Shown: positions 1 through 64,000 of the stretch, one piece after another
Numbering within the stretch: position 1 is the stretch's first letter
Layout of the letters: the number at the start of each line of letters is the position of its first letter
DNA from: Saprospiraceae bacterium
GTDB lineage: Bacteria; Bacteroidota; Bacteroidia; Chitinophagales; Saprospiraceae
Assembly: GCA_026986005.1 (NCBI GenBank)
Contig: JALSPK010000214.1
Span: 1-64,000, forward strand
Length of the DNA: 64,000 nucleotides
Direction of reading: 5' to 3'
Notes under the pieces: generated by a model
Seen by the model: the letters and a program-made list of their open reading frames with translations, nothing else
Databases searched by the model: none
Told to the model about the DNA's origin: nothing
Translations under genes and position numbers: made by a program

Positions 1-50
1 TGAGATTTACTCACTCGATTCTCAGGCTATCGCCGAGACCGTTCAGTCAT

Positions 51-96
51 CCCCCTATCATTTCTCGTAATGAAATGGAGAGAAATTATAAGGGGG
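51..96. repeat. Imperfect palindrome in GC-richer intergenic DNA
   Basis: Five C's at 51-55 followed by TAT and ATTTCTC pair with GAGAAAT, ATA and five G's ending at 96, giving about 16 base pairs with one mismatch and one bulge. The flanking 97-140 is also G-rich, unlike the AT-rich genes around it. It looks like an intergenic palindromic repeat. No gene is visible in 1-303. Confidence 0.5.
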
Positions 97-150
97 AGCG
101 CAGTGCCGTGAGCGTTGCTTGAGGGGGTAGCGTTTCTAAAACCACCATTG

Positions 151-220
151 TTCCCTTTTATCTTTTTCCTTTTATCTTTTTACTTTTATCTTTTGTCTTT
201 GTATTTCTGTCTTTTGCCTT
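151..220. repeat. Degenerate CTTTTATCTTTT low-complexity tract
   Basis: About seven imperfect units of roughly 10 bases (CTTTTATCTTTTT, then CTTTTGTCTTTG and similar) form a pyrimidine-only strand. It is a simple-sequence tract with no coding frame. Confidence 0.6.
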
Positions 221-241
221 GTTCAGACATAAGCTGCATTG

Positions 242-269
242 ACTTACCAAGTTTTGGAAACTTGGCAAG
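242..269. repeat. Hairpin ACTT-a-CCAAGTTT / AAACTTGG-c-AAGT
   Basis: CCAAGTTT at 247-254 pairs with AAACTTGG at 258-265 over a TGG loop, and ACTT/AAGT extends the stem past one mismatch. It lies just beyond the stop of the symporter gene. No T tract follows on the minus strand, so it is more likely a palindromic repeat than an intrinsic terminator. Confidence 0.5.
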
Positions 270-303
270 TCTTTCGGATTAAAAACGGAGAGCTGTCAAT
301 TAT

Positions 304-1605
304 CTACTTTACATAATTATCATCCCAGTTTTTTACTTTTGGTTCTCCAAGTTTGCCTACTGATTTGGCTACTAGCAACGATACTGTCGCATCTCCTGTT
401 ACATTTGCTATAGTCCTTAGCATATCAAGAGGTCTATCAATCGCAAAAATAAGTGCAAGTCCTGCTTCGGGAATACCTGCTTGTGCTAATACTATTACTA
501 GCATCACCATTCCTGCTCCCGGGACTGCTGCTGAGCCAATACTAGCCAAGGTAGCAGTCAAAATTATACCTAATTGGGCTTCAATTCCTAGATTCATCCC
601 AAATGCTTGTGCAATGAATACAGCTGCTACAGCTTGATACAAACTGGTACCATCCATATTTACCGTAGCGCCTATTGGCAATACAAAACTACTCACTTCT
701 TCTTCAACTCCAAGGTGCTCACTTACCCTTTCCATCGTGACAGGTAATGTAGCAGCGCTTGAACTGGTAGAAAATGCCAATAATTGAGCCGGAAGAATAC
801 CTTTAATAAAAAATGATGGCTTTTTCCTAATAAAAACAAAAACCAATACATTGTAAAATACAAGCAATAAAAACAGTCCAATAATGACAGTAATTGCATA
901 CCAACCTAAAGCTTCAAACAGATCCAAACTCGGGGATTCGACTACCAAGGAAGCTAATAGCGCAAATACACCATAAGGAGCTGCAAGCATAATCAAGTCA
1001 ATCATTTTCAAAATAACTTCATTGAACCCATCAAAGAAATCTTTCACCGTTTTTGATTTACTATCAGGAACCAATATCAAGCTTATTCCAAAAAAAATAG
1101 CAAAAAATATAACCTGAAGCATGTTTCTATTATTTCCTGCTGCTTTTACTATATTGGCAGGAACCAATTCTACCAATGCTGATAGTGGTCCACTTGATTT
1201 TTGTATCTCTGCTTGTTTTTTATATCTATCGGCTTTTTCAATATTTTGTGCGACCAATTCTTTTCTTGTTTCTTGGCTTATAGAAGTACCGGGCTTTATA
1301 ATATTTACCAATACCAAGCCGATACTAACAGCTATCACCGTTGTGATAATATACATGCCTATAGTTCTACCTCCCATTTTGGACAATTGTGAAATATCTT
1401 TCAAGTCCGAGACTCCTTTTATCAATGAAGCAAGTATAAGAGGGACAGCAATTAGTTTTAATGAATTAATAAATATTTTACCAAAAGGTTTAATCCAATC
1501 CCCAACAAACTCTTTTCCAAAACCAAATCTGGTCATTATTAATCCAAACAAAATCCCCAATACCATGCCGATTAGGATTTTCCAATGCAAAGCTATACTT
1601 TTCAT
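304..1605 (-). CDS. Dicarboxylate/amino acid:cation symporter (DAACS family)
   Basis: This 433-residue inner-membrane protein is a sodium- or proton-coupled carrier of the GltP/DctA family, which imports glutamate, aspartate or C4-dicarboxylates. The serine-rich hairpin signature STSSSAATLPVTM is near residues 278-290. NMDGT follows near 317, and the substrate and cation motif DRPLDMLRT...NVTGD is near 388-405. Hydrophobic helices cover nearly the whole chain and the length is normal. The stop is followed by a hairpin at 242-269, and 153 bp separate its start from the T9SS gene upstream, so it is probably transcribed alone. Several exported peptidases lie within 20 kb, so uptake of acidic amino acids is a reasonable role. 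The exact substrate cannot be read from sequence. Confidence 0.93.
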   Translation of the reverse strand: MKSIALHWKILIGMVLGILFGLIMTRFGFGKEFVGDWIKPFGKIFINSLKLIAVPLILASLIKGVSDLKDISQLSKMGGRTIGMYIITTVIAVSIGLVLVNIIKPGTSISQETRKELVAQNIEKADRYKKQAEIQKSSGPLSALVELVPANIVKAAGNNRNMLQVIFFAIFFGISLILVPDSKSKTVKDFFDGFNEVILKMIDLIMLAAPYGVFALLASLVVESPSLDLFEALGWYAITVIIGLFLLLVFYNVLVFVFIRKKPSFFIKGILPAQLLAFSTSSSAATLPVTMERVSEHLGVEEEVSSFVLPIGATVNMDGTSLYQAVAAVFIAQAFGMNLGIEAQLGIILTATLASIGSAAVPGAGMVMLVIVLAQAGIPEAGLALIFAIDRPLDMLRTIANVTGDATVSLLVAKSVGKLGEPKVKNWDDNYVK

Positions 1606-1646
1606 ATTAAATAGTTTATAAAAATTATAATTTATGGTGTTTATTT

Positions 1647-1737
1647 ACAGACACTATTTAGTGTCTGTCCATAAAGTCATTAAAATTTAAAATAATCTTT
1701 TTGCGATATAATGTAACTACATAGACAGTCACTATTC
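1647..1737. repeat. Short element: perfect palindrome plus inverted termini
   Basis: ACAGACACTA at 1647-1656 and TAGTGTCTGT at 1659-1668 form a perfect 10-bp inverted repeat around TT. Reading right from 1658, TTAGTGTCTGTCCATAAAGTC is mirrored, with mismatches, by GACAGTCACTATT ending at 1737. The result is a roughly 80-bp unit with related inverted ends. Bases 1658-1688 match 57489-57519 at 30 of 31 positions. It has no coding capacity and resembles a MITE or its remnant. Confidence 0.55.
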
Positions 1738-1758
1738 AAAGGATAAATATAGTAACTA

Positions 1759-4659
1759 TTATCTTAATAAAGTAATATCTCCATAATATTTTGAAATTTC
1801 ACCATCATCAGAAACCACTTCTATATAATAAACATAAACTCCACTAAGTGCTTTCTCTCCTCTAATCAATCCGTTCCAACCTTGGTTGCTCTTTGGTGAG
1901 TTAATAACGAAATCAGAGTTATAAAACACCTCTTCTCCCCATCTGTTATACACTCTAAAGGTTTTGACCATTATGCTCAGTCCATTTGTAGAGCTTATAG
2001 TAAAATAATCGTTTAAACCATCAAAATTTGGTGTAAATATATTAGGAATAAAGATATCAAACTTCCTATCAATCTTTATTTCTTTGCATATTTCAATATT
2101 ACATAAAGAATCATAATACACTACTGCACATAGATTAAAATTACTTTGAGTTGCTCCCACTTCCAACTCTATCGTATCGCATTTGCCATTACAAATTAAT
2201 GAATCATCCTTGTACCAATAAGTGCTATCCGAATTTGAAATATCCAAATCCAAATAATACTTATACTCTGTATTGAATTTAATTTTTTCCTCTCCTATGA
2301 TTTCCAAAACCGGTTCTTCAGGCTGTTCCAAATTGAAACTTGCAGTATAATTACAACCATTAGAATCAGTCAAAATAAAATTATAATCTCCGGCTGTCAA
2401 ACTATCAATAGTCAAAGTTTCCTGCTTGGTTTCATTTAACATTAATGCATATTCTTTCAAGTCGGGCACCGGATTAATCTCCAACACCCCATCACTAGTG
2501 TTATAGCAAGATATTTCCTTTACTGTCCATTCTACATCAAGTTTTGGATAAATCACAAGGCTTGTATCAATTTTATAAGAACAGTCACCTACTTTAAACT
2601 TAAAAGAAATATTATGCTCTCCTGCATCTAATACATTTTTGTATATAATTCCATCACTATTTATTATATCCCCGCCCCAAATTGCTTCCCCTGTCGTATC
2701 CGCAATATATGACAATTTTACAGAGTCTTCAAACTCATCAAAACAAGTACTTCCAGGTAAATTACCAATAGATATGTCTCTATCTGGACAAGCTATTGTT
2801 GAACATGAATCTTTATATGTTTGACCTTCACACTCGCATCCACTTATCGCCTTAATTTCAATTCCTATTTTTTGACCGTATGTCAATCCTTTTATAGTAT
2901 CATGAGCGACATTTACCGCATGATAAAACTCTGAATCTATCCATACCTCATAAGAGGCAACACAACCGGAAGAATCCCATGCTATAATTACAGAATTATT
3001 AGTATTGTCGACACAATCAATAACCGGTTCAACTATTTTTTCTTGAATTGTTAACTTTTTCTCTTCACTAAAACTACAATTTTTAAAACTAGTAGAAACA
3101 CTTATTGTACAACTCCCTTTATCGTTATTATTCCAAATGATATAGTATTTACCGTTGCTTAAATCAGTAATATTCCCCATATCTGTGTTTACATCATAGA
3201 TTAGAGTATCTATATAATCACTTATTTCAAAAAACACGGTATCAGACGAACAAACGATTTTTTTATCCACCTCAAAATTTGCAGAAGGAATTGCTTTTAT
3301 TACAGTCTCTGCTAAGGTATAAGAACATTCTTTCCCTTTTTGAAATAAAGTTACGATTGGATAATAAACTCCTGTATCTTTGACTATGAACGGTTCAAAT
3401 GAGAAAGATGTTTTTACTACTTCATTCTTAGAATTGTACCAATTTACAAGTATGTTGTTGTACTGCGACCTGTCAAAACCATTCAAATCGATTTCTATTT
3501 TAAAAGAATCATTATTACACTTTAGCTCTTTTACAAATCCGGTAAAACTAAAATAAAACAGATGCTTCAAAACATATGTATTACACCCATATATATCAAA
3601 AATAGTATCTCTTAACATCGTATCTTTCAAAAACTTATCACTATCACAAATAATTGAATCATACTGAACTACCGGTTCTTCAACTTTGTTTACTGTCACC
3701 TGTTCTTTAACTTTGCACCCTATGGAATCAACATAATTATAAAAAAAAGTACCTGCAGTATCTATTGCTTGACCATGCCATCCTAAAGGCATATAATATG
3801 ATGTGTTCAACGCGGACTCACATATATTAGCAGTATCCAAAACAACCGTTTCGACCGTATCTATAACTATATAGACACAGCTACTATCAGCAGAATCACA
3901 ATCTGTCATAGGGGTAGCACAAATCTTATAAATTGTATTCTCTTTTTCAAGAGTATATACTAATTTGGAGCTATCAGACATTTCCAGGGTATCTTGTGTT
4001 TGCCATGTATAAAATTCCGCATTGCTAGATCCTAGTGGTTCGAAGGTCAATTTACTTCCAATGCAACCGCTGATGGTATCGCCTTTGGCAATTGTGTCAT
4101 TTCCGTAAGTAGTCACGACAAAACTATCTATCGGCTCAATAGTTAATCCACCTATTCCCTCAACAACGTCCAATTCAAAATACACTTTAGCCCCTTCCCA
4201 ACCATCTACAAACAAATAATATGTATGACCTGGAATAAAATTATTTGCACTTAATGTTCTATTGGTGATTATTTTGCTTCCGCCATCACAAACCATATAT
4301 TTCAAATCAGGATCATCAAAATCGCAACGATCAACTATTCCATATTGATAACCAATTTTATTCGGATTTTTATTTGGTCTAGGAGTTATTAGAGAAGGTT
4401 TGATTGTAATAGTTACAGTATTAGAATTAGGGACAAAAGCAAAAAACATAGCATTTTGTGATTGTCCTCCATTCGTACATATATTGAAAGTCGGCACATT
4501 AAGTAATGTATCAGGTAAATCCCATGGTCCCTTCATTGATTGGGCAGAGCAAAAAACCCCCGCATTGCCACAAATACTATCAGGCTTCTGAGAATATGAT
4601 TCCAATGAAAATAAGACAATAAAAAACAAACTAACAATACCTAAACTTACTCTTGACAT
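1759..4659 (-). CDS. Secreted T9SS type B (gliding-motility-associated CTD) modular protein
   Basis: The 966-residue protein begins with a signal peptide (MSRVSLGIVSLFFIVLFS, then SYSQ) and ends with the type B sorting domain, which starts near residue 870 at PNIFTPNFDGLNDYF. It should therefore cross the outer membrane by T9SS. Residues about 30-170 form a Cys-rich domain (CGNAGVFCSAQSM) often found at the start of such proteins. Next come Ig-like or fibronectin-like modules and a SprB-type repeat (SCYNTSDGVLEINPVP...Y...GDYNFILTDSNGC). No catalytic motif is visible. A -7 box at 4692-4699 gives it its own promoter. It follows another type B protein by 78 bp. An adhesin or surface-matrix role is inferred. 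Confidence 0.85.
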   Translation of the reverse strand: MSRVSLGIVSLFFIVLFSLESYSQKPDSICGNAGVFCSAQSMKGPWDLPDTLLNVPTFNICTNGGQSQNAMFFAFVPNSNTVTITIKPSLITPRPNKNPNKIGYQYGIVDRCDFDDPDLKYMVCDGGSKIITNRTLSANNFIPGHTYYLFVDGWEGAKVYFELDVVEGIGGLTIEPIDSFVVTTYGNDTIAKGDTISGCIGSKLTFEPLGSSNAEFYTWQTQDTLEMSDSSKLVYTLEKENTIYKICATPMTDCDSADSSCVYIVIDTVETVVLDTANICESALNTSYYMPLGWHGQAIDTAGTFFYNYVDSIGCKVKEQVTVNKVEEPVVQYDSIICDSDKFLKDTMLRDTIFDIYGCNTYVLKHLFYFSFTGFVKELKCNNDSFKIEIDLNGFDRSQYNNILVNWYNSKNEVVKTSFSFEPFIVKDTGVYYPIVTLFQKGKECSYTLAETVIKAIPSANFEVDKKIVCSSDTVFFEISDYIDTLIYDVNTDMGNITDLSNGKYYIIWNNNDKGSCTISVSTSFKNCSFSEEKKLTIQEKIVEPVIDCVDNTNNSVIIAWDSSGCVASYEVWIDSEFYHAVNVAHDTIKGLTYGQKIGIEIKAISGCECEGQTYKDSCSTIACPDRDISIGNLPGSTCFDEFEDSVKLSYIADTTGEAIWGGDIINSDGIIYKNVLDAGEHNISFKFKVGDCSYKIDTSLVIYPKLDVEWTVKEISCYNTSDGVLEINPVPDLKEYALMLNETKQETLTIDSLTAGDYNFILTDSNGCNYTASFNLEQPEEPVLEIIGEEKIKFNTEYKYYLDLDISNSDSTYWYKDDSLICNGKCDTIELEVGATQSNFNLCAVVYYDSLCNIEICKEIKIDRKFDIFIPNIFTPNFDGLNDYFTISSTNGLSIMVKTFRVYNRWGEEVFYNSDFVINSPKSNQGWNGLIRGEKALSGVYVYYIEVVSDDGEISKYYGDITLLR

Positions 4660-4691
4660 ACACTTATTACAACATTTGAACTAAAAAAGCG

Positions 4692-4699
4692 CAAAGATA
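4692..4699 (-). promoter_or_regulatory. Bacteroidota -7 box (TATCTTTG) for the gene at 1759-4659
   Basis: The minus strand reads TATCTTTG, matching TAnnTTTG, with an expected leader of about 25-30 nt. No good -33 TTG is seen about 20 nt upstream. Confidence 0.5.
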
Positions 4700-4737
4700 T
4701 ATTTATAATATTAATAATATAAACTTTTTACTTATTT

Positions 4738-7700
4738 TTACTTAACAATAGTGATATCTCCGGCTATTCTTTTGATAGAACCATCCTCTAGCTCCAATTC
4801 AAAAACATATACGTAGACTCCTAAGCCAACCTCTTTACCATTATACATACCATCCCAACCATCATTAGGAACATTTTTTCTTAAATTAACTTTATCAAAT
4901 AGCTTATCTCCCCAATTATCAAAAATCATAAGCCTATTTATCTTTTTTACACCTGAACCGCTTTTCATATAGAAATAGTCATTCAATCCATCATTATTTG
5001 GAGTGAAAATATTAGGTAGATAAACATCAGGTTCGCCTTTTACATTTATCCAAATCACATCTTCCGCACTGCATCCATTACTATCAATCACAGTTAGAAT
5101 AATATTATTTGACTTTGTAGGTTTAACGACCTGAACAGAATCCTGTTGATTATCAAATAAAAAATCCGGTTTCCACTGATAGCTGGCAATCCCATTGTTT
5201 GCAACGATAAGCGCTCTGATTGTAACGCTGTCTCCTTGAAAAATATTGTTTTTATCCACACCTAACTGAAGCTGTACATCTGAACCATCCGGAACTACTA
5301 TATTCGTATCCAAAATACAACCATAGACATCTTTTATATAAATATTATAAACTCCTGAACTCTTGGAATTATAGCTTTTATTATTAGAAAACCAATAATT
5401 GTCAAGAGAGTACCGATAAGGCTTTTTGCCTCCATAAATAGTATCTATTTCAATAATTGCATCTGAATATCCATAACAGCTCGGTGGCTTAATATTGATT
5501 TTTGCACTATCCAAATTATAACTATACCCTGAAATAGCCAAAGTATCATGTGACTTACATCCATTATTGGTATTAGTGACTTCTACTATATACGTTCCTG
5601 CTCCTTTAAAAACCAAACTTTTAGAATACTTCCCACTGCTAATAGAGCCTTTGTTTGTAGACCAACTATATGAGTAAAGCAAATCTTCCTTATTCAATAT
5701 TTCTGCATCTATTTTACCTTCTTCCTTATCACAAATAAGAGAATCCAAGTATTTTAACTCCAAAATCGGCTCTACAGTATCACTTTCAACTCGTACTTGA
5801 GCAGTTGAATCACATTTATTTTGCCCTACAACTTTAATTTTATAGTCTCCCGGTTCATAAACATAGGGGTTTTTAATATTAGAAATAAAGCCATTCGGTC
5901 CTGTCCACTCCAATGAAAAATCATCCTCTACTCCAATTGCTTTTAACTGTACAGAATCCTTTTTGCAATTCAAGTTACTGCCAACAACATTAAACAAGGG
6001 ATTCACATGTTTCTCTTTTACATCAAAGGTCTTGGTTGACACACAACAATTATTCCCTTCAGCTACTATATAATAATTGCCTGCAGCATTGGTATAAACC
6101 TTAGAGCCTTCCTTATAAAAACCCGGACCATACCATTTGTATTTCACATCAGGCTCATCCGAATAAGCAATCATCTCAATATTTGATGTATCACAATTTA
6201 AAAAATAGTCCTGAATAATAATCTTTGGCTTAAGAGAATCCCATTTTATAAAAATAGAATCACGAGAAATACATCCATTATTTAAATCAATAACTTCAAC
6301 CTTATATACCCCTTCATCCGCTACAACTATATTTTGATTTGTACTAATACTATCATCTGGAAATATCCATTTTTGATTAAAACTTTTTGCTGTTGTAGAA
6401 AGCTTAATTGTCTTTTTACTTGTACAGCAGTTCAAATTTTCCCCGTCAATAATCAACATCGGGTGCAGTTTATCAACAAAAACTTTAAAAGTATCTTTTC
6501 TAACACAACCATTTTCAGGTTCAACTCGAAGTATATAATCACCGCCATTAGTTATGTTAATAACTTCATTTGAAGACTCAAAACCGTAGGGCCCTTTCCA
6601 CTCAACCTGATAATTCTTGGCACTAATATTTGGAGCAATAATAACGGTATCATTGTAACAGGTAAGCACATCAATATCTGCAACCTGCACAATTGGCAAT
6701 GCTGTGTCATAGACAACATACGCAGAATCAACACTTAGACACCCTTCTTCATTTCTAACATATATTGTATATTTGCCTGTATCTGAAACCTCATTTTCCA
6801 ATGTATATGACTCATACCCATTTGGTCCAACCCAATATGCCGAATTATAACCTCCTGTTATTTTAGCTGAAATCTTAAAAGTGTGATTAGAAATTAGACA
6901 ATTGATTGTATCACCTTTTGCATTAACTTTTGGAAAATGTTCTGATTTTTTAATATTAACTGTATCAAAAACTTCACATCCATTGGAGGTACTAGCTGTA
7001 AAAAAATACTGACCTTCTTCATAAACGATAACATCCAAATCTCCACTATGAAAATTTGGCCCATCCCAATAATATGTTTCAATCCCGGGGGTAAGTATTT
7101 GTGCTTTTATATTAGCAAAATTATGCTCACAAGTTATCACAGAATCATATGTGATAGTATATTTTGGACGTAAAGTATCGTAAAGTACTAAAAATATTGA
7201 ACTATCCAAACAATCTGCACTTTGGACGACAACTTTATACATTCCTTCTTCATCTACTGTTGGGGATGGACTTTGTGACACAAATCCATTACCACTCCAA
7301 CTATATGTATAATCCTGTTTAGGATTTTTTATACTTAATACAGCTTTCAAATCATTTCGACATGTCAAATAGAAAGTATCACTGCCAATATCAATATGAT
7401 CCTCTTTTTTAATAAAAATTGAATCTTTATAATAACAGCCTGACTTGGAAATAAGCTGACCATATATCATTCCTTCATCATAAACTACAATAGAATCAAG
7501 ATAATTATTAATTGAACCATTTGACCAATAGAATTTATTAGCGTCATAGTTTGTTTTATACTTTAAAACCAAACTATCATTAGAACAATCCAACAAATTA
7601 GAATATACAAACTCAAATGAAGGTATAATTGTATCAATAGGTACATATGTATAAAACTCACTTTCACAACCACTAGCGTTATCGATTACAGTTAAATAAT

Positions 7701-10116
7701 AGAAGCCACCTACATTTTTCAACCCCTTCATGCTGCTTCCAAAATAAGTAAGATTGAATGGATCTTCCCACTTGAAACTATAATTTCCTGAGTAACTTAC
7801 GTGTAAAAAAGGTATTGAATCAGTACAAGTTATCGTATCTGTTAAAATACTTATATTAGGTACTGAATTATCATATTTTACAAAAACTGAATCCCTATTG
7901 GTACAACCATTTTTTCCAATAACATTGATATAGTATGTTCCTTCAAAATTCACCACAGGATCTAAAATTGAAGAGTGAAAATTCCCAGGGCCTCCCCAAA
8001 AAACAGAAATGTAATCACTATCAATCTCAGGGTTTAAATGTACAGGAACTCCACATGACAAAAACAAAGTATCATCGATAAAATTAATTTGTGGTTCATT
8101 CATATTATCATACACTTCATACTGGCCTATTGTCAAACATCCATATTTATTTGTGATATAAAAGTTATAAATACCGGAAGTATCAGCATCAATATCCTCT
8201 GAGTATAGAGAATCTCCCCTTGGCGTGATCCATAAAAAGTCTAAAGAATCTTCTACCGTAGAAAAATCAATCAAGACTGTAGACTGAATACAAGTAATCG
8301 TATCAGAAGATATTGTATAATCTACATCTTGTTTATAACTATTAACATAAATTGAATCAATATTTTCACATCCATTTTCTCCAATTAACCTAACATGATA
8401 CATTCCAGAATCAAGTACAAATACATTCTTTTCATTCACACCCAATTCCTCCCAAAACACCTCTCTTAGCTCACTATTTGTCGTCAGACTAATAAATGAT
8501 GTGTCTGCATCACAAGTAATATCATTTGCATATAATGAAACAGTTGGAGGAGTTGTATCTATCGGAACATCAATTATTTCAAAAGCATTACATCCTTTAT
8601 CACTAATACAAAAAACAAAATATCCACCGGGTTTTGAGGTAAAAATATCTTGCCCCGAATAATATACCCCGTTGTACCAACTTATTGTATCCAAAGTAGT
8701 ATTAGATGATGAAACACTAAGCATAACAGTATCATTTTCGCAATTAATCTCGGGAATAACAAAATCTAATATTGGAACATCATCGTCTGCATCAATAGTC
8801 ACTGTTGCGGTATCGCTACAGTAACCTTCAGTAAGAATAAACGAGTATGTGCCTGGTTTTCCTATAATTACCTTCGTAGTATCAGTTGTGCTAGTTGCTG
8901 ATGTTGTGCTCCACCTAAATGACATATTAGAATCAGGCACAAAACCAAGTCCTGTTAAGTACAATTCCCCCTTACAATGTAATGTTGTTTCAGGTGCATC
9001 TATAGCCGCATTTAATTTCACTACATCAAGATTTATGATGTATGCCGGATCACAATTAGCATTTGATTCAAAATAGTATTTACCACTGGAAAACAACTTT
9101 TTATTTTTGAAAATAATAGTATCTCCAAAGCAAATTACTGAATCTATGCGTATTGTATCAACAGGATTGACTATTACAGTAATACAAGTATCAGTCAAAT
9201 CAGCACAATACGGTGAACCAATAAATTCCAAACTATCATACATGACATCAAAAGCAGATGAATTTATAAGACTTATCACATTAGCAGAATCCAGTTTGTG
9301 ATACGATAATCCACAAATATGATATTCTCCTGCTTCTCTTAAATCCAGATTGGGTAACGTTGAATGCTCAATAATAGCATTATTTTTTGAAACAACATAT
9401 TCGTAATTATAAAAGTCTGAATTTGGCTCTTTATTAGCGAAACTATGATCCAAATCAATAGTTATATTGCCAACATCCTGACAATACTGTACATCCGTAT
9501 TACTAAACACACCAGCATATGCATTGCACATATTGCACTCGTTGGTACTTCCGTCACAAAATTCTATGGTAAAACCCAGTAAATTGCCCTTTTGAAAATG
9601 CGAGTGATCATGAACAACAAAAGTCCATGTTCCATTCACAGGACCCAAATTAAAATCTTCAAGACAATAATCATGTGGATAATATACTCCTGTATAACCA
9701 CCGGTAATAGAAAACCAATCATTGGTACTATTAAAATGTTGATCCTTATTAGCATCATCAGGCCCTGCTAGATCTACACATCTCACAAATGAGATATCCC
9801 ACAATATAGTACCGTACAAAGAATTATCCTGAACATAAGGCCCAACTAACGCAACTTTTTGTCCTGCCGGAGAAATCAAATCAATAGTAAGCTCAGAACG
9901 TTTTGTATGATTGTATTTTAATGTAACACCACATACACCTTGACTTGGATTTGAAAGATCATTATTAGTAAACCCGTCAACTATCAATTGAAACTCCATT
10001 GGTTTTTCATTATCCAAGATAGGTATAATAGTATCTGTCACTCCACACTGAGCTGAGATGAATCTTGTAAAAAAAATAAAGACCAAAAAAAAGACCATTC
10101 TATTAAAAAAACTCAT
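4738..10116 (-). CDS. Giant T9SS type B surface protein with P-domain and about 15 Cys-paired repeats
   Basis: The 1792-residue protein has a signal peptide (MSFFNRMVFFLVFIFFTRFISAQ). A proprotein-convertase P-type beta-sandwich covers about residues 25-190 (SELTIDLISPAGQKVALVG ... NGTWTFVVHDH). About 15 tandem modules of roughly 75-80 residues follow. Each opens with a D-T-x-x-C strand, has a W-x-G-P-x-G-F or similar core, and closes with a G-x-Y...G-C-x-x-x-D-S strand, so each probably has one disulfide. A SprB-like repeat, a PKD-like module and the type B sorting end (PNIFTPNNDGLNDYF, near residue 1700) finish the chain. No protease domain accompanies the P-domain. The architecture suggests a long adhesive fibre outside the outer membrane. 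The ligand is unknown. Confidence 0.85.
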   Translation of the reverse strand: MSFFNRMVFFLVFIFFTRFISAQCGVTDTIIPILDNEKPMEFQLIVDGFTNNDLSNPSQGVCGVTLKYNHTKRSELTIDLISPAGQKVALVGPYVQDNSLYGTILWDISFVRCVDLAGPDDANKDQHFNSTNDWFSITGGYTGVYYPHDYCLEDFNLGPVNGTWTFVVHDHSHFQKGNLLGFTIEFCDGSTNECNMCNAYAGVFSNTDVQYCQDVGNITIDLDHSFANKEPNSDFYNYEYVVSKNNAIIEHSTLPNLDLREAGEYHICGLSYHKLDSANVISLINSSAFDVMYDSLEFIGSPYCADLTDTCITVIVNPVDTIRIDSVICFGDTIIFKNKKLFSSGKYYFESNANCDPAYIINLDVVKLNAAIDAPETTLHCKGELYLTGLGFVPDSNMSFRWSTTSATSTTDTTKVIIGKPGTYSFILTEGYCSDTATVTIDADDDVPILDFVIPEINCENDTVMLSVSSSNTTLDTISWYNGVYYSGQDIFTSKPGGYFVFCISDKGCNAFEIIDVPIDTTPPTVSLYANDITCDADTSFISLTTNSELREVFWEELGVNEKNVFVLDSGMYHVRLIGENGCENIDSIYVNSYKQDVDYTISSDTITCIQSTVLIDFSTVEDSLDFLWITPRGDSLYSEDIDADTSGIYNFYITNKYGCLTIGQYEVYDNMNEPQINFIDDTLFLSCGVPVHLNPEIDSDYISVFWGGPGNFHSSILDPVVNFEGTYYINVIGKNGCTNRDSVFVKYDNSVPNISILTDTITCTDSIPFLHVSYSGNYSFKWEDPFNLTYFGSSMKGLKNVGGFYYLTVIDNASGCESEFYTYVPIDTIIPSFEFVYSNLLDCSNDSLVLKYKTNYDANKFYWSNGSINNYLDSIVVYDEGMIYGQLISKSGCYYKDSIFIKKEDHIDIGSDTFYLTCRNDLKAVLSIKNPKQDYTYSWSGNGFVSQSPSPTVDEEGMYKVVVQSADCLDSSIFLVLYDTLRPKYTITYDSVITCEHNFANIKAQILTPGIETYYWDGPNFHSGDLDVIVYEEGQYFFTASTSNGCEVFDTVNIKKSEHFPKVNAKGDTINCLISNHTFKISAKITGGYNSAYWVGPNGYESYTLENEVSDTGKYTIYVRNEEGCLSVDSAYVVYDTALPIVQVADIDVLTCYNDTVIIAPNISAKNYQVEWKGPYGFESSNEVINITNGGDYILRVEPENGCVRKDTFKVFVDKLHPMLIIDGENLNCCTSKKTIKLSTTAKSFNQKWIFPDDSISTNQNIVVADEGVYKVEVIDLNNGCISRDSIFIKWDSLKPKIIIQDYFLNCDTSNIEMIAYSDEPDVKYKWYGPGFYKEGSKVYTNAAGNYYIVAEGNNCCVSTKTFDVKEKHVNPLFNVVGSNLNCKKDSVQLKAIGVEDDFSLEWTGPNGFISNIKNPYVYEPGDYKIKVVGQNKCDSTAQVRVESDTVEPILELKYLDSLICDKEEGKIDAEILNKEDLLYSYSWSTNKGSISSGKYSKSLVFKGAGTYIVEVTNTNNGCKSHDTLAISGYSYNLDSAKINIKPPSCYGYSDAIIEIDTIYGGKKPYRYSLDNYWFSNNKSYNSKSSGVYNIYIKDVYGCILDTNIVVPDGSDVQLQLGVDKNNIFQGDSVTIRALIVANNGIASYQWKPDFLFDNQQDSVQVVKPTKSNNIILTVIDSNGCSAEDVIWINVKGEPDVYLPNIFTPNNDGLNDYFYMKSGSGVKKINRLMIFDNWGDKLFDKVNLRKNVPNDGWDGMYNGKEVGLGVYVYVFELELEDGSIKRIAGDITIVK

Positions 10117-10187
10117 ATATCAAACTTTTTTATACTAGTTAGATAAGCTAAACCTCAAAAATGCTGCACCAAATTATAATAAAATTG

Positions 10188-10195
10188 CAAAAATA
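10188..10195 (-). promoter_or_regulatory. Probable -7 box (TATTTTTG) for the gene at 4738-10116
   Basis: The minus strand reads TATTTTTG in the 90-bp gap after purC. A TTG lies about 22 nt upstream, inside the purC 3' end. The leader would be about 65-70 nt. Confidence 0.45.
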
Positions 10196-10206
10196 ACAAA
10201 ATTTAA

Positions 10207-11145
10207 TCAAAGACTATCAAGATATAAAGCAATATTATCTTCTATCCTTCTTTCAATATTCGGGCTATATGCTCTTGCAAATCTTTTACCTGTCATTCTC
10301 TCGTATAACTCTATGTATCTTTCAGACACCAATTCAACAAATTCTTTAGGCAAAGAAGGTATAATCTGTCCCTCTTTACCTTGAAATCCCTGCTCCATCA
10401 ACCATTCTCTTACAAATTCTTTAGACAATTGGATTGGGGATTCATTATTTTTCAGCTTCTCTTTGTAGCCTTCCGAATAAAAATATCTGGAACTATCCGG
10501 TGTATGAATCTCATCAATCAAGACTATTTCATCTTTATAATAACCAAACTCATATTTAGTATCAACCAACAACAAATCTCTCTCCTGAGCCATTTGCGTT
10601 CCCTTCTCAAATAAACTAAAAGTATAATCTTCAAGAATAGCGTAATCTTTTGCCGAAATTAACTTTCGCTCTAATATTTCCTCTTTTGATATATCCTCAT
10701 CATGCCCTTCCAATGCTTTGAAGGAAGGTGTAAGTATCGGTTTAGGGAATTTCTCAAATTCTTTCATACCATCAGGCATTCTGACACCACAAATCATCCT
10801 TTCTCCCGATTTATACAATCTCCATGCGTGCCCTACTAAATACGCTCTAATAACCATCTCCAATCGAATAGGATTACATTTTTTTCCGGCACTTACATTT
10901 GGATCGGGCATTGCTTCAAGCCAATTTGGCACAACATCAGATGTAGCTTTAAGAAAAAACTCTGACAATTGATTTAAAACCTGGCCCTTATATGGTATTG
11001 TTTCATTCAAAACATGATCAAATGCTGATATTCTATCAGTTGCAACCATGATTATTTTATTATTTACATCGTATACATCTCTCACTTTCCCTTTATATAA
11101 AATCTGATCTTTACTGAAGATAAAATTAGTGCTTTTTAATTCCAT
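10207..11145 (-). CDS. purC: Phosphoribosylaminoimidazole-succinocarboxamide synthase
   Basis: SAICAR synthase joins CAIR and aspartate with ATP in purine biosynthesis, in the cytoplasm. The N-terminal SAICAR signature is clear (YKGKVRDVYDV, then VATDRISAFDHVL), as are GHDEDIS and the late LVDTKYEFG with an acidic metal-binding stretch and SPDSSRYF-like HTPDSSRYF. At 312 residues it is the longer form (about 300) rather than the 237-residue enterobacterial form. Its start is 9 bp after cdaA, so the two are probably cotranscribed, and a prolyl oligopeptidase gene precedes both. The ATG at 11145 gives the normal family N-terminus. Confidence 0.96.
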   Translation of the reverse strand: MELKSTNFIFSKDQILYKGKVRDVYDVNNKIIMVATDRISAFDHVLNETIPYKGQVLNQLSEFFLKATSDVVPNWLEAMPDPNVSAGKKCNPIRLEMVIRAYLVGHAWRLYKSGERMICGVRMPDGMKEFEKFPKPILTPSFKALEGHDEDISKEEILERKLISAKDYAILEDYTFSLFEKGTQMAQERDLLLVDTKYEFGYYKDEIVLIDEIHTPDSSRYFYSEGYKEKLKNNESPIQLSKEFVREWLMEQGFQGKEGQIIPSLPKEFVELVSERYIELYERMTGKRFARAYSPNIERRIEDNIALYLDSL

Positions 11146-11154
11146 TTTTAAAAA

Positions 11155-11949
11155 TTATTTATATTGTAACAATATTTTTTCGTAAACTTCTTCTTTTGAA
11201 AGGTTAGCCTCCAATTGACCGGACTGTGCGTATGAAATACTACCGGTTTCTTCAGAGACTATCAATACTTCACTATTACCAATTTCAGTCATTCCTATCC
11301 CGGCTCTATGCCTTGTACCGTATTTTGTAGAAATATCAGTCCTTGGCGAAACAGGTAAAATTGTCCCAACTGAATATATCCTACTACCGATTACTATCAT
11401 TGCACCATCATGTAATGGAGTGTCTTTTTTAAAAATGCTTTCGATTAATTCATGACTTATTTTAGCATCTAAAACAACTCCATTTCTTTCATTTATTATT
11501 GAATCATTAAAATCAGTAAACACGACTAAAGCTCCGGTTTTCTCACTAGCCAAATTCAATAATGCTATATGAATTTCATCTATTATTTTAATGTTGACGT
11601 TCTGTTTATTAAAACTTTGGTAAAAGAACTTATTTATAAATTTGAATCTCCCTTTCAGAGTAGAATTACCTAAATACAACAAAAAACGTCTAATTTCCGG
11701 TTGAAAAATAATAATCAATATAATAACTCCGAATCCTACTAACTTTCCTAATAGCAATTTCAACAATTGCATATTCAAAATATTCACTAGCCACCATATA
11801 ATTGAGAAAACTAAAACACCAATAATAATATTAAATGCAATAGTTCCCTTTAATAGTTTATAGATAACATAAAGAAAATATGCAACTATTAAAATATCTA
11901 GAATATCTAAAAACCTAATATTTATAAATCCTATATCAAAAAGCACCAT
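11155..11949 (-). CDS. cdaA: Diadenylate cyclase CdaA (c-di-AMP synthase)
   Basis: The protein makes cyclic di-AMP from two ATP and is membrane bound. Three hydrophobic segments fill residues about 1-90. The DisA_N catalytic domain follows, with its two hallmarks DTPLHDGAMIV and GTRHRAGIGMTE, and an LPVSPR-like stretch (TILPVSP). At 264 residues it has normal CdaA length. It is packed between a prolyl oligopeptidase gene (34-bp gap) and purC (9-bp gap), suggesting one transcript. A DHPS (folP) or ybbR-type neighbour, which I would expect from other genomes, is not present here. Confidence 0.92.
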   Translation of the reverse strand: MVLFDIGFINIRFLDILDILIVAYFLYVIYKLLKGTIAFNIIIGVLVFSIIWWLVNILNMQLLKLLLGKLVGFGVIILIIIFQPEIRRFLLYLGNSTLKGRFKFINKFFYQSFNKQNVNIKIIDEIHIALLNLASEKTGALVVFTDFNDSIINERNGVVLDAKISHELIESIFKKDTPLHDGAMIVIGSRIYSVGTILPVSPRTDISTKYGTRHRAGIGMTEIGNSEVLIVSEETGSISYAQSGQLEANLSKEEVYEKILLQYK

Positions 11950-11983
11950 TATTTCAATTTTAACATTAACACCATAATCAATT

Positions 11984-14113
11984 TTATTGATAATTTATTC
12001 CCATATTGTAAAACATAAAACTATAAATATCTCTAAGTTCCTCGATTATTTTACTTAACGGTTTCCCTGCACCATGTCCCGATTTCTTATCAATTCTGAT
12101 TAATACAGCTTTGTTACCAATTTGGTTTCTTTGCAATTCTGAAATAAACTTAAACGAATGTGCAGGCACTACCCTATCATCATGATCTGCTGTTATAACC
12201 AAAGTAGCCGGATATTCTGTTTTTTTTACATTATGTACAGGTGAATATTTTATCAAAGCGCCAAACTCTTCCTCATTATCGCTTCTACCATAATCAGCTG
12301 CCCATGCCCATCCTATTGTGAATTTGTGATATCTAAGCATGTCCAGTACACCGACTTCAGGAAAACAAACCGAATACAAATCCGGCCTTTGAGTCATGCA
12401 AGCTCCCACAAGCAAACCTCCATTAGATCTCCCCTCAATTGCTAAATATTCAGAAGAGGTATACTTAGAGTTAATCAAAAATTCTGCTGCCCCAATGAAA
12501 TCATCAAAAACATTCTGCTTGGATAAAACCGTACCTCCATTATGCCATTTCTCTCCAAACTCACCGCCTCCTCTAATATTAGCAACAGCAAAAACTCCAC
12601 CTTTTTCCAATAGCAATAGTCTTGAAGCCGAAAAAGAAGGTGTTATCGATATATCAAATCCACCATAACCATACAAAAGCGTTGGGTTCTTTTTATTTAA
12701 TTTCAGATTCTTCCTATGAGTTATAAATAGGGGAACTTTAGTGCCGTCTTTACTTTCATACCATTTTTGTACAGTTACATATTCGACAGGGTTAAAATCA
12801 AGCTGAGGTGATTTAAATAGTGCCAACTCCATATCATCGCTATTAAATGTATAAACAGAAGACGGGAAAAGATATGAAGTAAACATTAGAAAGCCTTTTT
12901 TACTTTTCCTGCTTCCACTAATCGAAGATACTGTCCCAATTCCCGGCAATTCTAAATTTTTAATAAACTTACCATTTAAGTCAAATACTTTAACCAAACT
13001 ATATGCATTGTGTAGGTACAATACAAAAAATTTATCCCCTATCATTTTCACAGATTGTATAGGATCTTTGCTTTCTCCTATCAAAGTTAACCATTCACTT
13101 TTTTCAAGATTTTTTGTATTTATCTTCAAGATTTTTTTATTTGGAGCGTCTCTATTTGTTAAGATATATAACTCAACCCCTTCATTTGTTATAAAGTCAA
13201 AATCAGAATTAAAATCACTTATCAACTGGGTCTCAGTCAACTTCTTTTTAGATAAATCAATAAAGCTAAAAGAATTACCACTAGTAGATTCTACTTGCTT
13301 GAGAATTAAAAACCTCTCATCCTCACTTGTACTCGCGTAAATATTTCGATTTGGATGTTCCGTATCTTCATACCAAATCATATCTTGACGTTGAGAGCTA
13401 CCCAACTTATGATAGAACAATTTATGGTTTTCATTTTTTGAACTAAGATTTGCACTATCTGATTCAGGATACCTACTATAAAAAAAGCCGTCTTCATACC
13501 ATGACAATCCTGAAAATTTAATCCACTTAACTGAATCATTAAGATTTTTTCCTGTTTTTAAATCTAGTACATAAGCAATATTCCAATCTGCACCACTTTC
13601 TGCAACCATATAAGCCAAATAAGTTCCTTCTTTATTAAAACTCAAACCGCTTAATGCTTTAGTTCCATCCTGACTAAATGTATTTGGATCAATTATTTCT
13701 TTTATAGTTTTACCTTTAGAATCTACTTGACAAAAAACACTCTGATTTTGCAATCCGGTATTTTTAAACATATAAAATTTATCACTTTTTACTGTTGGCA
13801 CACCAAACTTTTCATAATTGACCAACTCTTCCAAGCGCTTTTTTATACTATCTCTGAAAGGTATTTTCTCAAGATAGTTTTCAGTAAAATGAATTTGATT
13901 TTCAACCCATTTTTTAGTTTCATCAGACGATTCTTCTTCTAGCCATCTATAGGGATCTGCGATATCAATACCAAAATACGAGTCAACAACTTCTGACTTA
14001 TACGTTTTTGGATAAGATTCAGGATCAATAGTATTATCCATAATATATTTTTTTGACCTACAACCTACAGTTATAACTAGAAAAAGAACAAAAGCAAAAG
14101 TAATAAGTCGCAT
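11984..14113 (-). CDS. Prolyl oligopeptidase family serine peptidase, lipoprotein (S9A)
   Basis: This enzyme cleaves short peptides after proline. The start is placed at ATG 14113, because the TTG three bases further up adds only one residue. The signal peptide ends in the lipobox VITVGC, so it is a lipoprotein. The N-terminal DPYRWLEE stretch and a beta-propeller (about residues 90-430) precede the alpha/beta-hydrolase domain. The triad is Ser in GRSNGG (about 563), Asp in ADHDDRVVP (about 645) and His in SGHGAGK (about 680), matching the spacing of animal prolyl oligopeptidase. All catalytic elements are intact. It heads a likely transcript with cdaA and purC, and M16 and S46 peptidase genes lie just beyond it. 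Confidence 0.92.
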   Translation of the reverse strand: MRLITFAFVLFLVITVGCRSKKYIMDNTIDPESYPKTYKSEVVDSYFGIDIADPYRWLEEESSDETKKWVENQIHFTENYLEKIPFRDSIKKRLEELVNYEKFGVPTVKSDKFYMFKNTGLQNQSVFCQVDSKGKTIKEIIDPNTFSQDGTKALSGLSFNKEGTYLAYMVAESGADWNIAYVLDLKTGKNLNDSVKWIKFSGLSWYEDGFFYSRYPESDSANLSSKNENHKLFYHKLGSSQRQDMIWYEDTEHPNRNIYASTSEDERFLILKQVESTSGNSFSFIDLSKKKLTETQLISDFNSDFDFITNEGVELYILTNRDAPNKKILKINTKNLEKSEWLTLIGESKDPIQSVKMIGDKFFVLYLHNAYSLVKVFDLNGKFIKNLELPGIGTVSSISGSRKSKKGFLMFTSYLFPSSVYTFNSDDMELALFKSPQLDFNPVEYVTVQKWYESKDGTKVPLFITHRKNLKLNKKNPTLLYGYGGFDISITPSFSASRLLLLEKGGVFAVANIRGGGEFGEKWHNGGTVLSKQNVFDDFIGAAEFLINSKYTSSEYLAIEGRSNGGLLVGACMTQRPDLYSVCFPEVGVLDMLRYHKFTIGWAWAADYGRSDNEEEFGALIKYSPVHNVKKTEYPATLVITADHDDRVVPAHSFKFISELQRNQIGNKAVLIRIDKKSGHGAGKPLSKIIEELRDIYSFMFYNMGINYQ

Positions 14114-14191
14114 CAAGTTTTTTTTAGGAAAAATAATTAAGTGAATTTCAATAAAATTTATTTTTTACTGTATCTAAAAATAATTACAAAA

Positions 14192-14199
14192 CAAAAATA
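14192..14199 (-). promoter_or_regulatory. -7 box (TATTTTTG) for the prolyl oligopeptidase gene
   Basis: The minus strand matches TAnnTTTG. A TTTG lies about 24 nt upstream, slightly longer than ideal. The leader would be about 75 nt. Confidence 0.45.
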
Positions 14200-14407
14200 C
14201 TCTATTATTTCATATTTATCACACAAAACCACTTAAAAATATTTTATTTGAATATTTCAAGCTCTCGTGAACAATATACTAAGCCATCATAGAATTTTAT
14301 AATATAACCGCATATTTTCCAGATACAAAATTCTATCAAATCTTAGCATTAGACAATAATTTCATATACAAACGTTATTATTGTGATTCCTGAACTAATA
14401 TCTGACA

Positions 14408-14415
14408 TATATTTG
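14408..14415 (+). promoter_or_regulatory. -7 box (TATATTTG) for the M16 peptidase gene
   Basis: The plus strand matches TAnnTTTG, with a TTG at 14381-14383, about 24 nt upstream. The leader would be about 70 nt. Confidence 0.45.
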
Positions 14416-14488
14416 AATCGAATGACCGCGTTTCAAAAAGCTATACATTATAACAAAATTAATTTATTAACAATAAAATTCCTATAAA

Positions 14489-17410
14489 ATGAAAATGAAA
14501 AACACCTTTCGTTTATTATTCCTAATCGGTATTATTGGGTATTTCTCTTGTTCTCCTAAGCTAAGTAAAGATAGCAAACCTAGAGTATCAACAGTTGAGC
14601 AGAAACAAATGAATGCTCCACTTGAAAAAAAGATATCAGATAACAATTCAGTCGATTTTAGCAAAAAACTTTTAAATGCCAAAATACCTGTTGACCCGTC
14701 AATGAGAACAGGCACATTGGATAATGGTCTTCAATATTTTATTAAAAAGAACTCAAAACCTGAAAACAGAGTCGAACTTAGACTTGCACTTAAAGCTGGA
14801 TCAATCGTAGAAGATGAAGATCAAAAAGGATTGGCGCATTTCATTGAACACATGGAATTTAACGGTTCTGAACATTTTACATCAAATGGACTAATCAATT
14901 ACTTAGAAAAAGTCGGAACTAAATTTGGACCGGACTTAAATGCCTATACCAGTTTTGACCAAACTGTATATATGCTTCAAGTTCGATCTGATGTAGAGAA
15001 CCAGCTGGATACCGGCCTACTTGTCTTGTATGATTGGGCAGGCAAAGCATCATTTGATCATAAAGAAATAGATAAAGAGAGAGGTGTCGTGATATCTGAG
15101 TGGAGAACAAGATTAAGTCCCGGACAAAGGATGAGTCAAAAGTATTTTCCAATATTATACAAAGGCTCTATGTATGCAAAAAGATTACCAATTGGAGATC
15201 CTGATATTGTAAAAAATGCAGATTATGAAACTATAAAGAGATTTTATAAAGATTGGTATAGACCTGATTTGCTTGCAGTAATTGTTATTGGGGATATTGA
15301 TGTTGACAAAATGGAAAAAAAGATAAAATCAATGTTTTCCGATTTTTCTAATCCTGTCAACGAAAGGGAAAGAAAAAAGTATACAGTTCCAATGCAACCA
15401 GGTACTTCAGTTGTCATTTTGACTGACAAAGAAGCCCCTTTTACTAATGTAAGAATAATAAATAAATTACCACATATACCTGTTGTAACAAAAAAAGATT
15501 TATTAGAAGATATTAAAAGGGATCTATTTAATATGATGCTAAATGCTCGTTTAGATGAGATAAAAAACTCTGCAAACCCACCTTTCACCTTTGCTTATAC
15601 CGGTTATAATACTAGTATTGGAGATATTGATTCCTATTCTTCATGGGCGATGGTACCACAAGGAAGATCCCTTGACGCTCTAAAAACTTTTGCAGAAGAA
15701 AATGAAAGAGTATTAAGGCATGGATTTTCTTTTACAGAATTAAAAAGAGAGAAAAAAAATCTATTAAAAGATGCAGAAAGAAGATATTTAGAAAGAGACA
15801 AGACTGAATCAAGACGATATGCATCAAATGCTGTATATCATTTCTTGAAGAATGCACCTATGATGAATGAGGATCAATATAACAATTTTGTGAGTGCCAA
15901 TATAGATAAAATAAATTTAGAAGACATAAATAACCTTGCAAAAAATTGGATAAAAGAAGATAATAGAGTAATAATAATAACAGGCCCGGAGAAAGAAGGT
16001 ATCAAGATGCCTACAGAATCAGAGGTGAAAAAAGTATTGACCGCTGTAAAAAATCAAAAAATCGAAGCGTATAAAGACAATACTACTAATAAACCTTTAT
16101 TTAGTCAAAAGCTAAGTCCGGCTCCTATAAAATCTATAGATAAAAATGAAGAGTATGGTATAACCAAACTTGTTTTGAATAATGGCATGGAGGTCTATTA
16201 TAAAAAGACTAACTTTAAAAATAATGAAATTAGATTTTCTGCTTACAGTCCGGGAGGGACTTCTTTATATCCTGATGCCGATTATCCCAATGCTAGATTT
16301 GCATCCAGAGCTGTTGAAGAAATGGGACTATCTGAATTTGACAATAACCAATTGACAAAATTATTGACAGGAAAAGATGTATCCGTTTCTCCATATATTT
16401 ATACTTTATACGAAGGTTTTAGAGGTTCATCTACTAATGAAGATCTTGAAACTATGTTCCAGCTTTTAAATTTATATTTCACTCACCCTAGAAATGATGA
16501 AGTCGCTTTTCAATCATTTGTCAACCGCAACAAAGGACTATATGCAAATCTACTAAAACAACCAGACTATTATTTCTACTACCTAACAAATAAGATAAAG
16601 TATGGCGATATAGTCAGAGCAGGTGGCATCCCTACAGCTGAGGATTTTGAAAAGCTAAATAGACAAAAGGTCTATGAAATTTACAAAGATAGATTTGGTA
16701 ATGCGGGAGATTTCAAATTCTTCTTTGTAGGTAGTTTTGATGAGGCTAAACTTAAAGACTACATTCAAAAGTATTTGGGAAATCTTAAGCCAACTGGCAA
16801 AAAAGAACATTGGATTGATAGAGATGTAAATATGAAAAGTGGATTTATATCAAAAAAAGAGTATAAAGGAGAAGCTCCTAAAACTTTTGTTGATTTGACT
16901 TTTCATGGAGACTTTGATTACACAAAAGACAATCAATATGTACTTAGTTCAATGTCAAAAATATTAAGTATAAAACTAAGAGAATCTTTAAGAGAGGATA
17001 AAGGTGGCGTGTATGGTGTCAGAGTAAATGGTTATGCTGTCAATGAGCCAAAAGAGAAATATACTGTACATATATCATTCAATAGTGACCCTAATAAAAC
17101 ACAGGAACTAATCCAAGCTGTATATGCTGTAATAGATACTTTACAAACTATTGGTCCTGACGACGAAGTCATGACAAAAGTTACCGAAACACAAAAACAA
17201 AGTAAAATAAAAAATCTAAAAGAAAATAGATACTGGCTTTCAAAAATAAAAGAAGTAATTCAAGATAACTTGGATTATTCTGAAATTTCATTGCAAACTT
17301 TAGAAAATAGAATTAATAAATTGACTAAAGCTAAAATAAAAGAAGCTGCAAATAAATATTTGAAAAAAGATAATTATTTTGAGATTTCAATGTATCCTGA
17401 AAAGAAATAG
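14489..17410 (+). CDS. M16 family zinc metallopeptidase (pitrilysin/insulinase type)
   Basis: The 973-residue protein has an N-terminal signal with a Cys at residue 21 (GYFSC), probably lipidated. The inverted zinc motif HFIEH is at residues 117-121, inside GLAHFIEHMEFNG, so the first M16 domain is catalytic. A second, inactive M16-like half begins near residue 560 (YGITKLVLNNGMEVYYKKT) and has no HxxEH. This two-domain, PqqL-like layout and the length are typical of Bacteroidota M16 proteins. These enzymes degrade small proteins or peptides, presumably in the periplasm. It is monocistronic, with a strong terminator at 17431-17457, and faces away from the prolyl oligopeptidase gene. Confidence 0.92.
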   Translation: MKMKNTFRLLFLIGIIGYFSCSPKLSKDSKPRVSTVEQKQMNAPLEKKISDNNSVDFSKKLLNAKIPVDPSMRTGTLDNGLQYFIKKNSKPENRVELRLALKAGSIVEDEDQKGLAHFIEHMEFNGSEHFTSNGLINYLEKVGTKFGPDLNAYTSFDQTVYMLQVRSDVENQLDTGLLVLYDWAGKASFDHKEIDKERGVVISEWRTRLSPGQRMSQKYFPILYKGSMYAKRLPIGDPDIVKNADYETIKRFYKDWYRPDLLAVIVIGDIDVDKMEKKIKSMFSDFSNPVNERERKKYTVPMQPGTSVVILTDKEAPFTNVRIINKLPHIPVVTKKDLLEDIKRDLFNMMLNARLDEIKNSANPPFTFAYTGYNTSIGDIDSYSSWAMVPQGRSLDALKTFAEENERVLRHGFSFTELKREKKNLLKDAERRYLERDKTESRRYASNAVYHFLKNAPMMNEDQYNNFVSANIDKINLEDINNLAKNWIKEDNRVIIITGPEKEGIKMPTESEVKKVLTAVKNQKIEAYKDNTTNKPLFSQKLSPAPIKSIDKNEEYGITKLVLNNGMEVYYKKTNFKNNEIRFSAYSPGGTSLYPDADYPNARFASRAVEEMGLSEFDNNQLTKLLTGKDVSVSPYIYTLYEGFRGSSTNEDLETMFQLLNLYFTHPRNDEVAFQSFVNRNKGLYANLLKQPDYYFYYLTNKIKYGDIVRAGGIPTAEDFEKLNRQKVYEIYKDRFGNAGDFKFFFVGSFDEAKLKDYIQKYLGNLKPTGKKEHWIDRDVNMKSGFISKKEYKGEAPKTFVDLTFHGDFDYTKDNQYVLSSMSKILSIKLRESLREDKGGVYGVRVNGYAVNEPKEKYTVHISFNSDPNKTQELIQAVYAVIDTLQTIGPDDEVMTKVTETQKQSKIKNLKENRYWLSKIKEVIQDNLDYSEISLQTLENRINKLTKAKIKEAANKYLKKDNYFEISMYPEKK

Positions 17411-17430
17411 TACATGAATGCATACAAAAG

Positions 17431-17457
17431 AAGGGGCTAATTTAGCCCCTTTTTTTG
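17431..17457 (+). terminator. Intrinsic terminator of the M16 gene
   Basis: AAGGGGCTA pairs with TAGCCCCTT over a short ATT loop, followed by a run of T's. It sits 20 nt past the stop codon, between two convergent genes. Confidence 0.85.
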
Positions 17458-17488
17458 TATATATTAACTCTAAAGAAAAGATACTAAT

Positions 17489-19540
17489 TCATTTAGAAGG
17501 CACCAATTCATATAGAAGGTTTTTAGCGTGATAAATGTATTTTAAAGCAGATAGGATTCCACTGGAATGGACACTAACCGATCTATTATACTGTTCATCA
17601 TATATAAAGTTTCCCGGCAAGGACTCTATGTTTCCGTCAAAAATCAGCCCAACAACCTCTTTGTTTTTATTGATTATAGCACTACCTGAATTTCCTCCAA
17701 TTATATCATTGGTTGAAACAAAATCCAATGGCTGTTTTAATAATTCCATAGGGGGATTTTCATATCTGTAAGGTAATCTCCACGGATATTTATTGTCAAA
17801 TGAATAATTGCGATCATACATTCCATAAAATGTAGTTTTATAAGGAGCCTTTGTACCATTATAATCGTACCCCTTAACAATACCATCTGAAATTCTTAAT
17901 GTAAAAGTCGCATCCGGAGGTAAATCTGTTCCAAAATACTTGAAATATTCTTGAACTATCTTCCCTTCCAATTCTTTTCTTTTTGCAGCACTTGTCCCAA
18001 ATGCTTTTGCAGCATTATTGTATTGAGGGATTAATTTTAGAGATGCAACAATTAACATATCCTTTTGTTTAGCAAAATTATCAGCATCCATTTTAAAATA
18101 TTTCTTCCATTTATCGCCTTTGAAAAACTTACTCGTTTTTACCATCCTATCAACATATTGTCTAGGCGTAAGACCATTCAACAATTCTTTAATCGAATTA
18201 TTATCACTTGGAATATGGGAGTTTAACAAATCCATTGACATTGTCAAATTAAATAAATCTTCTTTATCACCAATAGTATTTACACTAAATTCAATTTGAT
18301 CCACTATATCCTCTAAATCATCTTCTGACTCTCCTGCTTTTAGACTCTCGTAGTATTTTGCTATAGAATGCATCAGCATCATTGTATTACCTCTCATAGG
18401 GTTGGGGCTAAGCAATATAATAGCCCATGAATGTGGTGCTAATTTATCATATTCAGATTTCAATTCTGCCCAATAATCTTCTCCCTTGTGATTGCTTCTG
18501 ACCAGATTTTCAATTTCAACCTTTCTGCCAAACAAATCAGGATTTTCTAATCCTTTTAGTATACCACTATAAGCTTTTTCACCATTTGCCATTCCAAATA
18601 TCATGTTCATCTTTTCATCAGAAGGATTCTTATCATAATCTTCTTGTAAATGTGCGATCATTTTCCTTAAAAAATCCAAAGTCATAGGATATCTATATTT
18701 TCTATCCCATTTTAATTGATCCACAGTTCTGTACCTTTCTGTATTTCCCGGATTTCCTACTACAAAAACCAAATCACCTTCATCTGCTCCATTTGGACTA
18801 AATTTAAAATAATTATCAGAAGAATTAACAGGCTTTCCGTCTTCGTCATAAGCTCTCCAAAAAGTAAAATCTACATCATATCTCGGAAATGTGAAATTAT
18901 CTGCATCACCACCATAAAATGCAATATCAGTTTCAGGTATAGCAACAAGTCTTATATCACTATACTTTTTATATCCATAGATCGAATATTTAACCCCACT
19001 ATAATATTTGACAATTTGAAGCCTAAGGTTTTTCCATGCATCCAATTTGGCATAATTACTTTTTATAGAAGCAAGAGCATCACTCAATTTTGATTCAAAA
19101 TTCTCTCCCGATACGTTTTCCATCAATGCATTCACTTCACCGGTTACATCTGCCAACATCAACAACTGTTCGAAAAACACTCCGGGGACTTTCCTCTCAT
19201 CTTCCTTTGTAGAAGCAAAATATCCGTCAGTCATGATGTCTTCTCCTTCTTTCTGCGCCTTCAATGCAGCATCCCTTGAGCAATGGTGATTTGTCATAAT
19301 CAAACCATTTGGGGAAACAAAAGATGCTGAGCATCCGGTTGACATTCTCAATGCTGATTTACGTACTTCATCATACCATGAGTCTTCAGGAGTAAAATTG
19401 TAAGCTTTGCTCAACCATGCTTTTGGAGGATTTTCAAATGTCCACATTCTACCAAAATCATGAGGCCCTGCTTTTTGTTGTGCAGTCATAGTACTAATAG
19501 CTATAATTAATACACCAAATATTAAAAGTATTCTTTTCAT
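17489..19540 (-). CDS. S46 family dipeptidyl-peptidase (DPP7/DPP11-like)
   Basis: The 683-residue protein has a cleavable signal peptide (MKRILLIFGVLIIAISTMTAQ). S46 enzymes release dipeptides from peptide N-termini in the periplasm, using a chymotrypsin-like double barrel with a helical insert. The triad is His in TNHHC (about residue 87), Asp in YGGDADNFTFPRYDVDF (about 215-230) and Ser in IGGNSGSAI (about 620). TGCSASFVS precedes the His, as usual. Length fits the family (about 680-720). I cannot choose between DPP7 (hydrophobic P1) and DPP11 (Asp/Glu P1) by eye. It converges with the M16 gene. Confidence 0.93.
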   Translation of the reverse strand: MKRILLIFGVLIIAISTMTAQQKAGPHDFGRMWTFENPPKAWLSKAYNFTPEDSWYDEVRKSALRMSTGCSASFVSPNGLIMTNHHCSRDAALKAQKEGEDIMTDGYFASTKEDERKVPGVFFEQLLMLADVTGEVNALMENVSGENFESKLSDALASIKSNYAKLDAWKNLRLQIVKYYSGVKYSIYGYKKYSDIRLVAIPETDIAFYGGDADNFTFPRYDVDFTFWRAYDEDGKPVNSSDNYFKFSPNGADEGDLVFVVGNPGNTERYRTVDQLKWDRKYRYPMTLDFLRKMIAHLQEDYDKNPSDEKMNMIFGMANGEKAYSGILKGLENPDLFGRKVEIENLVRSNHKGEDYWAELKSEYDKLAPHSWAIILLSPNPMRGNTMMLMHSIAKYYESLKAGESEDDLEDIVDQIEFSVNTIGDKEDLFNLTMSMDLLNSHIPSDNNSIKELLNGLTPRQYVDRMVKTSKFFKGDKWKKYFKMDADNFAKQKDMLIVASLKLIPQYNNAAKAFGTSAAKRKELEGKIVQEYFKYFGTDLPPDATFTLRISDGIVKGYDYNGTKAPYKTTFYGMYDRNYSFDNKYPWRLPYRYENPPMELLKQPLDFVSTNDIIGGNSGSAIINKNKEVVGLIFDGNIESLPGNFIYDEQYNRSVSVHSSGILSALKYIYHAKNLLYELVPSK

Positions 19541-19572
19541 ATCAAAATATTTATAAATTATTAAATTTTACG

Positions 19573-19580
19573 CAAATCTA
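19573..19580 (-). promoter_or_regulatory. -7 box (TAGATTTG) for the S46 peptidase gene
   Basis: The minus strand matches TAnnTTTG, 32 nt before the ATG. No clear -33 TTG is present. Confidence 0.45.
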
Positions 19581-19830
19581 ATCAATAAAAACGAAAATGA
19601 ATTAGAGTTTATACTAAACATACAATATCTTCGATAAAATAGCATTACAAGTAACTCCCATATGAGCTTTCTGCCTTTATCTCCTCTAATGTCTTTCTTT
19701 TTACATAAAAGTTAACTCAGATAGGTTAATTTCCATCATAGATTAGGAGACTGAATATAAATAAATATACAAATTTTGAATTGTACCATGCACCGATACA
19801 TAAATATATACAGTATTAAATAAAATTAAG

Positions 19831-19838
19831 TATCTTTG
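19831..19838 (+). promoter_or_regulatory. lepA: -7 box (TATCTTTG) just upstream of lepA
   Basis: The box matches TAnnTTTG and ends 7 nt before the first ATG, so the transcript would have almost no leader. No -33 TTG is seen. If transcription starts at or after 19845, the second ATG at 19855 could be used. Confidence 0.5.
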
Positions 19839-19845
19839 CGCTCAT

Positions 19846-21648
19846 ATGGAAAAAATGGAGAAAATCAGGAATTTTTGTGTAATTGCACATATTGATCATG
19901 GAAAAAGTACTTTATCTGATAGGTTATTAGAATATACAAGTACCATTTCTGAAAGAAAAATGCAAGATCAAGCTTTGGATAATATGGATTTGGAAAGGGA
20001 GCGTGGTATCACGATCAAAAGCCATGCCATACAGATGTACTATGAGAGAGAAGGTGATACAACATATACGCTTAATCTCATTGATACTCCGGGACATGTA
20101 GATTTTTCATATGAAGTATCTAAATCTATAGCAGCATGCGAAGGTGCATTACTTATTGTTGATGCTACTCAGGGTATTCAAGCACAAACAATATCAAATC
20201 TTTATTTGGCTATTGATAATGATCTGGAGATTATACCTGTAATCAATAAAATTGATATGCCTAATGCCATGATAGACGAGGTAATGGAGCAAATTTTGGA
20301 TTTAACCGGTTGCGAGCTTGAGGACATACTATTAGCAAGTGGTAAAACAGGAGAAGGAATTGAAGGGATTCTTGAAGCAATAGTCAATAAAGTACCTGCT
20401 CCTAAGGGAGATATAGATGCCCCTCTACAAGCTTTGATTTTTGATTCTGAATTTAATTCATATCGTGGAGTAATAGCGTATTTTCGGATATTTAACGGTA
20501 GCATGAAAAAAGGAGATAAAATTAAGTTTTACCACACAAATAAAGTATATACAGCTGATGAAGTGGGTATATTGCAAATGGATAAAATCCCAACTAAAGA
20601 AATGTCTGCCGGAGATGTTGGCTACATTATTACTGGTATTAAGGACTCAAAAGAAATAAAGGTCGGTGATACTATCACTCATCTTGACAATCCTTCAAAA
20701 GAACCAATAGACGGATTTGAAGATGTAAAACCAATGGTATTTGCAGGAATTTATCCAATGGACAATGACGATTTTGAAGATTTGAGGGATAGCCTCGAAA
20801 AACTTCAACTCAACGATGCCGCTTTGGTATGGGAACCGGAAACATCTAATGCGCTTGGATTTGGTTTTAGATGTGGGTTTCTGGGACTCCTTCACCTTGA
20901 AATAGTTCAGGAAAGATTGTCAAGAGAATTTGATCAGGAAGTTCTAACAACAGTCCCTAACGTTACATATTTTGCTTACACTACAAAAGGAAAAAAATTA
21001 GTGATTCATACACCTAATGATTTGCCTGATCCTACTTCTTTGAATTATGTTGAGGAACCTTATATTGTTGCACAAATAATATCTAAACCTGAATTTATAG
21101 GGCCTATAATGAATTTATGTCTTGAAAAGAGAGGTGAATTAACTAGTCAAAACTATTTAACTCAAGATAGAGTTGAATTGATGTTTGATATGCCTTTAGC
21201 AGAGATAGTACTTGATTTTTATGACAAATTGAAGTCAATATCCAAAGGATATGCTTCATTTGATTACCATCCTAAAGAATTTAGACAATCAGATCTAGTG
21301 AAAATGGACATATTGTTAAATGGTGAAAAGGTTGATGCTTTTTCATTTTTGATACACAGAGACAAAGCTAGAGGCATGGGACTTAAAATGGTAAAAAAGC
21401 TTAGAGAGTTATTACACAAACAACAGTTTAAGATAGCAATACAAGCTGCAATTGGACAAACTATTGTTGCAAGAGAAACTCTTTCAGCTTTAAGAAAAGA
21501 TGTGACAGCTAAGTGTTATGGAGGTGATATTACGAGAAAGAGAAAATTACTTGAGAAACAGAAGAAAGGGAAAAAAAGGATGAGACAATTTGGTTCTGTG
21601 CAAGTTCCACAGAAAGCTTTTATAGAGGTGCTTAAGTTTGATGAATAA
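19846..21648 (+). CDS. lepA: Elongation factor 4 (LepA)
   Basis: LepA is a ribosome-binding translational GTPase of about 600 residues, as here. Seen directly are the P-loop [18 protein letters not shown], the G3 element [20 protein letters not shown], and the LepA-specific C-terminal domain ([26 protein letters not shown]). The N-terminus reads [19 protein letters not shown], and family members usually begin at a Met directly before the K-x-I-R-N-F stretch, so ATG 19855 is an equally good start. It opens an apparent operon with an unknown gene and era. Confidence 0.97.
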
Positions 21649-21674
21649 AAAAGTTAAATTGTAATATTCAGGAT

Positions 21675-22250
21675 ATGCATACAATAGAACCATTTTTCCG
21701 ATGGAGAGATGATTATACAGCAGAAACAGATGAAAATTCTCCTTTTTATGGGAGAATATATGATGAATTTGGTTTTACGAATGCTATATATAATTATTAT
21801 ATCCACCCTCAATGGGATGATTTTGGCTCTCAAACTTTATATTTAAAAATTTTATGGGTTGATTACAATAAACATTATGCTATAATAGAGTTTATAGGGG
21901 AATGGAACGATATTTTGTATAATGATATTATGAACTTAAAACGCAATGTTATTGATACCCTAAATAATGAAGGTATAATAAAATACATCCTTATCGGTGA
22001 TAATGTATTGAATTTTCATGCTGATGATGATAGCTATTATCAAGAATGGTTTGATGATATTATTAATGAAGGAGGATGGATTGTTTGTGTAAATCTTCTC
22101 AAACATGTTATGGATGAAATACTTGAATATAATTTACATTATTATTTAAAAGTTGAAGAAGAATTGAATGACTTGGACTGGAGAGTGATGAAACCAGACT
22201 ATATGTTTGAAATAATCAATGGATATTTAAAAATTAAAAGTTTAAAATAA
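21675..22250 (+). CDS. Conserved-looking hypothetical protein between lepA and era
   Basis: The 191-residue protein has no signal peptide or membrane segment and is rich in acidic and aromatic residues (RWRDDYTAETDENSPFYGR; IGEWNDILYNDIM). I do not recognise a domain or a catalytic motif. It starts 26 bp after lepA and ends one base before the era ATG, so it is almost certainly cotranscribed and translationally coupled with era. That position between two ribosome-associated GTPase genes is the only functional clue. Codon and base use match its neighbours, and a real gene is well supported. Confidence 0.75.
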   Translation: MHTIEPFFRWRDDYTAETDENSPFYGRIYDEFGFTNAIYNYYIHPQWDDFGSQTLYLKILWVDYNKHYAIIEFIGEWNDILYNDIMNLKRNVIDTLNNEGIIKYILIGDNVLNFHADDDSYYQEWFDDIINEGGWIVCVNLLKHVMDEILEYNLHYYLKVEEELNDLDWRVMKPDYMFEIINGYLKIKSLK

Positions 22251-22251
22251 T

Positions 22252-23145
22252 ATGCACAAAGCAGGATTTATAAATATAATCGGGAAACCTAATGTTGGAA
22301 AATCTACAATTCTTAATAAGATTATTGGAGAGAAAATGTCCATAATCACTAGTAAGCCTCAGACTACAAGACATAGAATTTTCGGTATTTATAATGATGA
22401 AAAATATCAAATTGTCTTTTCAGATACTCCTGGTTTTATCAACGAACCTCATTATGAATTGCAGAAGTCTATGAATAAGTTCGTGTATACTGCTTTTGAT
22501 GACGCTGATGGCTTATTATTTATAGTTGATATCTATGACGATTTTAAGTACAACCCAAAGTTTTTGGAAAGGCTAAAGCAGATAGTAGTACCAAAGTTCC
22601 TTGTTGTAAACAAAATGGATTTAGGTAATCAGGAAGATATTATTGCATTGATAAATAAGTGGAAAGAGATTATAGACTTTGAAGATGTTTTTGTTACTTC
22701 CGGTAAACTTGGGGTAAACACTAATGATATTATCAACAAAATGAAAGAGATAATACCCGAAAATCCACCGTTTTATCCAAAAGAACAGTTTACAGATAAA
22801 ACTGAAAGATTTTTTATTGAAGAGATTATCAGAGAAAAAATATTGAACCTATATAAGCAGGAAGTCCCCTACTCTGTTGAGGTTGAAGTTGAGGAATGGA
22901 TAGTGACTGAAAAGAGAGGAGCACCATTTATTTTTATAAGAACAAATATTTTTGTGTCAAGGAGAACACAAAAACAAATTATAATCGGTCGAGGAGGTGA
23001 AAAAATCAAACGACTTGGCATAGAATCAAGAAAGGATATTGAAAAGTTTCTAGAAACTAGAATTCACCTTGAACTGTATGTCAAAACTCTTGAAAACTGG
23101 AGAGATAATGAAGCAAATCTGAAAAGATTTGGATACAAGCATTAA
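22252..23145 (+). CDS. era: GTPase Era
   Basis: Era is an essential GTPase that binds 16S rRNA near its 3' end during 30S assembly. The G domain has the P-loop GKPNVGKST, the switch region SKPQTTRHRIFG, DTPGF and NKMD. The C-terminal KH domain (EVEVEEWIVTEKRGAPFIFI ... IGRGGEKIKRLG) is complete. At 297 residues the length is normal. It is the last gene of the lepA operon, starting one base after its neighbour's stop. Its stop codon overlaps that of the convergent transporter gene (TTAA at 23142-23145). Confidence 0.97.
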   Translation: MHKAGFINIIGKPNVGKSTILNKIIGEKMSIITSKPQTTRHRIFGIYNDEKYQIVFSDTPGFINEPHYELQKSMNKFVYTAFDDADGLLFIVDIYDDFKYNPKFLERLKQIVVPKFLVVNKMDLGNQEDIIALINKWKEIIDFEDVFVTSGKLGVNTNDIINKMKEIIPENPPFYPKEQFTDKTERFFIEEIIREKILNLYKQEVPYSVEVEVEEWIVTEKRGAPFIFIRTNIFVSRRTQKQIIIGRGGEKIKRLGIESRKDIEKFLETRIHLELYVKTLENWRDNEANLKRFGYKH

Positions 23146-24047
23146 TGTTTTCTTTTTTTCAAAATCAATTTTCCAAAAGAAATTAAAAGAACTCCAAATA
23201 CAGTAAAAACCCCTCCTATAATTTGATATTCCATAGGAAATTTACCGAAATATAAATATGCACCTAGCAGCACAAAGAGACTTTTAGAACTGCTCAATAT
23301 TGATCTCTTGGATGCTTCTATATATTGCAAGGCATTGTATCCGGCAATAACAGTAAGAAACGGACCTAATAAAGAACCTATAGTTATTGCCAACAAAGCA
23401 TCTTTAGGAATATGAATATCTTGTTTGGTTACGAGCATAATAAAAATGCTAAATACAAAAATAAAAACGCCTCTATTTAAAGATAATAAAGAAGGCGTTA
23501 GTTTTTTAATATTTTTCTTGACAATTATTGTGTTTATTGAAAATATTGAAGTGGATAACAAAACGTATTGAGTGCCATTCAAAAAAACTTGACTTAACGA
23601 AGTATTGCTTTTGAAACTAATAATGAATGCTCCGGAAAGAGTCAAAAATACTCCTATTATCTCAATATAATTGAATCTTTCTTTTAATATAATAACACCT
23701 AGAATGGTGACAAATATCGGGCTAAGGTTTCCAAGAAATGAAGTGACAGATGGATTTTCAATGGTCATAATAGCGTAGAAAAAAGAAGTAGTCGCTATTA
23801 TTTCAAGTAACCCTATGACTAAATACAGTTTAAAACTTTGTTGAATTGCTTCCTTTATTTTTTTTATTGAAATTCGCTTGTTGAGAAACACAATATTCCA
23901 TATTAATCCAAATCCAAACCAATAAAATCCAAATTGCATTATAGCAATTGAATTCAATGCGACCTTACTAAAAATATATACATTGGAAACAGCTAATATC
24001 CCTATAAGCGTCCATAAATATCCTTTTGTGATATCACTTAATTTCAT
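23142..24047 (-). CDS. EamA-type DMT superfamily transporter
   Basis: The protein has about ten hydrophobic segments in two EamA halves. The first half contains IENPSVTSFLGNLSPIFVTILGVIILKERF and the second contains YIEASKRSILSSSKSLFVLLGAYLYFG, as in drug/metabolite exporters of about 300 residues. An in-frame ATG at 24095 would add 16 residues, but those codons are the sucC terminator hairpin. I therefore place the start at ATG 24047, giving MKLSDITKGYLWTLIGILAV and 301 residues. The substrate is unknown. Its stop overlaps that of era. Confidence 0.85.
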   Translation of the reverse strand: MKLSDITKGYLWTLIGILAVSNVYIFSKVALNSIAIMQFGFYWFGFGLIWNIVFLNKRISIKKIKEAIQQSFKLYLVIGLLEIIATTSFFYAIMTIENPSVTSFLGNLSPIFVTILGVIILKERFNYIEIIGVFLTLSGAFIISFKSNTSLSQVFLNGTQYVLLSTSIFSINTIIVKKNIKKLTPSLLSLNRGVFIFVFSIFIMLVTKQDIHIPKDALLAITIGSLLGPFLTVIAGYNALQYIEASKRSILSSSKSLFVLLGAYLYFGKFPMEYQIIGGVFTVFGVLLISFGKLILKKRKH

Positions 24048-24059
24048 ATATAATGGTTC

Positions 24060-24092
24060 AAAAAAGCCACTTGTTAAACAAAACAAGTGGCT
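24060..24092 (-). terminator. Intrinsic terminator of sucC
   Basis: On the minus strand AGCCACTTGTT and AACAAGTGGCT form a perfect 11-bp stem with a 6-nt loop, followed by six T's. It lies about 85 nt past the sucC stop and upstream of the start chosen for the EamA gene. Confidence 0.8.
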
Positions 24093-24116
24093 CATATATT
24101 AAAAATAGAATTTATA

Positions 24117-24132
24117 TTAGTGTCCTGTCAAG
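24117..24132. repeat. Repeat-end remnant TTAGTGTCCTGTCAAG
   Basis: TAGTGTCCTGTCAAG differs at one position from TAGTGTCGTGTCAAG at 45331-45345, and it shares TTAGTGTC with the terminus at 1658. Only the end of an element seems to remain, in the gap after sucC. Confidence 0.4.
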
Positions 24133-24176
24133 TACAATATACTTCAGTATTACTAAATATTGCCCATATTTTATGT

Positions 24177-25379
24177 TTAGCTCAATACTTGCGTTATCAA
24201 ATCAGCAGCCTCTTGAAACTCGATTGCAGAATGAACCTTTAATCCGCTTTTTTCAATAATATCCTTAGCTTCTTCGGCATTTGTCCCTCTCAATCTAACA
24301 ATGATTGGCACTTTTATTTCACCTATATTATTATAGGCATCTATTACTCCTTGAGCTACTCTATCCGCTCTCACTATTCCTCCAAATATATTGACTAATA
24401 TTGCTTTTACGTTAGGATCACTCAGTATGATTCTAAATCCTTTTTCGACTCTCTCTGCATCAGCAGTACCTCCGACATCAAGGAAGTTCGCCGGTGATCC
24501 CCCGGATTGCTTTATTAAATCCATTGTCGCCATTGCAAGACCTGCTCCATTGACCATACAGCCCACATTTCCATCAAGCTTTACATAGTTTAAATCAACT
24601 TTTTTAGCTTCTACTTCAGTTGGATCTTCTTCAAACTCATCCCTCATTTCAGCATAATCTTTATGTCTGTAAAGAGAATTGTCTTCTATAGACACTTTTG
24701 CATCAACAGCAATAATTCTATCATCTCCTGTTTTGATTACCGGATTGATTTCTATCAATGAGGCATCACTAGACACGTAAGCATTATATAGATTCTTGAT
24801 GAATTTATACATATTTTTAAAAGCAGTACCACTTAAACCAAGGTTGAAAGCTATTTTTCTAGCCTGAAATTCTTGAAAGCCTAAAGCAGGATCTACATGC
24901 TCTTTGTGAACCAAATGCGGCGTCTTTTCGGCAACATCCTCTATGTTCATTCCTCCTTCTGTTGAATAAATAACAGCATTCATTCTTTTTTGTCTATCCA
25001 TCAATATAGACACATAAAACTCTTTGCATTGATCAAACTCCGGTACATATACATCTTCAGCAATAAGTATTTTTCTTACCAATTTTCCCTTTCCTTTCAG
25101 CCCACCAGGAGTCTGTGGTGTAACCAACATCATGCCCAAAATATTACTGGCGTGTTCTCTCACCTCTTCGAGATTTTTCGCAAGTTTAACTCCCCCACCT
25201 TTTCCTCGACCACCTGCATGAATCTGAGCTTTGACAATAATAAACTTGGTTCCGGTTTCTTCTATCAACTTTTTTGCATTTTCAACTGCTTCATCGACTG
25301 TAGTTGCCATATATCCTCTTTGGATTGGCACTCCAAAAGAACTTAAAATTCCTTTTGCTTGATACTCGTGTAAATTCAT
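24177..25379 (-). CDS. sucC: Succinate--CoA ligase, ADP-forming, beta subunit
   Basis: This is the ATP-grasp subunit of succinyl-CoA synthetase in the TCA cycle. MNLHEYQAKGILSSFGVPI, the GGRGKGGGVKLA phosphate-binding loop and the C-terminal CoA-ligase portion (GGSPANFLDVGGTAD, NIFGGIVRADRVA) are clear. At 400 residues it is a standard length. The alpha subunit gene (sucD) is not adjacent and is not in this window. It starts only 15 bp after the M43 protease gene, so it is either read through from that promoter or has a promoter within the protease 3' end. A strong terminator follows at 24060-24092. Confidence 0.97.
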   Translation of the reverse strand: MNLHEYQAKGILSSFGVPIQRGYMATTVDEAVENAKKLIEETGTKFIIVKAQIHAGGRGKGGGVKLAKNLEEVREHASNILGMMLVTPQTPGGLKGKGKLVRKILIAEDVYVPEFDQCKEFYVSILMDRQKRMNAVIYSTEGGMNIEDVAEKTPHLVHKEHVDPALGFQEFQARKIAFNLGLSGTAFKNMYKFIKNLYNAYVSSDASLIEINPVIKTGDDRIIAVDAKVSIEDNSLYRHKDYAEMRDEFEEDPTEVEAKKVDLNYVKLDGNVGCMVNGAGLAMATMDLIKQSGGSPANFLDVGGTADAERVEKGFRIILSDPNVKAILVNIFGGIVRADRVAQGVIDAYNNIGEIKVPIIVRLRGTNAEEAKDIIEKSGLKVHSAIEFQEAADLITQVLS

Positions 25380-25394
25380 TCTCTATTTATTTTT

Positions 25395-26918
25395 TTATTT
25401 TTCAATTAAAACTTTGCGAATATACTGCTTATCTTTTGTATTTATTATCATATTATAAATACCATTTTGATAATTAGAATGTGTCAAATTAAATCTATTT
25501 ACTCCTTTTTTCAAAGTTAGAGACAATTTATCCATTATCTTACCATCTAGACTATATACTTTTATTTCTGCATTTCCTAATTCTTTGTTAGTTTTAAAGT
25601 ATATTTGATCATTTTTAATCGGATTTGGATAAATGCTAAGTTCGCTATAATTGTCAGTATCAATAGTTGCACTTGCAAAGGCTCCGGCTTTAAATGAATA
25701 ACCTCCAAACTCTTTTCCACATGTATTACCGTCATTGAAAGCTCTTACATACCATTTGTACCTTTTATTTTTCACAAGATTATTTAAAACTAATTTGGAC
25801 TCACCTTCAACCCAATAATATATTCCATTAAAAGATTGAGACTTCAAGCTTACTCTTACTAAATACAAGTTAGCTCCCGGTACATCCTCCCAATCTAAAG
25901 TCACATCATCGTAATATTGAGTAGTGGCATTATTTTTTGGCTCAACAATTTTACCGTTATCATTATCGAGTTTTGCTACCTTAGGAACATATCCTGACCG
26001 TATATGGCTTCTTTTGTTACTTTTGAAGTCTGCTCGCATAGCACTAATCTGCATAGGAGTAAAAGTAAATTGAATACAACCGAAAAAATAACTCATATAG
26101 TTATTTTCCATAGTCACAATAGTATCTTTATTGTAATCCAAAATCGGCCCGTTTAATTTGCAATCTCCATCATCAGTAATACCGAAATTGTAATCAGGAG
26201 GAGTATCACACAATTTATCAGCAGCTATATCACAATTGGACTTATTCATGAATTCAATCAAATAGTTTTTACCTGCATACTTTATTGTTTTTATTTTAAG
26301 GGGATTGCCATGCTTTTGAGCATCGTAGGGATCTTCTTCCCAACCATTGAAGGGATGTGCAAGGCTGAAATAATGCCCTAATTCGTGAGACAATGTTTTA
26401 GAATTTATACCAAACTGATCTTTTCTTACAATAAGGACATCATATTTTGATGTATAATACCCCAATGTCCTTCCCGGACCTGCATTAATACTCGGTATTT
26501 CATTTACAATAAAAATATTAACAGCATTTTTATACTTCTTTTTGTTTGCTTTAATTTTAGCTGAAGATATTGCACTTCCCGGTTCTGAATAAAGTTTATC
26601 ACTAGCAATAAATGAGAACCCTTCAGACAAATAAAATTTCATCTTAAAGCCTTCATAGTTTTTATTCATAAAACACAATTCATTCAGGATTTTATATTGT
26701 TCTGCAGCTCCAGTCCCATCGGATTTTGTCACAATATGGAAGTGAACCGGTATATATTCCCAATCATCATCCCTATTATCCAATTCAAAAAAAGCTTTTT
26801 TATTTTCTATCAATCGATCTTCCATAGATTTATCATAAATCGTACCACATACGTCATTTTGTCCAATAGATAAGAATCCTGACAACATCATTACTATAAA
26901 AAAAATATTTTTCATCAT
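25395..26918 (-). CDS. Secreted M43-type zinc metalloprotease with T9SS type A sorting domain
   Basis: The 507-residue protein has a signal peptide (MKNIFFIVMMLSGFLSIGQ; ATG 26915 is the second of two adjacent starts). The extended zinc motif HELGHYFSLAH lies near residue 177, with a Met-turn at NYMSYFFGC, as in pappalysin/cytophagalysin (M43) enzymes. The usual Gly at position 8 of HExxHxxGxxH is Ser here. A fibronectin type III-like module follows (DVTLDWEDVPGANLYLVRV). The end is a type A sorting domain (LSIYPNPIKNDQIYFKTN ... YIRKVLIEK). It is likely exported and processed or anchored by T9SS. It has its own strong promoter, and sucC follows after 15 bp. Confidence 0.9.
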   Translation of the reverse strand: MMKNIFFIVMMLSGFLSIGQNDVCGTIYDKSMEDRLIENKKAFFELDNRDDDWEYIPVHFHIVTKSDGTGAAEQYKILNELCFMNKNYEGFKMKFYLSEGFSFIASDKLYSEPGSAISSAKIKANKKKYKNAVNIFIVNEIPSINAGPGRTLGYYTSKYDVLIVRKDQFGINSKTLSHELGHYFSLAHPFNGWEEDPYDAQKHGNPLKIKTIKYAGKNYLIEFMNKSNCDIAADKLCDTPPDYNFGITDDGDCKLNGPILDYNKDTIVTMENNYMSYFFGCIQFTFTPMQISAMRADFKSNKRSHIRSGYVPKVAKLDNDNGKIVEPKNNATTQYYDDVTLDWEDVPGANLYLVRVSLKSQSFNGIYYWVEGESKLVLNNLVKNKRYKWYVRAFNDGNTCGKEFGGYSFKAGAFASATIDTDNYSELSIYPNPIKNDQIYFKTNKELGNAEIKVYSLDGKIMDKLSLTLKKGVNRFNLTHSNYQNGIYNMIINTKDKQYIRKVLIEK

Positions 26919-26935
26919 TATAAATTTATTTTACA

Positions 26936-26967
26936 CAAAAGTAGACATATTAATACAAACGACCAAA
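26936..26967 (-). promoter_or_regulatory. Full Bacteroidota promoter for the M43 protease gene
   Basis: The minus strand carries TTTG, a 20-nt spacer, then TACTTTTG, matching both consensus elements. The leader would be about 12 nt. Confidence 0.65.
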
Positions 26968-27157
26968 TATGTCACAGATATAACAACGTAATAATTAAAA
27001 AATTGTTGATATTATATAATTGTAGGCAATTTACCAATAACTGGCTAAAACCCGAATAGTTTATTGTATTTATTTTAAATAACTAGTTTTTAATTTATAA
27101 AGCATCAAAATTATTCTATTTTAACAAGATTAAAGTATAATATTCTGAAAATATTTA

Positions 27158-27165
27158 TATTTTTG
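27158..27165 (+). promoter_or_regulatory. mdh: -7 box (TATTTTTG) for mdh
   Basis: The box matches TAnnTTTG, 76 nt before the mdh ATG. No -33 TTG is found at the usual distance. Confidence 0.5.
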
Positions 27166-27241
27166 CATTCAAACAGTTTTTATTTTGAGAATCTAGCTGT
27201 TTTTAGTTTTTAAATTTTTAAAATTAATAAAAAAGTATAAT

Positions 27242-28174
27242 ATGAAAAAAGTAACAGTAGTTGGAGCTGGAAATGTAGGTGCGACAGTAGCCAATGTATT
27301 AGCTCATAAAGACATAGTAAAAGAGATTGTCCTTCTTGATATTATGGGGGATTTTGCTAAAGGTAAAGCACTTGACACATGGGAACAAGCACCGATAGGG
27401 TATTACTCTACCAAGACAACAGGTACTGATGACTATAAAGATACAGCTGGTTCAGACGTGGTTGTAATAACAGCAGGTATCCCAAGAAAGCCAGGTATGA
27501 GCAGAGATGATTTGATTTCAACAAATGCAAAAATCGTTAAATCCGTAACAGAATCTATACTTAAATACTCAAAAGACCCAATTATTATAATAGTTTCAAA
27601 TCCATTGGATGTGATGACTTATGCAGCACATACTGCCTCTGGAATGAGTAGAAATAGAGTTATGGGTATGGCTGGCGTTTTAGATACAGCAAGATTCCGT
27701 GCTTTTATCGCTGAAGAATTGGAAGTATCACCAAAAGATATCCAATCACTATTAATGGGTGGACACGGTGATACAATGGTGCCTCTACCTAGGTATACTA
27801 CAATAGCAGGAATCCCATTAAGAGATATGATGGATGACAAGACAATCGAAAGGTTGGTAGAGAGAACGAAGAAAGGCGGTGGTGAGTTAGTTAAGTTAAT
27901 GGGTACATCTGCATGGTATGCACCGGGAGCAGCCGCTGCACAAATGGTTGAGTCGATAGTAAAAGATGATGGAAGAATCTACCCATGTTGCGTTAAACTG
28001 GAAGGAGAATTTGATGAGCATGATGTTTATCTTGGAGTACCGGTTAAATTAGGTAAAGATGGGGTAAAGGAAATCGTTAAAATCAACTTGAACAATGAAG
28101 AAAAAAAATTGATGAAAACTTCTTCACAACACGTTAAGGACGTGATGAAAGTATATGATGACCTAAATAAATAA
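27242..28174 (+). CDS. mdh: Malate dehydrogenase (LDH-like class)
   Basis: Malate dehydrogenase interconverts malate and oxaloacetate with NAD. The N-terminal Rossmann motif VVGAGNVGATVA, the dehydrogenase loop AGIPRKPGMSRDDL, VSNPLDVMTY, and the catalytic His in GGHGDTMVP are present. Arg residues in the GIPRKPGMSR loop favour malate over lactate. Length (310) fits the class found in Bacteroidota and Chlorobi. It is a single-gene unit, with a -7 box at 27158 and a terminator at 28198-28235. Confidence 0.96.
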   Translation: MKKVTVVGAGNVGATVANVLAHKDIVKEIVLLDIMGDFAKGKALDTWEQAPIGYYSTKTTGTDDYKDTAGSDVVVITAGIPRKPGMSRDDLISTNAKIVKSVTESILKYSKDPIIIIVSNPLDVMTYAAHTASGMSRNRVMGMAGVLDTARFRAFIAEELEVSPKDIQSLLMGGHGDTMVPLPRYTTIAGIPLRDMMDDKTIERLVERTKKGGGELVKLMGTSAWYAPGAAAAQMVESIVKDDGRIYPCCVKLEGEFDEHDVYLGVPVKLGKDGVKEIVKINLNNEEKKLMKTSSQHVKDVMKVYDDLNK

Positions 28175-28197
28175 AAAATTAAGTTATTTTTATCATT

Positions 28198-28235
28198 AGC
28201 TGTAAACTTTCTGTAAAGAGTTTACAGCTTTTTTA
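28198..28235 (+). terminator. Intrinsic terminator of mdh
   Basis: AGCTGTAAACT (28198-28208) pairs with AGTTTACAGCT (28219-28229) around a 10-nt loop, and a T run follows. Confidence 0.8.
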
Positions 28236-28281
28236 TATAATTAGTTTTTATAATAAGAATATTAGTAGCAGTTTGGTACTA

Positions 28282-31200
28282 TTACACGAATAGTTTCTTG
28301 TAGTACGATTTTTCTATTATTTTTTTATACATATTATTGCTTGATAAGATATCTTCATTGCCTATTAATATGAATTGTTCTTTAGCTCTTGTCAGGACTA
28401 CGTTAAGTTTTCTATCCAATCCGTCATTGTTCTCAGCAATGATTTGCTTGAATCTAATCAAAGAATTAACACTCGTAGAGTATATAATAATATCCCGTGC
28501 ACTCCCTTGGTATCTTTCAACTGTGTCAATAGATATTTTGGATATATCCATTTTTTCTTTTTCAAATTCATTTTTAATAATTGCAATTTGAGCCCTAAAA
28601 GTAGTTACTATTCCAATTGATTTGTCATTCATTTCTTTATTATTCAATTTATACAATTCGTATATTTCATGAACAACCTTAACTATAAGTTTTGCTTCGT
28701 GAATATTGGCTTTGGACAAAGCCAGTTCCCCATCTATATCGGATGGGAAAAAAACCAACCTGTTTTTCGCTAATATTTTTTGAAAATCAGAAATATAACT
28801 TAACTTATTAATTGAACTAAGTCTTGATATAGTGTTTATAATCTTCAATTTATTACCATAAAATAAATTTGCAACTTTCATAATATCTTTATGCATTCTT
28901 CCTTGCTCGTCTAACATTCCATATGCCCAATCCCAATTCTTACCAATAGCTCTAGTCAAGAGTCTTTCAAATAATGAATAGCGCATATCAACCATTCCTA
29001 TTTCTTTCAAATCATCATTTTCTATTTGTGAAAATATTTCTGACTGCGCTACTACTGCTGACAATTGCATATGATCTCCTACTAAGATAAACCGTTTGAA
29101 GTACGGAAGAATCGATATCAACATTGGTTCAAGAAGTTGAGATGCTTCATCAACGATTAAAGTGTCAAATTTTTTGATGGTGAATAGCTCTTCTTTGCTC
29201 AATAATGAACTAACTGTTGAAATAAATATTGGAATCGTTTCAAACATAGATTTGAGTTTATCTCTTGTTGAAACTGTCTTTAATTTATTATCAAAAATAT
29301 TATTTAAAAATTTCGGATCTGACGAGAACCTTGATCCAATTCTAATATATTTATCTTTCATATTGTCATCTATACTTTCAACAGCTTCCGATAATTCATC
29401 AACAGCCCTGTTAGTATAAGCTAATAACATAATATCCTCTCCTAAATCAATTAAATTTTTTACGGATTGACTTATGATTTTACTGGTTTTTCCTGTACCG
29501 GGTGGACCCCATAAAAGATAGTATTCTTCAACGTTAACTATGTTAGTTATCATTTGTTTTTGGGTTTCAGTCAGATCGTCTGTGAAATTCACGACATTTG
29601 ATCTTGACGACTGTCTAGGAGGTCTTTTCGAGAGGATTAAGGATATTTTATCTTTGTCGTTTACAAAAAAACCATTTAAACTGCGATACATTTTTGCAAA
29701 TCCACTATCTAAAAAATCATGCTCTATATTCCAATATCTAAATTTAGCAAACAATGTTTGATTATATATTTTGCTTCGTAACCTTATTGTAATATTTTTA
29801 TACCCAATTCTTAAAACAGTACCTTTAAAAATTTGGCTTTTGATCCTGTCGTTTTCTCTCGAACCGGAAGGATACATAAGAACAATATCCCCTTTTCTGA
29901 AATTGGCTAAGGCATTAGTGTCCAAAGAATACTTTAAATCTATAGTTGAAAAAATTTCACTGCTTTGATTTGAATAAATTTCCATATTCCTCAATATTGA
30001 AAAATGCTCCTCTTTTTCTTTGTCATTCATCAGCCACAAATTTGACTGTCCTCTACTATTTTCTCTAGTATGATTTCCGTTTTTAGCCAACTGATGTTCT
30101 CTGGCAATGAATGAAGCAAAATGACTAAAATAAACCTTATCAATATTATCCATCTTATGAAAGGATTCCTGAATATTTTCAATATCCCGCTTCAAAAAAC
30201 CCGAGACTCCCGGAAACTCTTCAAGATTCATTTTTTCATAAAATGTAAAATCATTTTTAGATTTTAAAATCCTTTCCTCTGTTGCTATGATATCGTTTCT
30301 AATGGAAATCGCCTCTTTCTGTTGTGCTGTAATCGTTGGTGCAAACCTGATATTATTAGAATCCAACACAGAATATAAAATATAATTAATAGGTTTTATT
30401 TTGAAGTCAAATACAGATCTTATCATCAATTCATATAATAGCGTCTGCGTATAATGATTCGTGTTAAGTCCATAGCTATTTGCCATAAAAAGTTTTCCGG
30501 ATTTTAATTCGATTATAGCCGCTTCAGATGAATTTTCTTTTTGATAGTATATATCCAAACGCCCTTGTATTCCAAATATTGGGGAGTAAAAACTTGGTTC
30601 TATAAAACATTTCTTTCTTTCAATTTTAAGTGTTTGTAAATCTTCATTTACCACTCTTTTCAAATTTACAAAATGATTTCTTAGATTAAGGACCAAGTCT
30701 TTGACTTCTGCATCATTCATCTTTGCAAAAATAATAGGATCAAGATGAAATATACTTTGCAATACTTCCTTAAATTCCAGATTTGTGTTACTCATTAGCT
30801 CATCTAAAAAAAAGTTAACGATGTTACCAATAGTGATGTATTTATTTTTAGGCTTTTTGAGAAATTTATTAATTAGGAAATAACGCGAGTCGCCTCCAGT
30901 CGGCTTAAAACATTCGGCAATTGCAGTTACATCAACCAGATAGTCTGGTTGTATCACTACCACCTGCGGTAAAAGTACATTGTCCGATTCAATATCAATA
31001 TAAACCAATCCAATCGTAATAGGCAATTCACCTAATTTAACTTTTGAATCCAAATATTCAACTGAATTTCTAAAAACGTCCAAATTATCTGCCTTCATAA
31101 ATAATTCTTCAGACGGATTGTTTTCATCAATCAATATATACTTCTCTTCTCTTTTCCCTATTAAAGCAAATCTTCCATGAAGTTTTCTTCCTTTTAACCT

Positions 31201-31593
31201 TTTTCTTACAATTTTGAAGTCTGGTTTTTTTGCTGATTTTAAATCAATTGAAGAATCCAATGCACCGGCAAGATTCAACAACTCTTTAATGACATATAGT
31301 CCTAAATAAAATAGTGTCTCTTTGTCAAGAGTTCCTATTTTACCGGCATATTCTTTTCTATAAATATGAAAATCAAAAAGGAGATTTTTTTTAGGTTTAT
31401 ATTTTAGTCCAAGATAAGATATTCTGGCAAAAAGTGTATTAAAAACAAGCCCCTCTTCATTGGTAAGTTCGTGAACTAGTGATTCAAACACTTTGAATTG
31501 ATAATCCATATAGCCATCATCTATAATCTCAGCATGTTCAATTAAATGTTGAAGAGATTTATTAAAGACTTTATACTTTTTGATTTTGTTCAT
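28282..31593 (-). CDS. Dna2-like nuclease-helicase (PD-(D/E)XK plus SF1 helicase)
   Basis: The 1103-residue protein joins a RecB-like nuclease to a superfamily 1 (UPF1/Dna2-like) helicase. The nuclease motifs lie near residues 340-400: GIQGRLDIYY supplies the Asp, IIELKSGK is the E-x-K, and HYTQTLLYELM is the Q-x3-Y type helper. A beta-barrel (about 560-640, KGDIVLMYPSG) precedes the Walker A WGPPGTGKT (about 694). DEAS motif II, GDHMQLSAV (motif III), a Q-G-R-M, and the late VERYQGSARDIIIYS and NVVLTRAKEQ motifs complete the motor. The cysteine cluster that ligates 4Fe-4S in eukaryotic Dna2 is not visible. A role in DNA end processing or repair is inferred. It has no operon partner. Confidence 0.85.
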   Translation of the reverse strand: MNKIKKYKVFNKSLQHLIEHAEIIDDGYMDYQFKVFESLVHELTNEEGLVFNTLFARISYLGLKYKPKKNLLFDFHIYRKEYAGKIGTLDKETLFYLGLYVIKELLNLAGALDSSIDLKSAKKPDFKIVRKRLKGRKLHGRFALIGKREEKYILIDENNPSEELFMKADNLDVFRNSVEYLDSKVKLGELPITIGLVYIDIESDNVLLPQVVVIQPDYLVDVTAIAECFKPTGGDSRYFLINKFLKKPKNKYITIGNIVNFFLDELMSNTNLEFKEVLQSIFHLDPIIFAKMNDAEVKDLVLNLRNHFVNLKRVVNEDLQTLKIERKKCFIEPSFYSPIFGIQGRLDIYYQKENSSEAAIIELKSGKLFMANSYGLNTNHYTQTLLYELMIRSVFDFKIKPINYILYSVLDSNNIRFAPTITAQQKEAISIRNDIIATEERILKSKNDFTFYEKMNLEEFPGVSGFLKRDIENIQESFHKMDNIDKVYFSHFASFIAREHQLAKNGNHTRENSRGQSNLWLMNDKEKEEHFSILRNMEIYSNQSSEIFSTIDLKYSLDTNALANFRKGDIVLMYPSGSRENDRIKSQIFKGTVLRIGYKNITIRLRSKIYNQTLFAKFRYWNIEHDFLDSGFAKMYRSLNGFFVNDKDKISLILSKRPPRQSSRSNVVNFTDDLTETQKQMITNIVNVEEYYLLWGPPGTGKTSKIISQSVKNLIDLGEDIMLLAYTNRAVDELSEAVESIDDNMKDKYIRIGSRFSSDPKFLNNIFDNKLKTVSTRDKLKSMFETIPIFISTVSSLLSKEELFTIKKFDTLIVDEASQLLEPMLISILPYFKRFILVGDHMQLSAVVAQSEIFSQIENDDLKEIGMVDMRYSLFERLLTRAIGKNWDWAYGMLDEQGRMHKDIMKVANLFYGNKLKIINTISRLSSINKLSYISDFQKILAKNRLVFFPSDIDGELALSKANIHEAKLIVKVVHEIYELYKLNNKEMNDKSIGIVTTFRAQIAIIKNEFEKEKMDISKISIDTVERYQGSARDIIIYSTSVNSLIRFKQIIAENNDGLDRKLNVVLTRAKEQFILIGNEDILSSNNMYKKIIEKSYYKKLFV

Positions 31594-31660
31594 TCAAAGT
31601 TAATTAAAATATGCAAGATAATAATTGTTATGAATAAATTGAAAAGTAACTAGAGCTTTT

Positions 31661-32554
31661 TTAACTTATGATAGATTTTATGGCTTTTTTTAATCTATTT
31701 AAAAGCGAATCTATTGGTGAGGGAAAATAATCAGGTAATAATCCATTGAACAATTGCCCTCTCTTTAGATAATTATCAACAAAATATCTTGCAGTCATCC
31801 CCCACTTTAATAAGAACATATCTTTCCCTTTATTGTGCTTGATTCTCTTAGTAGATTTTGATCCGAAATGATAAACTCTACTTTTCCCAATCCCTTTAAA
31901 ATACCTCACATCTGCTTTCCATAACTTCATAGCCAAATCCGGATCAGAATACATACCCGGTGAGAATTCAATGCTCATACCTCCTACCAAATCCCACGTG
32001 TCTATATGCATAATATTAGGAGGCCAGGTACTACCATACCAATCTTTCTTAAGCAAAAAGTCAAAGTCTTTCAAAAGATTTTGCTCTTTAAAGTTTGATA
32101 ATGAATCTCCGTAATCTTTGACTATGACGGATGGATTTTTAGTCTCATTTGGTTCAATCATAGTAGCAGAAAGCATAAAATCTTTATGACCGATAAGTTC
32201 TATTTCCTTATCAATATAAAAGTCCCATTTAGGTAAAAAATACATGTCATCATTTGCATAAACTATATAATTAGTTTTGACAATTGTTCGACTAATATTC
32301 AGACCAAAACAAATTCCAATATTACTTTTAGATTTAATAAAATCAATTTCTTTTTGATTTTCGAGCCATTCAATAGTTCCATCATTACCTTCATTAACCA
32401 AAATAATTATTTGATGTTTAAAAGATGAGTTTTCCTTGAGACTACGTAAACAAAATTTTAAATAGTCAATATTATTCCAAGTAGGAATTATAATTGAGTA
32501 CTTATACTTCTCATAGGAATTGGTTCTTAGCGTTTTCTTTATATTACTTAACAT
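31661..32554 (-). CDS. Glycosyltransferase family 2
   Basis: The 297-residue protein opens with the GT-A nucleotide-sugar fold signature YSIIIPTWNNIDYLKFCLRS. Next come the NEGNDGTIEWL strand and a DxD-like metal motif in YANDDMYFLP (about residue 100). FSPGMYSDPDLAMKLW matches the acceptor-side ED-type acidic stretch of GT2 enzymes. There are no membrane segments, so it probably works on the cytoplasmic face. The sugar and acceptor cannot be named. It stands alone, with an intergenic repeat upstream. The initiation codon ATG 32554 leaves a plausible N-terminus. Confidence 0.82.
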   Translation of the reverse strand: MLSNIKKTLRTNSYEKYKYSIIIPTWNNIDYLKFCLRSLKENSSFKHQIIILVNEGNDGTIEWLENQKEIDFIKSKSNIGICFGLNISRTIVKTNYIVYANDDMYFLPKWDFYIDKEIELIGHKDFMLSATMIEPNETKNPSVIVKDYGDSLSNFKEQNLLKDFDFLLKKDWYGSTWPPNIMHIDTWDLVGGMSIEFSPGMYSDPDLAMKLWKADVRYFKGIGKSRVYHFGSKSTKRIKHNKGKDMFLLKWGMTARYFVDNYLKRGQLFNGLLPDYFPSPIDSLLNRLKKAIKSIIS

Positions 32555-32576
32555 ATAACTCTATCTTGATTCAGAA

Positions 32577-32742
32577 TTAGTACCTCTCTATAAAGTCGTC
32601 AAAATCAAAAAACAATCATTTTTCAATATTTTCTTTACTCAAATTTCTGATGCTAAGGCATCACTAATTTTCAGAAAAACAAAAATCTCATCAAAAATCT
32701 TTATTTTTTACAGTTAAACTATATTAAAATGTTGATTTTGTA
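32577..32742. repeat. Intergenic repeat with TTAGT terminus and GATGC-TAAG-GCATC hairpin
   Basis: The left end TTAGTACCTCTCTATAAAGTC matches 23 of 30 bases of the terminus at 1658 and 57489. The centre has a hairpin GATGC-TAAG-GCATC (32649-32662), and a wider pair TTTCTGA/TCAGAAA encloses it. TAAG loops with different stems occur at 43247 and 45406. The right boundary is unclear. Confidence 0.45.
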
Positions 32743-34062
32743 TTAATACGATTCTCTTACTCCTTCAAATATCCAATTTGCAACTGCCTGCCTGTTAGTA
32801 GGAATCAATATACGTTTGTGATCTTTAGGATTTTTGATATTTGCCAATTCTATGAATACAGCCGGGGGAAATGTATTTCTCAAAACATACCAGTTTCTTT
32901 GTCCTACAGATCCATTGTAGCCTCTACCCTTTTGAAATTTAGAATATTTCTTTTCAAAGGTGTTTTTAATATTAATAGCAATCTTCTTCCCTGTTTTGCT
33001 ACCTTTTGCATATGAAAAGAAAACATCTATTCTTTGATCTTTGTGCCTCGAATCGACATGAGTGACAATCAATAATTGTGACTTAATGTTCTTCTTTCTT
33101 TTATAAAAAGAATAAAGCTTATTAATATCATCAGAACGTTGTTTTAGCCTTTTTCTTTGACTTAATGGAATTCTTCTACCATCTATATTAACTTCATCTT
33201 TATCGCATTTCAAATACTTTTCGTCTCTTATACCATCATTTTTATCTTGCACTATAATATGAACGATGGCACCGTGTTGAATTAAATCTCTAGCCAACCT
33301 CAACGAAACATCATACGCATATTCATCTTCACACAAGACAGGATTACATTTAGTGCATTGTGCACCAGGATCCGGACCACCATGTCCACTAAGTATATAG
33401 AACACTCTGTTTTCCAATGCGTGATCTTCAATTTGTATAGACGAATATCTCTTACCAAATAGAGGCTCGTATCGAAAAAGCTTACTATTTTTAGCTATTG
33501 TCTTTTTATTAATCGCTCTTTTTTTTACAAAAAGCGTTTTCTTTTTTGTCGAATTTAACACTTTGGTATACTTAGGCAATCTGTCTACTTCTTTAACTTT
33601 TTCTTTCTTTTCTTTTACATGTACTGTTTTGATTTCATCCATTTTACAATAGATTTCAGCATATGGAACCCACAATATTTTACTTTCAATATAATTCTTT
33701 CGCCTGAGTCTTTTTTTCAAAATATCATTATTGTATTTTTGAATTCGCAAAGCTTTTTTCAGATTGTTCTCTCCTATTGTACTTCTTATACTTTTTCCAT
33801 CATAAAAATAAATCAGGATAGGCATTTTATATAAATTGCCTATCTTCAATTTAGAATCTCTTTTAAGATTATTTATACCCAGAAAATGCGCTAGATTACA
33901 TTGGTTATCAATCAACTTGTACCTCCTTAATAAGGAAAATATTCCATCTCCCTTTGCAGCCTTCACTTTATAATAGTCTTGAGAAAAGGCAATATTTGTA
34001 GTGAAAAACAACACCAAAATTGATATTGACACTATACGTAATATATATTTTAATGAATTCAT
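32743..34062 (-). CDS. N-acetylmuramoyl-L-alanine amidase (Amidase_3) with degenerate LysM-like N-terminus
   Basis: The 439-residue exported enzyme (signal ending at NIAFSQ) splits the amide between muramic acid and the stem peptide. Residues about 30-150 resemble a worn LysM region (YYKVKAAKGDGIFSLLRRY). The Amidase_3 domain starts near 225. Its zinc ligands are probably His in SGHGGPDPGA, Glu in CEDEYAYD, and His in VTHVDSR. The catalytic Glu is in FIELANIKN. A CxxC-x5-C cluster (CTKCNPVLC) sits between the first His and the Glu. A promoter box ends 4 nt before the ATG, predicting a leaderless mRNA. Confidence 0.88.
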   Translation of the reverse strand: MNSLKYILRIVSISILVLFFTTNIAFSQDYYKVKAAKGDGIFSLLRRYKLIDNQCNLAHFLGINNLKRDSKLKIGNLYKMPILIYFYDGKSIRSTIGENNLKKALRIQKYNNDILKKRLRRKNYIESKILWVPYAEIYCKMDEIKTVHVKEKKEKVKEVDRLPKYTKVLNSTKKKTLFVKKRAINKKTIAKNSKLFRYEPLFGKRYSSIQIEDHALENRVFYILSGHGGPDPGAQCTKCNPVLCEDEYAYDVSLRLARDLIQHGAIVHIIVQDKNDGIRDEKYLKCDKDEVNIDGRRIPLSQRKRLKQRSDDINKLYSFYKRKKNIKSQLLIVTHVDSRHKDQRIDVFFSYAKGSKTGKKIAINIKNTFEKKYSKFQKGRGYNGSVGQRNWYVLRNTFPPAVFIELANIKNPKDHKRILIPTNRQAVANWIFEGVRESY

Positions 34063-34066
34063 GATG

Positions 34067-34097
34067 CAAATATATTAACAAAATACGTAATATCAAA
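34067..34097 (-). promoter_or_regulatory. Full promoter placing the amidase ATG at about +1
   Basis: The minus strand reads TTTG, a 19-nt spacer, TATATTTG, then CATC and ATG. The -7 box ends 4 nt before the start codon, so the transcript is predicted to have no leader. Confidence 0.6.
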
Positions 34098-34224
34098 TTT
34101 TTCTATAAAAAATTATCTTTTTATTTATTTTTATATTTTATGCCTTTACTGGACAACAGCCATAATGAAACGGAATGCTTTTTAAATTACGAGAAAAATT
34201 AATACAATACTATAAGGGGACAAA

Positions 34225-34788
34225 TCAGTTAGAGTAAAAATTTTCAGGCATTTGAGCAATAACCTCATAATTTTCGCCCATTTCCTCAAGCACTTTCTTC
34301 CAAGTTCTGTTATCGCTGTTTTTAAATATGAAATTTATATCAGCCGGAGCAATTATCCATGATCCATGGGTTATTTCATCCTCAAGTTGTCCTGAAGACC
34401 ATCCTGTATATCCAACATAGAATTTCAAATCATGTGGAGTAATCAATTTCTCATCAATCATCAATTTTAGTTTATCAAAATCACCCCCCCAAAACACACC
34501 ATCTTTGATTTCTATACTATCTTCTAATAATTCGCCTTTTTTATGAATATATTGAATTGTATTTGTTGCAACAGGTCCTCCAAAATAAGCAGAAGCATTA
34601 AAGGAAGGAAAATCTACCATTAGTTCCTCAGCTTTATAATCCATTGGACGATTTATAATAAATCCTAGTGCACCTTGCTCATTGTATTCTGCTAGATAGA
34701 TTACTGTTCTTCTAAAATTGCCATCCAACATAAAAGGCTGGGAAACTAAAAATTTACCCTTTTCCAATTTATACTCCTTTTTCTTCAT
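34225..34788 (-). CDS. YqgE/AlgH family protein (UPF0301)
   Basis: The 187-residue protein matches the family along its length. It begins GKFLVSQPFMLDGNFRRTVIYL, then has QGALGFIINRPMDY, YFGGPVATNTIQYIH, the late FYVGYTGWSSGQLEDEITHGSWI core, and ends NYEVIAQMPENFYSN. The function of the family is not settled, and the AlgH name comes from an alginate-regulation phenotype in Pseudomonas. There are no catalytic residues to point to. It is probably soluble and cytoplasmic. It sits alone, with about 160-200 bp of AT-rich DNA on each side, and shows no clear promoter consensus. Confidence 0.93.
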   Translation of the reverse strand: MKKKEYKLEKGKFLVSQPFMLDGNFRRTVIYLAEYNEQGALGFIINRPMDYKAEELMVDFPSFNASAYFGGPVATNTIQYIHKKGELLEDSIEIKDGVFWGGDFDKLKLMIDEKLITPHDLKFYVGYTGWSSGQLEDEITHGSWIIAPADINFIFKNSDNRTWKKVLEEMGENYEVIAQMPENFYSN

Positions 34789-34985
34789 ACTGCATTTCTT
34801 TTATTTTAATAACGCTACAAACTCTGAAATTATTTTTGAGTTTTAATGAATAGTGAATACACAAAACAAGAGTTTATTTAAATTTATGATAATTTCTGTT
34901 AAAAACAATCAATGTTATTAATATCTAAGTATTAATCATTGAAATGCTGATTAACAGTCAAACGCAATAAGAGAAGTATCATTTT

Positions 34986-35864
34986 TCAAATTGCATCTGT
35001 GGGAATACTTCGGTCAACTCTCCTAACAAAATTAACAAGAGTCTTCCCATTACCACCTACTTCAATAAACTGTTTAACGCCATCTTCTATCATATTTTGC
35101 ATGGTCTGAGTCCAAAGCACAGGAGAAGTTAGTTGCTTTATTAAATTATCTTTTATTTTTTCAGGATCCATTTCACTTTTTCCTGTCACATTTTGATAAA
35201 TGGGCAGTTTTGGAGTGGCGAAATCTGCTGTACTAATTGCTTTGGCCAATTCTTCACGAGCGGGCTCCATAAACGGACTATGAAAAGCTCCTCCCACTTG
35301 CAAAGTTATAGCTCTTCTCGCTCCATTTTCTTTTAGTTTTTCAATAGCTTTTTCTATTCCTTTCAAAGAACCTGAAATAACCAACTGCCCGGGACAATTA
35401 TAATTTGCAGGTATAACTATTTCGTCAATATTTTCACAAATCTCTTTTACAACATTATCTTCCAAACCCAATATGGCGGCCATAGTACTTGGATGTGCTT
35501 CACAAGCTTTTTGCATAGCATTTGCTCTTACTTGGACTAAGTTTAAGCACTCTTCAAAAGCAAGAGTTTCATTAGCCGCAAGAGCTGTAAATTCTCCTAA
35601 AGAATGGCCTGCTACAACATCCGGAGAGTATTTTTTCCCATTTACCACAAAGCTTATATAGGAATGTAAGAAAACAGCCGGTTGAGTTACTCTTGTTTGT
35701 TTTAAGTCTTCCAATGTACCTTCAAACATTACTTCGGTAATTTTGAATCCGAGAATCTCATTTGCTCTGTCAAATATATTTTTTGCTAAAGAACTATTTT
35801 CATAAAAATCCTTCCCCATACCCACAAACTGGGATGCTTGCCCTGGAAATACGTACGCTATCAT
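34986..35864 (-). CDS. fabD: Malonyl-CoA:ACP transacylase
   Basis: FabD moves malonyl from CoA to acyl carrier protein for fatty-acid synthesis. The opening PGQASQFVGMGKDFYEN, the nucleophile elbow GHSLGEF (Ser about residue 87) and the catalytic His in GAFHSPFM (about 195) are all intact. Length is 292, slightly below the usual 300-310, but no motif is missing. It starts 17 bp after folE and both read left, so they form a two-gene operon from the promoter at 36561. Other fab genes are not nearby. Confidence 0.95.
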   Translation of the reverse strand: MIAYVFPGQASQFVGMGKDFYENSSLAKNIFDRANEILGFKITEVMFEGTLEDLKQTRVTQPAVFLHSYISFVVNGKKYSPDVVAGHSLGEFTALAANETLAFEECLNLVQVRANAMQKACEAHPSTMAAILGLEDNVVKEICENIDEIVIPANYNCPGQLVISGSLKGIEKAIEKLKENGARRAITLQVGGAFHSPFMEPAREELAKAISTADFATPKLPIYQNVTGKSEMDPEKIKDNLIKQLTSPVLWTQTMQNMIEDGVKQFIEVGGNGKTLVNFVRRVDRSIPTDAI

Positions 35865-35881
35865 TTTTATATTTTTTATTA

Positions 35882-36466
35882 TTAATGTAAATTATTGCTT
35901 ATCAGTCTTAAAAACTCGCTTCTAGTTTCAAGTTTATTAAATGCACCTCTAAATGCCGAAGTAGTCGTAACTGAATTCTGTTTTTGCACTCCCCTCATCA
36001 TCATACACATATGTTGTGCTTCTATTACTACAGCAACGCCTAAAGGGTTTAGGTTTTTCTCCAATGATTCCAATATTTGGTTTGTCAATCTTTCTTGTAC
36101 TTGAAGTCTACGAGCAAAAACATCTACAACTCTTGCGATTTTGCTTAATCCTACTATAGATTTATTTGGTATATATGCTACATGGGCTTTACCGAAAATA
36201 GGTAAAAGATGATGTTCGCAGAGTGAATATAATTCAATATCTTTGACAATTACCATTTCACTATATTCCTCGTCAAACATAGCCTTTTGAATAATCTCAT
36301 CAGGGTTTTGGTCATATCCTTTAAGCAAAAACTGCATTGATTTCGCAGCTCGATGAGGAGTTTTGATTAATCCATTTCGAGAGGTATCCTCACCTACAAG
36401 AGTAAGAATATCATTAAAATTAAGTTTTAACTTATCGTACACTATCTCCGAGTTCAATTTTTCCAT
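35882..36466 (-). CDS. folE: GTP cyclohydrolase I
   Basis: FolE converts GTP to dihydroneopterin triphosphate, the first step of folate/pterin synthesis. The zinc ligands and active site are plain: Cys and His in [22 protein letters not shown] and the later Cys in [36 protein letters not shown] is the family signature. At 194 residues it has a normal length. It leads the folE-fabD pair, downstream of a full TTTG/TATTTTTG promoter with a leader of about 88 nt. Confidence 0.97.
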
Positions 36467-36899
36467 TTTTTTTAATTTATTAACACATTGTTTGTAAATA
36501 GATTAACTAAAAACACATAAAAAGGTTTAGTTTATATGACACAATCTGCATAATTGGACGCAAAAATACATATTTAATCCATATAATCAAAGAGAGTAAC
36601 TACTCTAATGGAATCAATTTTATATCTTATATATTATTATGCAAATACTAGGTTTTTGCTCTAAGATTATATTAAGCAATAAATAATAAATTTTCCTTAA
36701 TTTGAACCTTTTTATTAAAACTAAAGTTTTTATTGTAAGAGATATTCCGTAAATGAAAATATCTAATTACTATTTTAGATTGATTTAGATTTTGAATAAA
36801 TAAAAAAATTAGTGTTTTAATTACCATTTATTCTCAAAAAATATTTATTTTTATGATAAATTTTTAGTTTTATTTTATAACTTATAAATTCATGTCGTC
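36467..36899. other. Divergent AT-rich intergenic region upstream of folE and the 85-codon gene
   Basis: The gap is 433 bp with very high A+T and many T/A runs. Only the folE promoter (36561-36591) is identifiable. I found no RNA gene, hairpin or consensus promoter for the rightward gene. Confidence 0.5.
36561..36591 (-). promoter_or_regulatory. Full Bacteroidota promoter for folE-fabD
   Basis: The minus strand reads TTTG, a 19-nt spacer, then TATTTTTG. It lies 94 nt before the folE ATG. Confidence 0.65.
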
Positions 36900-37157
36900 A
36901 TGTATATAACATTCAACGAATTAAGAAAAATTAAACATAGCTTGCCAACAGGAAGTGTAAAAAGAATCGCAGAACAACTTGGAACAGATGAACAAGCTGT
37001 AAGAAATTATTTTGGAGCAAAAAAATATGATAATAATGGGGAAATTATTGGAAAACATATACAACCCGGTCCTGATGGTGGTATAGTTCATTTAGAGGAT
37101 ACTGTAATATTAGATGCAGCTAAAAAGATCTTAGATGAAACCGCTAGTAAAGTCTAA
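36900..37157 (+). CDS. Small helix-turn-helix-like protein of unknown role
   Basis: The 85-residue protein reads MYITFNELRKIKHSLPTGSV, then KRIAEQLGTDEQAVRNYFGA. That second stretch resembles the first helices of a DNA-binding HTH, with an A-x2-L-G-x5-V spacing. A short acidic and glycine segment with GPDGGIVHLEDTVILDAAKK follows. There is no signal peptide. I do not recognise a named family, although small proteins of this look are common in Bacteroidota. A clean terminator at 37163-37194 and the good reading frame support a real, single-gene transcript. DNA binding is inferred, not shown. Confidence 0.7.
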   Translation: MYITFNELRKIKHSLPTGSVKRIAEQLGTDEQAVRNYFGAKKYDNNGEIIGKHIQPGPDGGIVHLEDTVILDAAKKILDETASKV

Positions 37158-37162
37158 AACAT

Positions 37163-37194
37163 AAAAAAAGGTCGTCAATTGACGACCTTTTTTT
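37163..37194. terminator. Bidirectional intrinsic terminator
   Basis: AAAGGTCGTC and GACGACCTTT pair over AATT, flanked by A's on the left and T's on the right. It serves the 85-codon gene and the convergent gene whose stop codon (37193-37195) it touches. Confidence 0.85.
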
Positions 37195-38467
37195 ATGTTT
37201 TATGTTTTTTCTTCCTAGCAGCTGGAAACAATATATTATTCAGTATCAACCTATATCCGGGAGAATTGGGATGCAGACTTAGATCAGTAGGTGGATCCCC
37301 TATGAAATGCCTATAGTCTTCGGGGTCGTGTCCACCATAAAATGTCCAAAACCCTTTTCCATAATTGCCGTGAATATACCTAGCTTCATTCTCAACCTTT
37401 AAATCGCCCATAATCAAAACATCCGACTTAATCTGATTTTTTTTAAATGCTGTTGTTTGCCCCATAAATCCCTTTATTACTCTAGTATGGTTTTGAGTAA
37501 GCATTGTGGGTACAGGATCCCATTTAGCCGAAAATTCGAACAAAGTAAAATAATCTTCTTTTGGTCTTATCTTCCTTTTCCTATTATCAATGGATGAAAA
37601 TTCATATTCATAGGGATTTGTTACCAATTGAAAATTTTCAAAAGCAAAAGTATTATTAAAATTTAGTTTGGATTGTGCATTTGGATCCATTGGATCATAA
37701 TCATACATTTTATCACATATATCTGTCTCTTCTGCAGATAAAGCAATATCATAACTATCCGTTGCAGAACACATCGCAAAAAGAAAACCTCCGGCTCCAA
37801 CATACTCTTTTATTTTTTTTGCAACAGCAAGTTTCAATTTGGAGACTTTCTTAAATCCGAGACTCTTAGCTAATGCTTCTTGCCTTCTCTGATTTTCTTT
37901 ATACCATTTGTAGTCTTTATAGCTTTTATAAAATTTTCCATATTGTCCGGTAAAATCTTCATGATGTAGATGTAGCCAATCGTATTCAGCTAATTTATCT
38001 TCCAGTACCTGTCGATCATATATTTTATCAAAAGGAATTTCGGCATAGGTCAAAACCATTGTCACGGCATCATCCCAAGGTTGAATTTTTTCTCCTCGAG
38101 TATTGTATTCAGGAGTATAAACCGCTATTTTCGGTACTTTTTCCAACTTCATCACTTCTTGATTAACCTCAGGAGAAGCTATTTCATTTCTGATGCGTGC
38201 AAATTCTCCGTTGGTTATAACCTTATAGCTAACACCTCTGATTTTACATTTCCTTTCTATAGGTTCAGCATATTTGAATGCGAAACTACCTCCTCTATAG
38301 TTTAATAGCCAATATGCTTCAGCATCTTGCTCCAATACCCAATACGCAATACCATAAGCTTTAAGATGATTTTTTTGACTTTCAGCATCCATCGGAATCA
38401 GAATATAACTCGCAAAAGACTTCCCTACGAAAAACACTAGCAATATGGAAAAAATCAATTTATTCAT
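37193..38467 (-). CDS. Secreted Bacteroidota protein of the family often labelled 'asparagine synthetase B'
   Basis: The 424-residue protein has a signal peptide (MNKLIFSILLVFFVGKSFAS) and begins SYILIPMDAESQKNHLKAYG. Relatives are frequently named asparagine synthetase B, but neither a glutaminase N-terminal Cys nor the SGGxDS pyrophosphatase loop of AsnB is present. The middle (VGAGGFLFAMCSATDSYDIAL) has the look of a class I amidotransferase-like nucleophile elbow, with Cys as candidate. The tail has GKGFWTFYGGHDPEDYRHF. The role is unknown and the location is probably periplasmic. It ends inside the shared terminator at 37163-37194. Confidence 0.75.
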   Translation of the reverse strand: MNKLIFSILLVFFVGKSFASYILIPMDAESQKNHLKAYGIAYWVLEQDAEAYWLLNYRGGSFAFKYAEPIERKCKIRGVSYKVITNGEFARIRNEIASPEVNQEVMKLEKVPKIAVYTPEYNTRGEKIQPWDDAVTMVLTYAEIPFDKIYDRQVLEDKLAEYDWLHLHHEDFTGQYGKFYKSYKDYKWYKENQRRQEALAKSLGFKKVSKLKLAVAKKIKEYVGAGGFLFAMCSATDSYDIALSAEETDICDKMYDYDPMDPNAQSKLNFNNTFAFENFQLVTNPYEYEFSSIDNRKRKIRPKEDYFTLFEFSAKWDPVPTMLTQNHTRVIKGFMGQTTAFKKNQIKSDVLIMGDLKVENEARYIHGNYGKGFWTFYGGHDPEDYRHFIGDPPTDLSLHPNSPGYRLILNNILFPAARKKKHKT

Positions 38468-38580
38468 AATATTAATTTGTTAAATATAGAAACTTTTTAA
38501 ACGATATAACAGGTTTCAAATAAAACTAACTTCATTACCTAACGACTAACAGGTAAACTTTGGTATAAAGAGTATAAATA

Positions 38581-38616
38581 AAAAAAGTGTAGGATATAGA
38601 CACCCTACACTTTTTT
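38581..38616. terminator. Intrinsic terminator after the OmpA/TSP3 gene
   Basis: AAAAAAGTGTAGG (38581-38593) and CCTACACTTTTTT (38604-38616) form a 13-bp stem with a 10-nt loop. On the minus strand it follows the OmpA stop by about 25 nt and ends in T's. Confidence 0.8.
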
Positions 38617-38640
38617 ATCTATTTATAATAATTGTAATAA

Positions 38641-40251
38641 CTAGAAAGTAGATTTCAGCTCTACCCTTCTATTCAATTTTCGTCCTGCAGATGTCTTATT
38701 GTCAGCAACTGGCATAGTCTCTCCATATCCGGCACTTGACAATCTGTGTTGAGCAATTCCTTTTTTAACCAAGTAATTCATTACTGAATCAGCTCTTTTC
38801 TGAGATAATGTTAAATTTTTACTATCATCACCTCTATCATCTGTGTGACCTTCAATAATCATATTCATTTCAGGATATTCTTTCAAGATTCCAACTAATT
38901 CGTTCAATTTTCTTTTTGAACTAGATTTAAGTACAGCACTTCCTGTATTAAAATACACAGCTTTAGCAATACTAATAATTTTTTCTTGAACCTCTTTCTT
39001 TACCGCTGGGCAACCTTTATTTGCAGCAATACCCGCAATTTTAGGGCATTTATCATCCAAATCTCTAATGCCATCTCCGTCTGTATCAGGACATCCGTTG
39101 ATTATACCTTTTACCTTAGGGCAATTATCATCTATATCAACAACTCCATCTCCATCTGTATCAGGACAGCCTTTAATCGTGCCTGCCACTTCAGGACATC
39201 TATCTTCTGAGTCTACAACTCCATCGCCATCTGCATCAGGTGGAGGACAACCTGCAAATTCTTTAATACCTTTAACTTTAGGACACTTGTCATTTTTATC
39301 AATAATACCATCACCATCTGTATCAGGACATCCATTAATTGTTCCTGCTACATTTGGACAATTGTCATCTTTATCAGCAACCCCATCACCATCTGTATCA
39401 GGGCAGCCTTTCAATGCGATAGAACCTGCAACTAAAGGACATAAATCCTCTGCGTCTGTAATACCATCTCCATCTGTATCAGGGCAGCCATTAAATGCAG
39501 CTATACCGGGTATATCCGGACATGCATCTTTATCATCGGAAATTCCATCATGATCTCTATCTTTAATGCCTATTTTCATACCTACATTTATTCCATAAAA
39601 GAAGTAGACATCATTTTTATCAGGATTAGCTGATTCACTAACTCCATCGATATAATCAGTCATCGGAGCAACAGATCTAAACTCAAAATCAACATGAAAT
39701 TTCTCTGAGACATTATATTTTACTCCAAATCCATATGGCAATTGCATATTGATATTTTTAGTATTATCCTCATCGCTTTTATTCTTTACGGGTCTAGGAT
39801 TACTTGTCCAGTCTACAACAGGTTTTGTATAACTTATACCTCCTCCCAATAACAAATAAGGAATAAATGACTTTTTAAACGAGCCATCTTCATAAGTTTT
39901 AGGTTTTAGCACATTCCATTGAGCCATTACCCCAAATTCATGTAATGGTGAAGTAAATTCATATCCCCTTATAATATGGCTCGTTAGCTTATCCAACTTT
40001 TTATCCACTCCTTTCAATTTTGTTCCCATATAGCCAAGCCTAATCGCAAACTTCTGATTAAAATTATACGTGTAATTTAATCCCCAGCCCAATCCGGTAT
40101 TATCAAATAAGCCTTGCCCATCTTTAGCAAAGCTACTTACATCCGTACTATTGTCTCCTGCTCCTAAAAATAGTCCAATCTCGCTTTTTGACTGTCCCAT
40201 CAACAAGATAGGAAGTATAAAAATAGCTAAAAATAAAAATCGTCTTTTCAT
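38641..40251 (-). CDS. OmpA family outer-membrane protein with seven thrombospondin type 3 repeats
   Basis: The 536-residue protein starts with a signal peptide (MKRRFLFLAIFILPILLMGQ) and an N-terminal beta-barrel (about 20-235). Seven Ca-binding TSP3 repeats of the D-x-D-G-D-G-x-x-D-x-x-D-x-C-P type cover about residues 235-405. The C-terminal OmpA peptidoglycan-binding domain (YFNTGSAVL, IIEGHTDDRGDD, NRRVEL) follows. This layout is widespread in Bacteroidota and should link the outer membrane to the cell wall. The encoding DNA has near-repeats at 39030-39545. A -7 box is at 40293 and a terminator at 38581. Confidence 0.92.
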   Translation of the reverse strand: MKRRFLFLAIFILPILLMGQSKSEIGLFLGAGDNSTDVSSFAKDGQGLFDNTGLGWGLNYTYNFNQKFAIRLGYMGTKLKGVDKKLDKLTSHIIRGYEFTSPLHEFGVMAQWNVLKPKTYEDGSFKKSFIPYLLLGGGISYTKPVVDWTSNPRPVKNKSDEDNTKNINMQLPYGFGVKYNVSEKFHVDFEFRSVAPMTDYIDGVSESANPDKNDVYFFYGINVGMKIGIKDRDHDGISDDKDACPDIPGIAAFNGCPDTDGDGITDAEDLCPLVAGSIALKGCPDTDGDGVADKDDNCPNVAGTINGCPDTDGDGIIDKNDKCPKVKGIKEFAGCPPPDADGDGVVDSEDRCPEVAGTIKGCPDTDGDGVVDIDDNCPKVKGIINGCPDTDGDGIRDLDDKCPKIAGIAANKGCPAVKKEVQEKIISIAKAVYFNTGSAVLKSSSKRKLNELVGILKEYPEMNMIIEGHTDDRGDDSKNLTLSQKRADSVMNYLVKKGIAQHRLSSAGYGETMPVADNKTSAGRKLNRRVELKSTF

Positions 40252-40292
40252 ATCTGTTTTATTTAATAGTTTATAAATTAATTATTAATACA

Positions 40293-40300
40293 CAAATGTA
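40293..40300 (-). promoter_or_regulatory. -7 box (TACATTTG) for the OmpA/TSP3 gene
   Basis: The minus strand matches TAnnTTTG, 41 nt before the ATG. No -33 TTG is seen. Confidence 0.45.
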
Positions 40301-40356
40301 CTATATTAATCTTTTATATTTATAAAAATTACAATAAAATTATTTTTTTTAACACT

Positions 40357-41691
40357 TTAATTACCAAATCCTTCAAATCCTTTCATATCGGGGATACCTT
40401 TCATCTTACTCATTTTGTACATCATCTTCTTCATTTGCTCAAATTGTTTGATAAACATATTCACTTCGTGAATCGATCTACCGCTACCTTTTGCAATTCT
40501 TCTTTTCCTACTCATATTCATCAGTTCAGGTTTAGCTTTTTCTTCTTGGGTCATCGAATATATTATTGACTCAACTTTGTCAAAAGCATTATCATCAATA
40601 TCAATATTTTTCACCATTTTACCCATCCCGGGAATCATTTTCATTAACCCCTTTAGATCACCCATTTTTTTTATCTGCTTGATTTGGCTTAAAAAATCGT
40701 TATAATCAAACTTGTTTTTTTTGATTTTTCGCTCTAATTTCTTTGCTTCTTTTTCATCAAACTGAGCCTGAGCTTTTTCAACAAATGTGACAATATCACC
40801 CATACCAAGGATTCTTTGAGCCATCCTATCAGGGTGAAACATTTCTAAGTCTTGTAGTTTCTCTCCGTTACTTACAAATTTTATAGGTTTACCGACAGTA
40901 TACTTTACTGATAATGCAGCACCACCTCTAGTATCTCCATCCAATTTGGTCAATACGACACCATCAAAATCTAATCGGTCATTAAATGTTTTTGCCGTAT
41001 TTATTGCGTCTTGACCTGTCATAGAGTCTACAACAAAAAGAGTTTCATTTGGCTTAATTGCAGATTTTATGTCTTCAATTTCCTGCATCATAGCATCATC
41101 TATCGCAAGTCTACCTGCTGTATCCACTATCACAACTCCAAAACTATTCTCTTTGGCATATTTAACGGCATTTTGCGCTATCTGTACCGGGTTTTTGTTT
41201 TCTAATTCTTTGTAAATCTCCGCATTTGCTTGTTCTGCGACAACAGTTAATTGGTCTATCGCAGCAGGGCGATAAACGTCACCTGCGACTACTAATACCT
41301 TCTTTTGTTTTTTCTCTTTTAAGTATTTTGCCAATTTACCTGTGAATGTCGTCTTACCAGAGCCTTGCAACCCTGATATTAATATTATACTGGGTTTACC
41401 GCTTAGATCAAGTCCAACAGCTTGTCCTCCCATCAGTTCAACCATTTTATCTTGAACGATTTTCACCATCAATTCACCGGGTTTCACCGCAGAAAGGATA
41501 TTCTTTCCTCCCAAGGCTTCTTTTTTCACTTCATCGGTAAACTCTTTCGCAATTTTGTAATTAACATCAGCTGCAACAAGAGCACGTCGTATTTCTTTAA
41601 CAGATTTAGCAACATTAAGCTCTGTTAATTTGCCTTCACCTTTTATATTTTTAAACGCGAGTTCTAATCTTCCTGTTAAATCGTCAAACAT
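40357..41691 (-). CDS. ffh: Signal recognition particle protein Ffh
   Basis: Ffh binds 4.5S RNA and signal peptides and targets membrane proteins to FtsY. The N domain is followed by the GTPase with GLQGSGKTTFTGKLA, DTAGRLAIDD, and TKLDGDTRGGAAL. The Met-rich M domain (GMGDIVTFVEKAQ ... GSGRSIHEVNMFIKQFEQMKKMMYKM) is complete. At 444 residues the length is standard. A -7 box lies 22 nt before the ATG. No SRP RNA gene is visible nearby. Confidence 0.97.
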   Translation of the reverse strand: MFDDLTGRLELAFKNIKGEGKLTELNVAKSVKEIRRALVAADVNYKIAKEFTDEVKKEALGGKNILSAVKPGELMVKIVQDKMVELMGGQAVGLDLSGKPSIILISGLQGSGKTTFTGKLAKYLKEKKQKKVLVVAGDVYRPAAIDQLTVVAEQANAEIYKELENKNPVQIAQNAVKYAKENSFGVVIVDTAGRLAIDDAMMQEIEDIKSAIKPNETLFVVDSMTGQDAINTAKTFNDRLDFDGVVLTKLDGDTRGGAALSVKYTVGKPIKFVSNGEKLQDLEMFHPDRMAQRILGMGDIVTFVEKAQAQFDEKEAKKLERKIKKNKFDYNDFLSQIKQIKKMGDLKGLMKMIPGMGKMVKNIDIDDNAFDKVESIIYSMTQEEKAKPELMNMSRKRRIAKGSGRSIHEVNMFIKQFEQMKKMMYKMSKMKGIPDMKGFEGFGN

Positions 41692-41712
41692 ATTTTATTT
41701 TTTTTGTGGACG

Positions 41713-41720
41713 CAAATATA
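41713..41720 (-). promoter_or_regulatory. ffh: -7 box (TATATTTG) for ffh
   Basis: The minus strand matches TAnnTTTG. The spacing to the nearest upstream TTTG is only 14 nt. The leader would be about 17 nt. Confidence 0.45.
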
Positions 41721-41873
41721 GTAAAATATAAAATCAAATAATAATAATATCCAATTACTAATAAATCGTCCTTTCTTTTTATCATTAAAAAATAATAATC
41801 CTTATTTTTAAAACGAATATCCAATCTATATATATCGGCCTATTTTTTAATATATTATCATAAACAATAATAG

Positions 41874-43154
41874 TTAAGGCTTTTCAAGCAATTCAAACAT
41901 TTTCTTTTTATAAGCCTCAACTCCCGGTTGATCAAAAGGATTAACTCCAAGTATATAACCACTTACAGCACATGCTTTTTCGAAAAAATACAACAATGCA
42001 CCTAAATTAAATTCGTCTAGACTATTCATCGAAATTTCAAGATTAGGCACGCCTCCCTCAATATGGGCAAAAAGCGTTCCTTCTTTTGCTTTTTGATTCA
42101 CAAAATCTAAACTTTTTCCTACAAGGTAGTTCAAATTATCAAGATCATCATCAACTTTAGGAATTTCTATTATACTACCGGGAGAAAGTATCGATAAAAC
42201 AGTCTCAAATAAATTCCTTTCCCCCTCTTGAATATATTGCCCTAAAGAATGTAGATCTGTAGTATTAGTCACCCCTGCAGGAAATATCCCTTTGCCGTTT
42301 TTCCCCTCACTTTCTCCATATAATTGTTTCCACCATTCAACTACATAAAATAGTTTAGGACTATATGTAGTCAGCAATTCTATTTTTTTATTATTGTTGT
42401 AGAGCAAATTACGTATCACAGCATACTTCAACACGATATTATCATCAAATGAGTTATATGATTGCGTCATTTCATCCATCTCTTTAGCTCCAAGAATTAA
42501 TTGTTCGATATTGTAACCAGCCAACGCAATTGGCACTAGACCTACAGGTGAAAGAACGGAAAAACGGCCTCCAATATTATCGGCGATAATGAATGTTTGG
42601 TATCCTTCTTTATCCGCTAATAGCTTTAAAGCCCCCTTTTTCTTATCTGTTATGGCTATAATCCTTTTCCTAGCTTCCAAAACACCGTATTTTTTTTCAA
42701 TTTGATTCTTCAATAATCTAAAGGCAATTGCGGGTTCTGTAGTAGTACCTGATTTTGAGATTACAACAATACCGAAGTTTTTACTTTTTATATACTTAAA
42801 TAATTCACTATGATACCTTTCATCCAAATTATTTCCTGCATAGATAATCTCTACATTTGGATTTTGGAATTGATTGTTCAACGCAAACAAAACAGCCCTT
42901 GCTCCGAGATATGATCCTCCAATGCCAACAACTACGATTGTATCTACTTTTGCACGTAGATCTGATATAGATGATTCTATAATTTTATATTCGTCAGAAT
43001 ATGGCAAGTCAAGCCAACCTAAAAAATCATTTCCCTTTCCTGTTTTATCCTCAAGTTTTTTTAAAGCAGCTTGCGCTTCAATTTTCATTTTAATATACTC
43101 TTCTTCTTTAAATAACGACGATGCATTTTGGATATCTATGTATATAGTCTTCAT
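41874..43154 (-). CDS. pgi: Glucose-6-phosphate isomerase
   Basis: Pgi interconverts glucose-6-phosphate and fructose-6-phosphate. GIGGSYLGARAVLFAL and ISKSGTTTEPAIAFRLL hold the sugar-phosphate binding site. The catalytic Glu and His regions GVTNTTDLHSLGQYIQEG and FDQPGVEAYKKKMF are intact. At 426 residues it is the short bacterial form (as in Firmicutes), not the 550-residue form. It stands alone, convergent with nothing close, and a 166-bp repeat element lies directly upstream of its start. Together with fbp at 47070 it serves glycolysis and gluconeogenesis. Confidence 0.96.
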   Translation of the reverse strand: MKTIYIDIQNASSLFKEEEYIKMKIEAQAALKKLEDKTGKGNDFLGWLDLPYSDEYKIIESSISDLRAKVDTIVVVGIGGSYLGARAVLFALNNQFQNPNVEIIYAGNNLDERYHSELFKYIKSKNFGIVVISKSGTTTEPAIAFRLLKNQIEKKYGVLEARKRIIAITDKKKGALKLLADKEGYQTFIIADNIGGRFSVLSPVGLVPIALAGYNIEQLILGAKEMDEMTQSYNSFDDNIVLKYAVIRNLLYNNNKKIELLTTYSPKLFYVVEWWKQLYGESEGKNGKGIFPAGVTNTTDLHSLGQYIQEGERNLFETVLSILSPGSIIEIPKVDDDLDNLNYLVGKSLDFVNQKAKEGTLFAHIEGGVPNLEISMNSLDEFNLGALLYFFEKACAVSGYILGVNPFDQPGVEAYKKKMFELLEKP

Positions 43155-43172
43155 ATTTCAAAGTTTTCTGCC

Positions 43173-43338
43173 TTATACCAAACCGCCATCATAAAACTGC
43201 TTATTAAAAGTTTAGTTTTTACTTTTACTGCTTTATAAAATATTTCCATAGCTAAGGCTATGCGAAGATTTTTTTCATTGAATCAGCAAAAATCAATTCT
43301 TTTTCTATTTCACCATCTTGATAACGGTTTGGTATTAA
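43173..43338. repeat. 166-bp non-coding element with inverted ends and CATAGC-TAAG-GCTATG hairpin
   Basis: Left end ATACCAAACCG (43175-43185) is repeated inverted at 43325-43335, followed on both sides by two mismatches and ATCA. A 6-bp stem with the loop TAAG sits at 43247-43262. No ORF is visible, so it looks like a MITE. It occupies most of the pgi/ompA divergent gap. The remaining 43339-43496 is AT-rich with no clear signal. Confidence 0.55.
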
Positions 43339-43496
43339 TTTAAATAATAACTTTTAAAAAATTATCACAAAAATAATTATTAATACAAATTTTTATGCCA
43401 TTTTTGTGTTAAATGTTATTAGTTGAAGAACATAAAAGAGTTTAAGTAGTTGTATCCAATGAGTTTTGCTGATTTTTAGAATATAAAATAAATAAA

Positions 43497-45041
43497 ATGA
43501 ATAAATTAATAGCTTTATCACTCCTGTTTTTTTTTATGATAACTTCTTCTATGGCACAAGAAGGAATTACAGTGAAAGGGTATGTTTCTGCTGAAGAGAA
43601 TCAAGGTTTCATTGCTGATGCAACCGTCACTTTATCTTTAAAAAATTCAAAATTAATTTTAGGCGAAACAAAAACTAATAGTTATGGTGAGTTCTCTTTT
43701 ACAATTGAACCTGATAGGGTTTATTCAATTACTATAAAAAAGAGCATCTATAAAGATGTTGTAAAAGAAATAACCGGTAATTCATCAAAAGATGGAAAAA
43801 ATATTTTTCTAAAGCTTACAATGGTGAGAAAGCCAGGATACACATTTGAAATTAGTTTAACGGAAATACGAGAATCTCCATATGCTCCTGTAGATGGAAT
43901 CACCGGTGCATTAATTGAGGTATACAATAATACTACCGGAGAAGAAACCGCCAGTTTCACCAATGATAGGCCCAATTTCAATATTGAATTAAACAAGGGG
44001 AATCATTATACAATTCTTATAAGAAAAGACGGATATCTCGCAAAAGAACTTGAAGCTTATCTGAATATAAATGGTTGCATAATTTGTTTTCATGGAGTTA
44101 GTAAAATGCAACCAGGTATAAAAACCAGATTGTCAAAAAATAATACAGTAGGTAAATATCTAGCCAATATTGAAATGGATAAAGTATATGAAGGGAAAAA
44201 AATAAAAATAAACAATATTTATTACCAGTTAAACAAAGCTAATATTACAGAAACTGCTGCTAAAGAATTAGATAATATTGCCAGAACACTAAAGATAAAC
44301 CCCAAATTAGTAATAGAACTAGGCTCACATACAGATAGTAGGGGGTCTGATAGTTACAATTTGAAATTATCAACAGCTAGAGCAAAAGCAGCAGTACAGT
44401 ACTTAACCCATATAAGAAAAATAAATAAAAACAGAATAACATATAAAGGTTATGGAGAAACAGAACTAACTAATAATTGTAAAAATGGTGTACCATGTAG
44501 TGAAGAACTTCATGCGGCAAACAGAAGAACAGAAATGAAAATTCTTAATATCATGCAAGATGACACCGGAGAGTTGATTCCATTGAAAGTCATAAAGGAC
44601 AATAAAAGAATGGAGGAAAGATTGCAAAATATATTAGATTACGGTTCTAAAACCATAGAAATAAAAGATGGGAAGATACCTGATGAAATCTTAAGAGACC
44701 TTGAAAAAAACAAGAAAAAAGATACTTCAAATAAAAGAATCACAAATAAGCCTTCAGTAATATCAAAAGATATTGATAAATCTGTGCCAAAAATAGACAA
44801 TGAATTTACCGGTTATAAAATAGTATTACTTGATGCTTTTGCTCCATTACCCAAAGGTCATATCTTGATTAAAACCGTAAAAAACCTTGAGTTTTATACA
44901 AACCATGAAACCGGTAAAGTGTTGTATTTAATAGGATCATACGCAACATATGACAAAGCTGTTTATGACTTGGAGGACAACTGGAAAAAACGTTTCAAAA
45001 AAGCATATATTGTAAAATTTAAGAATGGCAACAAAATTTGA
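43497..45041 (+). CDS. OmpA family protein with carboxypeptidase-like N-domain
   Basis: The 514-residue protein has a signal peptide (LIALSLLFFFMITSSMAQ). Residues about 22-110 form a carboxypeptidase regulatory-like beta-sandwich (TVKGYVSAEENQGFIADATV ... TKTNSYGEFSFTIEP). A second similar domain follows. The OmpA domain (NNIYYQLNKANITETAAKELD, LGSHTDSRGSD, NRRTEMKI) covers about 235-355. A lysine-rich linker leads to a C-terminal 75-residue segment with a SPOR-like pattern (VLYLIGSYATYDKAVYDL). It probably ties the outer membrane to peptidoglycan. The PspC-like gene follows after 39 bp but has its own promoter. Confidence 0.85.
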   Translation: MNKLIALSLLFFFMITSSMAQEGITVKGYVSAEENQGFIADATVTLSLKNSKLILGETKTNSYGEFSFTIEPDRVYSITIKKSIYKDVVKEITGNSSKDGKNIFLKLTMVRKPGYTFEISLTEIRESPYAPVDGITGALIEVYNNTTGEETASFTNDRPNFNIELNKGNHYTILIRKDGYLAKELEAYLNINGCIICFHGVSKMQPGIKTRLSKNNTVGKYLANIEMDKVYEGKKIKINNIYYQLNKANITETAAKELDNIARTLKINPKLVIELGSHTDSRGSDSYNLKLSTARAKAAVQYLTHIRKINKNRITYKGYGETELTNNCKNGVPCSEELHAANRRTEMKILNIMQDDTGELIPLKVIKDNKRMEERLQNILDYGSKTIEIKDGKIPDEILRDLEKNKKKDTSNKRITNKPSVISKDIDKSVPKIDNEFTGYKIVLLDAFAPLPKGHILIKTVKNLEFYTNHETGKVLYLIGSYATYDKAVYDLEDNWKKRFKKAYIVKFKNGNKI

Positions 45042-45052
45042 CCTCAAATAAC

Positions 45053-45083
45053 TTGGACATTCATATTATTTTTTGTACTTTTG
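45053..45083 (+). promoter_or_regulatory. Promoter for the PspC-like gene
   Basis: TTG at 45053-45055, a 20-nt spacer and TACTTTTG at 45076-45083 match the Bacteroidota consensus. The box covers the alternative TTG start at 45081, which therefore cannot be the real start. Confidence 0.65.
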
Positions 45084-45104
45084 GGTAATATTAGAATTCA
45101 TAGC

Positions 45105-45323
45105 ATGCATAATTGGATAAAAAATAGGGCAGAAAGATCTACGTTTGGTGTATTTGCTTATCTAGGAGAGAAGCTTGGTATTCAGAGCAGCAAGATGAGG
45201 TTGTATTTTATTTACACATCATTTTTAACTTTGGGCTCGCCCATTATTTTCTATTTTATAGCCTTATTTTGGTTAAATCTAAAAAAGTATTTGAGGAAAA
45301 CTTATGTTCTTATCTTTGACTAA
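45105..45323 (+). CDS. PspC domain small membrane protein
   Basis: The start is placed at ATG 45105, giving 72 residues, because the upstream in-frame TTG at 45081 lies in the promoter box. The protein reads FGVFAYLGEKLGIQSSKMRL, a PspC-like amphipathic start, followed by one hydrophobic segment of about 25 residues (FLTLGSPIIFYFIALFWLN) and a basic tail. PspC proteins are phage-shock or envelope-stress inner-membrane components. Small single-domain forms are common in Bacteroidota and their role is not defined. It is probably transcribed on its own from the promoter at 45053. Confidence 0.78.
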   Translation: MHNWIKNRAERSTFGVFAYLGEKLGIQSSKMRLYFIYTSFLTLGSPIIFYFIALFWLNLKKYLRKTYVLIFD

Positions 45324-45330
45324 ACAAAAC

Positions 45331-45520
45331 TAGTGTCGTGTCAAGCGTATTTTGATGCACCAATTCTTGTTCATTCTGCGCATAACTTCGTTAAAAATTT
45401 TAACTGTAGCTAAGGCTTCCGAAGTTAATTCGGGACAAGTTATGCTGAAAATTTTACACCTTGTTCTACACAAATATTCCTGCAACTTATGCGATATTTT
45501 ACACTTGGCAATACACTTGA
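45331..45520. repeat. 190-bp non-coding element with GTAGC-TAAG-GCTTC core
   Basis: TAGTGTCGTGTCAAG (45331-45345) begins the element. TCAAGCGTATT at 45341-45351 is mirrored with one mismatch by AATACACTTGA at 45510-45520. Inside are repeated GCATAACTT/AAGTTATGC arms and a TAAG-loop core at 45406-45419. It abuts the stop of the photolyase gene (45525). No protein is encoded. Confidence 0.5.
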
Positions 45521-45524
45521 TATT

Positions 45525-46952
45525 CTATACCCATCTATCTGTATCAACTACAGGATTGGGATAATCTTCTCCAAGATCAAGATGTATCTCTTGCAACTGT
45601 TCGTTTGTCATTTTATCGGGTTCATGAATGAAACTATCTTTAACAGGACTTAATTCAGGTATCCACCTTCTAATAAATTCTCCTTTGGGGTCCAGTTTTT
45701 TAGACTTAGTTATAAAATTGCAATACCTGTCCTCCTTTGCATCATACCCTACTCCGGCAACGATATTCCAATTTCCCCAATTACTACAGGCATTATAATC
45801 AATTAAGACCGATTGGAAATACTCAGCACCAATTCTCCAATTAACTTTTAATTCCTCTATCAAAAATTGAGAAAGAATACGTCTTCCCTCAAATGAAATA
45901 AATCCGGTAGTATTCAATTCGCGCATAAATGCATCAACTATTGGCACTCCTGTAATTGCATCTTTCCATATCCCAAATTTATTCATATCATCACTCAGTC
46001 CTTCGGGAGCAACTCCTTTAATCCCTTTATACTCAAAAACTTTTTCTTTATACTTCTTTTCCAACAACTTAAGATAATCTCTGCGCATGAGTCCATGTAT
46101 TATGCAGTTAGCTCTGTTTTTATGGTATTTGTTACCCATAAATTTATTAATTGCATTGTAAATCGTTTTAGGTGAAATACATCCTGAATTCAAATACGGA
46201 CTGAGATGCGTCACTAAAACCTTTTGCCCTTTTTTCTTTTTAAGACCAAGAGCTTTTACTTTAAAATGATTTTTTATGAAATCATCTAACATTTTCAATG
46301 CTGTAAACTCACCACCTTTAAACTCAGAAACATGCCCATTAATTTCTTCTTCACTATATCCCAACTCCTCCAAAGTCGGAATAGATTCAGAAGGAACATT
46401 TCCCATATAAGGTAATATTTTATCAGGTATAGGAAGTGGCTTTCTCACAGGTACAATTTTTCCGACTTCTCTATAAAAAGCAGCATAAGTATCAGGAGTA
46501 TGCCTTATAGGAAACGGCAAATCTCCAGTATGATAAAGCATTTTACCACGGGAGTATCTCAATTCCTGACCAACCTGCCATAATTTATTTTCAAGATTAT
46601 CTTGAATCTTTTCTTCATCAGGAGTTCTCTCTCTATTACAATATACCCAAGTTGATCTTATCTGACTAGCTATACTATATATAACTTCCTCTGTCTTCCC
46701 AAACCTTACTATCAACTCAATATTCCTTTCAGCAAATGATTTTTTCAGATTTATAACTGATTCTATTAAAAATTTTGCTCTCTGAACTCCTATTTTCCTA
46801 AAGCCATATTCAGACTTTTCTTCAAACATTCTTTCGTCAAAAACAAACACAGGTAAGACTACATCGCATTGATTCGTTGCTTCCGTCAATGCCAAATTAT
46901 CATACAACCTAAGATCGTGCCTAAACCAAACTAAACCTATTTTTATTCTCAA
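45525..46952 (-). CDS. Cryptochrome/photolyase, DASH type
   Basis: The 475-residue flavoprotein either repairs UV pyrimidine dimers, preferring single-stranded DNA, or senses blue light. The photolyase N-domain begins IGLVWFRHDLRLYDN. The FAD pocket contains VTHLSPYLNSGCISP, TGVPIVDAFMRELNTTGFIS, EGRRILSQFLIEELKVNWRIGAEYF and YNACSNWGNWNIVAGVGYDAKEDRYCN, the last strongly DASH-like. No in-frame ATG lies upstream, and the first codon is TTG at 46952, which fits the family N-terminus. Tandem -7 boxes at 46981 and 46997 precede it. It is monocistronic. Confidence 0.92.
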   Translation of the reverse strand: MRIKIGLVWFRHDLRLYDNLALTEATNQCDVVLPVFVFDERMFEEKSEYGFRKIGVQRAKFLIESVINLKKSFAERNIELIVRFGKTEEVIYSIASQIRSTWVYCNRERTPDEEKIQDNLENKLWQVGQELRYSRGKMLYHTGDLPFPIRHTPDTYAAFYREVGKIVPVRKPLPIPDKILPYMGNVPSESIPTLEELGYSEEEINGHVSEFKGGEFTALKMLDDFIKNHFKVKALGLKKKKGQKVLVTHLSPYLNSGCISPKTIYNAINKFMGNKYHKNRANCIIHGLMRRDYLKLLEKKYKEKVFEYKGIKGVAPEGLSDDMNKFGIWKDAITGVPIVDAFMRELNTTGFISFEGRRILSQFLIEELKVNWRIGAEYFQSVLIDYNACSNWGNWNIVAGVGYDAKEDRYCNFITKSKKLDPKGEFIRRWIPELSPVKDSFIHEPDKMTNEQLQEIHLDLGEDYPNPVVDTDRWV

Positions 46953-46980
46953 AACATTATTTTTAATTAGTAGAGCAATA

Positions 46981-47004
46981 CAAAAATATTAAAGCACAAA
47001 TATA
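46981..47004 (-). promoter_or_regulatory. Two tandem -7 boxes for the photolyase gene
   Basis: Minus-strand TATTTTTG (46981-46988) and TATATTTG (46997-47004) both match TAnnTTTG. They lie 28-45 nt before the TTG start. Confidence 0.4.
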
Positions 47005-47069
47005 CGCTTATTAATTTGAAATTAGTTTAAATAGATATATTTTTATATACAAATTTAAAATAAATAATA

Positions 47070-48080
47070 TTATGCGTCTATCCCGTTTGGAGTGTATTTC
47101 CTGACAAAAGATTCAAATTCATCAACCATCACTTTTGAGCCAATAATTATTGGGCTTCTTTGGTGTAAACCCGTAGGTACAACATCTAATATCCTCTCCA
47201 AATCAGTATTTATAGCTTTCCCTCCCGCTTGTTCAACGATAAGCGCCATAGGATTGCATTCATATAAAAGCCTTAATTTACCTAAGGGATTTTTTCTGGA
47301 ATTTGGATATAAAAATATTCCTCCTTTTATTATATTTCTATGAATATCAGACACCATACTTCCTATGTATCTCAAACTTCGTTTAGTATCAGAACAGTGA
47401 TCAATATATCTTCTCATTTCTAAATCAAACTGCAGGTAATAACCCTGATTAACTGAATAATACTTTCCTATATCAGGAATTTTAATGTTTTTGTGCGACA
47501 AGCAAAACTCACCCAATGACGGATCAAGGGTAAATCCATTAACACCGTGCCCGGTAGTGTACATTAGAATAGTAGAAGTGCCATATAAAACAAATCCTGC
47601 TGCTACCAACTTATTTCCTTCTTGGAGAAAATCTTTCAATTCACATTCTTGCCCATGGTCAGATATCCTTCTGTAAATACCAAATATAGTACCAACGGAT
47701 ACATTTACATCAATATTGGAAGAACCATCCAATGGATCTACCACCACGACATACTTCGCATCTTTGCCTTCTTTTGTTGGCAACTTCACAAAGCTCTCTA
47801 GTTCCTCTGATGCAATGCCCGAACATTCACCACTATTCTTCAGGTAATCAATCAATTTATCATTTGCAAACATATCGAGTTTTTGTACATCATCACCTGT
47901 CTTATTCTTACCACCTTCTAGACCCAATATATTTACCAATCCAGCTCTATTTACTTCTCTGTTAACAATTTTTGCAGCTACTCCAATATCTCTCAGTAAT
48001 CCGGACAATTCTCCTGTTGCAAAAGAAAAATCTTTTTGTTTATCAATAATAAACTCGTCAAGTGTTGTTATTCTATCCAT
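47070..48080 (-). CDS. fbp: Class I fructose-1,6-bisphosphatase
   Basis: Fbp removes the 1-phosphate of fructose-1,6-bisphosphate in gluconeogenesis. The metal site VDPLDGSSNIDVNVSVGTIF is present in full. EELESF (Glu ligand), YIGSMVSDIHRNIIKGGIFLYP and LYECNPMALIVEQAGG match the class I (FBPase) family, and the 336 residues are normal. It follows rsmI by 55 bp in the same direction. It pairs functionally with pgi at 41874. Confidence 0.96.
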   Translation of the reverse strand: MDRITTLDEFIIDKQKDFSFATGELSGLLRDIGVAAKIVNREVNRAGLVNILGLEGGKNKTGDDVQKLDMFANDKLIDYLKNSGECSGIASEELESFVKLPTKEGKDAKYVVVVDPLDGSSNIDVNVSVGTIFGIYRRISDHGQECELKDFLQEGNKLVAAGFVLYGTSTILMYTTGHGVNGFTLDPSLGEFCLSHKNIKIPDIGKYYSVNQGYYLQFDLEMRRYIDHCSDTKRSLRYIGSMVSDIHRNIIKGGIFLYPNSRKNPLGKLRLLYECNPMALIVEQAGGKAINTDLERILDVVPTGLHQRSPIIIGSKVMVDEFESFVRKYTPNGIDA

Positions 48081-48135
48081 TTTTTTTTGTTAAAATTTAT
48101 TAATAGTGTGTTGTTTTAAAGTTCATGTTTATTAA

Positions 48136-48807
48136 TCAAACTGTTTTGGGACCAATTACTACGACAAACTCTCCTTTTATCTTTTGCTTTGCCTTATATT
48201 TCTCTAAATGCTCAATGCAACTTTTTACTTCAATCTCTTCGTATACTTTTGATATTTCTCTAGCTACCGTCACCGGATGTTGCTCTCCCAAAACTTCGCA
48301 TATTTCAGTTAACAACTTAATAATCCTATAGGGCGATTCATAAACAATAATCGAATATGGATAGCCAGATAAAAATTCCCACCTTTTTTTACGACCTTTT
48401 TTATGAGGTAAAAACCCTTCAAAGTGAAATCTATTAGAAGGCAGTCCTGAACCGGCGATTGCTGTAATCGAAGCTGAAGCTCCGGGTAACGAGACCACCT
48501 TTATACCTTGTGCATGACATGCTTTTATTAATAAAAACCCCGGATCAGATATTCCGGGTGTTCCCGCATCTGACACCAAAGCGATATCTTCACCTGTGCT
48601 GAGAATCGAAATTATATTATCAGTTGTTTTATGTTCGTTATGAGTGTGGTAAGAGACTAAAGGCTTCTCAATATTATAATGGTTCAAGAGTTTTTTAGTG
48701 ACTCTTGTATCTTCAGCCAATATCCGATCAACACTTTTTAATATCTCTATAGCTCTAAAGGTTATATCTTTTAAATTGCCTATTGGTGTTGGAACTAAAT
48801 ATAACAT
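48136..48807 (-). CDS. rsmI: 16S rRNA (cytidine-1402-2'-O)-methyltransferase RsmI
   Basis: RsmI methylates the ribose of C1402 in the ribosome decoding site, using SAM. It begins MLYLVPTPIGNLKDITFRAIEIL. The TP-methylase core follows: LAEDTR, SYHTHNE, LVSDAGTPGISDPGFLLI, and LPGASASITAIAGSGLPSNRFHFEGFLP. At 223 residues it lacks the C-terminal extension of enterobacterial forms (about 285), a short form I take to be usual in this phylum. A perfect -7 box ends 4 nt before the ATG. It follows ybeY closely (16 bp). Confidence 0.95.
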   Translation of the reverse strand: MLYLVPTPIGNLKDITFRAIEILKSVDRILAEDTRVTKKLLNHYNIEKPLVSYHTHNEHKTTDNIISILSTGEDIALVSDAGTPGISDPGFLLIKACHAQGIKVVSLPGASASITAIAGSGLPSNRFHFEGFLPHKKGRKKRWEFLSGYPYSIIVYESPYRIIKLLTEICEVLGEQHPVTVAREISKVYEEIEVKSCIEHLEKYKAKQKIKGEFVVVIGPKTV

Positions 48808-48811
48808 CCGA

Positions 48812-48819
48812 CAAATATA
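48812..48819 (-). promoter_or_regulatory. rsmI: -7 box (TATATTTG) ending 4 nt before the rsmI ATG
   Basis: The minus strand reads TATATTTG, TCGG, ATG. The 4-nt gap is the same as at the amidase gene (34062), so a leaderless transcript is predicted. No -33 TTG is seen. Confidence 0.5.
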
Positions 48820-48823
48820 TTAA

Positions 48824-49279
48824 TTATAATTTAATATCACCTTTTTTAATACGTTTTTTAATTAATTCTATCACTTCATCTTCTTTTGCTCTCATTATTT
48901 TTTTTTCATCATCGGTTTTATCTTTATTACCGAGAAAATGTAAAACGCCATGAGCAATTACTCGATACAGTTCATCATGAAATGACAAGCTGAGTACACT
49001 AGCATTCTCTCTTACTCTATCAATACTGATATAAATATCACCTTGTACCGGGTCATCACCCATTTGAAATGACAAAATATCCGTATAAAAATCATGATCT
49101 AAATACTCCTTATTTAATTTAAGCAAAAATTCATCTGAACAAAAGATATAGTTGATTTCATCGCATTGGTTGCCTGCTTCAAAAATATATTTAACTAAAA
49201 CCTCTTCAATGCTTTTAGAATTATCTAGAGTAAAATCAATATCTTCTGTAAAAAAAAATATTTGGGGAGTTATTTTCAT
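48824..49279 (-). CDS. ybeY: Endoribonuclease YbeY (rRNA maturation factor)
   Basis: YbeY is a zinc RNase that helps process the 16S rRNA 3' end. ATG 49279 is chosen because it shares one base with the upstream stop (TGATG), while TTG 49282 adds only one residue. The protein has 151 residues. DILSFQMGDD and HGVLHFLGNKDKTDDEKKIM are its signatures. Enzymes such as E. coli YbeY have a third His (HGxLHLxGYDH). Here position 10 of that motif is Asp, which I recall as usual in Bacteroidota, so it may still bind metal. Translation is coupled to the upstream HATPase gene. Confidence 0.92.
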   Translation of the reverse strand: MKITPQIFFFTEDIDFTLDNSKSIEEVLVKYIFEAGNQCDEINYIFCSDEFLLKLNKEYLDHDFYTDILSFQMGDDPVQGDIYISIDRVRENASVLSLSFHDELYRVIAHGVLHFLGNKDKTDDEKKIMRAKEDEVIELIKKRIKKGDIKL

Positions 49280-49686
49280 CAAATGGATTTTAGTTTGAAG
49301 GTCATTTCTACCATTGACCCATGTTTTTTAAATCTGATCTCGTGTGCCAATTCTTTCATTATTAAAACTCCTCTTCCGTTTTCTAAAGCAATCCTTTCAT
49401 TTGACAATGGATCTGGAAGTTTTTTTTCATTAAATCCTTTGCCTTCATCCATTACTTTAAATTTCAGTTTTTTCTTTTTAACAACACAAAACAGCATTAT
49501 TCTTTTACTGGCATCACATTTATTACCATGGTGAATAGCATTATTAACGGCTTCTGTTAAACTTATTAATATATCAGGATACAATTCATCGCATATATTG
49601 TATATCACGGACAACTTATCGAGCCAATCTTTCACTAGTCGTATGCCGTCAGGTTCCGATTTAAAAACGAGTTTATGTATCTTCAT
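49279..49686 (-). CDS. ATP-binding HATPase_c_2 protein (RsbW/anti-sigma-like)
   Basis: The 135-residue protein is a stand-alone GHKL ATPase domain like RsbW/SpoIIAB kinases. The N box is LTEAVNNAIHHGNK and the G1 box is VMDEGKGFNEK. GRGVLIMKELAHEIRF is a G2-like lid, and the rest is beta strands. No partner antagonist (STAS) or sigma gene is directly adjacent. An ECF sigma gene lies 3.8 kb away on the other strand. Its stop overlaps the ybeY ATG by one base. The target is unknown. Confidence 0.85.
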   Translation of the reverse strand: MKIHKLVFKSEPDGIRLVKDWLDKLSVIYNICDELYPDILISLTEAVNNAIHHGNKCDASKRIMLFCVVKKKKLKFKVMDEGKGFNEKKLPDPLSNERIALENGRGVLIMKELAHEIRFKKHGSMVEMTFKLKSI

Positions 49687-49784
49687 CTATGTTCTAAAAC
49701 ATTTTATTATAATTCAAAATAATCTACAATAACTATATCAAATACTATGCTAAACTAAAACAATGACTAAATAATTAAAATAAT

Positions 49785-52700
49785 TTATCTTTTTTCCAAT
49801 GTATTAATATAGTCTTCAACCAACTTTCTATAAAAAGGTTTCAGAGAAGGTGAAATGGATTTATACATCTCCAATTGCGCTTCTCTCTCTTTTAAATACT
49901 TCTCAATAGCAGCGGGCATTTTTTTCTCTTTAGGGGTAGCTGATTTTGATTTTCTTTGGTTATCATATCCCCTTTTACGATCTGCTTTATCCGCCTCCAA
50001 CAATCTTGAAGTTATATTTTCTTGCCTTTTTATAAGTTGTGCGTCCAGTCTTTTATTCACAAGATCTTCCTCTATCTTATTCATTTCATCAATAAGTTTT
50101 TGCAAATCCTTACCGCCTCCTTTACCTTCTCCTTGTTTATCTCTTTTTATTTTTTCAAGTGCTCTCCTCATTTCTGCTTGACGTTTTGCCGCTTCAGCAA
50201 ATTCCTTTGCCATACCGTTTTTACCTCCCTTTTGCCCCTTCATTTTTTCAAGCATACTCTTCATCTTTTTCGTCAAACCTTTTTGCCCTTTGGCTATTTT
50301 ATCAGTTGGTTTCTCCCCACTTTTTCCAGGTTTTTTTCCTGTTCCACCAGGTTTATCACAACTTCCTGATCCAGGCATTCCTGAACCATTTTTTTGCATC
50401 TGCTTCATTGATTCATCCAGCATCAAAGCCAAGTCATTTAATCCTTTCATTGTACCGTGTTGTGCTTTAATTGCAGCGGGAAAATCTCTTGTTCCAGGCA
50501 GTTTACCATCACTTTCCAATTTATCAAGGCTTTTACTTAACTCTTTTTTAATTTCAGCCACTTTATCTATAACAAAAGTCTCTATTTCAGTAACTCTTTT
50601 ACTTAGAGCCTGCAAACTGTCCTCTACTATTTTAAAATCTTCCTTTATTCGATATTGATCTTTGAGTACCTTTTTATAAGCAGGTGAATTTACAATCAGA
50701 CCGTTGGTATTATCCATTAATTTTTCTTCCCCGAATGATAATGTTAATATATTTTCTAGCAATTGTCGCAAAGCCTTCAAATCCTCCTCTTGCTGTTCGT
50801 CGCTACTGCCCTTCATCTGCATATCCAAGCTCTTTGCCATATCTTTCATCTTTTGAGCGGCACTTTTTTGAGATTGTGAAGCATCAGATGGTTTATTCTT
50901 TTCCAACTTTTCCTTTCCCTTTTCCATATCTTCATCAATATCCTCCATTTTTTCTTCGTTGTCTTTTGCCAAGTTCTTTGGAGTTTCGAGCTCTTTATTC
51001 TTTTTCATGAGCTCCTTCATTTTATCTTTCACTTTGTCAAATTCTTTATTTAACTTTTCCTGCTCTTTTTTCAATTCATCATTTGATTTACTTTCTTTTT
51101 TTGTTTCCTCACTAAGTTTTTCTTGTTTATCTGCAAGCTCATTTAATTTATCTATTGTTTCTTGCATTTCCTTTTCCAACTCCAATGTTTTGAACAATTC
51201 CAACAAACGATCCATTTGCTTTTCTACTTTCTCTTCGTCCATAGACATCTCCTCCATCTTATCCATCATATCTTCTTTGTTGAGATCTTCCATCATATCT
51301 TGAATCTTTTCCATCAAATCCTTTTGTTCTTCACTCAACGATTCTTCAAACATCTTTTGGATTTGTTCCTGTTTTTCCAATATTGCTTCATTGGTTTTCT
51401 TATATTCACTTTGTTTTTTAAGGTTCTCTTCCAATTTCTTTTTGGCTTCTTCGAGCATCTTTCTCAACTCTTTCTCTTTTGCCAATATTTTCTCCAATTC
51501 CTTCTTATCTTGCCATTCAGGATTTTTCTTTTGCAGCAATTTTTCTTTAAGTCTCTTCAATTCCTCTTGCATTTTCCTTGATTTTTTTACTATATCATCA
51601 AGGTTTTTCTTTACATCCTCCTCGTTTTCATTTTCTTCTTTTTCAAATTCTTCTTTTGATTTTTTCTTAAACTCTAAAATAATTGTTTTTGCTGATTTTG
51701 GACCATTTACCGCATCATTATCAAAAACCTCAAAGTAATATTTAAGCGATTGCCCCGGTTTAACTTTTGTTTCATTAATATCAAAAAAGTACTTAAATCT
51801 TAATTTATTCAATCCATTTCTATCTATATTAACTTTTTTAAAAGCCACTTCATTTCCCCCCTTACCAATCACTTTATAATTGAATGCCAGTGAAGTAAAT
51901 CCATAATCATCAGAAGCTTCACCCACAAAATATATCACCGAATCGTCTAAGGAATCTTTGAATTGTTCAATATTAATACTCGGATATTTATCCTTAACTA
52001 CATGAATTGAATAAGAAATTGAATCTGGTTGTTTTATCTTTGTGTTAATAATGACAACTTTGTAGGAATCATCTTTTAATATTCTCTTTTTAAAAATAAA
52101 ATCATTTTTACTAATCCTATCCAATGGAAATAATTCTTTTGAAGAATTGAATTTCATCTTTATAGTATCCGTATTAATGGAATTAAAAGACCAATTCAAT
52201 CTACTCCCTTCCAAGACTACCAAATCACCCATATTTTCCAAAACTTCATCTTTCTGACCGGTATAAGCAGGGTAATCTACATCCACTTTAAAATCAGTAA
52301 TAAGTGGTTTAGGAATGACTGATATTGTAAAATCTTTTGAGACAACTTTTCCGGAAAACAGATTAAATTCCACGTCTTTTTGAATGTTTTTGAAATGATA
52401 GATAAAACTAGAGTCATTATTTTTGCTCAACCTATACCGAAAACCATCAACATCTATATATAAATCCGATGGTAAATATTCACCGAATACAGATACGTTA
52501 AGCTCCAAATTTTCAAATTGTACTACTTCGAGACTTTTATTTTCTATCCGAAAATGAAATGGAGCAGGTTGTTCAAAATCTTTATCATTATTAATAATGC
52601 GCTTAGTACTACTTTGAATTGTTCCCGGTGAAGCTAAAAGAATAAAAAATAATATGATAAAAGGTGGAATTAAATACTTTAAATACTTCTTGTTTTTTGT

Positions 52701-53159
52701 CAGATCTATTGCCGCTCTAAATGGAACAAGTTTTATTTCTTCACTTTTTTGATCTATACCGGCAAGGAGCAAATCGTTCTCTAAATCAGATGCGCTTTGA
52801 GCATGCAATTGTAAAACATTTAATAATTTGTCTTTGATATTGCCAAAATGATTTCCAACGATTGAAGCGGCTTTCTCCCGAGAGATGGTCTTCCCAAGTT
52901 GAAAATACTTGCCCAAAGGCCATAAAATCCAAAAAACAAATGCTAATAAAGTAGAGATGATAAATAAATAAAAAATTCCTTTTCTTATCGACTTGCTAAA
53001 ATAAAACCGGTTTTCCAATAAATTAAATATCAAGAAAAGTGCTATGACAAGTGTAAAAAAGTATATTAGTCCCTTAATAATTTTATTTGTGTAAAACTTA
53101 CGGATAAATTTATCAAGTTTATCTATAAGTAAATTATAATTATCAAAATTATCTTTCAT
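49785..53159 (-). CDS. DUF4175 family membrane protein with giant charged coiled coil
   Basis: The 1124-residue protein has transmembrane segments near residues 25-45, 53-75 and 160-178. Beta-rich extracytoplasmic modules cover about 190-490. From about 490 to 790 the chain is almost only E, K, L, M and Q (for example KKSRKMQEELKRLKEKLLQ), predicting a long coiled coil. A Gly/Lys linker (about 940-975, GSGMPGSGSCDKPGG) and another coiled tail follow. This matches the DUF4175 family of Bacteroidota, whose role is unknown. The strong codon bias creates many long antisense frames, which are not genes. It has no close partner, and the HATPase gene is 98 bp downstream. Confidence 0.8.
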   Translation of the reverse strand: MKDNFDNYNLLIDKLDKFIRKFYTNKIIKGLIYFFTLVIALFLIFNLLENRFYFSKSIRKGIFYLFIISTLLAFVFWILWPLGKYFQLGKTISREKAASIVGNHFGNIKDKLLNVLQLHAQSASDLENDLLLAGIDQKSEEIKLVPFRAAIDLTKNKKYLKYLIPPFIILFFILLASPGTIQSSTKRIINNDKDFEQPAPFHFRIENKSLEVVQFENLELNVSVFGEYLPSDLYIDVDGFRYRLSKNNDSSFIYHFKNIQKDVEFNLFSGKVVSKDFTISVIPKPLITDFKVDVDYPAYTGQKDEVLENMGDLVVLEGSRLNWSFNSINTDTIKMKFNSSKELFPLDRISKNDFIFKKRILKDDSYKVVIINTKIKQPDSISYSIHVVKDKYPSINIEQFKDSLDDSVIYFVGEASDDYGFTSLAFNYKVIGKGGNEVAFKKVNIDRNGLNKLRFKYFFDINETKVKPGQSLKYYFEVFDNDAVNGPKSAKTIILEFKKKSKEEFEKEENENEEDVKKNLDDIVKKSRKMQEELKRLKEKLLQKKNPEWQDKKELEKILAKEKELRKMLEEAKKKLEENLKKQSEYKKTNEAILEKQEQIQKMFEESLSEEQKDLMEKIQDMMEDLNKEDMMDKMEEMSMDEEKVEKQMDRLLELFKTLELEKEMQETIDKLNELADKQEKLSEETKKESKSNDELKKEQEKLNKEFDKVKDKMKELMKKNKELETPKNLAKDNEEKMEDIDEDMEKGKEKLEKNKPSDASQSQKSAAQKMKDMAKSLDMQMKGSSDEQQEEDLKALRQLLENILTLSFGEEKLMDNTNGLIVNSPAYKKVLKDQYRIKEDFKIVEDSLQALSKRVTEIETFVIDKVAEIKKELSKSLDKLESDGKLPGTRDFPAAIKAQHGTMKGLNDLALMLDESMKQMQKNGSGMPGSGSCDKPGGTGKKPGKSGEKPTDKIAKGQKGLTKKMKSMLEKMKGQKGGKNGMAKEFAEAAKRQAEMRRALEKIKRDKQGEGKGGGKDLQKLIDEMNKIEEDLVNKRLDAQLIKRQENITSRLLEADKADRKRGYDNQRKSKSATPKEKKMPAAIEKYLKEREAQLEMYKSISPSLKPFYRKLVEDYINTLEKR

Positions 53160-53479
53160 CCAATTTCTCTTTTAATACCAAATTTCAATCTACAACAAAT
53201 ACAAAAACAGAGCAAGTATTTTCTCTAATACTTGAACATGACGTTTATTAAACATTATTATTTTAAATTTAGTTTATTAGAAACTATCAAATTATCAAGT
53301 TATTCAAAATCCACTTAATATTTTTAAAATTTCAGTATTAATATGCAAAAAACATAAAAATAATCAAATTATACGCTCAATATCAATAAAAACTATTAAT
53401 TTTATGTTAAAATATGAATTTCATGCACCATTTTGTAGCTAAAATGCATCTAAGTGTTGAATAGTGTATCAATTCAAAT
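53160..53479. other. Divergent intergenic region with one hairpin
   Basis: The gap is 320 bp and AT-rich. CAAGTATT at 53213-53220 pairs with AATACTTG at 53227-53234 over TTCTCT. A TAATACCAAA at 53173 resembles the end of the element at 43338. I found no consensus promoter for either gene. Confidence 0.45.
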
Positions 53480-54028
53480 ATGATAAGTATGGATTTAAAA
53501 CAATTGATAAAAAAATGTATAAAGGGTGAAAGAAGTGCACAAAAGGAGATGTACCAGCACTACTCACCTGTACTTTATGCTATTATCAAGAGATACCTAA
53601 AAAGTGAATTTGATGCAGAAGATGTTTTGATTGAAACTTTCATGAAAATATACAATAATTTGTCTAAATTTCGAGATGAAGGTAGTTTTGAAGGTTGGAT
53701 TAAAAAAATAGCTATAAGGGAATCGTTGATGTTTCTAAGAAGAAATAAAGTTTTCCAAATGCTAATAGAAGTCGATAATTTATTGATACCGCAAAAAATA
53801 ACATATCAAGACGAAGAACTTGAGTATCAAGATATCTTGGACGTATTAAAATTACTACCGGTTGGATACAGAACTGTTTTTAATCTGTATGAAATAGAAG
53901 GATACAAACATAAAGAAATTGCCGCACAGATGGGTATTAGCACTAATACGTCTAAAAGTCAATTGAGACTTGCTAAGCAAAGATTGAGGAAATTAATTAA
54001 AGAACAGAACAGAACAAATACTGCATAA
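53480..54028 (+). CDS. ECF RNA polymerase sigma factor
   Basis: The 182-residue protein has region 2 (YQHYSPVLYAIIKRYLKSEFDAEDVLIETFMKIY, then WIKKIAIRESLMFLRRN) and region 4 with its helix-turn-helix (YRTVFNLYEIEGYKHKEIAAQMGISTNTSKSQL). There is no region 3, so it is an ECF factor. ATG 53489 is an alternative start. The next gene begins directly at the base after its stop, so they are translationally coupled. Such pairs usually are a sigma factor and its membrane-bound anti-sigma factor. The controlled genes are unknown. Confidence 0.92.
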   Translation: MISMDLKQLIKKCIKGERSAQKEMYQHYSPVLYAIIKRYLKSEFDAEDVLIETFMKIYNNLSKFRDEGSFEGWIKKIAIRESLMFLRRNKVFQMLIEVDNLLIPQKITYQDEELEYQDILDVLKLLPVGYRTVFNLYEIEGYKHKEIAAQMGISTNTSKSQLRLAKQRLRKLIKEQNRTNTA

Positions 54029-54412
54029 ATGAACAGAGAACTTATAGAAAACATCAAAAAGTCCAGTAACAAAGCAACGCTTGAACCACCTTCTAGGGTA
54101 TGGAATAGATTGGAATACAAGTTGGATCGTTTTGAATTTGAAAAAAAGAAGAATAGAACTAACAAGTTAATTTATATTAGTTCAGTTGCGGCAGTATTAA
54201 TAACAATAGTCAGTTTAATCAGTTTTTTAAAACAAGACGGTTTACGATATGATATCAACGACAAGTCTGAATTGATATTTGATGATTTTGATAAATCTAA
54301 TGCCAACACGCAAGTATATGATGTTCATATCTTACATAATGTCTATTCTAAACAAATGAAAAAAACTAACTATGAATTCAAGACATTAAAAGTCAATCAA
54401 AAAATCAATTAG
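54029..54412 (+). CDS. Single-pass membrane protein, probable anti-sigma partner
   Basis: The 127-residue protein has a cytoplasmic N-terminus (about 1-48) with PPSRVWNRLEYKLDRFEFEK, one membrane helix (LIYISSVAAVLITIVSLISF) and a short outer part of about 55 residues. The P-x-x-V-W-x-x-L-E motif recurs in proteins encoded next to ECF sigma genes in Bacteroidota. No classical zinc-binding anti-sigma (HxxxCxxC) motif is seen. It starts on the first base after the sigma stop codon. The role is inferred from position and topology only. Confidence 0.65.
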   Translation: MNRELIENIKKSSNKATLEPPSRVWNRLEYKLDRFEFEKKKNRTNKLIYISSVAAVLITIVSLISFLKQDGLRYDINDKSELIFDDFDKSNANTQVYDVHILHNVYSKQMKKTNYEFKTLKVNQKIN

Positions 54413-54432
54413 TAAGAAACTACCGGTGTATT

Positions 54433-54903
54433 TTATTCTCCTTTGTCGTACAATTTGACCTCTTTTGGAACTAGCGAAGAAGCATCACCTTTCACTCTAA
54501 TAATTTCCCTTACAATAGTTGAACTAATATGACTATATCTAGGTCTACTCATTAAAAAAACTGTTTCTATTTCATTATTAAGCTCGTGATTTAGCTGAGC
54601 TATCGTTTTCTCATAATCAAAATCAGAAGCATTTCTAAGCCCTCTAATAATATGTCTAGCCCCAATTTTTCTACTAAAATCTACAGTTAACCCGTCAAAT
54701 TCTTGTACTTCGACTTTATCTTCATCTTTGAAAACCTCATTTATCCACTTCACCCTCTGAGAAAGAGGAAATAGTTTATTTTTGCTAGTATTTACACCAA
54801 TTCCTATTATTATTTTGTCAAATAAAGGCAATGCTCTTCTTATTAAACTAACATGACCTATCGTAATCGGGTCAAAAGACCCGGGAAAAACAGCAACTTT
54901 CAT
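54433..54903 (-). CDS. coaD: Pantetheine-phosphate adenylyltransferase
   Basis: CoaD makes dephospho-CoA from 4'-phosphopantetheine and ATP. The nucleotidyltransferase motif GSFDPITIGHVSLIRRA (T-x-G-H), the NRLRN-like region around RGLRNASDFDYE and the ISSTIVREI motif are all present. At 156 residues it has normal length. It starts 12 bp after the DUF6438 gene stop, so it is likely the second gene of that transcript. It converges with the sigma/anti-sigma pair without a visible terminator. Confidence 0.96.
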   Translation of the reverse strand: MKVAVFPGSFDPITIGHVSLIRRALPLFDKIIIGIGVNTSKNKLFPLSQRVKWINEVFKDEDKVEVQEFDGLTVDFSRKIGARHIIRGLRNASDFDYEKTIAQLNHELNNEIETVFLMSRPRYSHISSTIVREIIRVKGDASSLVPKEVKLYDKGE

Positions 54904-54915
54904 AATTGATATATA

Positions 54916-55638
54916 TTACCTTTCTGTAACTTTCACATTAAACTCTGCATTTGAAATATACTTGTCCGCTTTGATAATTTTCAACATTTCTTTCGGATTA
55001 ATCTTATTTTTATCAAAACGAATTAGCCAAGTTTTATTGTCGTTTCCTATCCTTTTCATAAGTCTCAACCCATATTTTTTATACTCTTGAAGCCATCGAG
55101 ACATTATCATACCATCTCCTGTTTCCAAGATGATTTGATTTTCAATTATTTCTTCTTTTACATCTGCTCTTATTGGTTTATCTACCATTATCCATGAATC
55201 TTTATCAACAACAAGATTATCCAATAATGCAGCCAATTCTTTCAATTTATCAGGAAATCCTCCTTTGCCTTTCACCGTTTTATTCTTTCCTTTGTCCGAG
55301 AAAGAAATAGTTATAGTTGGTGCATCAACAAGATCCATACCATAGATATCATCAAATCGCCAAAATCTGTTTTCTCTAAATTTCTTGATAAGGGAAACAT
55401 ATTGTTTCTTATCCAATTGCTTTTCGTGTTTACCGTCCATACCGGTATATCTGCGACCATTAAACTTAACAAGGCCAGAATTGTATATGGTCAATGTAAA
55501 GATAGGGCATTTACCAAAGCAAGCACCTTTGCTATACACGATAGAAGGAGAAACTTTATCAGGATTTGTTTCCAATTTTATGGTGCTACACGCTTGGGTG
55601 AATAATCCTAAAAAAAATATAAATATTAATTTTTTCAT
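54916..55638 (-). CDS. DUF6438 family exported protein
   Basis: The 240-residue protein has a signal with a lipobox-like GLFTQAC, so it may be a lipoprotein. The DUF6438 core is seen as SKGACFGKCPIFTLTIYNSGLVKFNG, then TITISFSDKG and GGFPDKLKELAALL. The C-terminal 90 residues (MIMSRWLQEYKKYGLRLMKR) are not assigned. The two Cys of the C-x3-C motif may bind metal or form a disulfide. The biological role is unknown. It precedes coaD with a 12-bp gap. Confidence 0.75.
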   Translation of the reverse strand: MKKLIFIFFLGLFTQACSTIKLETNPDKVSPSIVYSKGACFGKCPIFTLTIYNSGLVKFNGRRYTGMDGKHEKQLDKKQYVSLIKKFRENRFWRFDDIYGMDLVDAPTITISFSDKGKNKTVKGKGGFPDKLKELAALLDNLVVDKDSWIMVDKPIRADVKEEIIENQIILETGDGMIMSRWLQEYKKYGLRLMKRIGNDNKTWLIRFDKNKINPKEMLKIIKADKYISNAEFNVKVTER

Positions 55639-55728
55639 TGTTCGTTTGGTTTTTATTAGTTAACAATCTACAAATGGATTTTATTGTTAATTTTTACTTT
55701 TCTTTATTGTATTAACAAAAGATGTGAA

Positions 55729-56697
55729 TTATTTTATAAAATTTAGTATCTCATTAAAATTCGGTTCTAAAATAATCTCCGTTCTTCTATTCTTGGCTTT
55801 ATTCATTTTTGAGTCGTTAGGCTCTACCGGATGATATTGTCCCCTACCCGCTGCAATAATCTTTTGGGGCAAAACTCCGGATTCTTCTAAAACATTGACA
55901 ACGGCGAGTGCACGTCTAGTACTTAAAGCCCAATTTGACTTAGGGCTTCCGTCACTATCCGTATGACCTTCTACTACTATATCAAAATCAGTTTCTGATT
56001 TTAATGCCCCTGCAACCTTTTGAATTGCTGCTTTCCCCAGCATATCCAATTTATCACTTCCCTTTGCAAACAACAGATTTTGGCTCATTGATATATATAA
56101 CCGTCCATCGTTCCTTTTCTCTACCTTTATATCATCATTGGAATAACCTACCAAAATACTTTTTATTCTTGCTTTCATAGCAGCAAGCTTATTATCTTTC
56201 AGCTTGACAATTGAACTCAAAGAGTCGATATGCTTTTGCCTCGATTCAAGATTTGCATTTAATAATTTCTGTTTTAATTTTTGGTTATTCAAATCTTGTT
56301 CTATTTTTTGCAATTGCCTTTCTTTTTCTCCCAACAATTTTTGCTGTTTTGCCAACTCTTCAGAAACATTTGATTTTTCTGCAAATGCATTTGATAACAA
56401 TCGTTTATTCTTCAACAGCATATCATTATATTCCACCTCACATTTCTTATATTTGGATTCTGCGGCAGTCAATTTGGTATTAACCTCATACATAAGAGAT
56501 TCAGTTTGTTCTAATTTCTCCTTTAAGTCTCTAACACTTTCTTTTTGCTTTTTGCTTTGCTCCTTTAGATAGAGTAATGACGCATTTTCTCTTATTAGTC
56601 TATTTCTTTCATCCGTAACTTTTTGGAATTTTGATGGTAAAACACAGGAAGCAAACGAAAAAATCAAAACCGATAAAAAAACTATATTTCTAAACAT
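55729..56697 (-). CDS. OmpA family lipoprotein with coiled-coil stalk
   Basis: The 322-residue lipoprotein has signal and lipobox SFASC (Cys about 18). Residues about 25-170 are heptad-like and form a long coiled coil (LYLKEQSKKQKESVRDLKEK, then ERQLQKIEQDL). The OmpA domain from about 195 has SQNLLFAKGSDKLDMLGKAA, VEGHTDSDGS and the NRRTEI motif. It should reach from the outer membrane to peptidoglycan. A -7 box (56715) gives it a leader of about 15 nt. It is the third OmpA-type protein in the window. Confidence 0.9.
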   Translation of the reverse strand: MFRNIVFLSVLIFSFASCVLPSKFQKVTDERNRLIRENASLLYLKEQSKKQKESVRDLKEKLEQTESLMYEVNTKLTAAESKYKKCEVEYNDMLLKNKRLLSNAFAEKSNVSEELAKQQKLLGEKERQLQKIEQDLNNQKLKQKLLNANLESRQKHIDSLSSIVKLKDNKLAAMKARIKSILVGYSNDDIKVEKRNDGRLYISMSQNLLFAKGSDKLDMLGKAAIQKVAGALKSETDFDIVVEGHTDSDGSPKSNWALSTRRALAVVNVLEESGVLPQKIIAAGRGQYHPVEPNDSKMNKAKNRRTEIILEPNFNEILNFIK

Positions 56698-56714
56698 AAC
56701 TTTTATTTTTTTTG

Positions 56715-56722
56715 CAAATATA
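56715..56722 (-). promoter_or_regulatory. -7 box (TATATTTG) for the OmpA lipoprotein gene
   Basis: The minus strand matches TAnnTTTG, 17 nt from the ATG. No -33 TTG is seen. Confidence 0.45.
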
Positions 56723-56790
56723 TAAATAATTCATATATTTATCATCTTAATCTATATTATAAGACAATAATTAAAATTATTTGTAAAATC

Positions 56791-57492
56791 ATGAAAACTT
56801 TAATTAAATATCTTCCACTAATTTATATACTTTTTATTCTTCACTCTTGTAAAGAAAAACCTATTAATGATATCAAAAAAAAGAATATCGCACTTATTGA
56901 TTCCAACACTATTAATCACAAAACAGACAATATAAAACAGCTATTGGATTATGATTCCACACAATGGCATGAAATTAATTATTCAGATATTTTACTTGAT
57001 CTTCGATATGCTACAACGAATAATTTTGTAAAAAAACAGATGTATGAATGCCCGAGATGTTTTTTAAGACCACAAGTAGCAAAAGAATTATTAAACATTA
57101 GCAAATCACTCCAAAAAAAAGGATTGCGTCTCAAGTTGTTTGACTGTTATAGACCAAAGCCAATTCAACAAAAACTATGGAATATAAAACCCGATGCTAG
57201 ATATGTCACTCCACCCAAAAAAGGATCAATGCATAATAGAGGTCTAGCGATAGATCTCACGATTGTAGATAGTAGAGGGAAAGAATTGAATATGGGAACA
57301 GAATTCGATTATTTTGGCGTAAAAGCCTATCACACTACAACAAATCTACCTAAATATGTATTAGAAAATAGAAAACTCCTAAAAGACATTATGGAAAGAC
57401 ATGGGTTCAGGTCGATCAGAACAGAATGGTGGCATTATTCATATACAAAATCCACCTATCCCCTATCTGATTGGGTATGGAATTGTAATTAG
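56791..57492 (+). CDS. D-alanyl-D-alanine dipeptidase (VanX/DdpX, M15D), lipoprotein
   Basis: The 233-residue lipoprotein (lipobox FILHSC) cleaves D-Ala-D-Ala dipeptides. Zinc ligands His and Asp are in MHNRGLAIDLTI (about 148-158), with the catalytic Glu and last His in TEWWHYSY (about 211-217). The Arg-bearing CYRP motif (FDCYRPKPIQ) is also there. Without vanA/vanH genes nearby, it is more likely a cell-wall recycling enzyme than vancomycin resistance. Its TAG stop is the first TTAG of the repeat at 57489. Confidence 0.9.
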   Translation: MKTLIKYLPLIYILFILHSCKEKPINDIKKKNIALIDSNTINHKTDNIKQLLDYDSTQWHEINYSDILLDLRYATTNNFVKKQMYECPRCFLRPQVAKELLNISKSLQKKGLRLKLFDCYRPKPIQQKLWNIKPDARYVTPPKKGSMHNRGLAIDLTIVDSRGKELNMGTEFDYFGVKAYHTTTNLPKYVLENRKLLKDIMERHGFRSIRTEWWHYSYTKSTYPLSDWVWNCN

Positions 57493-57536
57493 TATCTGTC
57501 CATAAAGTCATTAAAATTTTATAACAATCTTTTTAT
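57489..57536. repeat. Repeat copy that supplies stop codons for both convergent genes
   Basis: TTAGTATCTGTCCATAAAGTC continues to TTAAAATTT at 57519. It matches 30 of 31 bases of 1658-1688. The TAG of the VanX-type gene (57490-57492) and the TAA of the T9SS gene (57511-57513) both lie inside it. Confidence 0.55.
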
Positions 57537-59268
57537 ATACTGTATTCAATCTTGGGCTTTTAATTGCTAAAATGTAGAGTCCATTATTGAGTAGTGACAC
57601 ATCTAAATTCAATTGATTATCGGTTATAGGCTTAATTTTATTCAATAATACTTTACCCGAAATATCCATAATAGATACATTGTACTCACCGACTCTCGAT
57701 TCCGTAAAATCAATTGTAATTAATTCTTGAGCAGGATTTGGATATACTTTGAGCTCCTCACTATTTTCAAAACTAATTGTACCTGTTAGATCTGAAATAC
57801 AAAATGTTTTGACTATAGCACAATGTGTAATTGTATCAGTAATAGATATTGTATAACAACCTCCAATATCCAAATTTTCAATATTCATATTTGAACTAAA
57901 ATATCCATCTGGACCATTCCAATTAAAAACTTTATTCGTCGAGTCAAAAGAAACATAAATTGCACCTTTACTTGAAGATGAAGAAATATCTGTCATACTA
58001 TCGAGCGATACAGTAATGTAGTTGGACTGACCGATTTTAACTGTTGTTTCAACTCTGCATTCATTTTCATTGGATATTACTAATCTATACAGACCTGAGC
58101 ACAAACTATCAACATAGTTTGAATGTTCTACATAATTCCATTTATAAAATATACCTCCATTTCCTGTTTGTTTTGCATCAACAAATGCTATTCCATCGCA
58201 AACACCATTACATGTTGCGTCTTTGACCCATATTGAATCAATCCATACTTTCTCAGATTCAAGTTGGACAAAAGTATCTATCTGACATCCTGAAGCATTG
58301 TCAGAAACGGTAACACCATAATCTCCTTTAGCTAAACCTTCAATTGAATCAATATTATATCTTGAATTTGACCATTCCACTTTGTGTGAATCATGATTTT
58401 TATTATTAAGAAATAAGCTCAGCTTTCCTTCCTGTTGGTCAAAACAATCGTCTTTACGTAGAATATCCTCAAATCTTATTTCATTATTTGAATCAATAAA
58501 CACTTTTTCAGTAAAAGTATCAGAAACAGCGTCAACTACTTTAATCAAGTAAGTTTCATTTGAAAATAACCCAAAAATGGTTTTCATATCATTTTCTTCT
58601 AAACCCCCACCTGTTTGAATTTCGGATGTGTCTCCTGCTTTTAAAACACTATAGTTATATGGAGCCGCCCCTCCAAAAGCCTTAAAAGTTAAAGATGCAT
58701 TAGCGGAATTATCTGAGGTACTACAATACTTAGATGTTACTAAAAGTTCGGTAGGCTTATTAACACATACATAGCCATTTAAACAAACAGGATAAATATC
58801 TTCCGAATTCTGAACTAAATTAACATAATTGGGATAGATAGGTATATTATCTCCAATATCCCCAAGGATAATAAATTGTAGCGTAAATAAAGTATCATTA
58901 TCATCAAGATATTTAAGGATACCATCACCAACAAACGACACTTCTGAAATATAATTATTTAGATAAAAAATATTATACTCATCATTTTTAATAAAATCAA
59001 CAAACTGTAATTTATTAGGATTAAAGTTTACTTTTCCTATAATATACTCTATATTCTCAAATCCTTTGACTTTCATATTTATGCTAACCGTATCGCCGAT
59101 ATCCCCACAAACAGAATCTAAATAAAACACAATATCACTACTATCTTTAGGTACACCCAAAACACAATGATTACTCATACTTGAAGTAGCGAAGACCTGA
59201 TGTCCAGTTGTAAGTAGAATAAAAGATAAAAACAAATAGACTCCGCTTTTAAAAAATGTTTTTTTCAT
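57511..59268 (-). CDS. Secreted protein with cohesin-like domain and T9SS type A sorting domain
   Basis: The 585-residue protein has a signal peptide (LFLSFILLTTGHQVFATS). Residues about 45-170 (VCGDIGDTVSINMKVKGFEN ... GDIGDNIPIYPNYVN) resemble a cohesin-like beta-sandwich. SprB-type repeats follow, with GAAPYNYSVL and the strand LIKVVDAVSD. The end is a type A sorting domain (LKVYPNPAQELITIDFTES, ending VYKKIVIKF). Export by T9SS to the cell surface is expected. The last codons and the stop coincide with the repeat at 57489-57536. Confidence 0.85.
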   Translation of the reverse strand: MKKTFFKSGVYLFLSFILLTTGHQVFATSSMSNHCVLGVPKDSSDIVFYLDSVCGDIGDTVSINMKVKGFENIEYIIGKVNFNPNKLQFVDFIKNDEYNIFYLNNYISEVSFVGDGILKYLDDNDTLFTLQFIILGDIGDNIPIYPNYVNLVQNSEDIYPVCLNGYVCVNKPTELLVTSKYCSTSDNSANASLTFKAFGGAAPYNYSVLKAGDTSEIQTGGGLEENDMKTIFGLFSNETYLIKVVDAVSDTFTEKVFIDSNNEIRFEDILRKDDCFDQQEGKLSLFLNNKNHDSHKVEWSNSRYNIDSIEGLAKGDYGVTVSDNASGCQIDTFVQLESEKVWIDSIWVKDATCNGVCDGIAFVDAKQTGNGGIFYKWNYVEHSNYVDSLCSGLYRLVISNENECRVETTVKIGQSNYITVSLDSMTDISSSSSKGAIYVSFDSTNKVFNWNGPDGYFSSNMNIENLDIGGCYTISITDTITHCAIVKTFCISDLTGTISFENSEELKVYPNPAQELITIDFTESRVGEYNVSIMDISGKVLLNKIKPITDNQLNLDVSLLNNGLYILAIKSPRLNTVYKKIVIKF

Positions 59269-59353
59269 AGGACATATGATTTTATTATTAAAAAATTATT
59301 AGGATTCCAAATACTATCTGCTATCTGATTTTGTACAAATAATATATTATATG

Positions 59354-59384
59354 CAAAGGTATTCTATTATTTAATAAAAATCAA
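59354..59384 (-). promoter_or_regulatory. Promoter for the gene at 57511-59268
   Basis: The minus strand reads TTG, a 20-nt spacer, then TACCTTTG. The leader would be about 80 nt. Confidence 0.55.
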
Positions 59385-59410
59385 GTAGATAAAAAATAAA
59401 ATACCCCAAT

Positions 59411-59450
59411 AAAACAAAAAGCCCCAAGATAACTTGAGGCTTTTTGTTTT
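59411..59450 (-). terminator. Intrinsic terminator of the giant SdrD-B adhesin gene
   Basis: The stem AAAACAAAAAGCC/GGCTTTTTGTTTT continues over one mismatch to CAAG/CTTG with an ATAA loop. On the minus strand a T-rich tract is part of the stem. It lies about 20 nt past the stop. Confidence 0.75.
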
Positions 59451-59470
59451 ATAAATTCTACCGGAAAACA

Positions 59471-62400
59471 TCATTTATTTATTTTTAAAAACTTAGTTTT
59501 TAATACTTTTTTATTTGTTTTAATAATAAATTGATAAAGTCCACTGGGTAATCTTTCAATATTTATTTCTTTTTTGTAAAATTCATTTTTCAAGGTTCTT
59601 ATCTTATTCGCTCTATAAATTATTTGCCCATTTGCATCTACGATATATAACGAAATATTTTCATCGTTCTCCCCTCTAAATTCAATATTTATTTTACTTG
59701 ATGTAGGATTAGGAGAAACATAAAAACCATTTGCTCCTGTATAGGGCACAAAACCTGCATCAATATTACTTCCTTCTTCAATACTAAACCAATTGGTTGT
59801 ATTATTACCATTATTGCCAGTCACATCAGAATCAAAATCACTATCCCCTTGATTCGGAGCAGTAAAATAATAGCCACTAGGAAGTTCAAACTTAACAAAA
59901 TAATCTCCGGGATCTAATGCTCCAAAAGTATATTCTCCATTGTTGTCCGTTTGTACACTTGTCAGATAGCCCAAATCACTAAAGAGTTGTACTTCTATAT
60001 TTTCCAGCACATCCTCATCGCTCGTCCTGATTCCGTCTTCATTTTCATCAATCCAAGCCTTCCCGAATACAGAATATTCTTTATAATATCCCGCATAAAC
60101 ATGCGTAATTGAATCTCCTGAATACAATATGTAATTACCTGTTGTATTCATCCCATGAGAATCGTCGACATCACTATCTATGGTATCGTCATTTCCTGTA
60201 TTAGGAGCAACATGGTTATAGTCAGTATTGGTCATGCCTGCGAATTCAACAAAATACACACCAGGTGCGACGCAGAAAGACCAATATCCGCTACCGCAAA
60301 CAGAACTTGGCTTATAAGTTGAATAGGTATTATCCCAGTAAATCCAATTATTTCCATCTTTACGATACAATTTCACTAAAACTCCATCAATTCCTCCTTC
60401 CGTGTCATCATACACATCATTTTGTAAATAATCACGCCATATCAAATCACCAATAGATGCACATTTGTATAATCCAATATCCCAAGTCATATCATCCTGA
60501 CCTGGAGAAAGGCTTATTACTTTAGAGCTATTTTCTCCATTTGTATGATCTATATCACAATCTTTGGTATCATCATTTCCTTTATTGGCAAATGTCACAT
60601 CATATCCATTTGGTAATACAACTTTTATGTAATAGCTCCCTGCGATTAACTTATCAAAAAGGTACTTACCTTGTGAATCTGTATAGCTACTACCCTTATA
60701 AACAAAGCTATTGGACTGCCAATAATATAGTCTTATTTCAACATTTGGCACAACCGGTTCGTTTTCTTGTTGCACACCATCTCCATTTTTATCATCCCAC
60801 ACAAAATCACCTAAACTACCGTAATATACCAAACCCGCATCAAACGTAAGATTTTCTTCCCCACTAGAAAGATCTTCACAAATTGTCTCCCCAGTAGACT
60901 GATTTGCATCACTATCCAAACTATCCACAGACGCATTTAGCTCAGTAAAAGAATACTCTGATAGAGTATGAAATTTGATTTTATAATTACCCGGAGTCAA
61001 ATCATCGAAAAGATAGTTACCATTAGGGTCTGTGTACGTTGTTTCCATGATATTACCCTGACAATCCATTAGGTCTACTTTGACGTTTTCCTTACCTTTT
61101 TCGCCTGCATTTTGCTTTCCATCAGAATTGTCATCAAGCCAAACTCTATCTCCAATTTTTGCGTACTGATAAACACCTGCATCGTAAGTCAGGTTACTTT
61201 CCCCACTTTCCAACTCCTCACAAATAGTATGACCTGTACTATTAGCGTCACTGTCAGAACTATCCAAGCCAATATCTCTATTCGTAAAATGATATCCATT
61301 CGGCAATATAAATTTCATTCTATATTGTCCTGGCTTCAGATCATCAAATAAATATTTACCCAATGCATCAGTTTCATTGCTCGAAATAACCGCTCCTGAG
61401 CAACTTTGCAGTTCAACTGATACGCCTTCAATTCCTAATTCAGAAGAATCTTGAATCCCATTTCCATTATTATCAAGCCATACCAAATCACCAATACTTG
61501 CCAGTTGGTATAGACCAATATCGTAAGTAAGGTTATTTTCACCACTTTTAAGAGACTCACAGATACTAAAACCATCAGAATTAATATCGCTATCAAAGGA
61601 ATCGTTTCCAATATTCGAATCAGCGAATTGATATTCTACAGGTTTGATAATTGATATTTTATATTCCCCGGGGGTTAAATCATCAAAGAGGTAATTTCCA
61701 TTACTATCTGTCAAGACTGTGTCGATAGGAGTACCATCGCAACTATTAAGGATGACAGAGATATTCTCAACACCGACTTCATTAGGGTCTTGGACACCAT
61801 TTGCATTTTTATCCAACCAAACTTTATCACCAAGACTTGCCGGAATAAAAACACCCGCATCATAGCTATAGTTATTTTCTCCACTAGAGAGGAACTCACA
61901 ATTGGTCAATCCCGAAGTCAAGTTGGCATCACTATCAGTAGTGATATCAGAAACGGCATTTTTTTCTGTGAATTTGTATCCCACCGGCAAAACGAATTTG
62001 ATCTTATAGTCTCCCGGTTTCAAGTCATCAAATAAGTAACTTCCATTTTGGTCTGTTACCATTGATGCTAGTTCATTATCATTACAGTCCAGCAATTTGA
62101 CCGTCACATTGCCCAAACCATCCTCATCAGAATCCTGCTCCCCATTACCATTTGCATCTATCCAAACGGTATCTCCAATACTTGCAAGCTTATACATACC
62201 GGCATCAATTGTACTATCTTTCTCATATTTAGCCAAAGAAATTAATTTTGTAAATCCTGTAATCGAATCGGGGTCATTATCCTTGTCGTCTAAACCTATA
62301 TCCCTAGATGTATATTCATACTCACTCGGTTTTATAAACTTCACATAATAATCACCTTCATGAAGTCCATGAAAATAATACACACCATCAAAATCAGTAA

Positions 62401-64000
62401 ATTCTGTTTTTAATAGAATCTTGTCTTTATCATATAATTCTACTTTGACATTCTCTATCCCCTTTTCTCCTGAGTCTTGAACTCCATTTGCATTATCATC
62501 TTCCCACACAAAGTCACCGAGTAAGCCACAGTTTTTCTCTGCTACTATCACAGTATCAACAATATGACATCCATTTACATCTGTTACTGTAACAATATAA
62601 TCTCCAGCTGAGATACCGGTAATCGTACTATTTGTTCCACTATTACTCCACAAAAAATCATATGGCGGAGTACCTCCACTTGGAGATGCAGTAGCAGATC
62701 CGTTACTCTCTGCACAATCTGCAATGGTAGATGTAAGAATCACGCTTGGTGTAGGATAAACTTCTACATCAACTTTTTTAGTGACCGAACTACAACCATT
62801 GGCATCTATAACCGTCACTTCATATGAAGTATTTGCTAAAGGAGAAACTGAAATACTTTTTGAAGTATCTCCATTGCTCCATATATAATTATAAGGAGCC
62901 AAACCGGATAGAACATCAACCGATATATCAAGAGTATCACCTTTACACATATTTAAATCACTTGGCAAATTAATACTAGGGTTAGGATGAACTATAACTT
63001 TTACAGAATCTGTTGATGTACACCCATAAGCATCAGTAGCTGTAACATGATAAACAGTTGTGGCATCAGGTGAAACCTTATGCTTTGCACCATATCCTAC
63101 GCCATTATCCCAAGAATAACTAACTATGTTAACGCATTCAGCAATTGCATTTATATCAACACTATCACCTTGACAAATCTCAGCTAAAACAGGTTCAGCT
63201 TTTACATTGCAATTTGTAAATTCACATATCCATAAATCACCCAGGCGATAGTCTATTGATTTATCTTTGGAAGTAAAATAAAAGTAAAATTCTTTAATAT
63301 CGTTTAAGTTGATATTATTTATATTATTAAAATCAGCCAATCTGATTTCTTTATTATATATAGTAGAGTTACCGAGACCAGGCAATCTTTTCGTAATTGT
63401 AGCAGTATTATTATCAAAGTCCACAATAGAAATTTTCACATTTAACTCTCCTTGATCAAGACCTATATCGTTTATCTTTATGTAATCAAAAGCTGAAATA
63501 TCCTGATGTAAACCAACTCCATTGTTATCATAGTATAACTCAGCCTTAGAAATCGTACCATCTTCATTACTATGTGAAAAATATCCTGAATTATAATCAA
63601 TCACAACTGCTGCTGATTGAGTTCCAGAAGAATAAGTTAAATCAACGGTTCTATAATTTCCTATAATGCCGGTATTTGCAAAATCTACACCTTGAATTGA
63701 TCCGGGATTTGACGGATTCACCTCAAGTCTAAATTGACTTCCTCCACTACCATGATTGAAATCATCAATAACAGTATGCCTTTCTTCTCCAATACCATCT
63801 TTCACTCTTACAATAACATCACTTTCTGCCTGAAAACCCCAAGAGTCCGTTACGGTTACATGATATACTGTTAATGAATCCGGAGAGACATCAACAGATG
63901 ATTGATTTGGTAAATTGTTATTCCATTGATATGTAAATGGTGCTTTTCCAAAAAAAGTAGTAGCATTTAATGTTATTTGCGACCCTTTACAAATATTTTG
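59471..64000 (-). CDS. Giant adhesin with eight SdrD B-like domains and T9SS type A end, 5' part outside the window
   Basis: The frame stays open without a stop to base 64000, giving 1509 residues with the N-terminus missing. The GTG at 63805 is only internal. The visible part has PKD/SprB-like modules (Cys...GSQITLNATTFFG...TYQW), then a beta-rich block near residues 65-265 that I cannot assign (FDYIKINDIGLDQGELNVKI). More PKD/SprB-like modules follow. Eight SdrD B-like Ca-binding domains come next (for example GDFVWEDDNANGVQDSGEKG and GDKVWLDKNANGVQD). The end is a type A sorting domain (VSPNPTSSKINIEF ... KTKFLKINK). Type IX export and adhesion are inferred. Confidence 0.85.
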   Translation of the reverse strand, partial: QNICKGSQITLNATTFFGKAPFTYQWNNNLPNQSSVDVSPDSLTVYHVTVTDSWGFQAESDVIVRVKDGIGEERHTVIDDFNHGSGGSQFRLEVNPSNPGSIQGVDFANTGIIGNYRTVDLTYSSGTQSAAVVIDYNSGYFSHSNEDGTISKAELYYDNNGVGLHQDISAFDYIKINDIGLDQGELNVKISIVDFDNNTATITKRLPGLGNSTIYNKEIRLADFNNINNINLNDIKEFYFYFTSKDKSIDYRLGDLWICEFTNCNVKAEPVLAEICQGDSVDINAIAECVNIVSYSWDNGVGYGAKHKVSPDATTVYHVTATDAYGCTSTDSVKVIVHPNPSINLPSDLNMCKGDTLDISVDVLSGLAPYNYIWSNGDTSKSISVSPLANTSYEVTVIDANGCSSVTKKVDVEVYPTPSVILTSTIADCAESNGSATASPSGGTPPYDFLWSNSGTNSTITGISAGDYIVTVTDVNGCHIVDTVIVAEKNCGLLGDFVWEDDNANGVQDSGEKGIENVKVELYDKDKILLKTEFTDFDGVYYFHGLHEGDYYVKFIKPSEYEYTSRDIGLDDKDNDPDSITGFTKLISLAKYEKDSTIDAGMYKLASIGDTVWIDANGNGEQDSDEDGLGNVTVKLLDCNDNELASMVTDQNGSYLFDDLKPGDYKIKFVLPVGYKFTEKNAVSDITTDSDANLTSGLTNCEFLSSGENNYSYDAGVFIPASLGDKVWLDKNANGVQDPNEVGVENISVILNSCDGTPIDTVLTDSNGNYLFDDLTPGEYKISIIKPVEYQFADSNIGNDSFDSDINSDGFSICESLKSGENNLTYDIGLYQLASIGDLVWLDNNGNGIQDSSELGIEGVSVELQSCSGAVISSNETDALGKYLFDDLKPGQYRMKFILPNGYHFTNRDIGLDSSDSDANSTGHTICEELESGESNLTYDAGVYQYAKIGDRVWLDDNSDGKQNAGEKGKENVKVDLMDCQGNIMETTYTDPNGNYLFDDLTPGNYKIKFHTLSEYSFTELNASVDSLDSDANQSTGETICEDLSSGEENLTFDAGLVYYGSLGDFVWDDKNGDGVQQENEPVVPNVEIRLYYWQSNSFVYKGSSYTDSQGKYLFDKLIAGSYYIKVVLPNGYDVTFANKGNDDTKDCDIDHTNGENSSKVISLSPGQDDMTWDIGLYKCASIGDLIWRDYLQNDVYDDTEGGIDGVLVKLYRKDGNNWIYWDNTYSTYKPSSVCGSGYWSFCVAPGVYFVEFAGMTNTDYNHVAPNTGNDDTIDSDVDDSHGMNTTGNYILYSGDSITHVYAGYYKEYSVFGKAWIDENEDGIRTSDEDVLENIEVQLFSDLGYLTSVQTDNNGEYTFGALDPGDYFVKFELPSGYYFTAPNQGDSDFDSDVTGNNGNNTTNWFSIEEGSNIDAGFVPYTGANGFYVSPNPTSSKINIEFRGENDENISLYIVDANGQIIYRANKIRTLKNEFYKKEINIERLPSGLYQFIIKTNKKVLKTKFLKINK

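Follow-up and report, generated by a model that had tools for sequence, protein, structure and literature searches.

Bacterial MITEs have been described repeatedly, one case being the IS982-derived MITE of Cardinium cOegib (PMC9769881), and NEMIS, ERIC, Nezha and others are further known examples (PMC3733652). As far as they are outlined in these sources, such elements are small, intergenic, TIR-bounded and non-coding, occur in many copies and are likely mobilised in trans via their ends, and in all of this the three palindrome families described below, F1, F2 and F3, are like them; unlike the elements outlined there, palindromes with differing ends were found here to have a folded core in common, even between genera and families. 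As a rule, MITEs are defined by their ends with the middle being taken as leftover, whereas in the present case it is the middle that recurs, with compensated stem changes and a conserved internal loop, between ends that differ. ERIC elements are 127-bp imperfect palindromes, and the elements reported here are likewise long imperfect palindromes located between genes, the hosts being others and the likeness being one of form. GTAG-tagged REPs and RAYT/TIRYT repeats, to the extent that PMC3733652 presents them, share with the elements studied here the extragenic palindrome with a conserved hairpin, and GTAG is found in many of the stems. In contrast to the GTAG REPs, however, GTAG resides inside the stem where it is present, not at the hairpin foot, and is not conserved (CATAGC, GATGC); as compared to REP/RAYT systems, F1-F3 possess TIRs, F1 and F2 show target duplications, and no flanking of a Y1 gene as a unit was seen. 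A literature search, carried out largely at abstract level, returned no recognised description of the core.

Three hairpins at the midpoints of three palindrome families

The window, i.e., the whole stretch of 64,000 nucleotides that was analysed, had been reported by a sequence-only reading to contain three intergenic hairpins with a constant TAAG loop and partly covarying stems. All three are present, with positions and stems exactly as claimed (Table 1), and GCTAAGGC is enriched above chance, as it occurs four times in the window, while 100 dinucleotide shuffles average 0.62 occurrences and only one of them reached four. A genome-wide search, as had been proposed, identified further copies, GCTAAGGC being found 113 times in 3.81 Mb as compared to 25 for the backwards pattern, and on the basis of window and genome enrichment chance hairpins were ruled out. 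The fourth occurrence in the window, at 29906, locates to a long ORF (28282-31593) and lacks a matching stem. TAAG is the loop of two of the seven window hairpins that are perfect and possess a 4-nt loop, a stem of at least 5 and at least three G-C pairs; its constancy turned out to be local, as TTTG, TACG, TATG, TTAG and other loops are found elsewhere.

The hairpins had been taken for stand-alone non-coding repeats, an idea that has to be given up: each of them marks the middle of a MITE-like palindrome present in multiple copies, the palindrome family being a different one in each case. Full-length members of F1-F3 are about 159-187 bp long, TIR-bounded and built of palindromic arms, the ends being TAGTGTCTGTC for F1 (consensus and ends derived from 48 copies), TACCAAACCG for F2 and TAGTGTCGTGTCAAG for F3. 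Sites of TIR1 with up to two mismatches number 347 in the genome, as compared to 5 for the reversed control. Terminal inverted repeats with fixed borders were identified in many F1 and F2 copies and in four copies only of F3. Target duplications of 2 bp are shared by 27 of 38 F1 copies (7.5 expected by re-pairing flanks), and matching TTA/TAA duplications flank 10 of 16 F2 copies (4.75 expected), while none was found in the three F3 copies examined. No ORF of at least 80 aa is located inside the window copies of F1-F3, and neither tRNA nor tmRNA was found in the window. Judged by sequence, the three families can be described as putatively mobile, non-autonomous, TIR-bounded MITE-like palindromes. 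The F1 copy of the window possesses a degenerate left terminal repeat (TAGTACCTCTCTATAAAG) and an unrecognisable right one, and the F3 copy is damaged by extra sequence inside, 108 nt being aligned to the 84-position model.

Table 1. Elements, folded cores, hairpins and target duplications located in the window
Feature	Position	Strand	Remarks
F1-type element, shorter	1659..1734	+	76 bp, both terminal repeats present
F1 element, incomplete copy	32578..32708	+	BLAST to F1 consensus; between two minus-strand ORFs
F1 central hairpin GATGC-TAAG-GCATC	32649..32662	+	6 pairs counting flanking T-A
TTA target duplication left of F2	43173..43175	.	sequence read
F2 element, complete, TACCAAACCG...CGGTTTGGTA	43176..43334	+	between divergent ORFs
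F2 folded core	43213..43295	+	match to R2 (F2 absent from training), E 2.2e-8, 46.3 bits in 142 kb
F2 central hairpin CATAGC-TAAG-GCTATG	43247..43262	+	sequence
TTA target duplication right of F2	43335..43337	.	sequence read
F3 element	45331..45517	+	right end diverged, extra stretch in right half; between convergent ORFs
F3 folded core, stretched by internal insertion	45371..45478	+	R2, E 6.7e-10; not independent, another F3 copy of the genome in training
F3 central hairpin GTAGC-TAAG-GCTTC	45406..45419	+	single T.T mismatch in stem; L124 copy reads CGTAGC-TAAG-GCTACG

A folded core common to F2, F3 and palindromes that differ from them in their ends

Both in F2 and in F3, a larger folded core is capped by the hairpin. 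This core consists of a 6-bp stem closed by a loop of the TNNG type, a mismatch that is often C-C, an A/T helix and an internal loop rich in pyrimidines. The latter (CTTCGTT / GCCTYGT), at distances 20-25 from the apical loop, is conserved and mostly unpaired, with a complementarity of 0-16% at four positions and 45-48% at two. Model R2, which was trained without F2, recovered 11 of the 12 F2 copies supplied to it (16 were in hand) at E <=0.004 and the twelfth at 0.44, and model R1, likewise not trained on F2 and built from loops of the T..G type, recovered 9 of 16 at E <=0.01. Under default filters, the F1 element was matched in none of 10 loci by R1, in none of 11 loci by R2 and not in the window copy, and with filters off weak scores of 14.4 and 10.8 bits were obtained. 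F1 has the apex and the palindrome form in common with F2 and F3, but is not convincingly a core carrier, and the assumption that the hairpins represent one conserved element holds for F2 and F3, but not convincingly for the GATGC family. Within this genome, F2 and F3 are 0.60 identical over the core (shuffled null maximum 0.52), whereas the identity of their outer arms is 0.35 (null mean 0.38). Known RNA families were rejected as candidates, as Rfam gave no match on the elements: at gathering, the window had none and the sole match in nine loci was a tRNA located outside the element, and a further search of 14 loci gave none at E <=1.

Of 100 relatives, 39 were found to possess the core inside palindromes whose ends differ, and the same applied to 9 of 395 genomes drawn from the whole phylum, copy counts being lower bounds due to strict filters and at most 43 (relatives) and 11 (phylum) candidates scored per genome. 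Relatives possess the same centre in palindromic elements with unlike ends; the single-contig genome G199 has four end sequences on core palindromes, at least three of which are unrelated. When families of the same genome were compared, the core exceeded the shuffled level in 7 of 10 pairs, with outer arms at shuffled level in most. A reversed-pattern control in the relatives was apparently driven by base composition and set aside. No match was obtained in a plasmid search with one G297 element, nor in viral contigs with one core pattern.

Compensation between families and decay among F2 copies

Stem covariation, as asserted for the three hairpins, was confirmed between element families: a set of 27 sequences, taken from 23 genomes, gave a covariation score of 0.507, as compared to 0.143 when shuffled and at most 0.265 with partners slid, the paired structure having been derived from the very sequences that were scored. 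Paired cells amount to 86.8% (64.8% shuffled), and 15 of 18 pairs are changed on both sides (11.2 shuffled). The underlying sequences were collected with a pattern of the core and, in a second step, with a model derived from that pattern, which inflates apex conservation; likewise, the share of TNNG loops (29 of 31 profile sequences) is inflated by orientation scoring favouring T..G and by the training of R1, and the phylum draw also shows GATG, TATC, TCT and GAT loops. Set A1 comprises 19 hand-picked sequences from nine genomes, found by pattern CGTAGCNNNNGCTACG, and excludes near copies, other-loop palindromes (L144, L147, L154, L159), L166 and non-palindrome sites. Of 35 representatives, 31 with a 4-nt loop entered the profile and 27 entered set A2; left out were L234, L235, L238 and L245 (other loop lengths), F2 (held out), L227 (near copy of L226) and L242 and L246 (disturbed).

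Within the genome, the claim did not hold for F2. Further copies with compensatory stem changes had been named as the decisive observation, and the 16 F2 copies, compared after removal of three rows in which copies already included were repeated in reverse orientation, supply none: of 96 stem cells, 82 are unchanged, 0 compensated, 5 are G-T and 9 broken. Compensation is seen between families only and not among the F2 copies examined, hence the active elements, and not each insertion, seem to be under selection. Divergence between F2 copies is 7.0% at the apex, 8.1% in the arms and 7.8% over the whole element. The A/T-helix region (distances 7-18) is best kept, with 3.9% differing as compared to 7.8% elsewhere, while the internal-loop region, with 13.7% differing, is kept worse than the rest. 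That the A/T helix is kept and the internal loop eroded among F2 copies is unlike the prediction of a simple reading.

Possible role of the fold and candidate transposase partners

Taken together, the hairpins are probably the centres of three mobile MITE-like palindrome families, the F2/F3 core recurring among other ends and serving the element. F1-F3 would be moved in trans by DDE transposases recognising their ends, and the fold would be of use to the element, at the level of the active copies, because F2 copies decay uncompensated in one genome while families keep the fold. The favoured explanation is folding of the strand, either as RNA or as single-stranded DNA, which may render insertions tolerable or help transposition. 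More tentatively, with the balance leaning slightly against it, the core may constitute a folded-strand cassette that is about 85 nt long and transferable, and that several unrelated DDE-type palindromes have adopted in two or more Bacteroidota groups; it would serve the elements (in single-stranded DNA transposition or as RNA hiding or insulating insertions) and not the host, while ends and transposases change. If the recurrence of the middle between differing ends holds, selection can act on the interior of such elements, many repeats that lack annotation in Saprospiraceae-like and other Bacteroidota genomes could be found and classified by it, and the requirements of a MITE beyond its ends would become directly testable.

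It was also considered that inverted duplication made the palindromes and that recombination or nested insertion spread their centre, pairing being a by-product and the fold idle. Complementarity of the entire arms beyond the core, a hybrid copy in L038 in which an F2 half is joined to an F1 half, and the uncompensated decay of F2 copies are consistent with such passive inheritance; yet plain palindromy or homogenisation would not keep an internal loop that is conserved and mostly non-complementary, and in 7 of 10 same-genome family pairs the core lies above the shuffled level, at which the outer arms stay in most pairs, which renders this explanation unlikely. Still less credit is given to a role for the host, in which bidirectional transcription terminators or mRNA-stabilising structures would be maintained site by site. 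By a loose pattern, two of the three window hairpins are weakly terminator-like, the same pattern giving 9 sites in the 14-kb region as compared to 5.8 (sd 1.9) expected. The elements reside near genes (F1 medians 66 and 71 bp), with 2 of 73 inside crudely called ORFs, 18 of 25 F1 and F2 copies in tandem gaps have their TNNG strand opposed to the direction of transcription (two-sided binomial 0.04), and it is distances 7-18 that vary least among F2 copies. However, the F2 apex is barely better kept than the arms and shows no compensated pair, F1 gaps (21 tandem, 12 convergent, 8 divergent) are not confined to gene ends, and, as judged by reading the sequence, T-runs do not come directly after the stem.

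Mobilisation by Y1 (IS200/IS605-like) transposases, as for REP/RAYT- or TIRYT-type palindromes, is regarded as highly improbable, even though the genome itself possesses two PF01797 genes, one of them within a REP-like array, GTAGC is found in the core of many families and TIR repeat families tied to such genes are among those described in PMC3733652. Neither of the two Y1 loci of this genome yielded F1 or F3, F2 is present near one of them as a 76-bp remnant only, and the array at the other consists of a different repeat; moreover, PF01797 had no match in three of eight genomes searched, the core-rich G053 included. Target duplications are not expected from Y1 transposition, whereas they are seen for F1 and F2.

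Returning to the favoured movement by DDE transposases, neither the PF01609 gene of this genome nor the scanned ORFs between matching ends supplied an autonomous partner for F1, F2 or F3. L140, the sole PF01609 match of the genome (best NCBIfam match IS701, below cut-off), has none of the F1-F3 ends and was rejected, as was a parent IS among those ORFs enclosed by matching ends that were scanned, 8 of 13, which were sigma-70, MscS, peptidase M1, DUF4271, two weak sub-cut-off matches and two without match. PF01609 had no match in the core-carrying genomes G293, G321, G462 and G087. Among 30 transposase loci, two, L288:1131-1994 and L295:1089-2031, have an IS5-family transposase (NF033580) inside ends similar to those of palindromes of the respective genome, G297 and G039 being the two genomes concerned; the palindromes have no transposase gene, and no IS was found for F1-F3. 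In G039 the ends are similar with mismatches and the element reaches the end of the available sequence, and in G297 they are identical to those of the local palindromes over 13-21 bp.

Element families centred on the hairpins

Re-reading of the window sequence confirmed the three TAAG hairpins described by the sequence-only reading exactly as claimed, and the pattern GCTAAGGC was found four times in the window (0.62 expected; the fourth match lies within a long ORF). In the draft genome of 3.81 Mb it has 113 occurrences, the reversed pattern 25. Alignment of the surroundings of the genomic copies identified the hairpins as midpoints of repeats with sharp borders, belonging to three families of palindromic elements (F1, F2 and F3).

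Palindromic element families and their hairpins in the window
Family	Hairpin position	Length	Ends
F1	32649	usual form 164 bp	TAGTGTCTGTCYATAAAG / CTTTATAGACAGACACTA
F2	43247	~159 bp	TACCAAACCG / CGGTTTGGTA
F3	45406	~163-187 bp	TAGTGTCGTGTCAAG

Of 54 TIR-bounded stretches 40-400 bp long among the loci first examined, 36 had the usual F1 length, and the F1 terminal repeat, TIR1, was found with up to two mismatches 347 times in the whole genome as compared to 5 times for the control. Counting matches that cover at least 120 bp of the consensus, the loci examined (not the whole genome) hold 49 F1, 20 F2 and 4 F3 copies; F3 copies are few, with seven matches, four of them long. The F1 core is found unchanged in a Saprospiraceae MAG (JALSPW) as well, on 12 of its contigs. 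In 27 of 38 F1 copies the two bases flanking the element are identical on either side, and TTA or TAA is found on both flanks in 10 of 16 F2 copies (7.5 and 4.75 expected, respectively, from re-paired flanks), the window F2 copy having TTA at both; target duplication was seen in none of the three F3 copies examined. The elements are intergenic, two of 73 lying inside ORFs by crude ORF calls, both F2. Because of their size, borders, ends, duplications and location in gaps the families are termed MITE-like; MITEs are a known kind, to which ends, size and, for F1 and F2 only, duplications fit. F1 gaps with both neighbours covered comprise 21 tandem, 12 convergent and 8 divergent ones (8 further copies lie at sequence ends), and in tandem gaps the strand with the T..G loop runs antiparallel to transcription in 18 of 25 F1 and F2 copies (p 0.04), which is no more than a weak hint.

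Several arrangements were observed besides. At window 1648-1734 an F1-type element of 76 bp, both of its ends present, adjoins an orphan F1 end (ACAGACACTA TT TAGTGTCTGT), an arrangement that would fit two formerly adjacent elements; direct tandem F1 elements, 166 bp apart with a 2-bp spacer in common, occur at two loci (L002 1425-1754, L042 1921-2250), and core matches in genome G001 (C115, C175) are similarly spaced, by 163 bp. A hybrid (L038, ~2001) joins the F2 left half to half of an F1-like element with a different centre (GCCATAGC), and one F2 copy (L046, ~2008; likewise L111) has its central loop reversed relative to the arms, CCTTAG for CTAAGG, as if the palindrome tip were inverted. 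At window 37155-37202, a 22-bp stem without mismatches, closed by an AATT loop and followed by a T-rich tail, is the most terminator-like site of the region scanned.

A folded core in palindromes with unlike ends

The pattern CGTAGCNNNNGCTACG is present in 28 of 100 relatives' genomes, many single matches being ordinary sequence; multiple copies occur in G039 (25), G053 (10), G033 (8), G045 (7), G018 (3) and G054 (2). The places read are palindromes with unlike ends and the same centre, their arms mostly ~80 bp long and ~70% complementary. As the loop at this centre may be TAAG, TTAG, TTTG, TATG, TACG or, once, TGCG (a few palindromes have AGTA, GGTG, CGGG or TATA), the TAAG loop is not the constant feature it had been taken for. 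Small self-complementary inserts resembling CCTGCCGGCAGG or CCCGATAGCTATCGGG were seen within some palindromes of other genomes (L204, L206, L169, L242).

A first covariance model, R1, was built from 19 centres, of which eight relatives supplied 18 and F3 one, with F1 and F2 left out. Run on 149 kb at E <= 0.01, it recovers 9 of 16 F2 copies from this genome; at that threshold it matches 39 of 100 genomes, the top genome at least 43 times. A profile of 31 representatives was anchored on the loop. Counting outward from it, distances 1-6 are 94-100% paired, and three of these six positions show various pair types. Distance 7 is paired in 16% and is frequently a C-C mismatch (C in 77% on the left, 48% on the right). 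At distances 13-17 there is an A/T helix, 61-97% paired, in which A-T and T-A pairs are both frequent. Distances 20-25 keep their sequence (left CTTCGTT, right GCCTYGT), mostly non-complementary, and a T/A helix lies beyond.

Covariation was assessed with 27 sequences from 23 genomes and 18 proposed pairs, which hold in 86.8% of cells (shuffled 64.8%, slid 39.7-53.5%) and show two-sided changes at 15 of 18 pairs (shuffled 11.2); the score is 0.507, versus 0.143 shuffled and 0.265 for the best slid version, whereby derivation of the structure from the same sequences favours it over slid versions and three invariant inner pairs are uninformative. The partial stem covariation suggested earlier stands across families, but not among the 16 F2 copies, where pairing is lost in 9 of 96 stem cells and restored by compensation in none.

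A second model, R2, whose training set likewise excluded F1 and F2, scores the F2 copy of the window at E 2.2e-8; among the 12 F2 copies submitted to it, 11 reach E <= 0.004. At E <= 0.001 it matches 9 of 395 genomes drawn across the phylum: this one, two of the same family and six of one other family of the same class, perhaps Flavobacteriaceae. F1, an uncertain carrier of the core, has apex, C-C mismatch and palindrome form in common with it, but with filters off reaches only 14.4 bits for the window copy and 10.8 bits for L008.

In the single-contig genome G199, palindromes bearing the core have four end sequences between them, of which two (AATACCA-) are related. Between same-genome families, core identity, which is inflated by the sequence-gathering procedure, is above the highest shuffled value in 7 of 10 pairs (exceptions: G199 0-2, G199 1-2, G033 a/b). 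The outer arms do not exceed their shuffled maximum in eight of the ten pairs, G045 a/b lying at the maximum; in G199 1-2 and G039 a/b, both with related ends, they lie above it. Searches of open-licence PMC papers gave no account of a folded core that recurs in elements whose ends differ, and Rfam gave no match on the elements.

Maintenance of the fold

The fold is kept between element families. Within F2, letters off consensus amount to 7.0% in the 16-nt apex, 8.1% in the arms and 7.8% in the whole element (16 copies); since apex divergence is near the whole-element level and broken stem cells are uncompensated, the apical stem does not seem to be kept folded by the host at each insertion, a reading which leaves the low 3.9% at distances 7-18 unexplained (internal-loop region 13.7%). 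The simplest reading is that selection acts on active copies. Folding z-scores of the two strands are -7.7 / -7.0 for locus L180, -4.5 / -4.8 for an F3 copy, -1.6 / -2.8 for the window F2 and -3.4 / -1.5 for the window F1; as both strands can fold, the folded molecule may be RNA or single-stranded DNA.

Candidate transposase partners

Among the candidates examined no partner element was found for F1, F2 or F3, and PF01609 had no match in four core-bearing genomes. Two of 30 transposase loci examined hold IS5-family elements (NF033580): one of 864 bp in G297 (E 4e-40), whose ends AGAGCCTGTTTAA are like those of the palindrome of that genome, and one of ~943 bp in G039 (E 1e-38), whose ends are similar to GAAGCTGTTTAAAAATG, its right end being the end of the available sequence. 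Because of these similar ends it is a fair inference that a DDE transposase acts on the ends of the G297 and G039 palindrome types.

A separate locus (L214, G000:C140:1-2563) resembles a RAYT accompanied by GTAG-tagged REPs, its phylum apparently not being among those given for GTAG repeats in PMC3733652. Here, two tandem arrays (68-679 and 1313-1620) flank a Y1 transposase gene (719-1063); they have a period of ~50-56 bp and the unit GTCCC-ATTA-GGGAC...GGTAG, of which an inverted single copy is located at 1228-1258.
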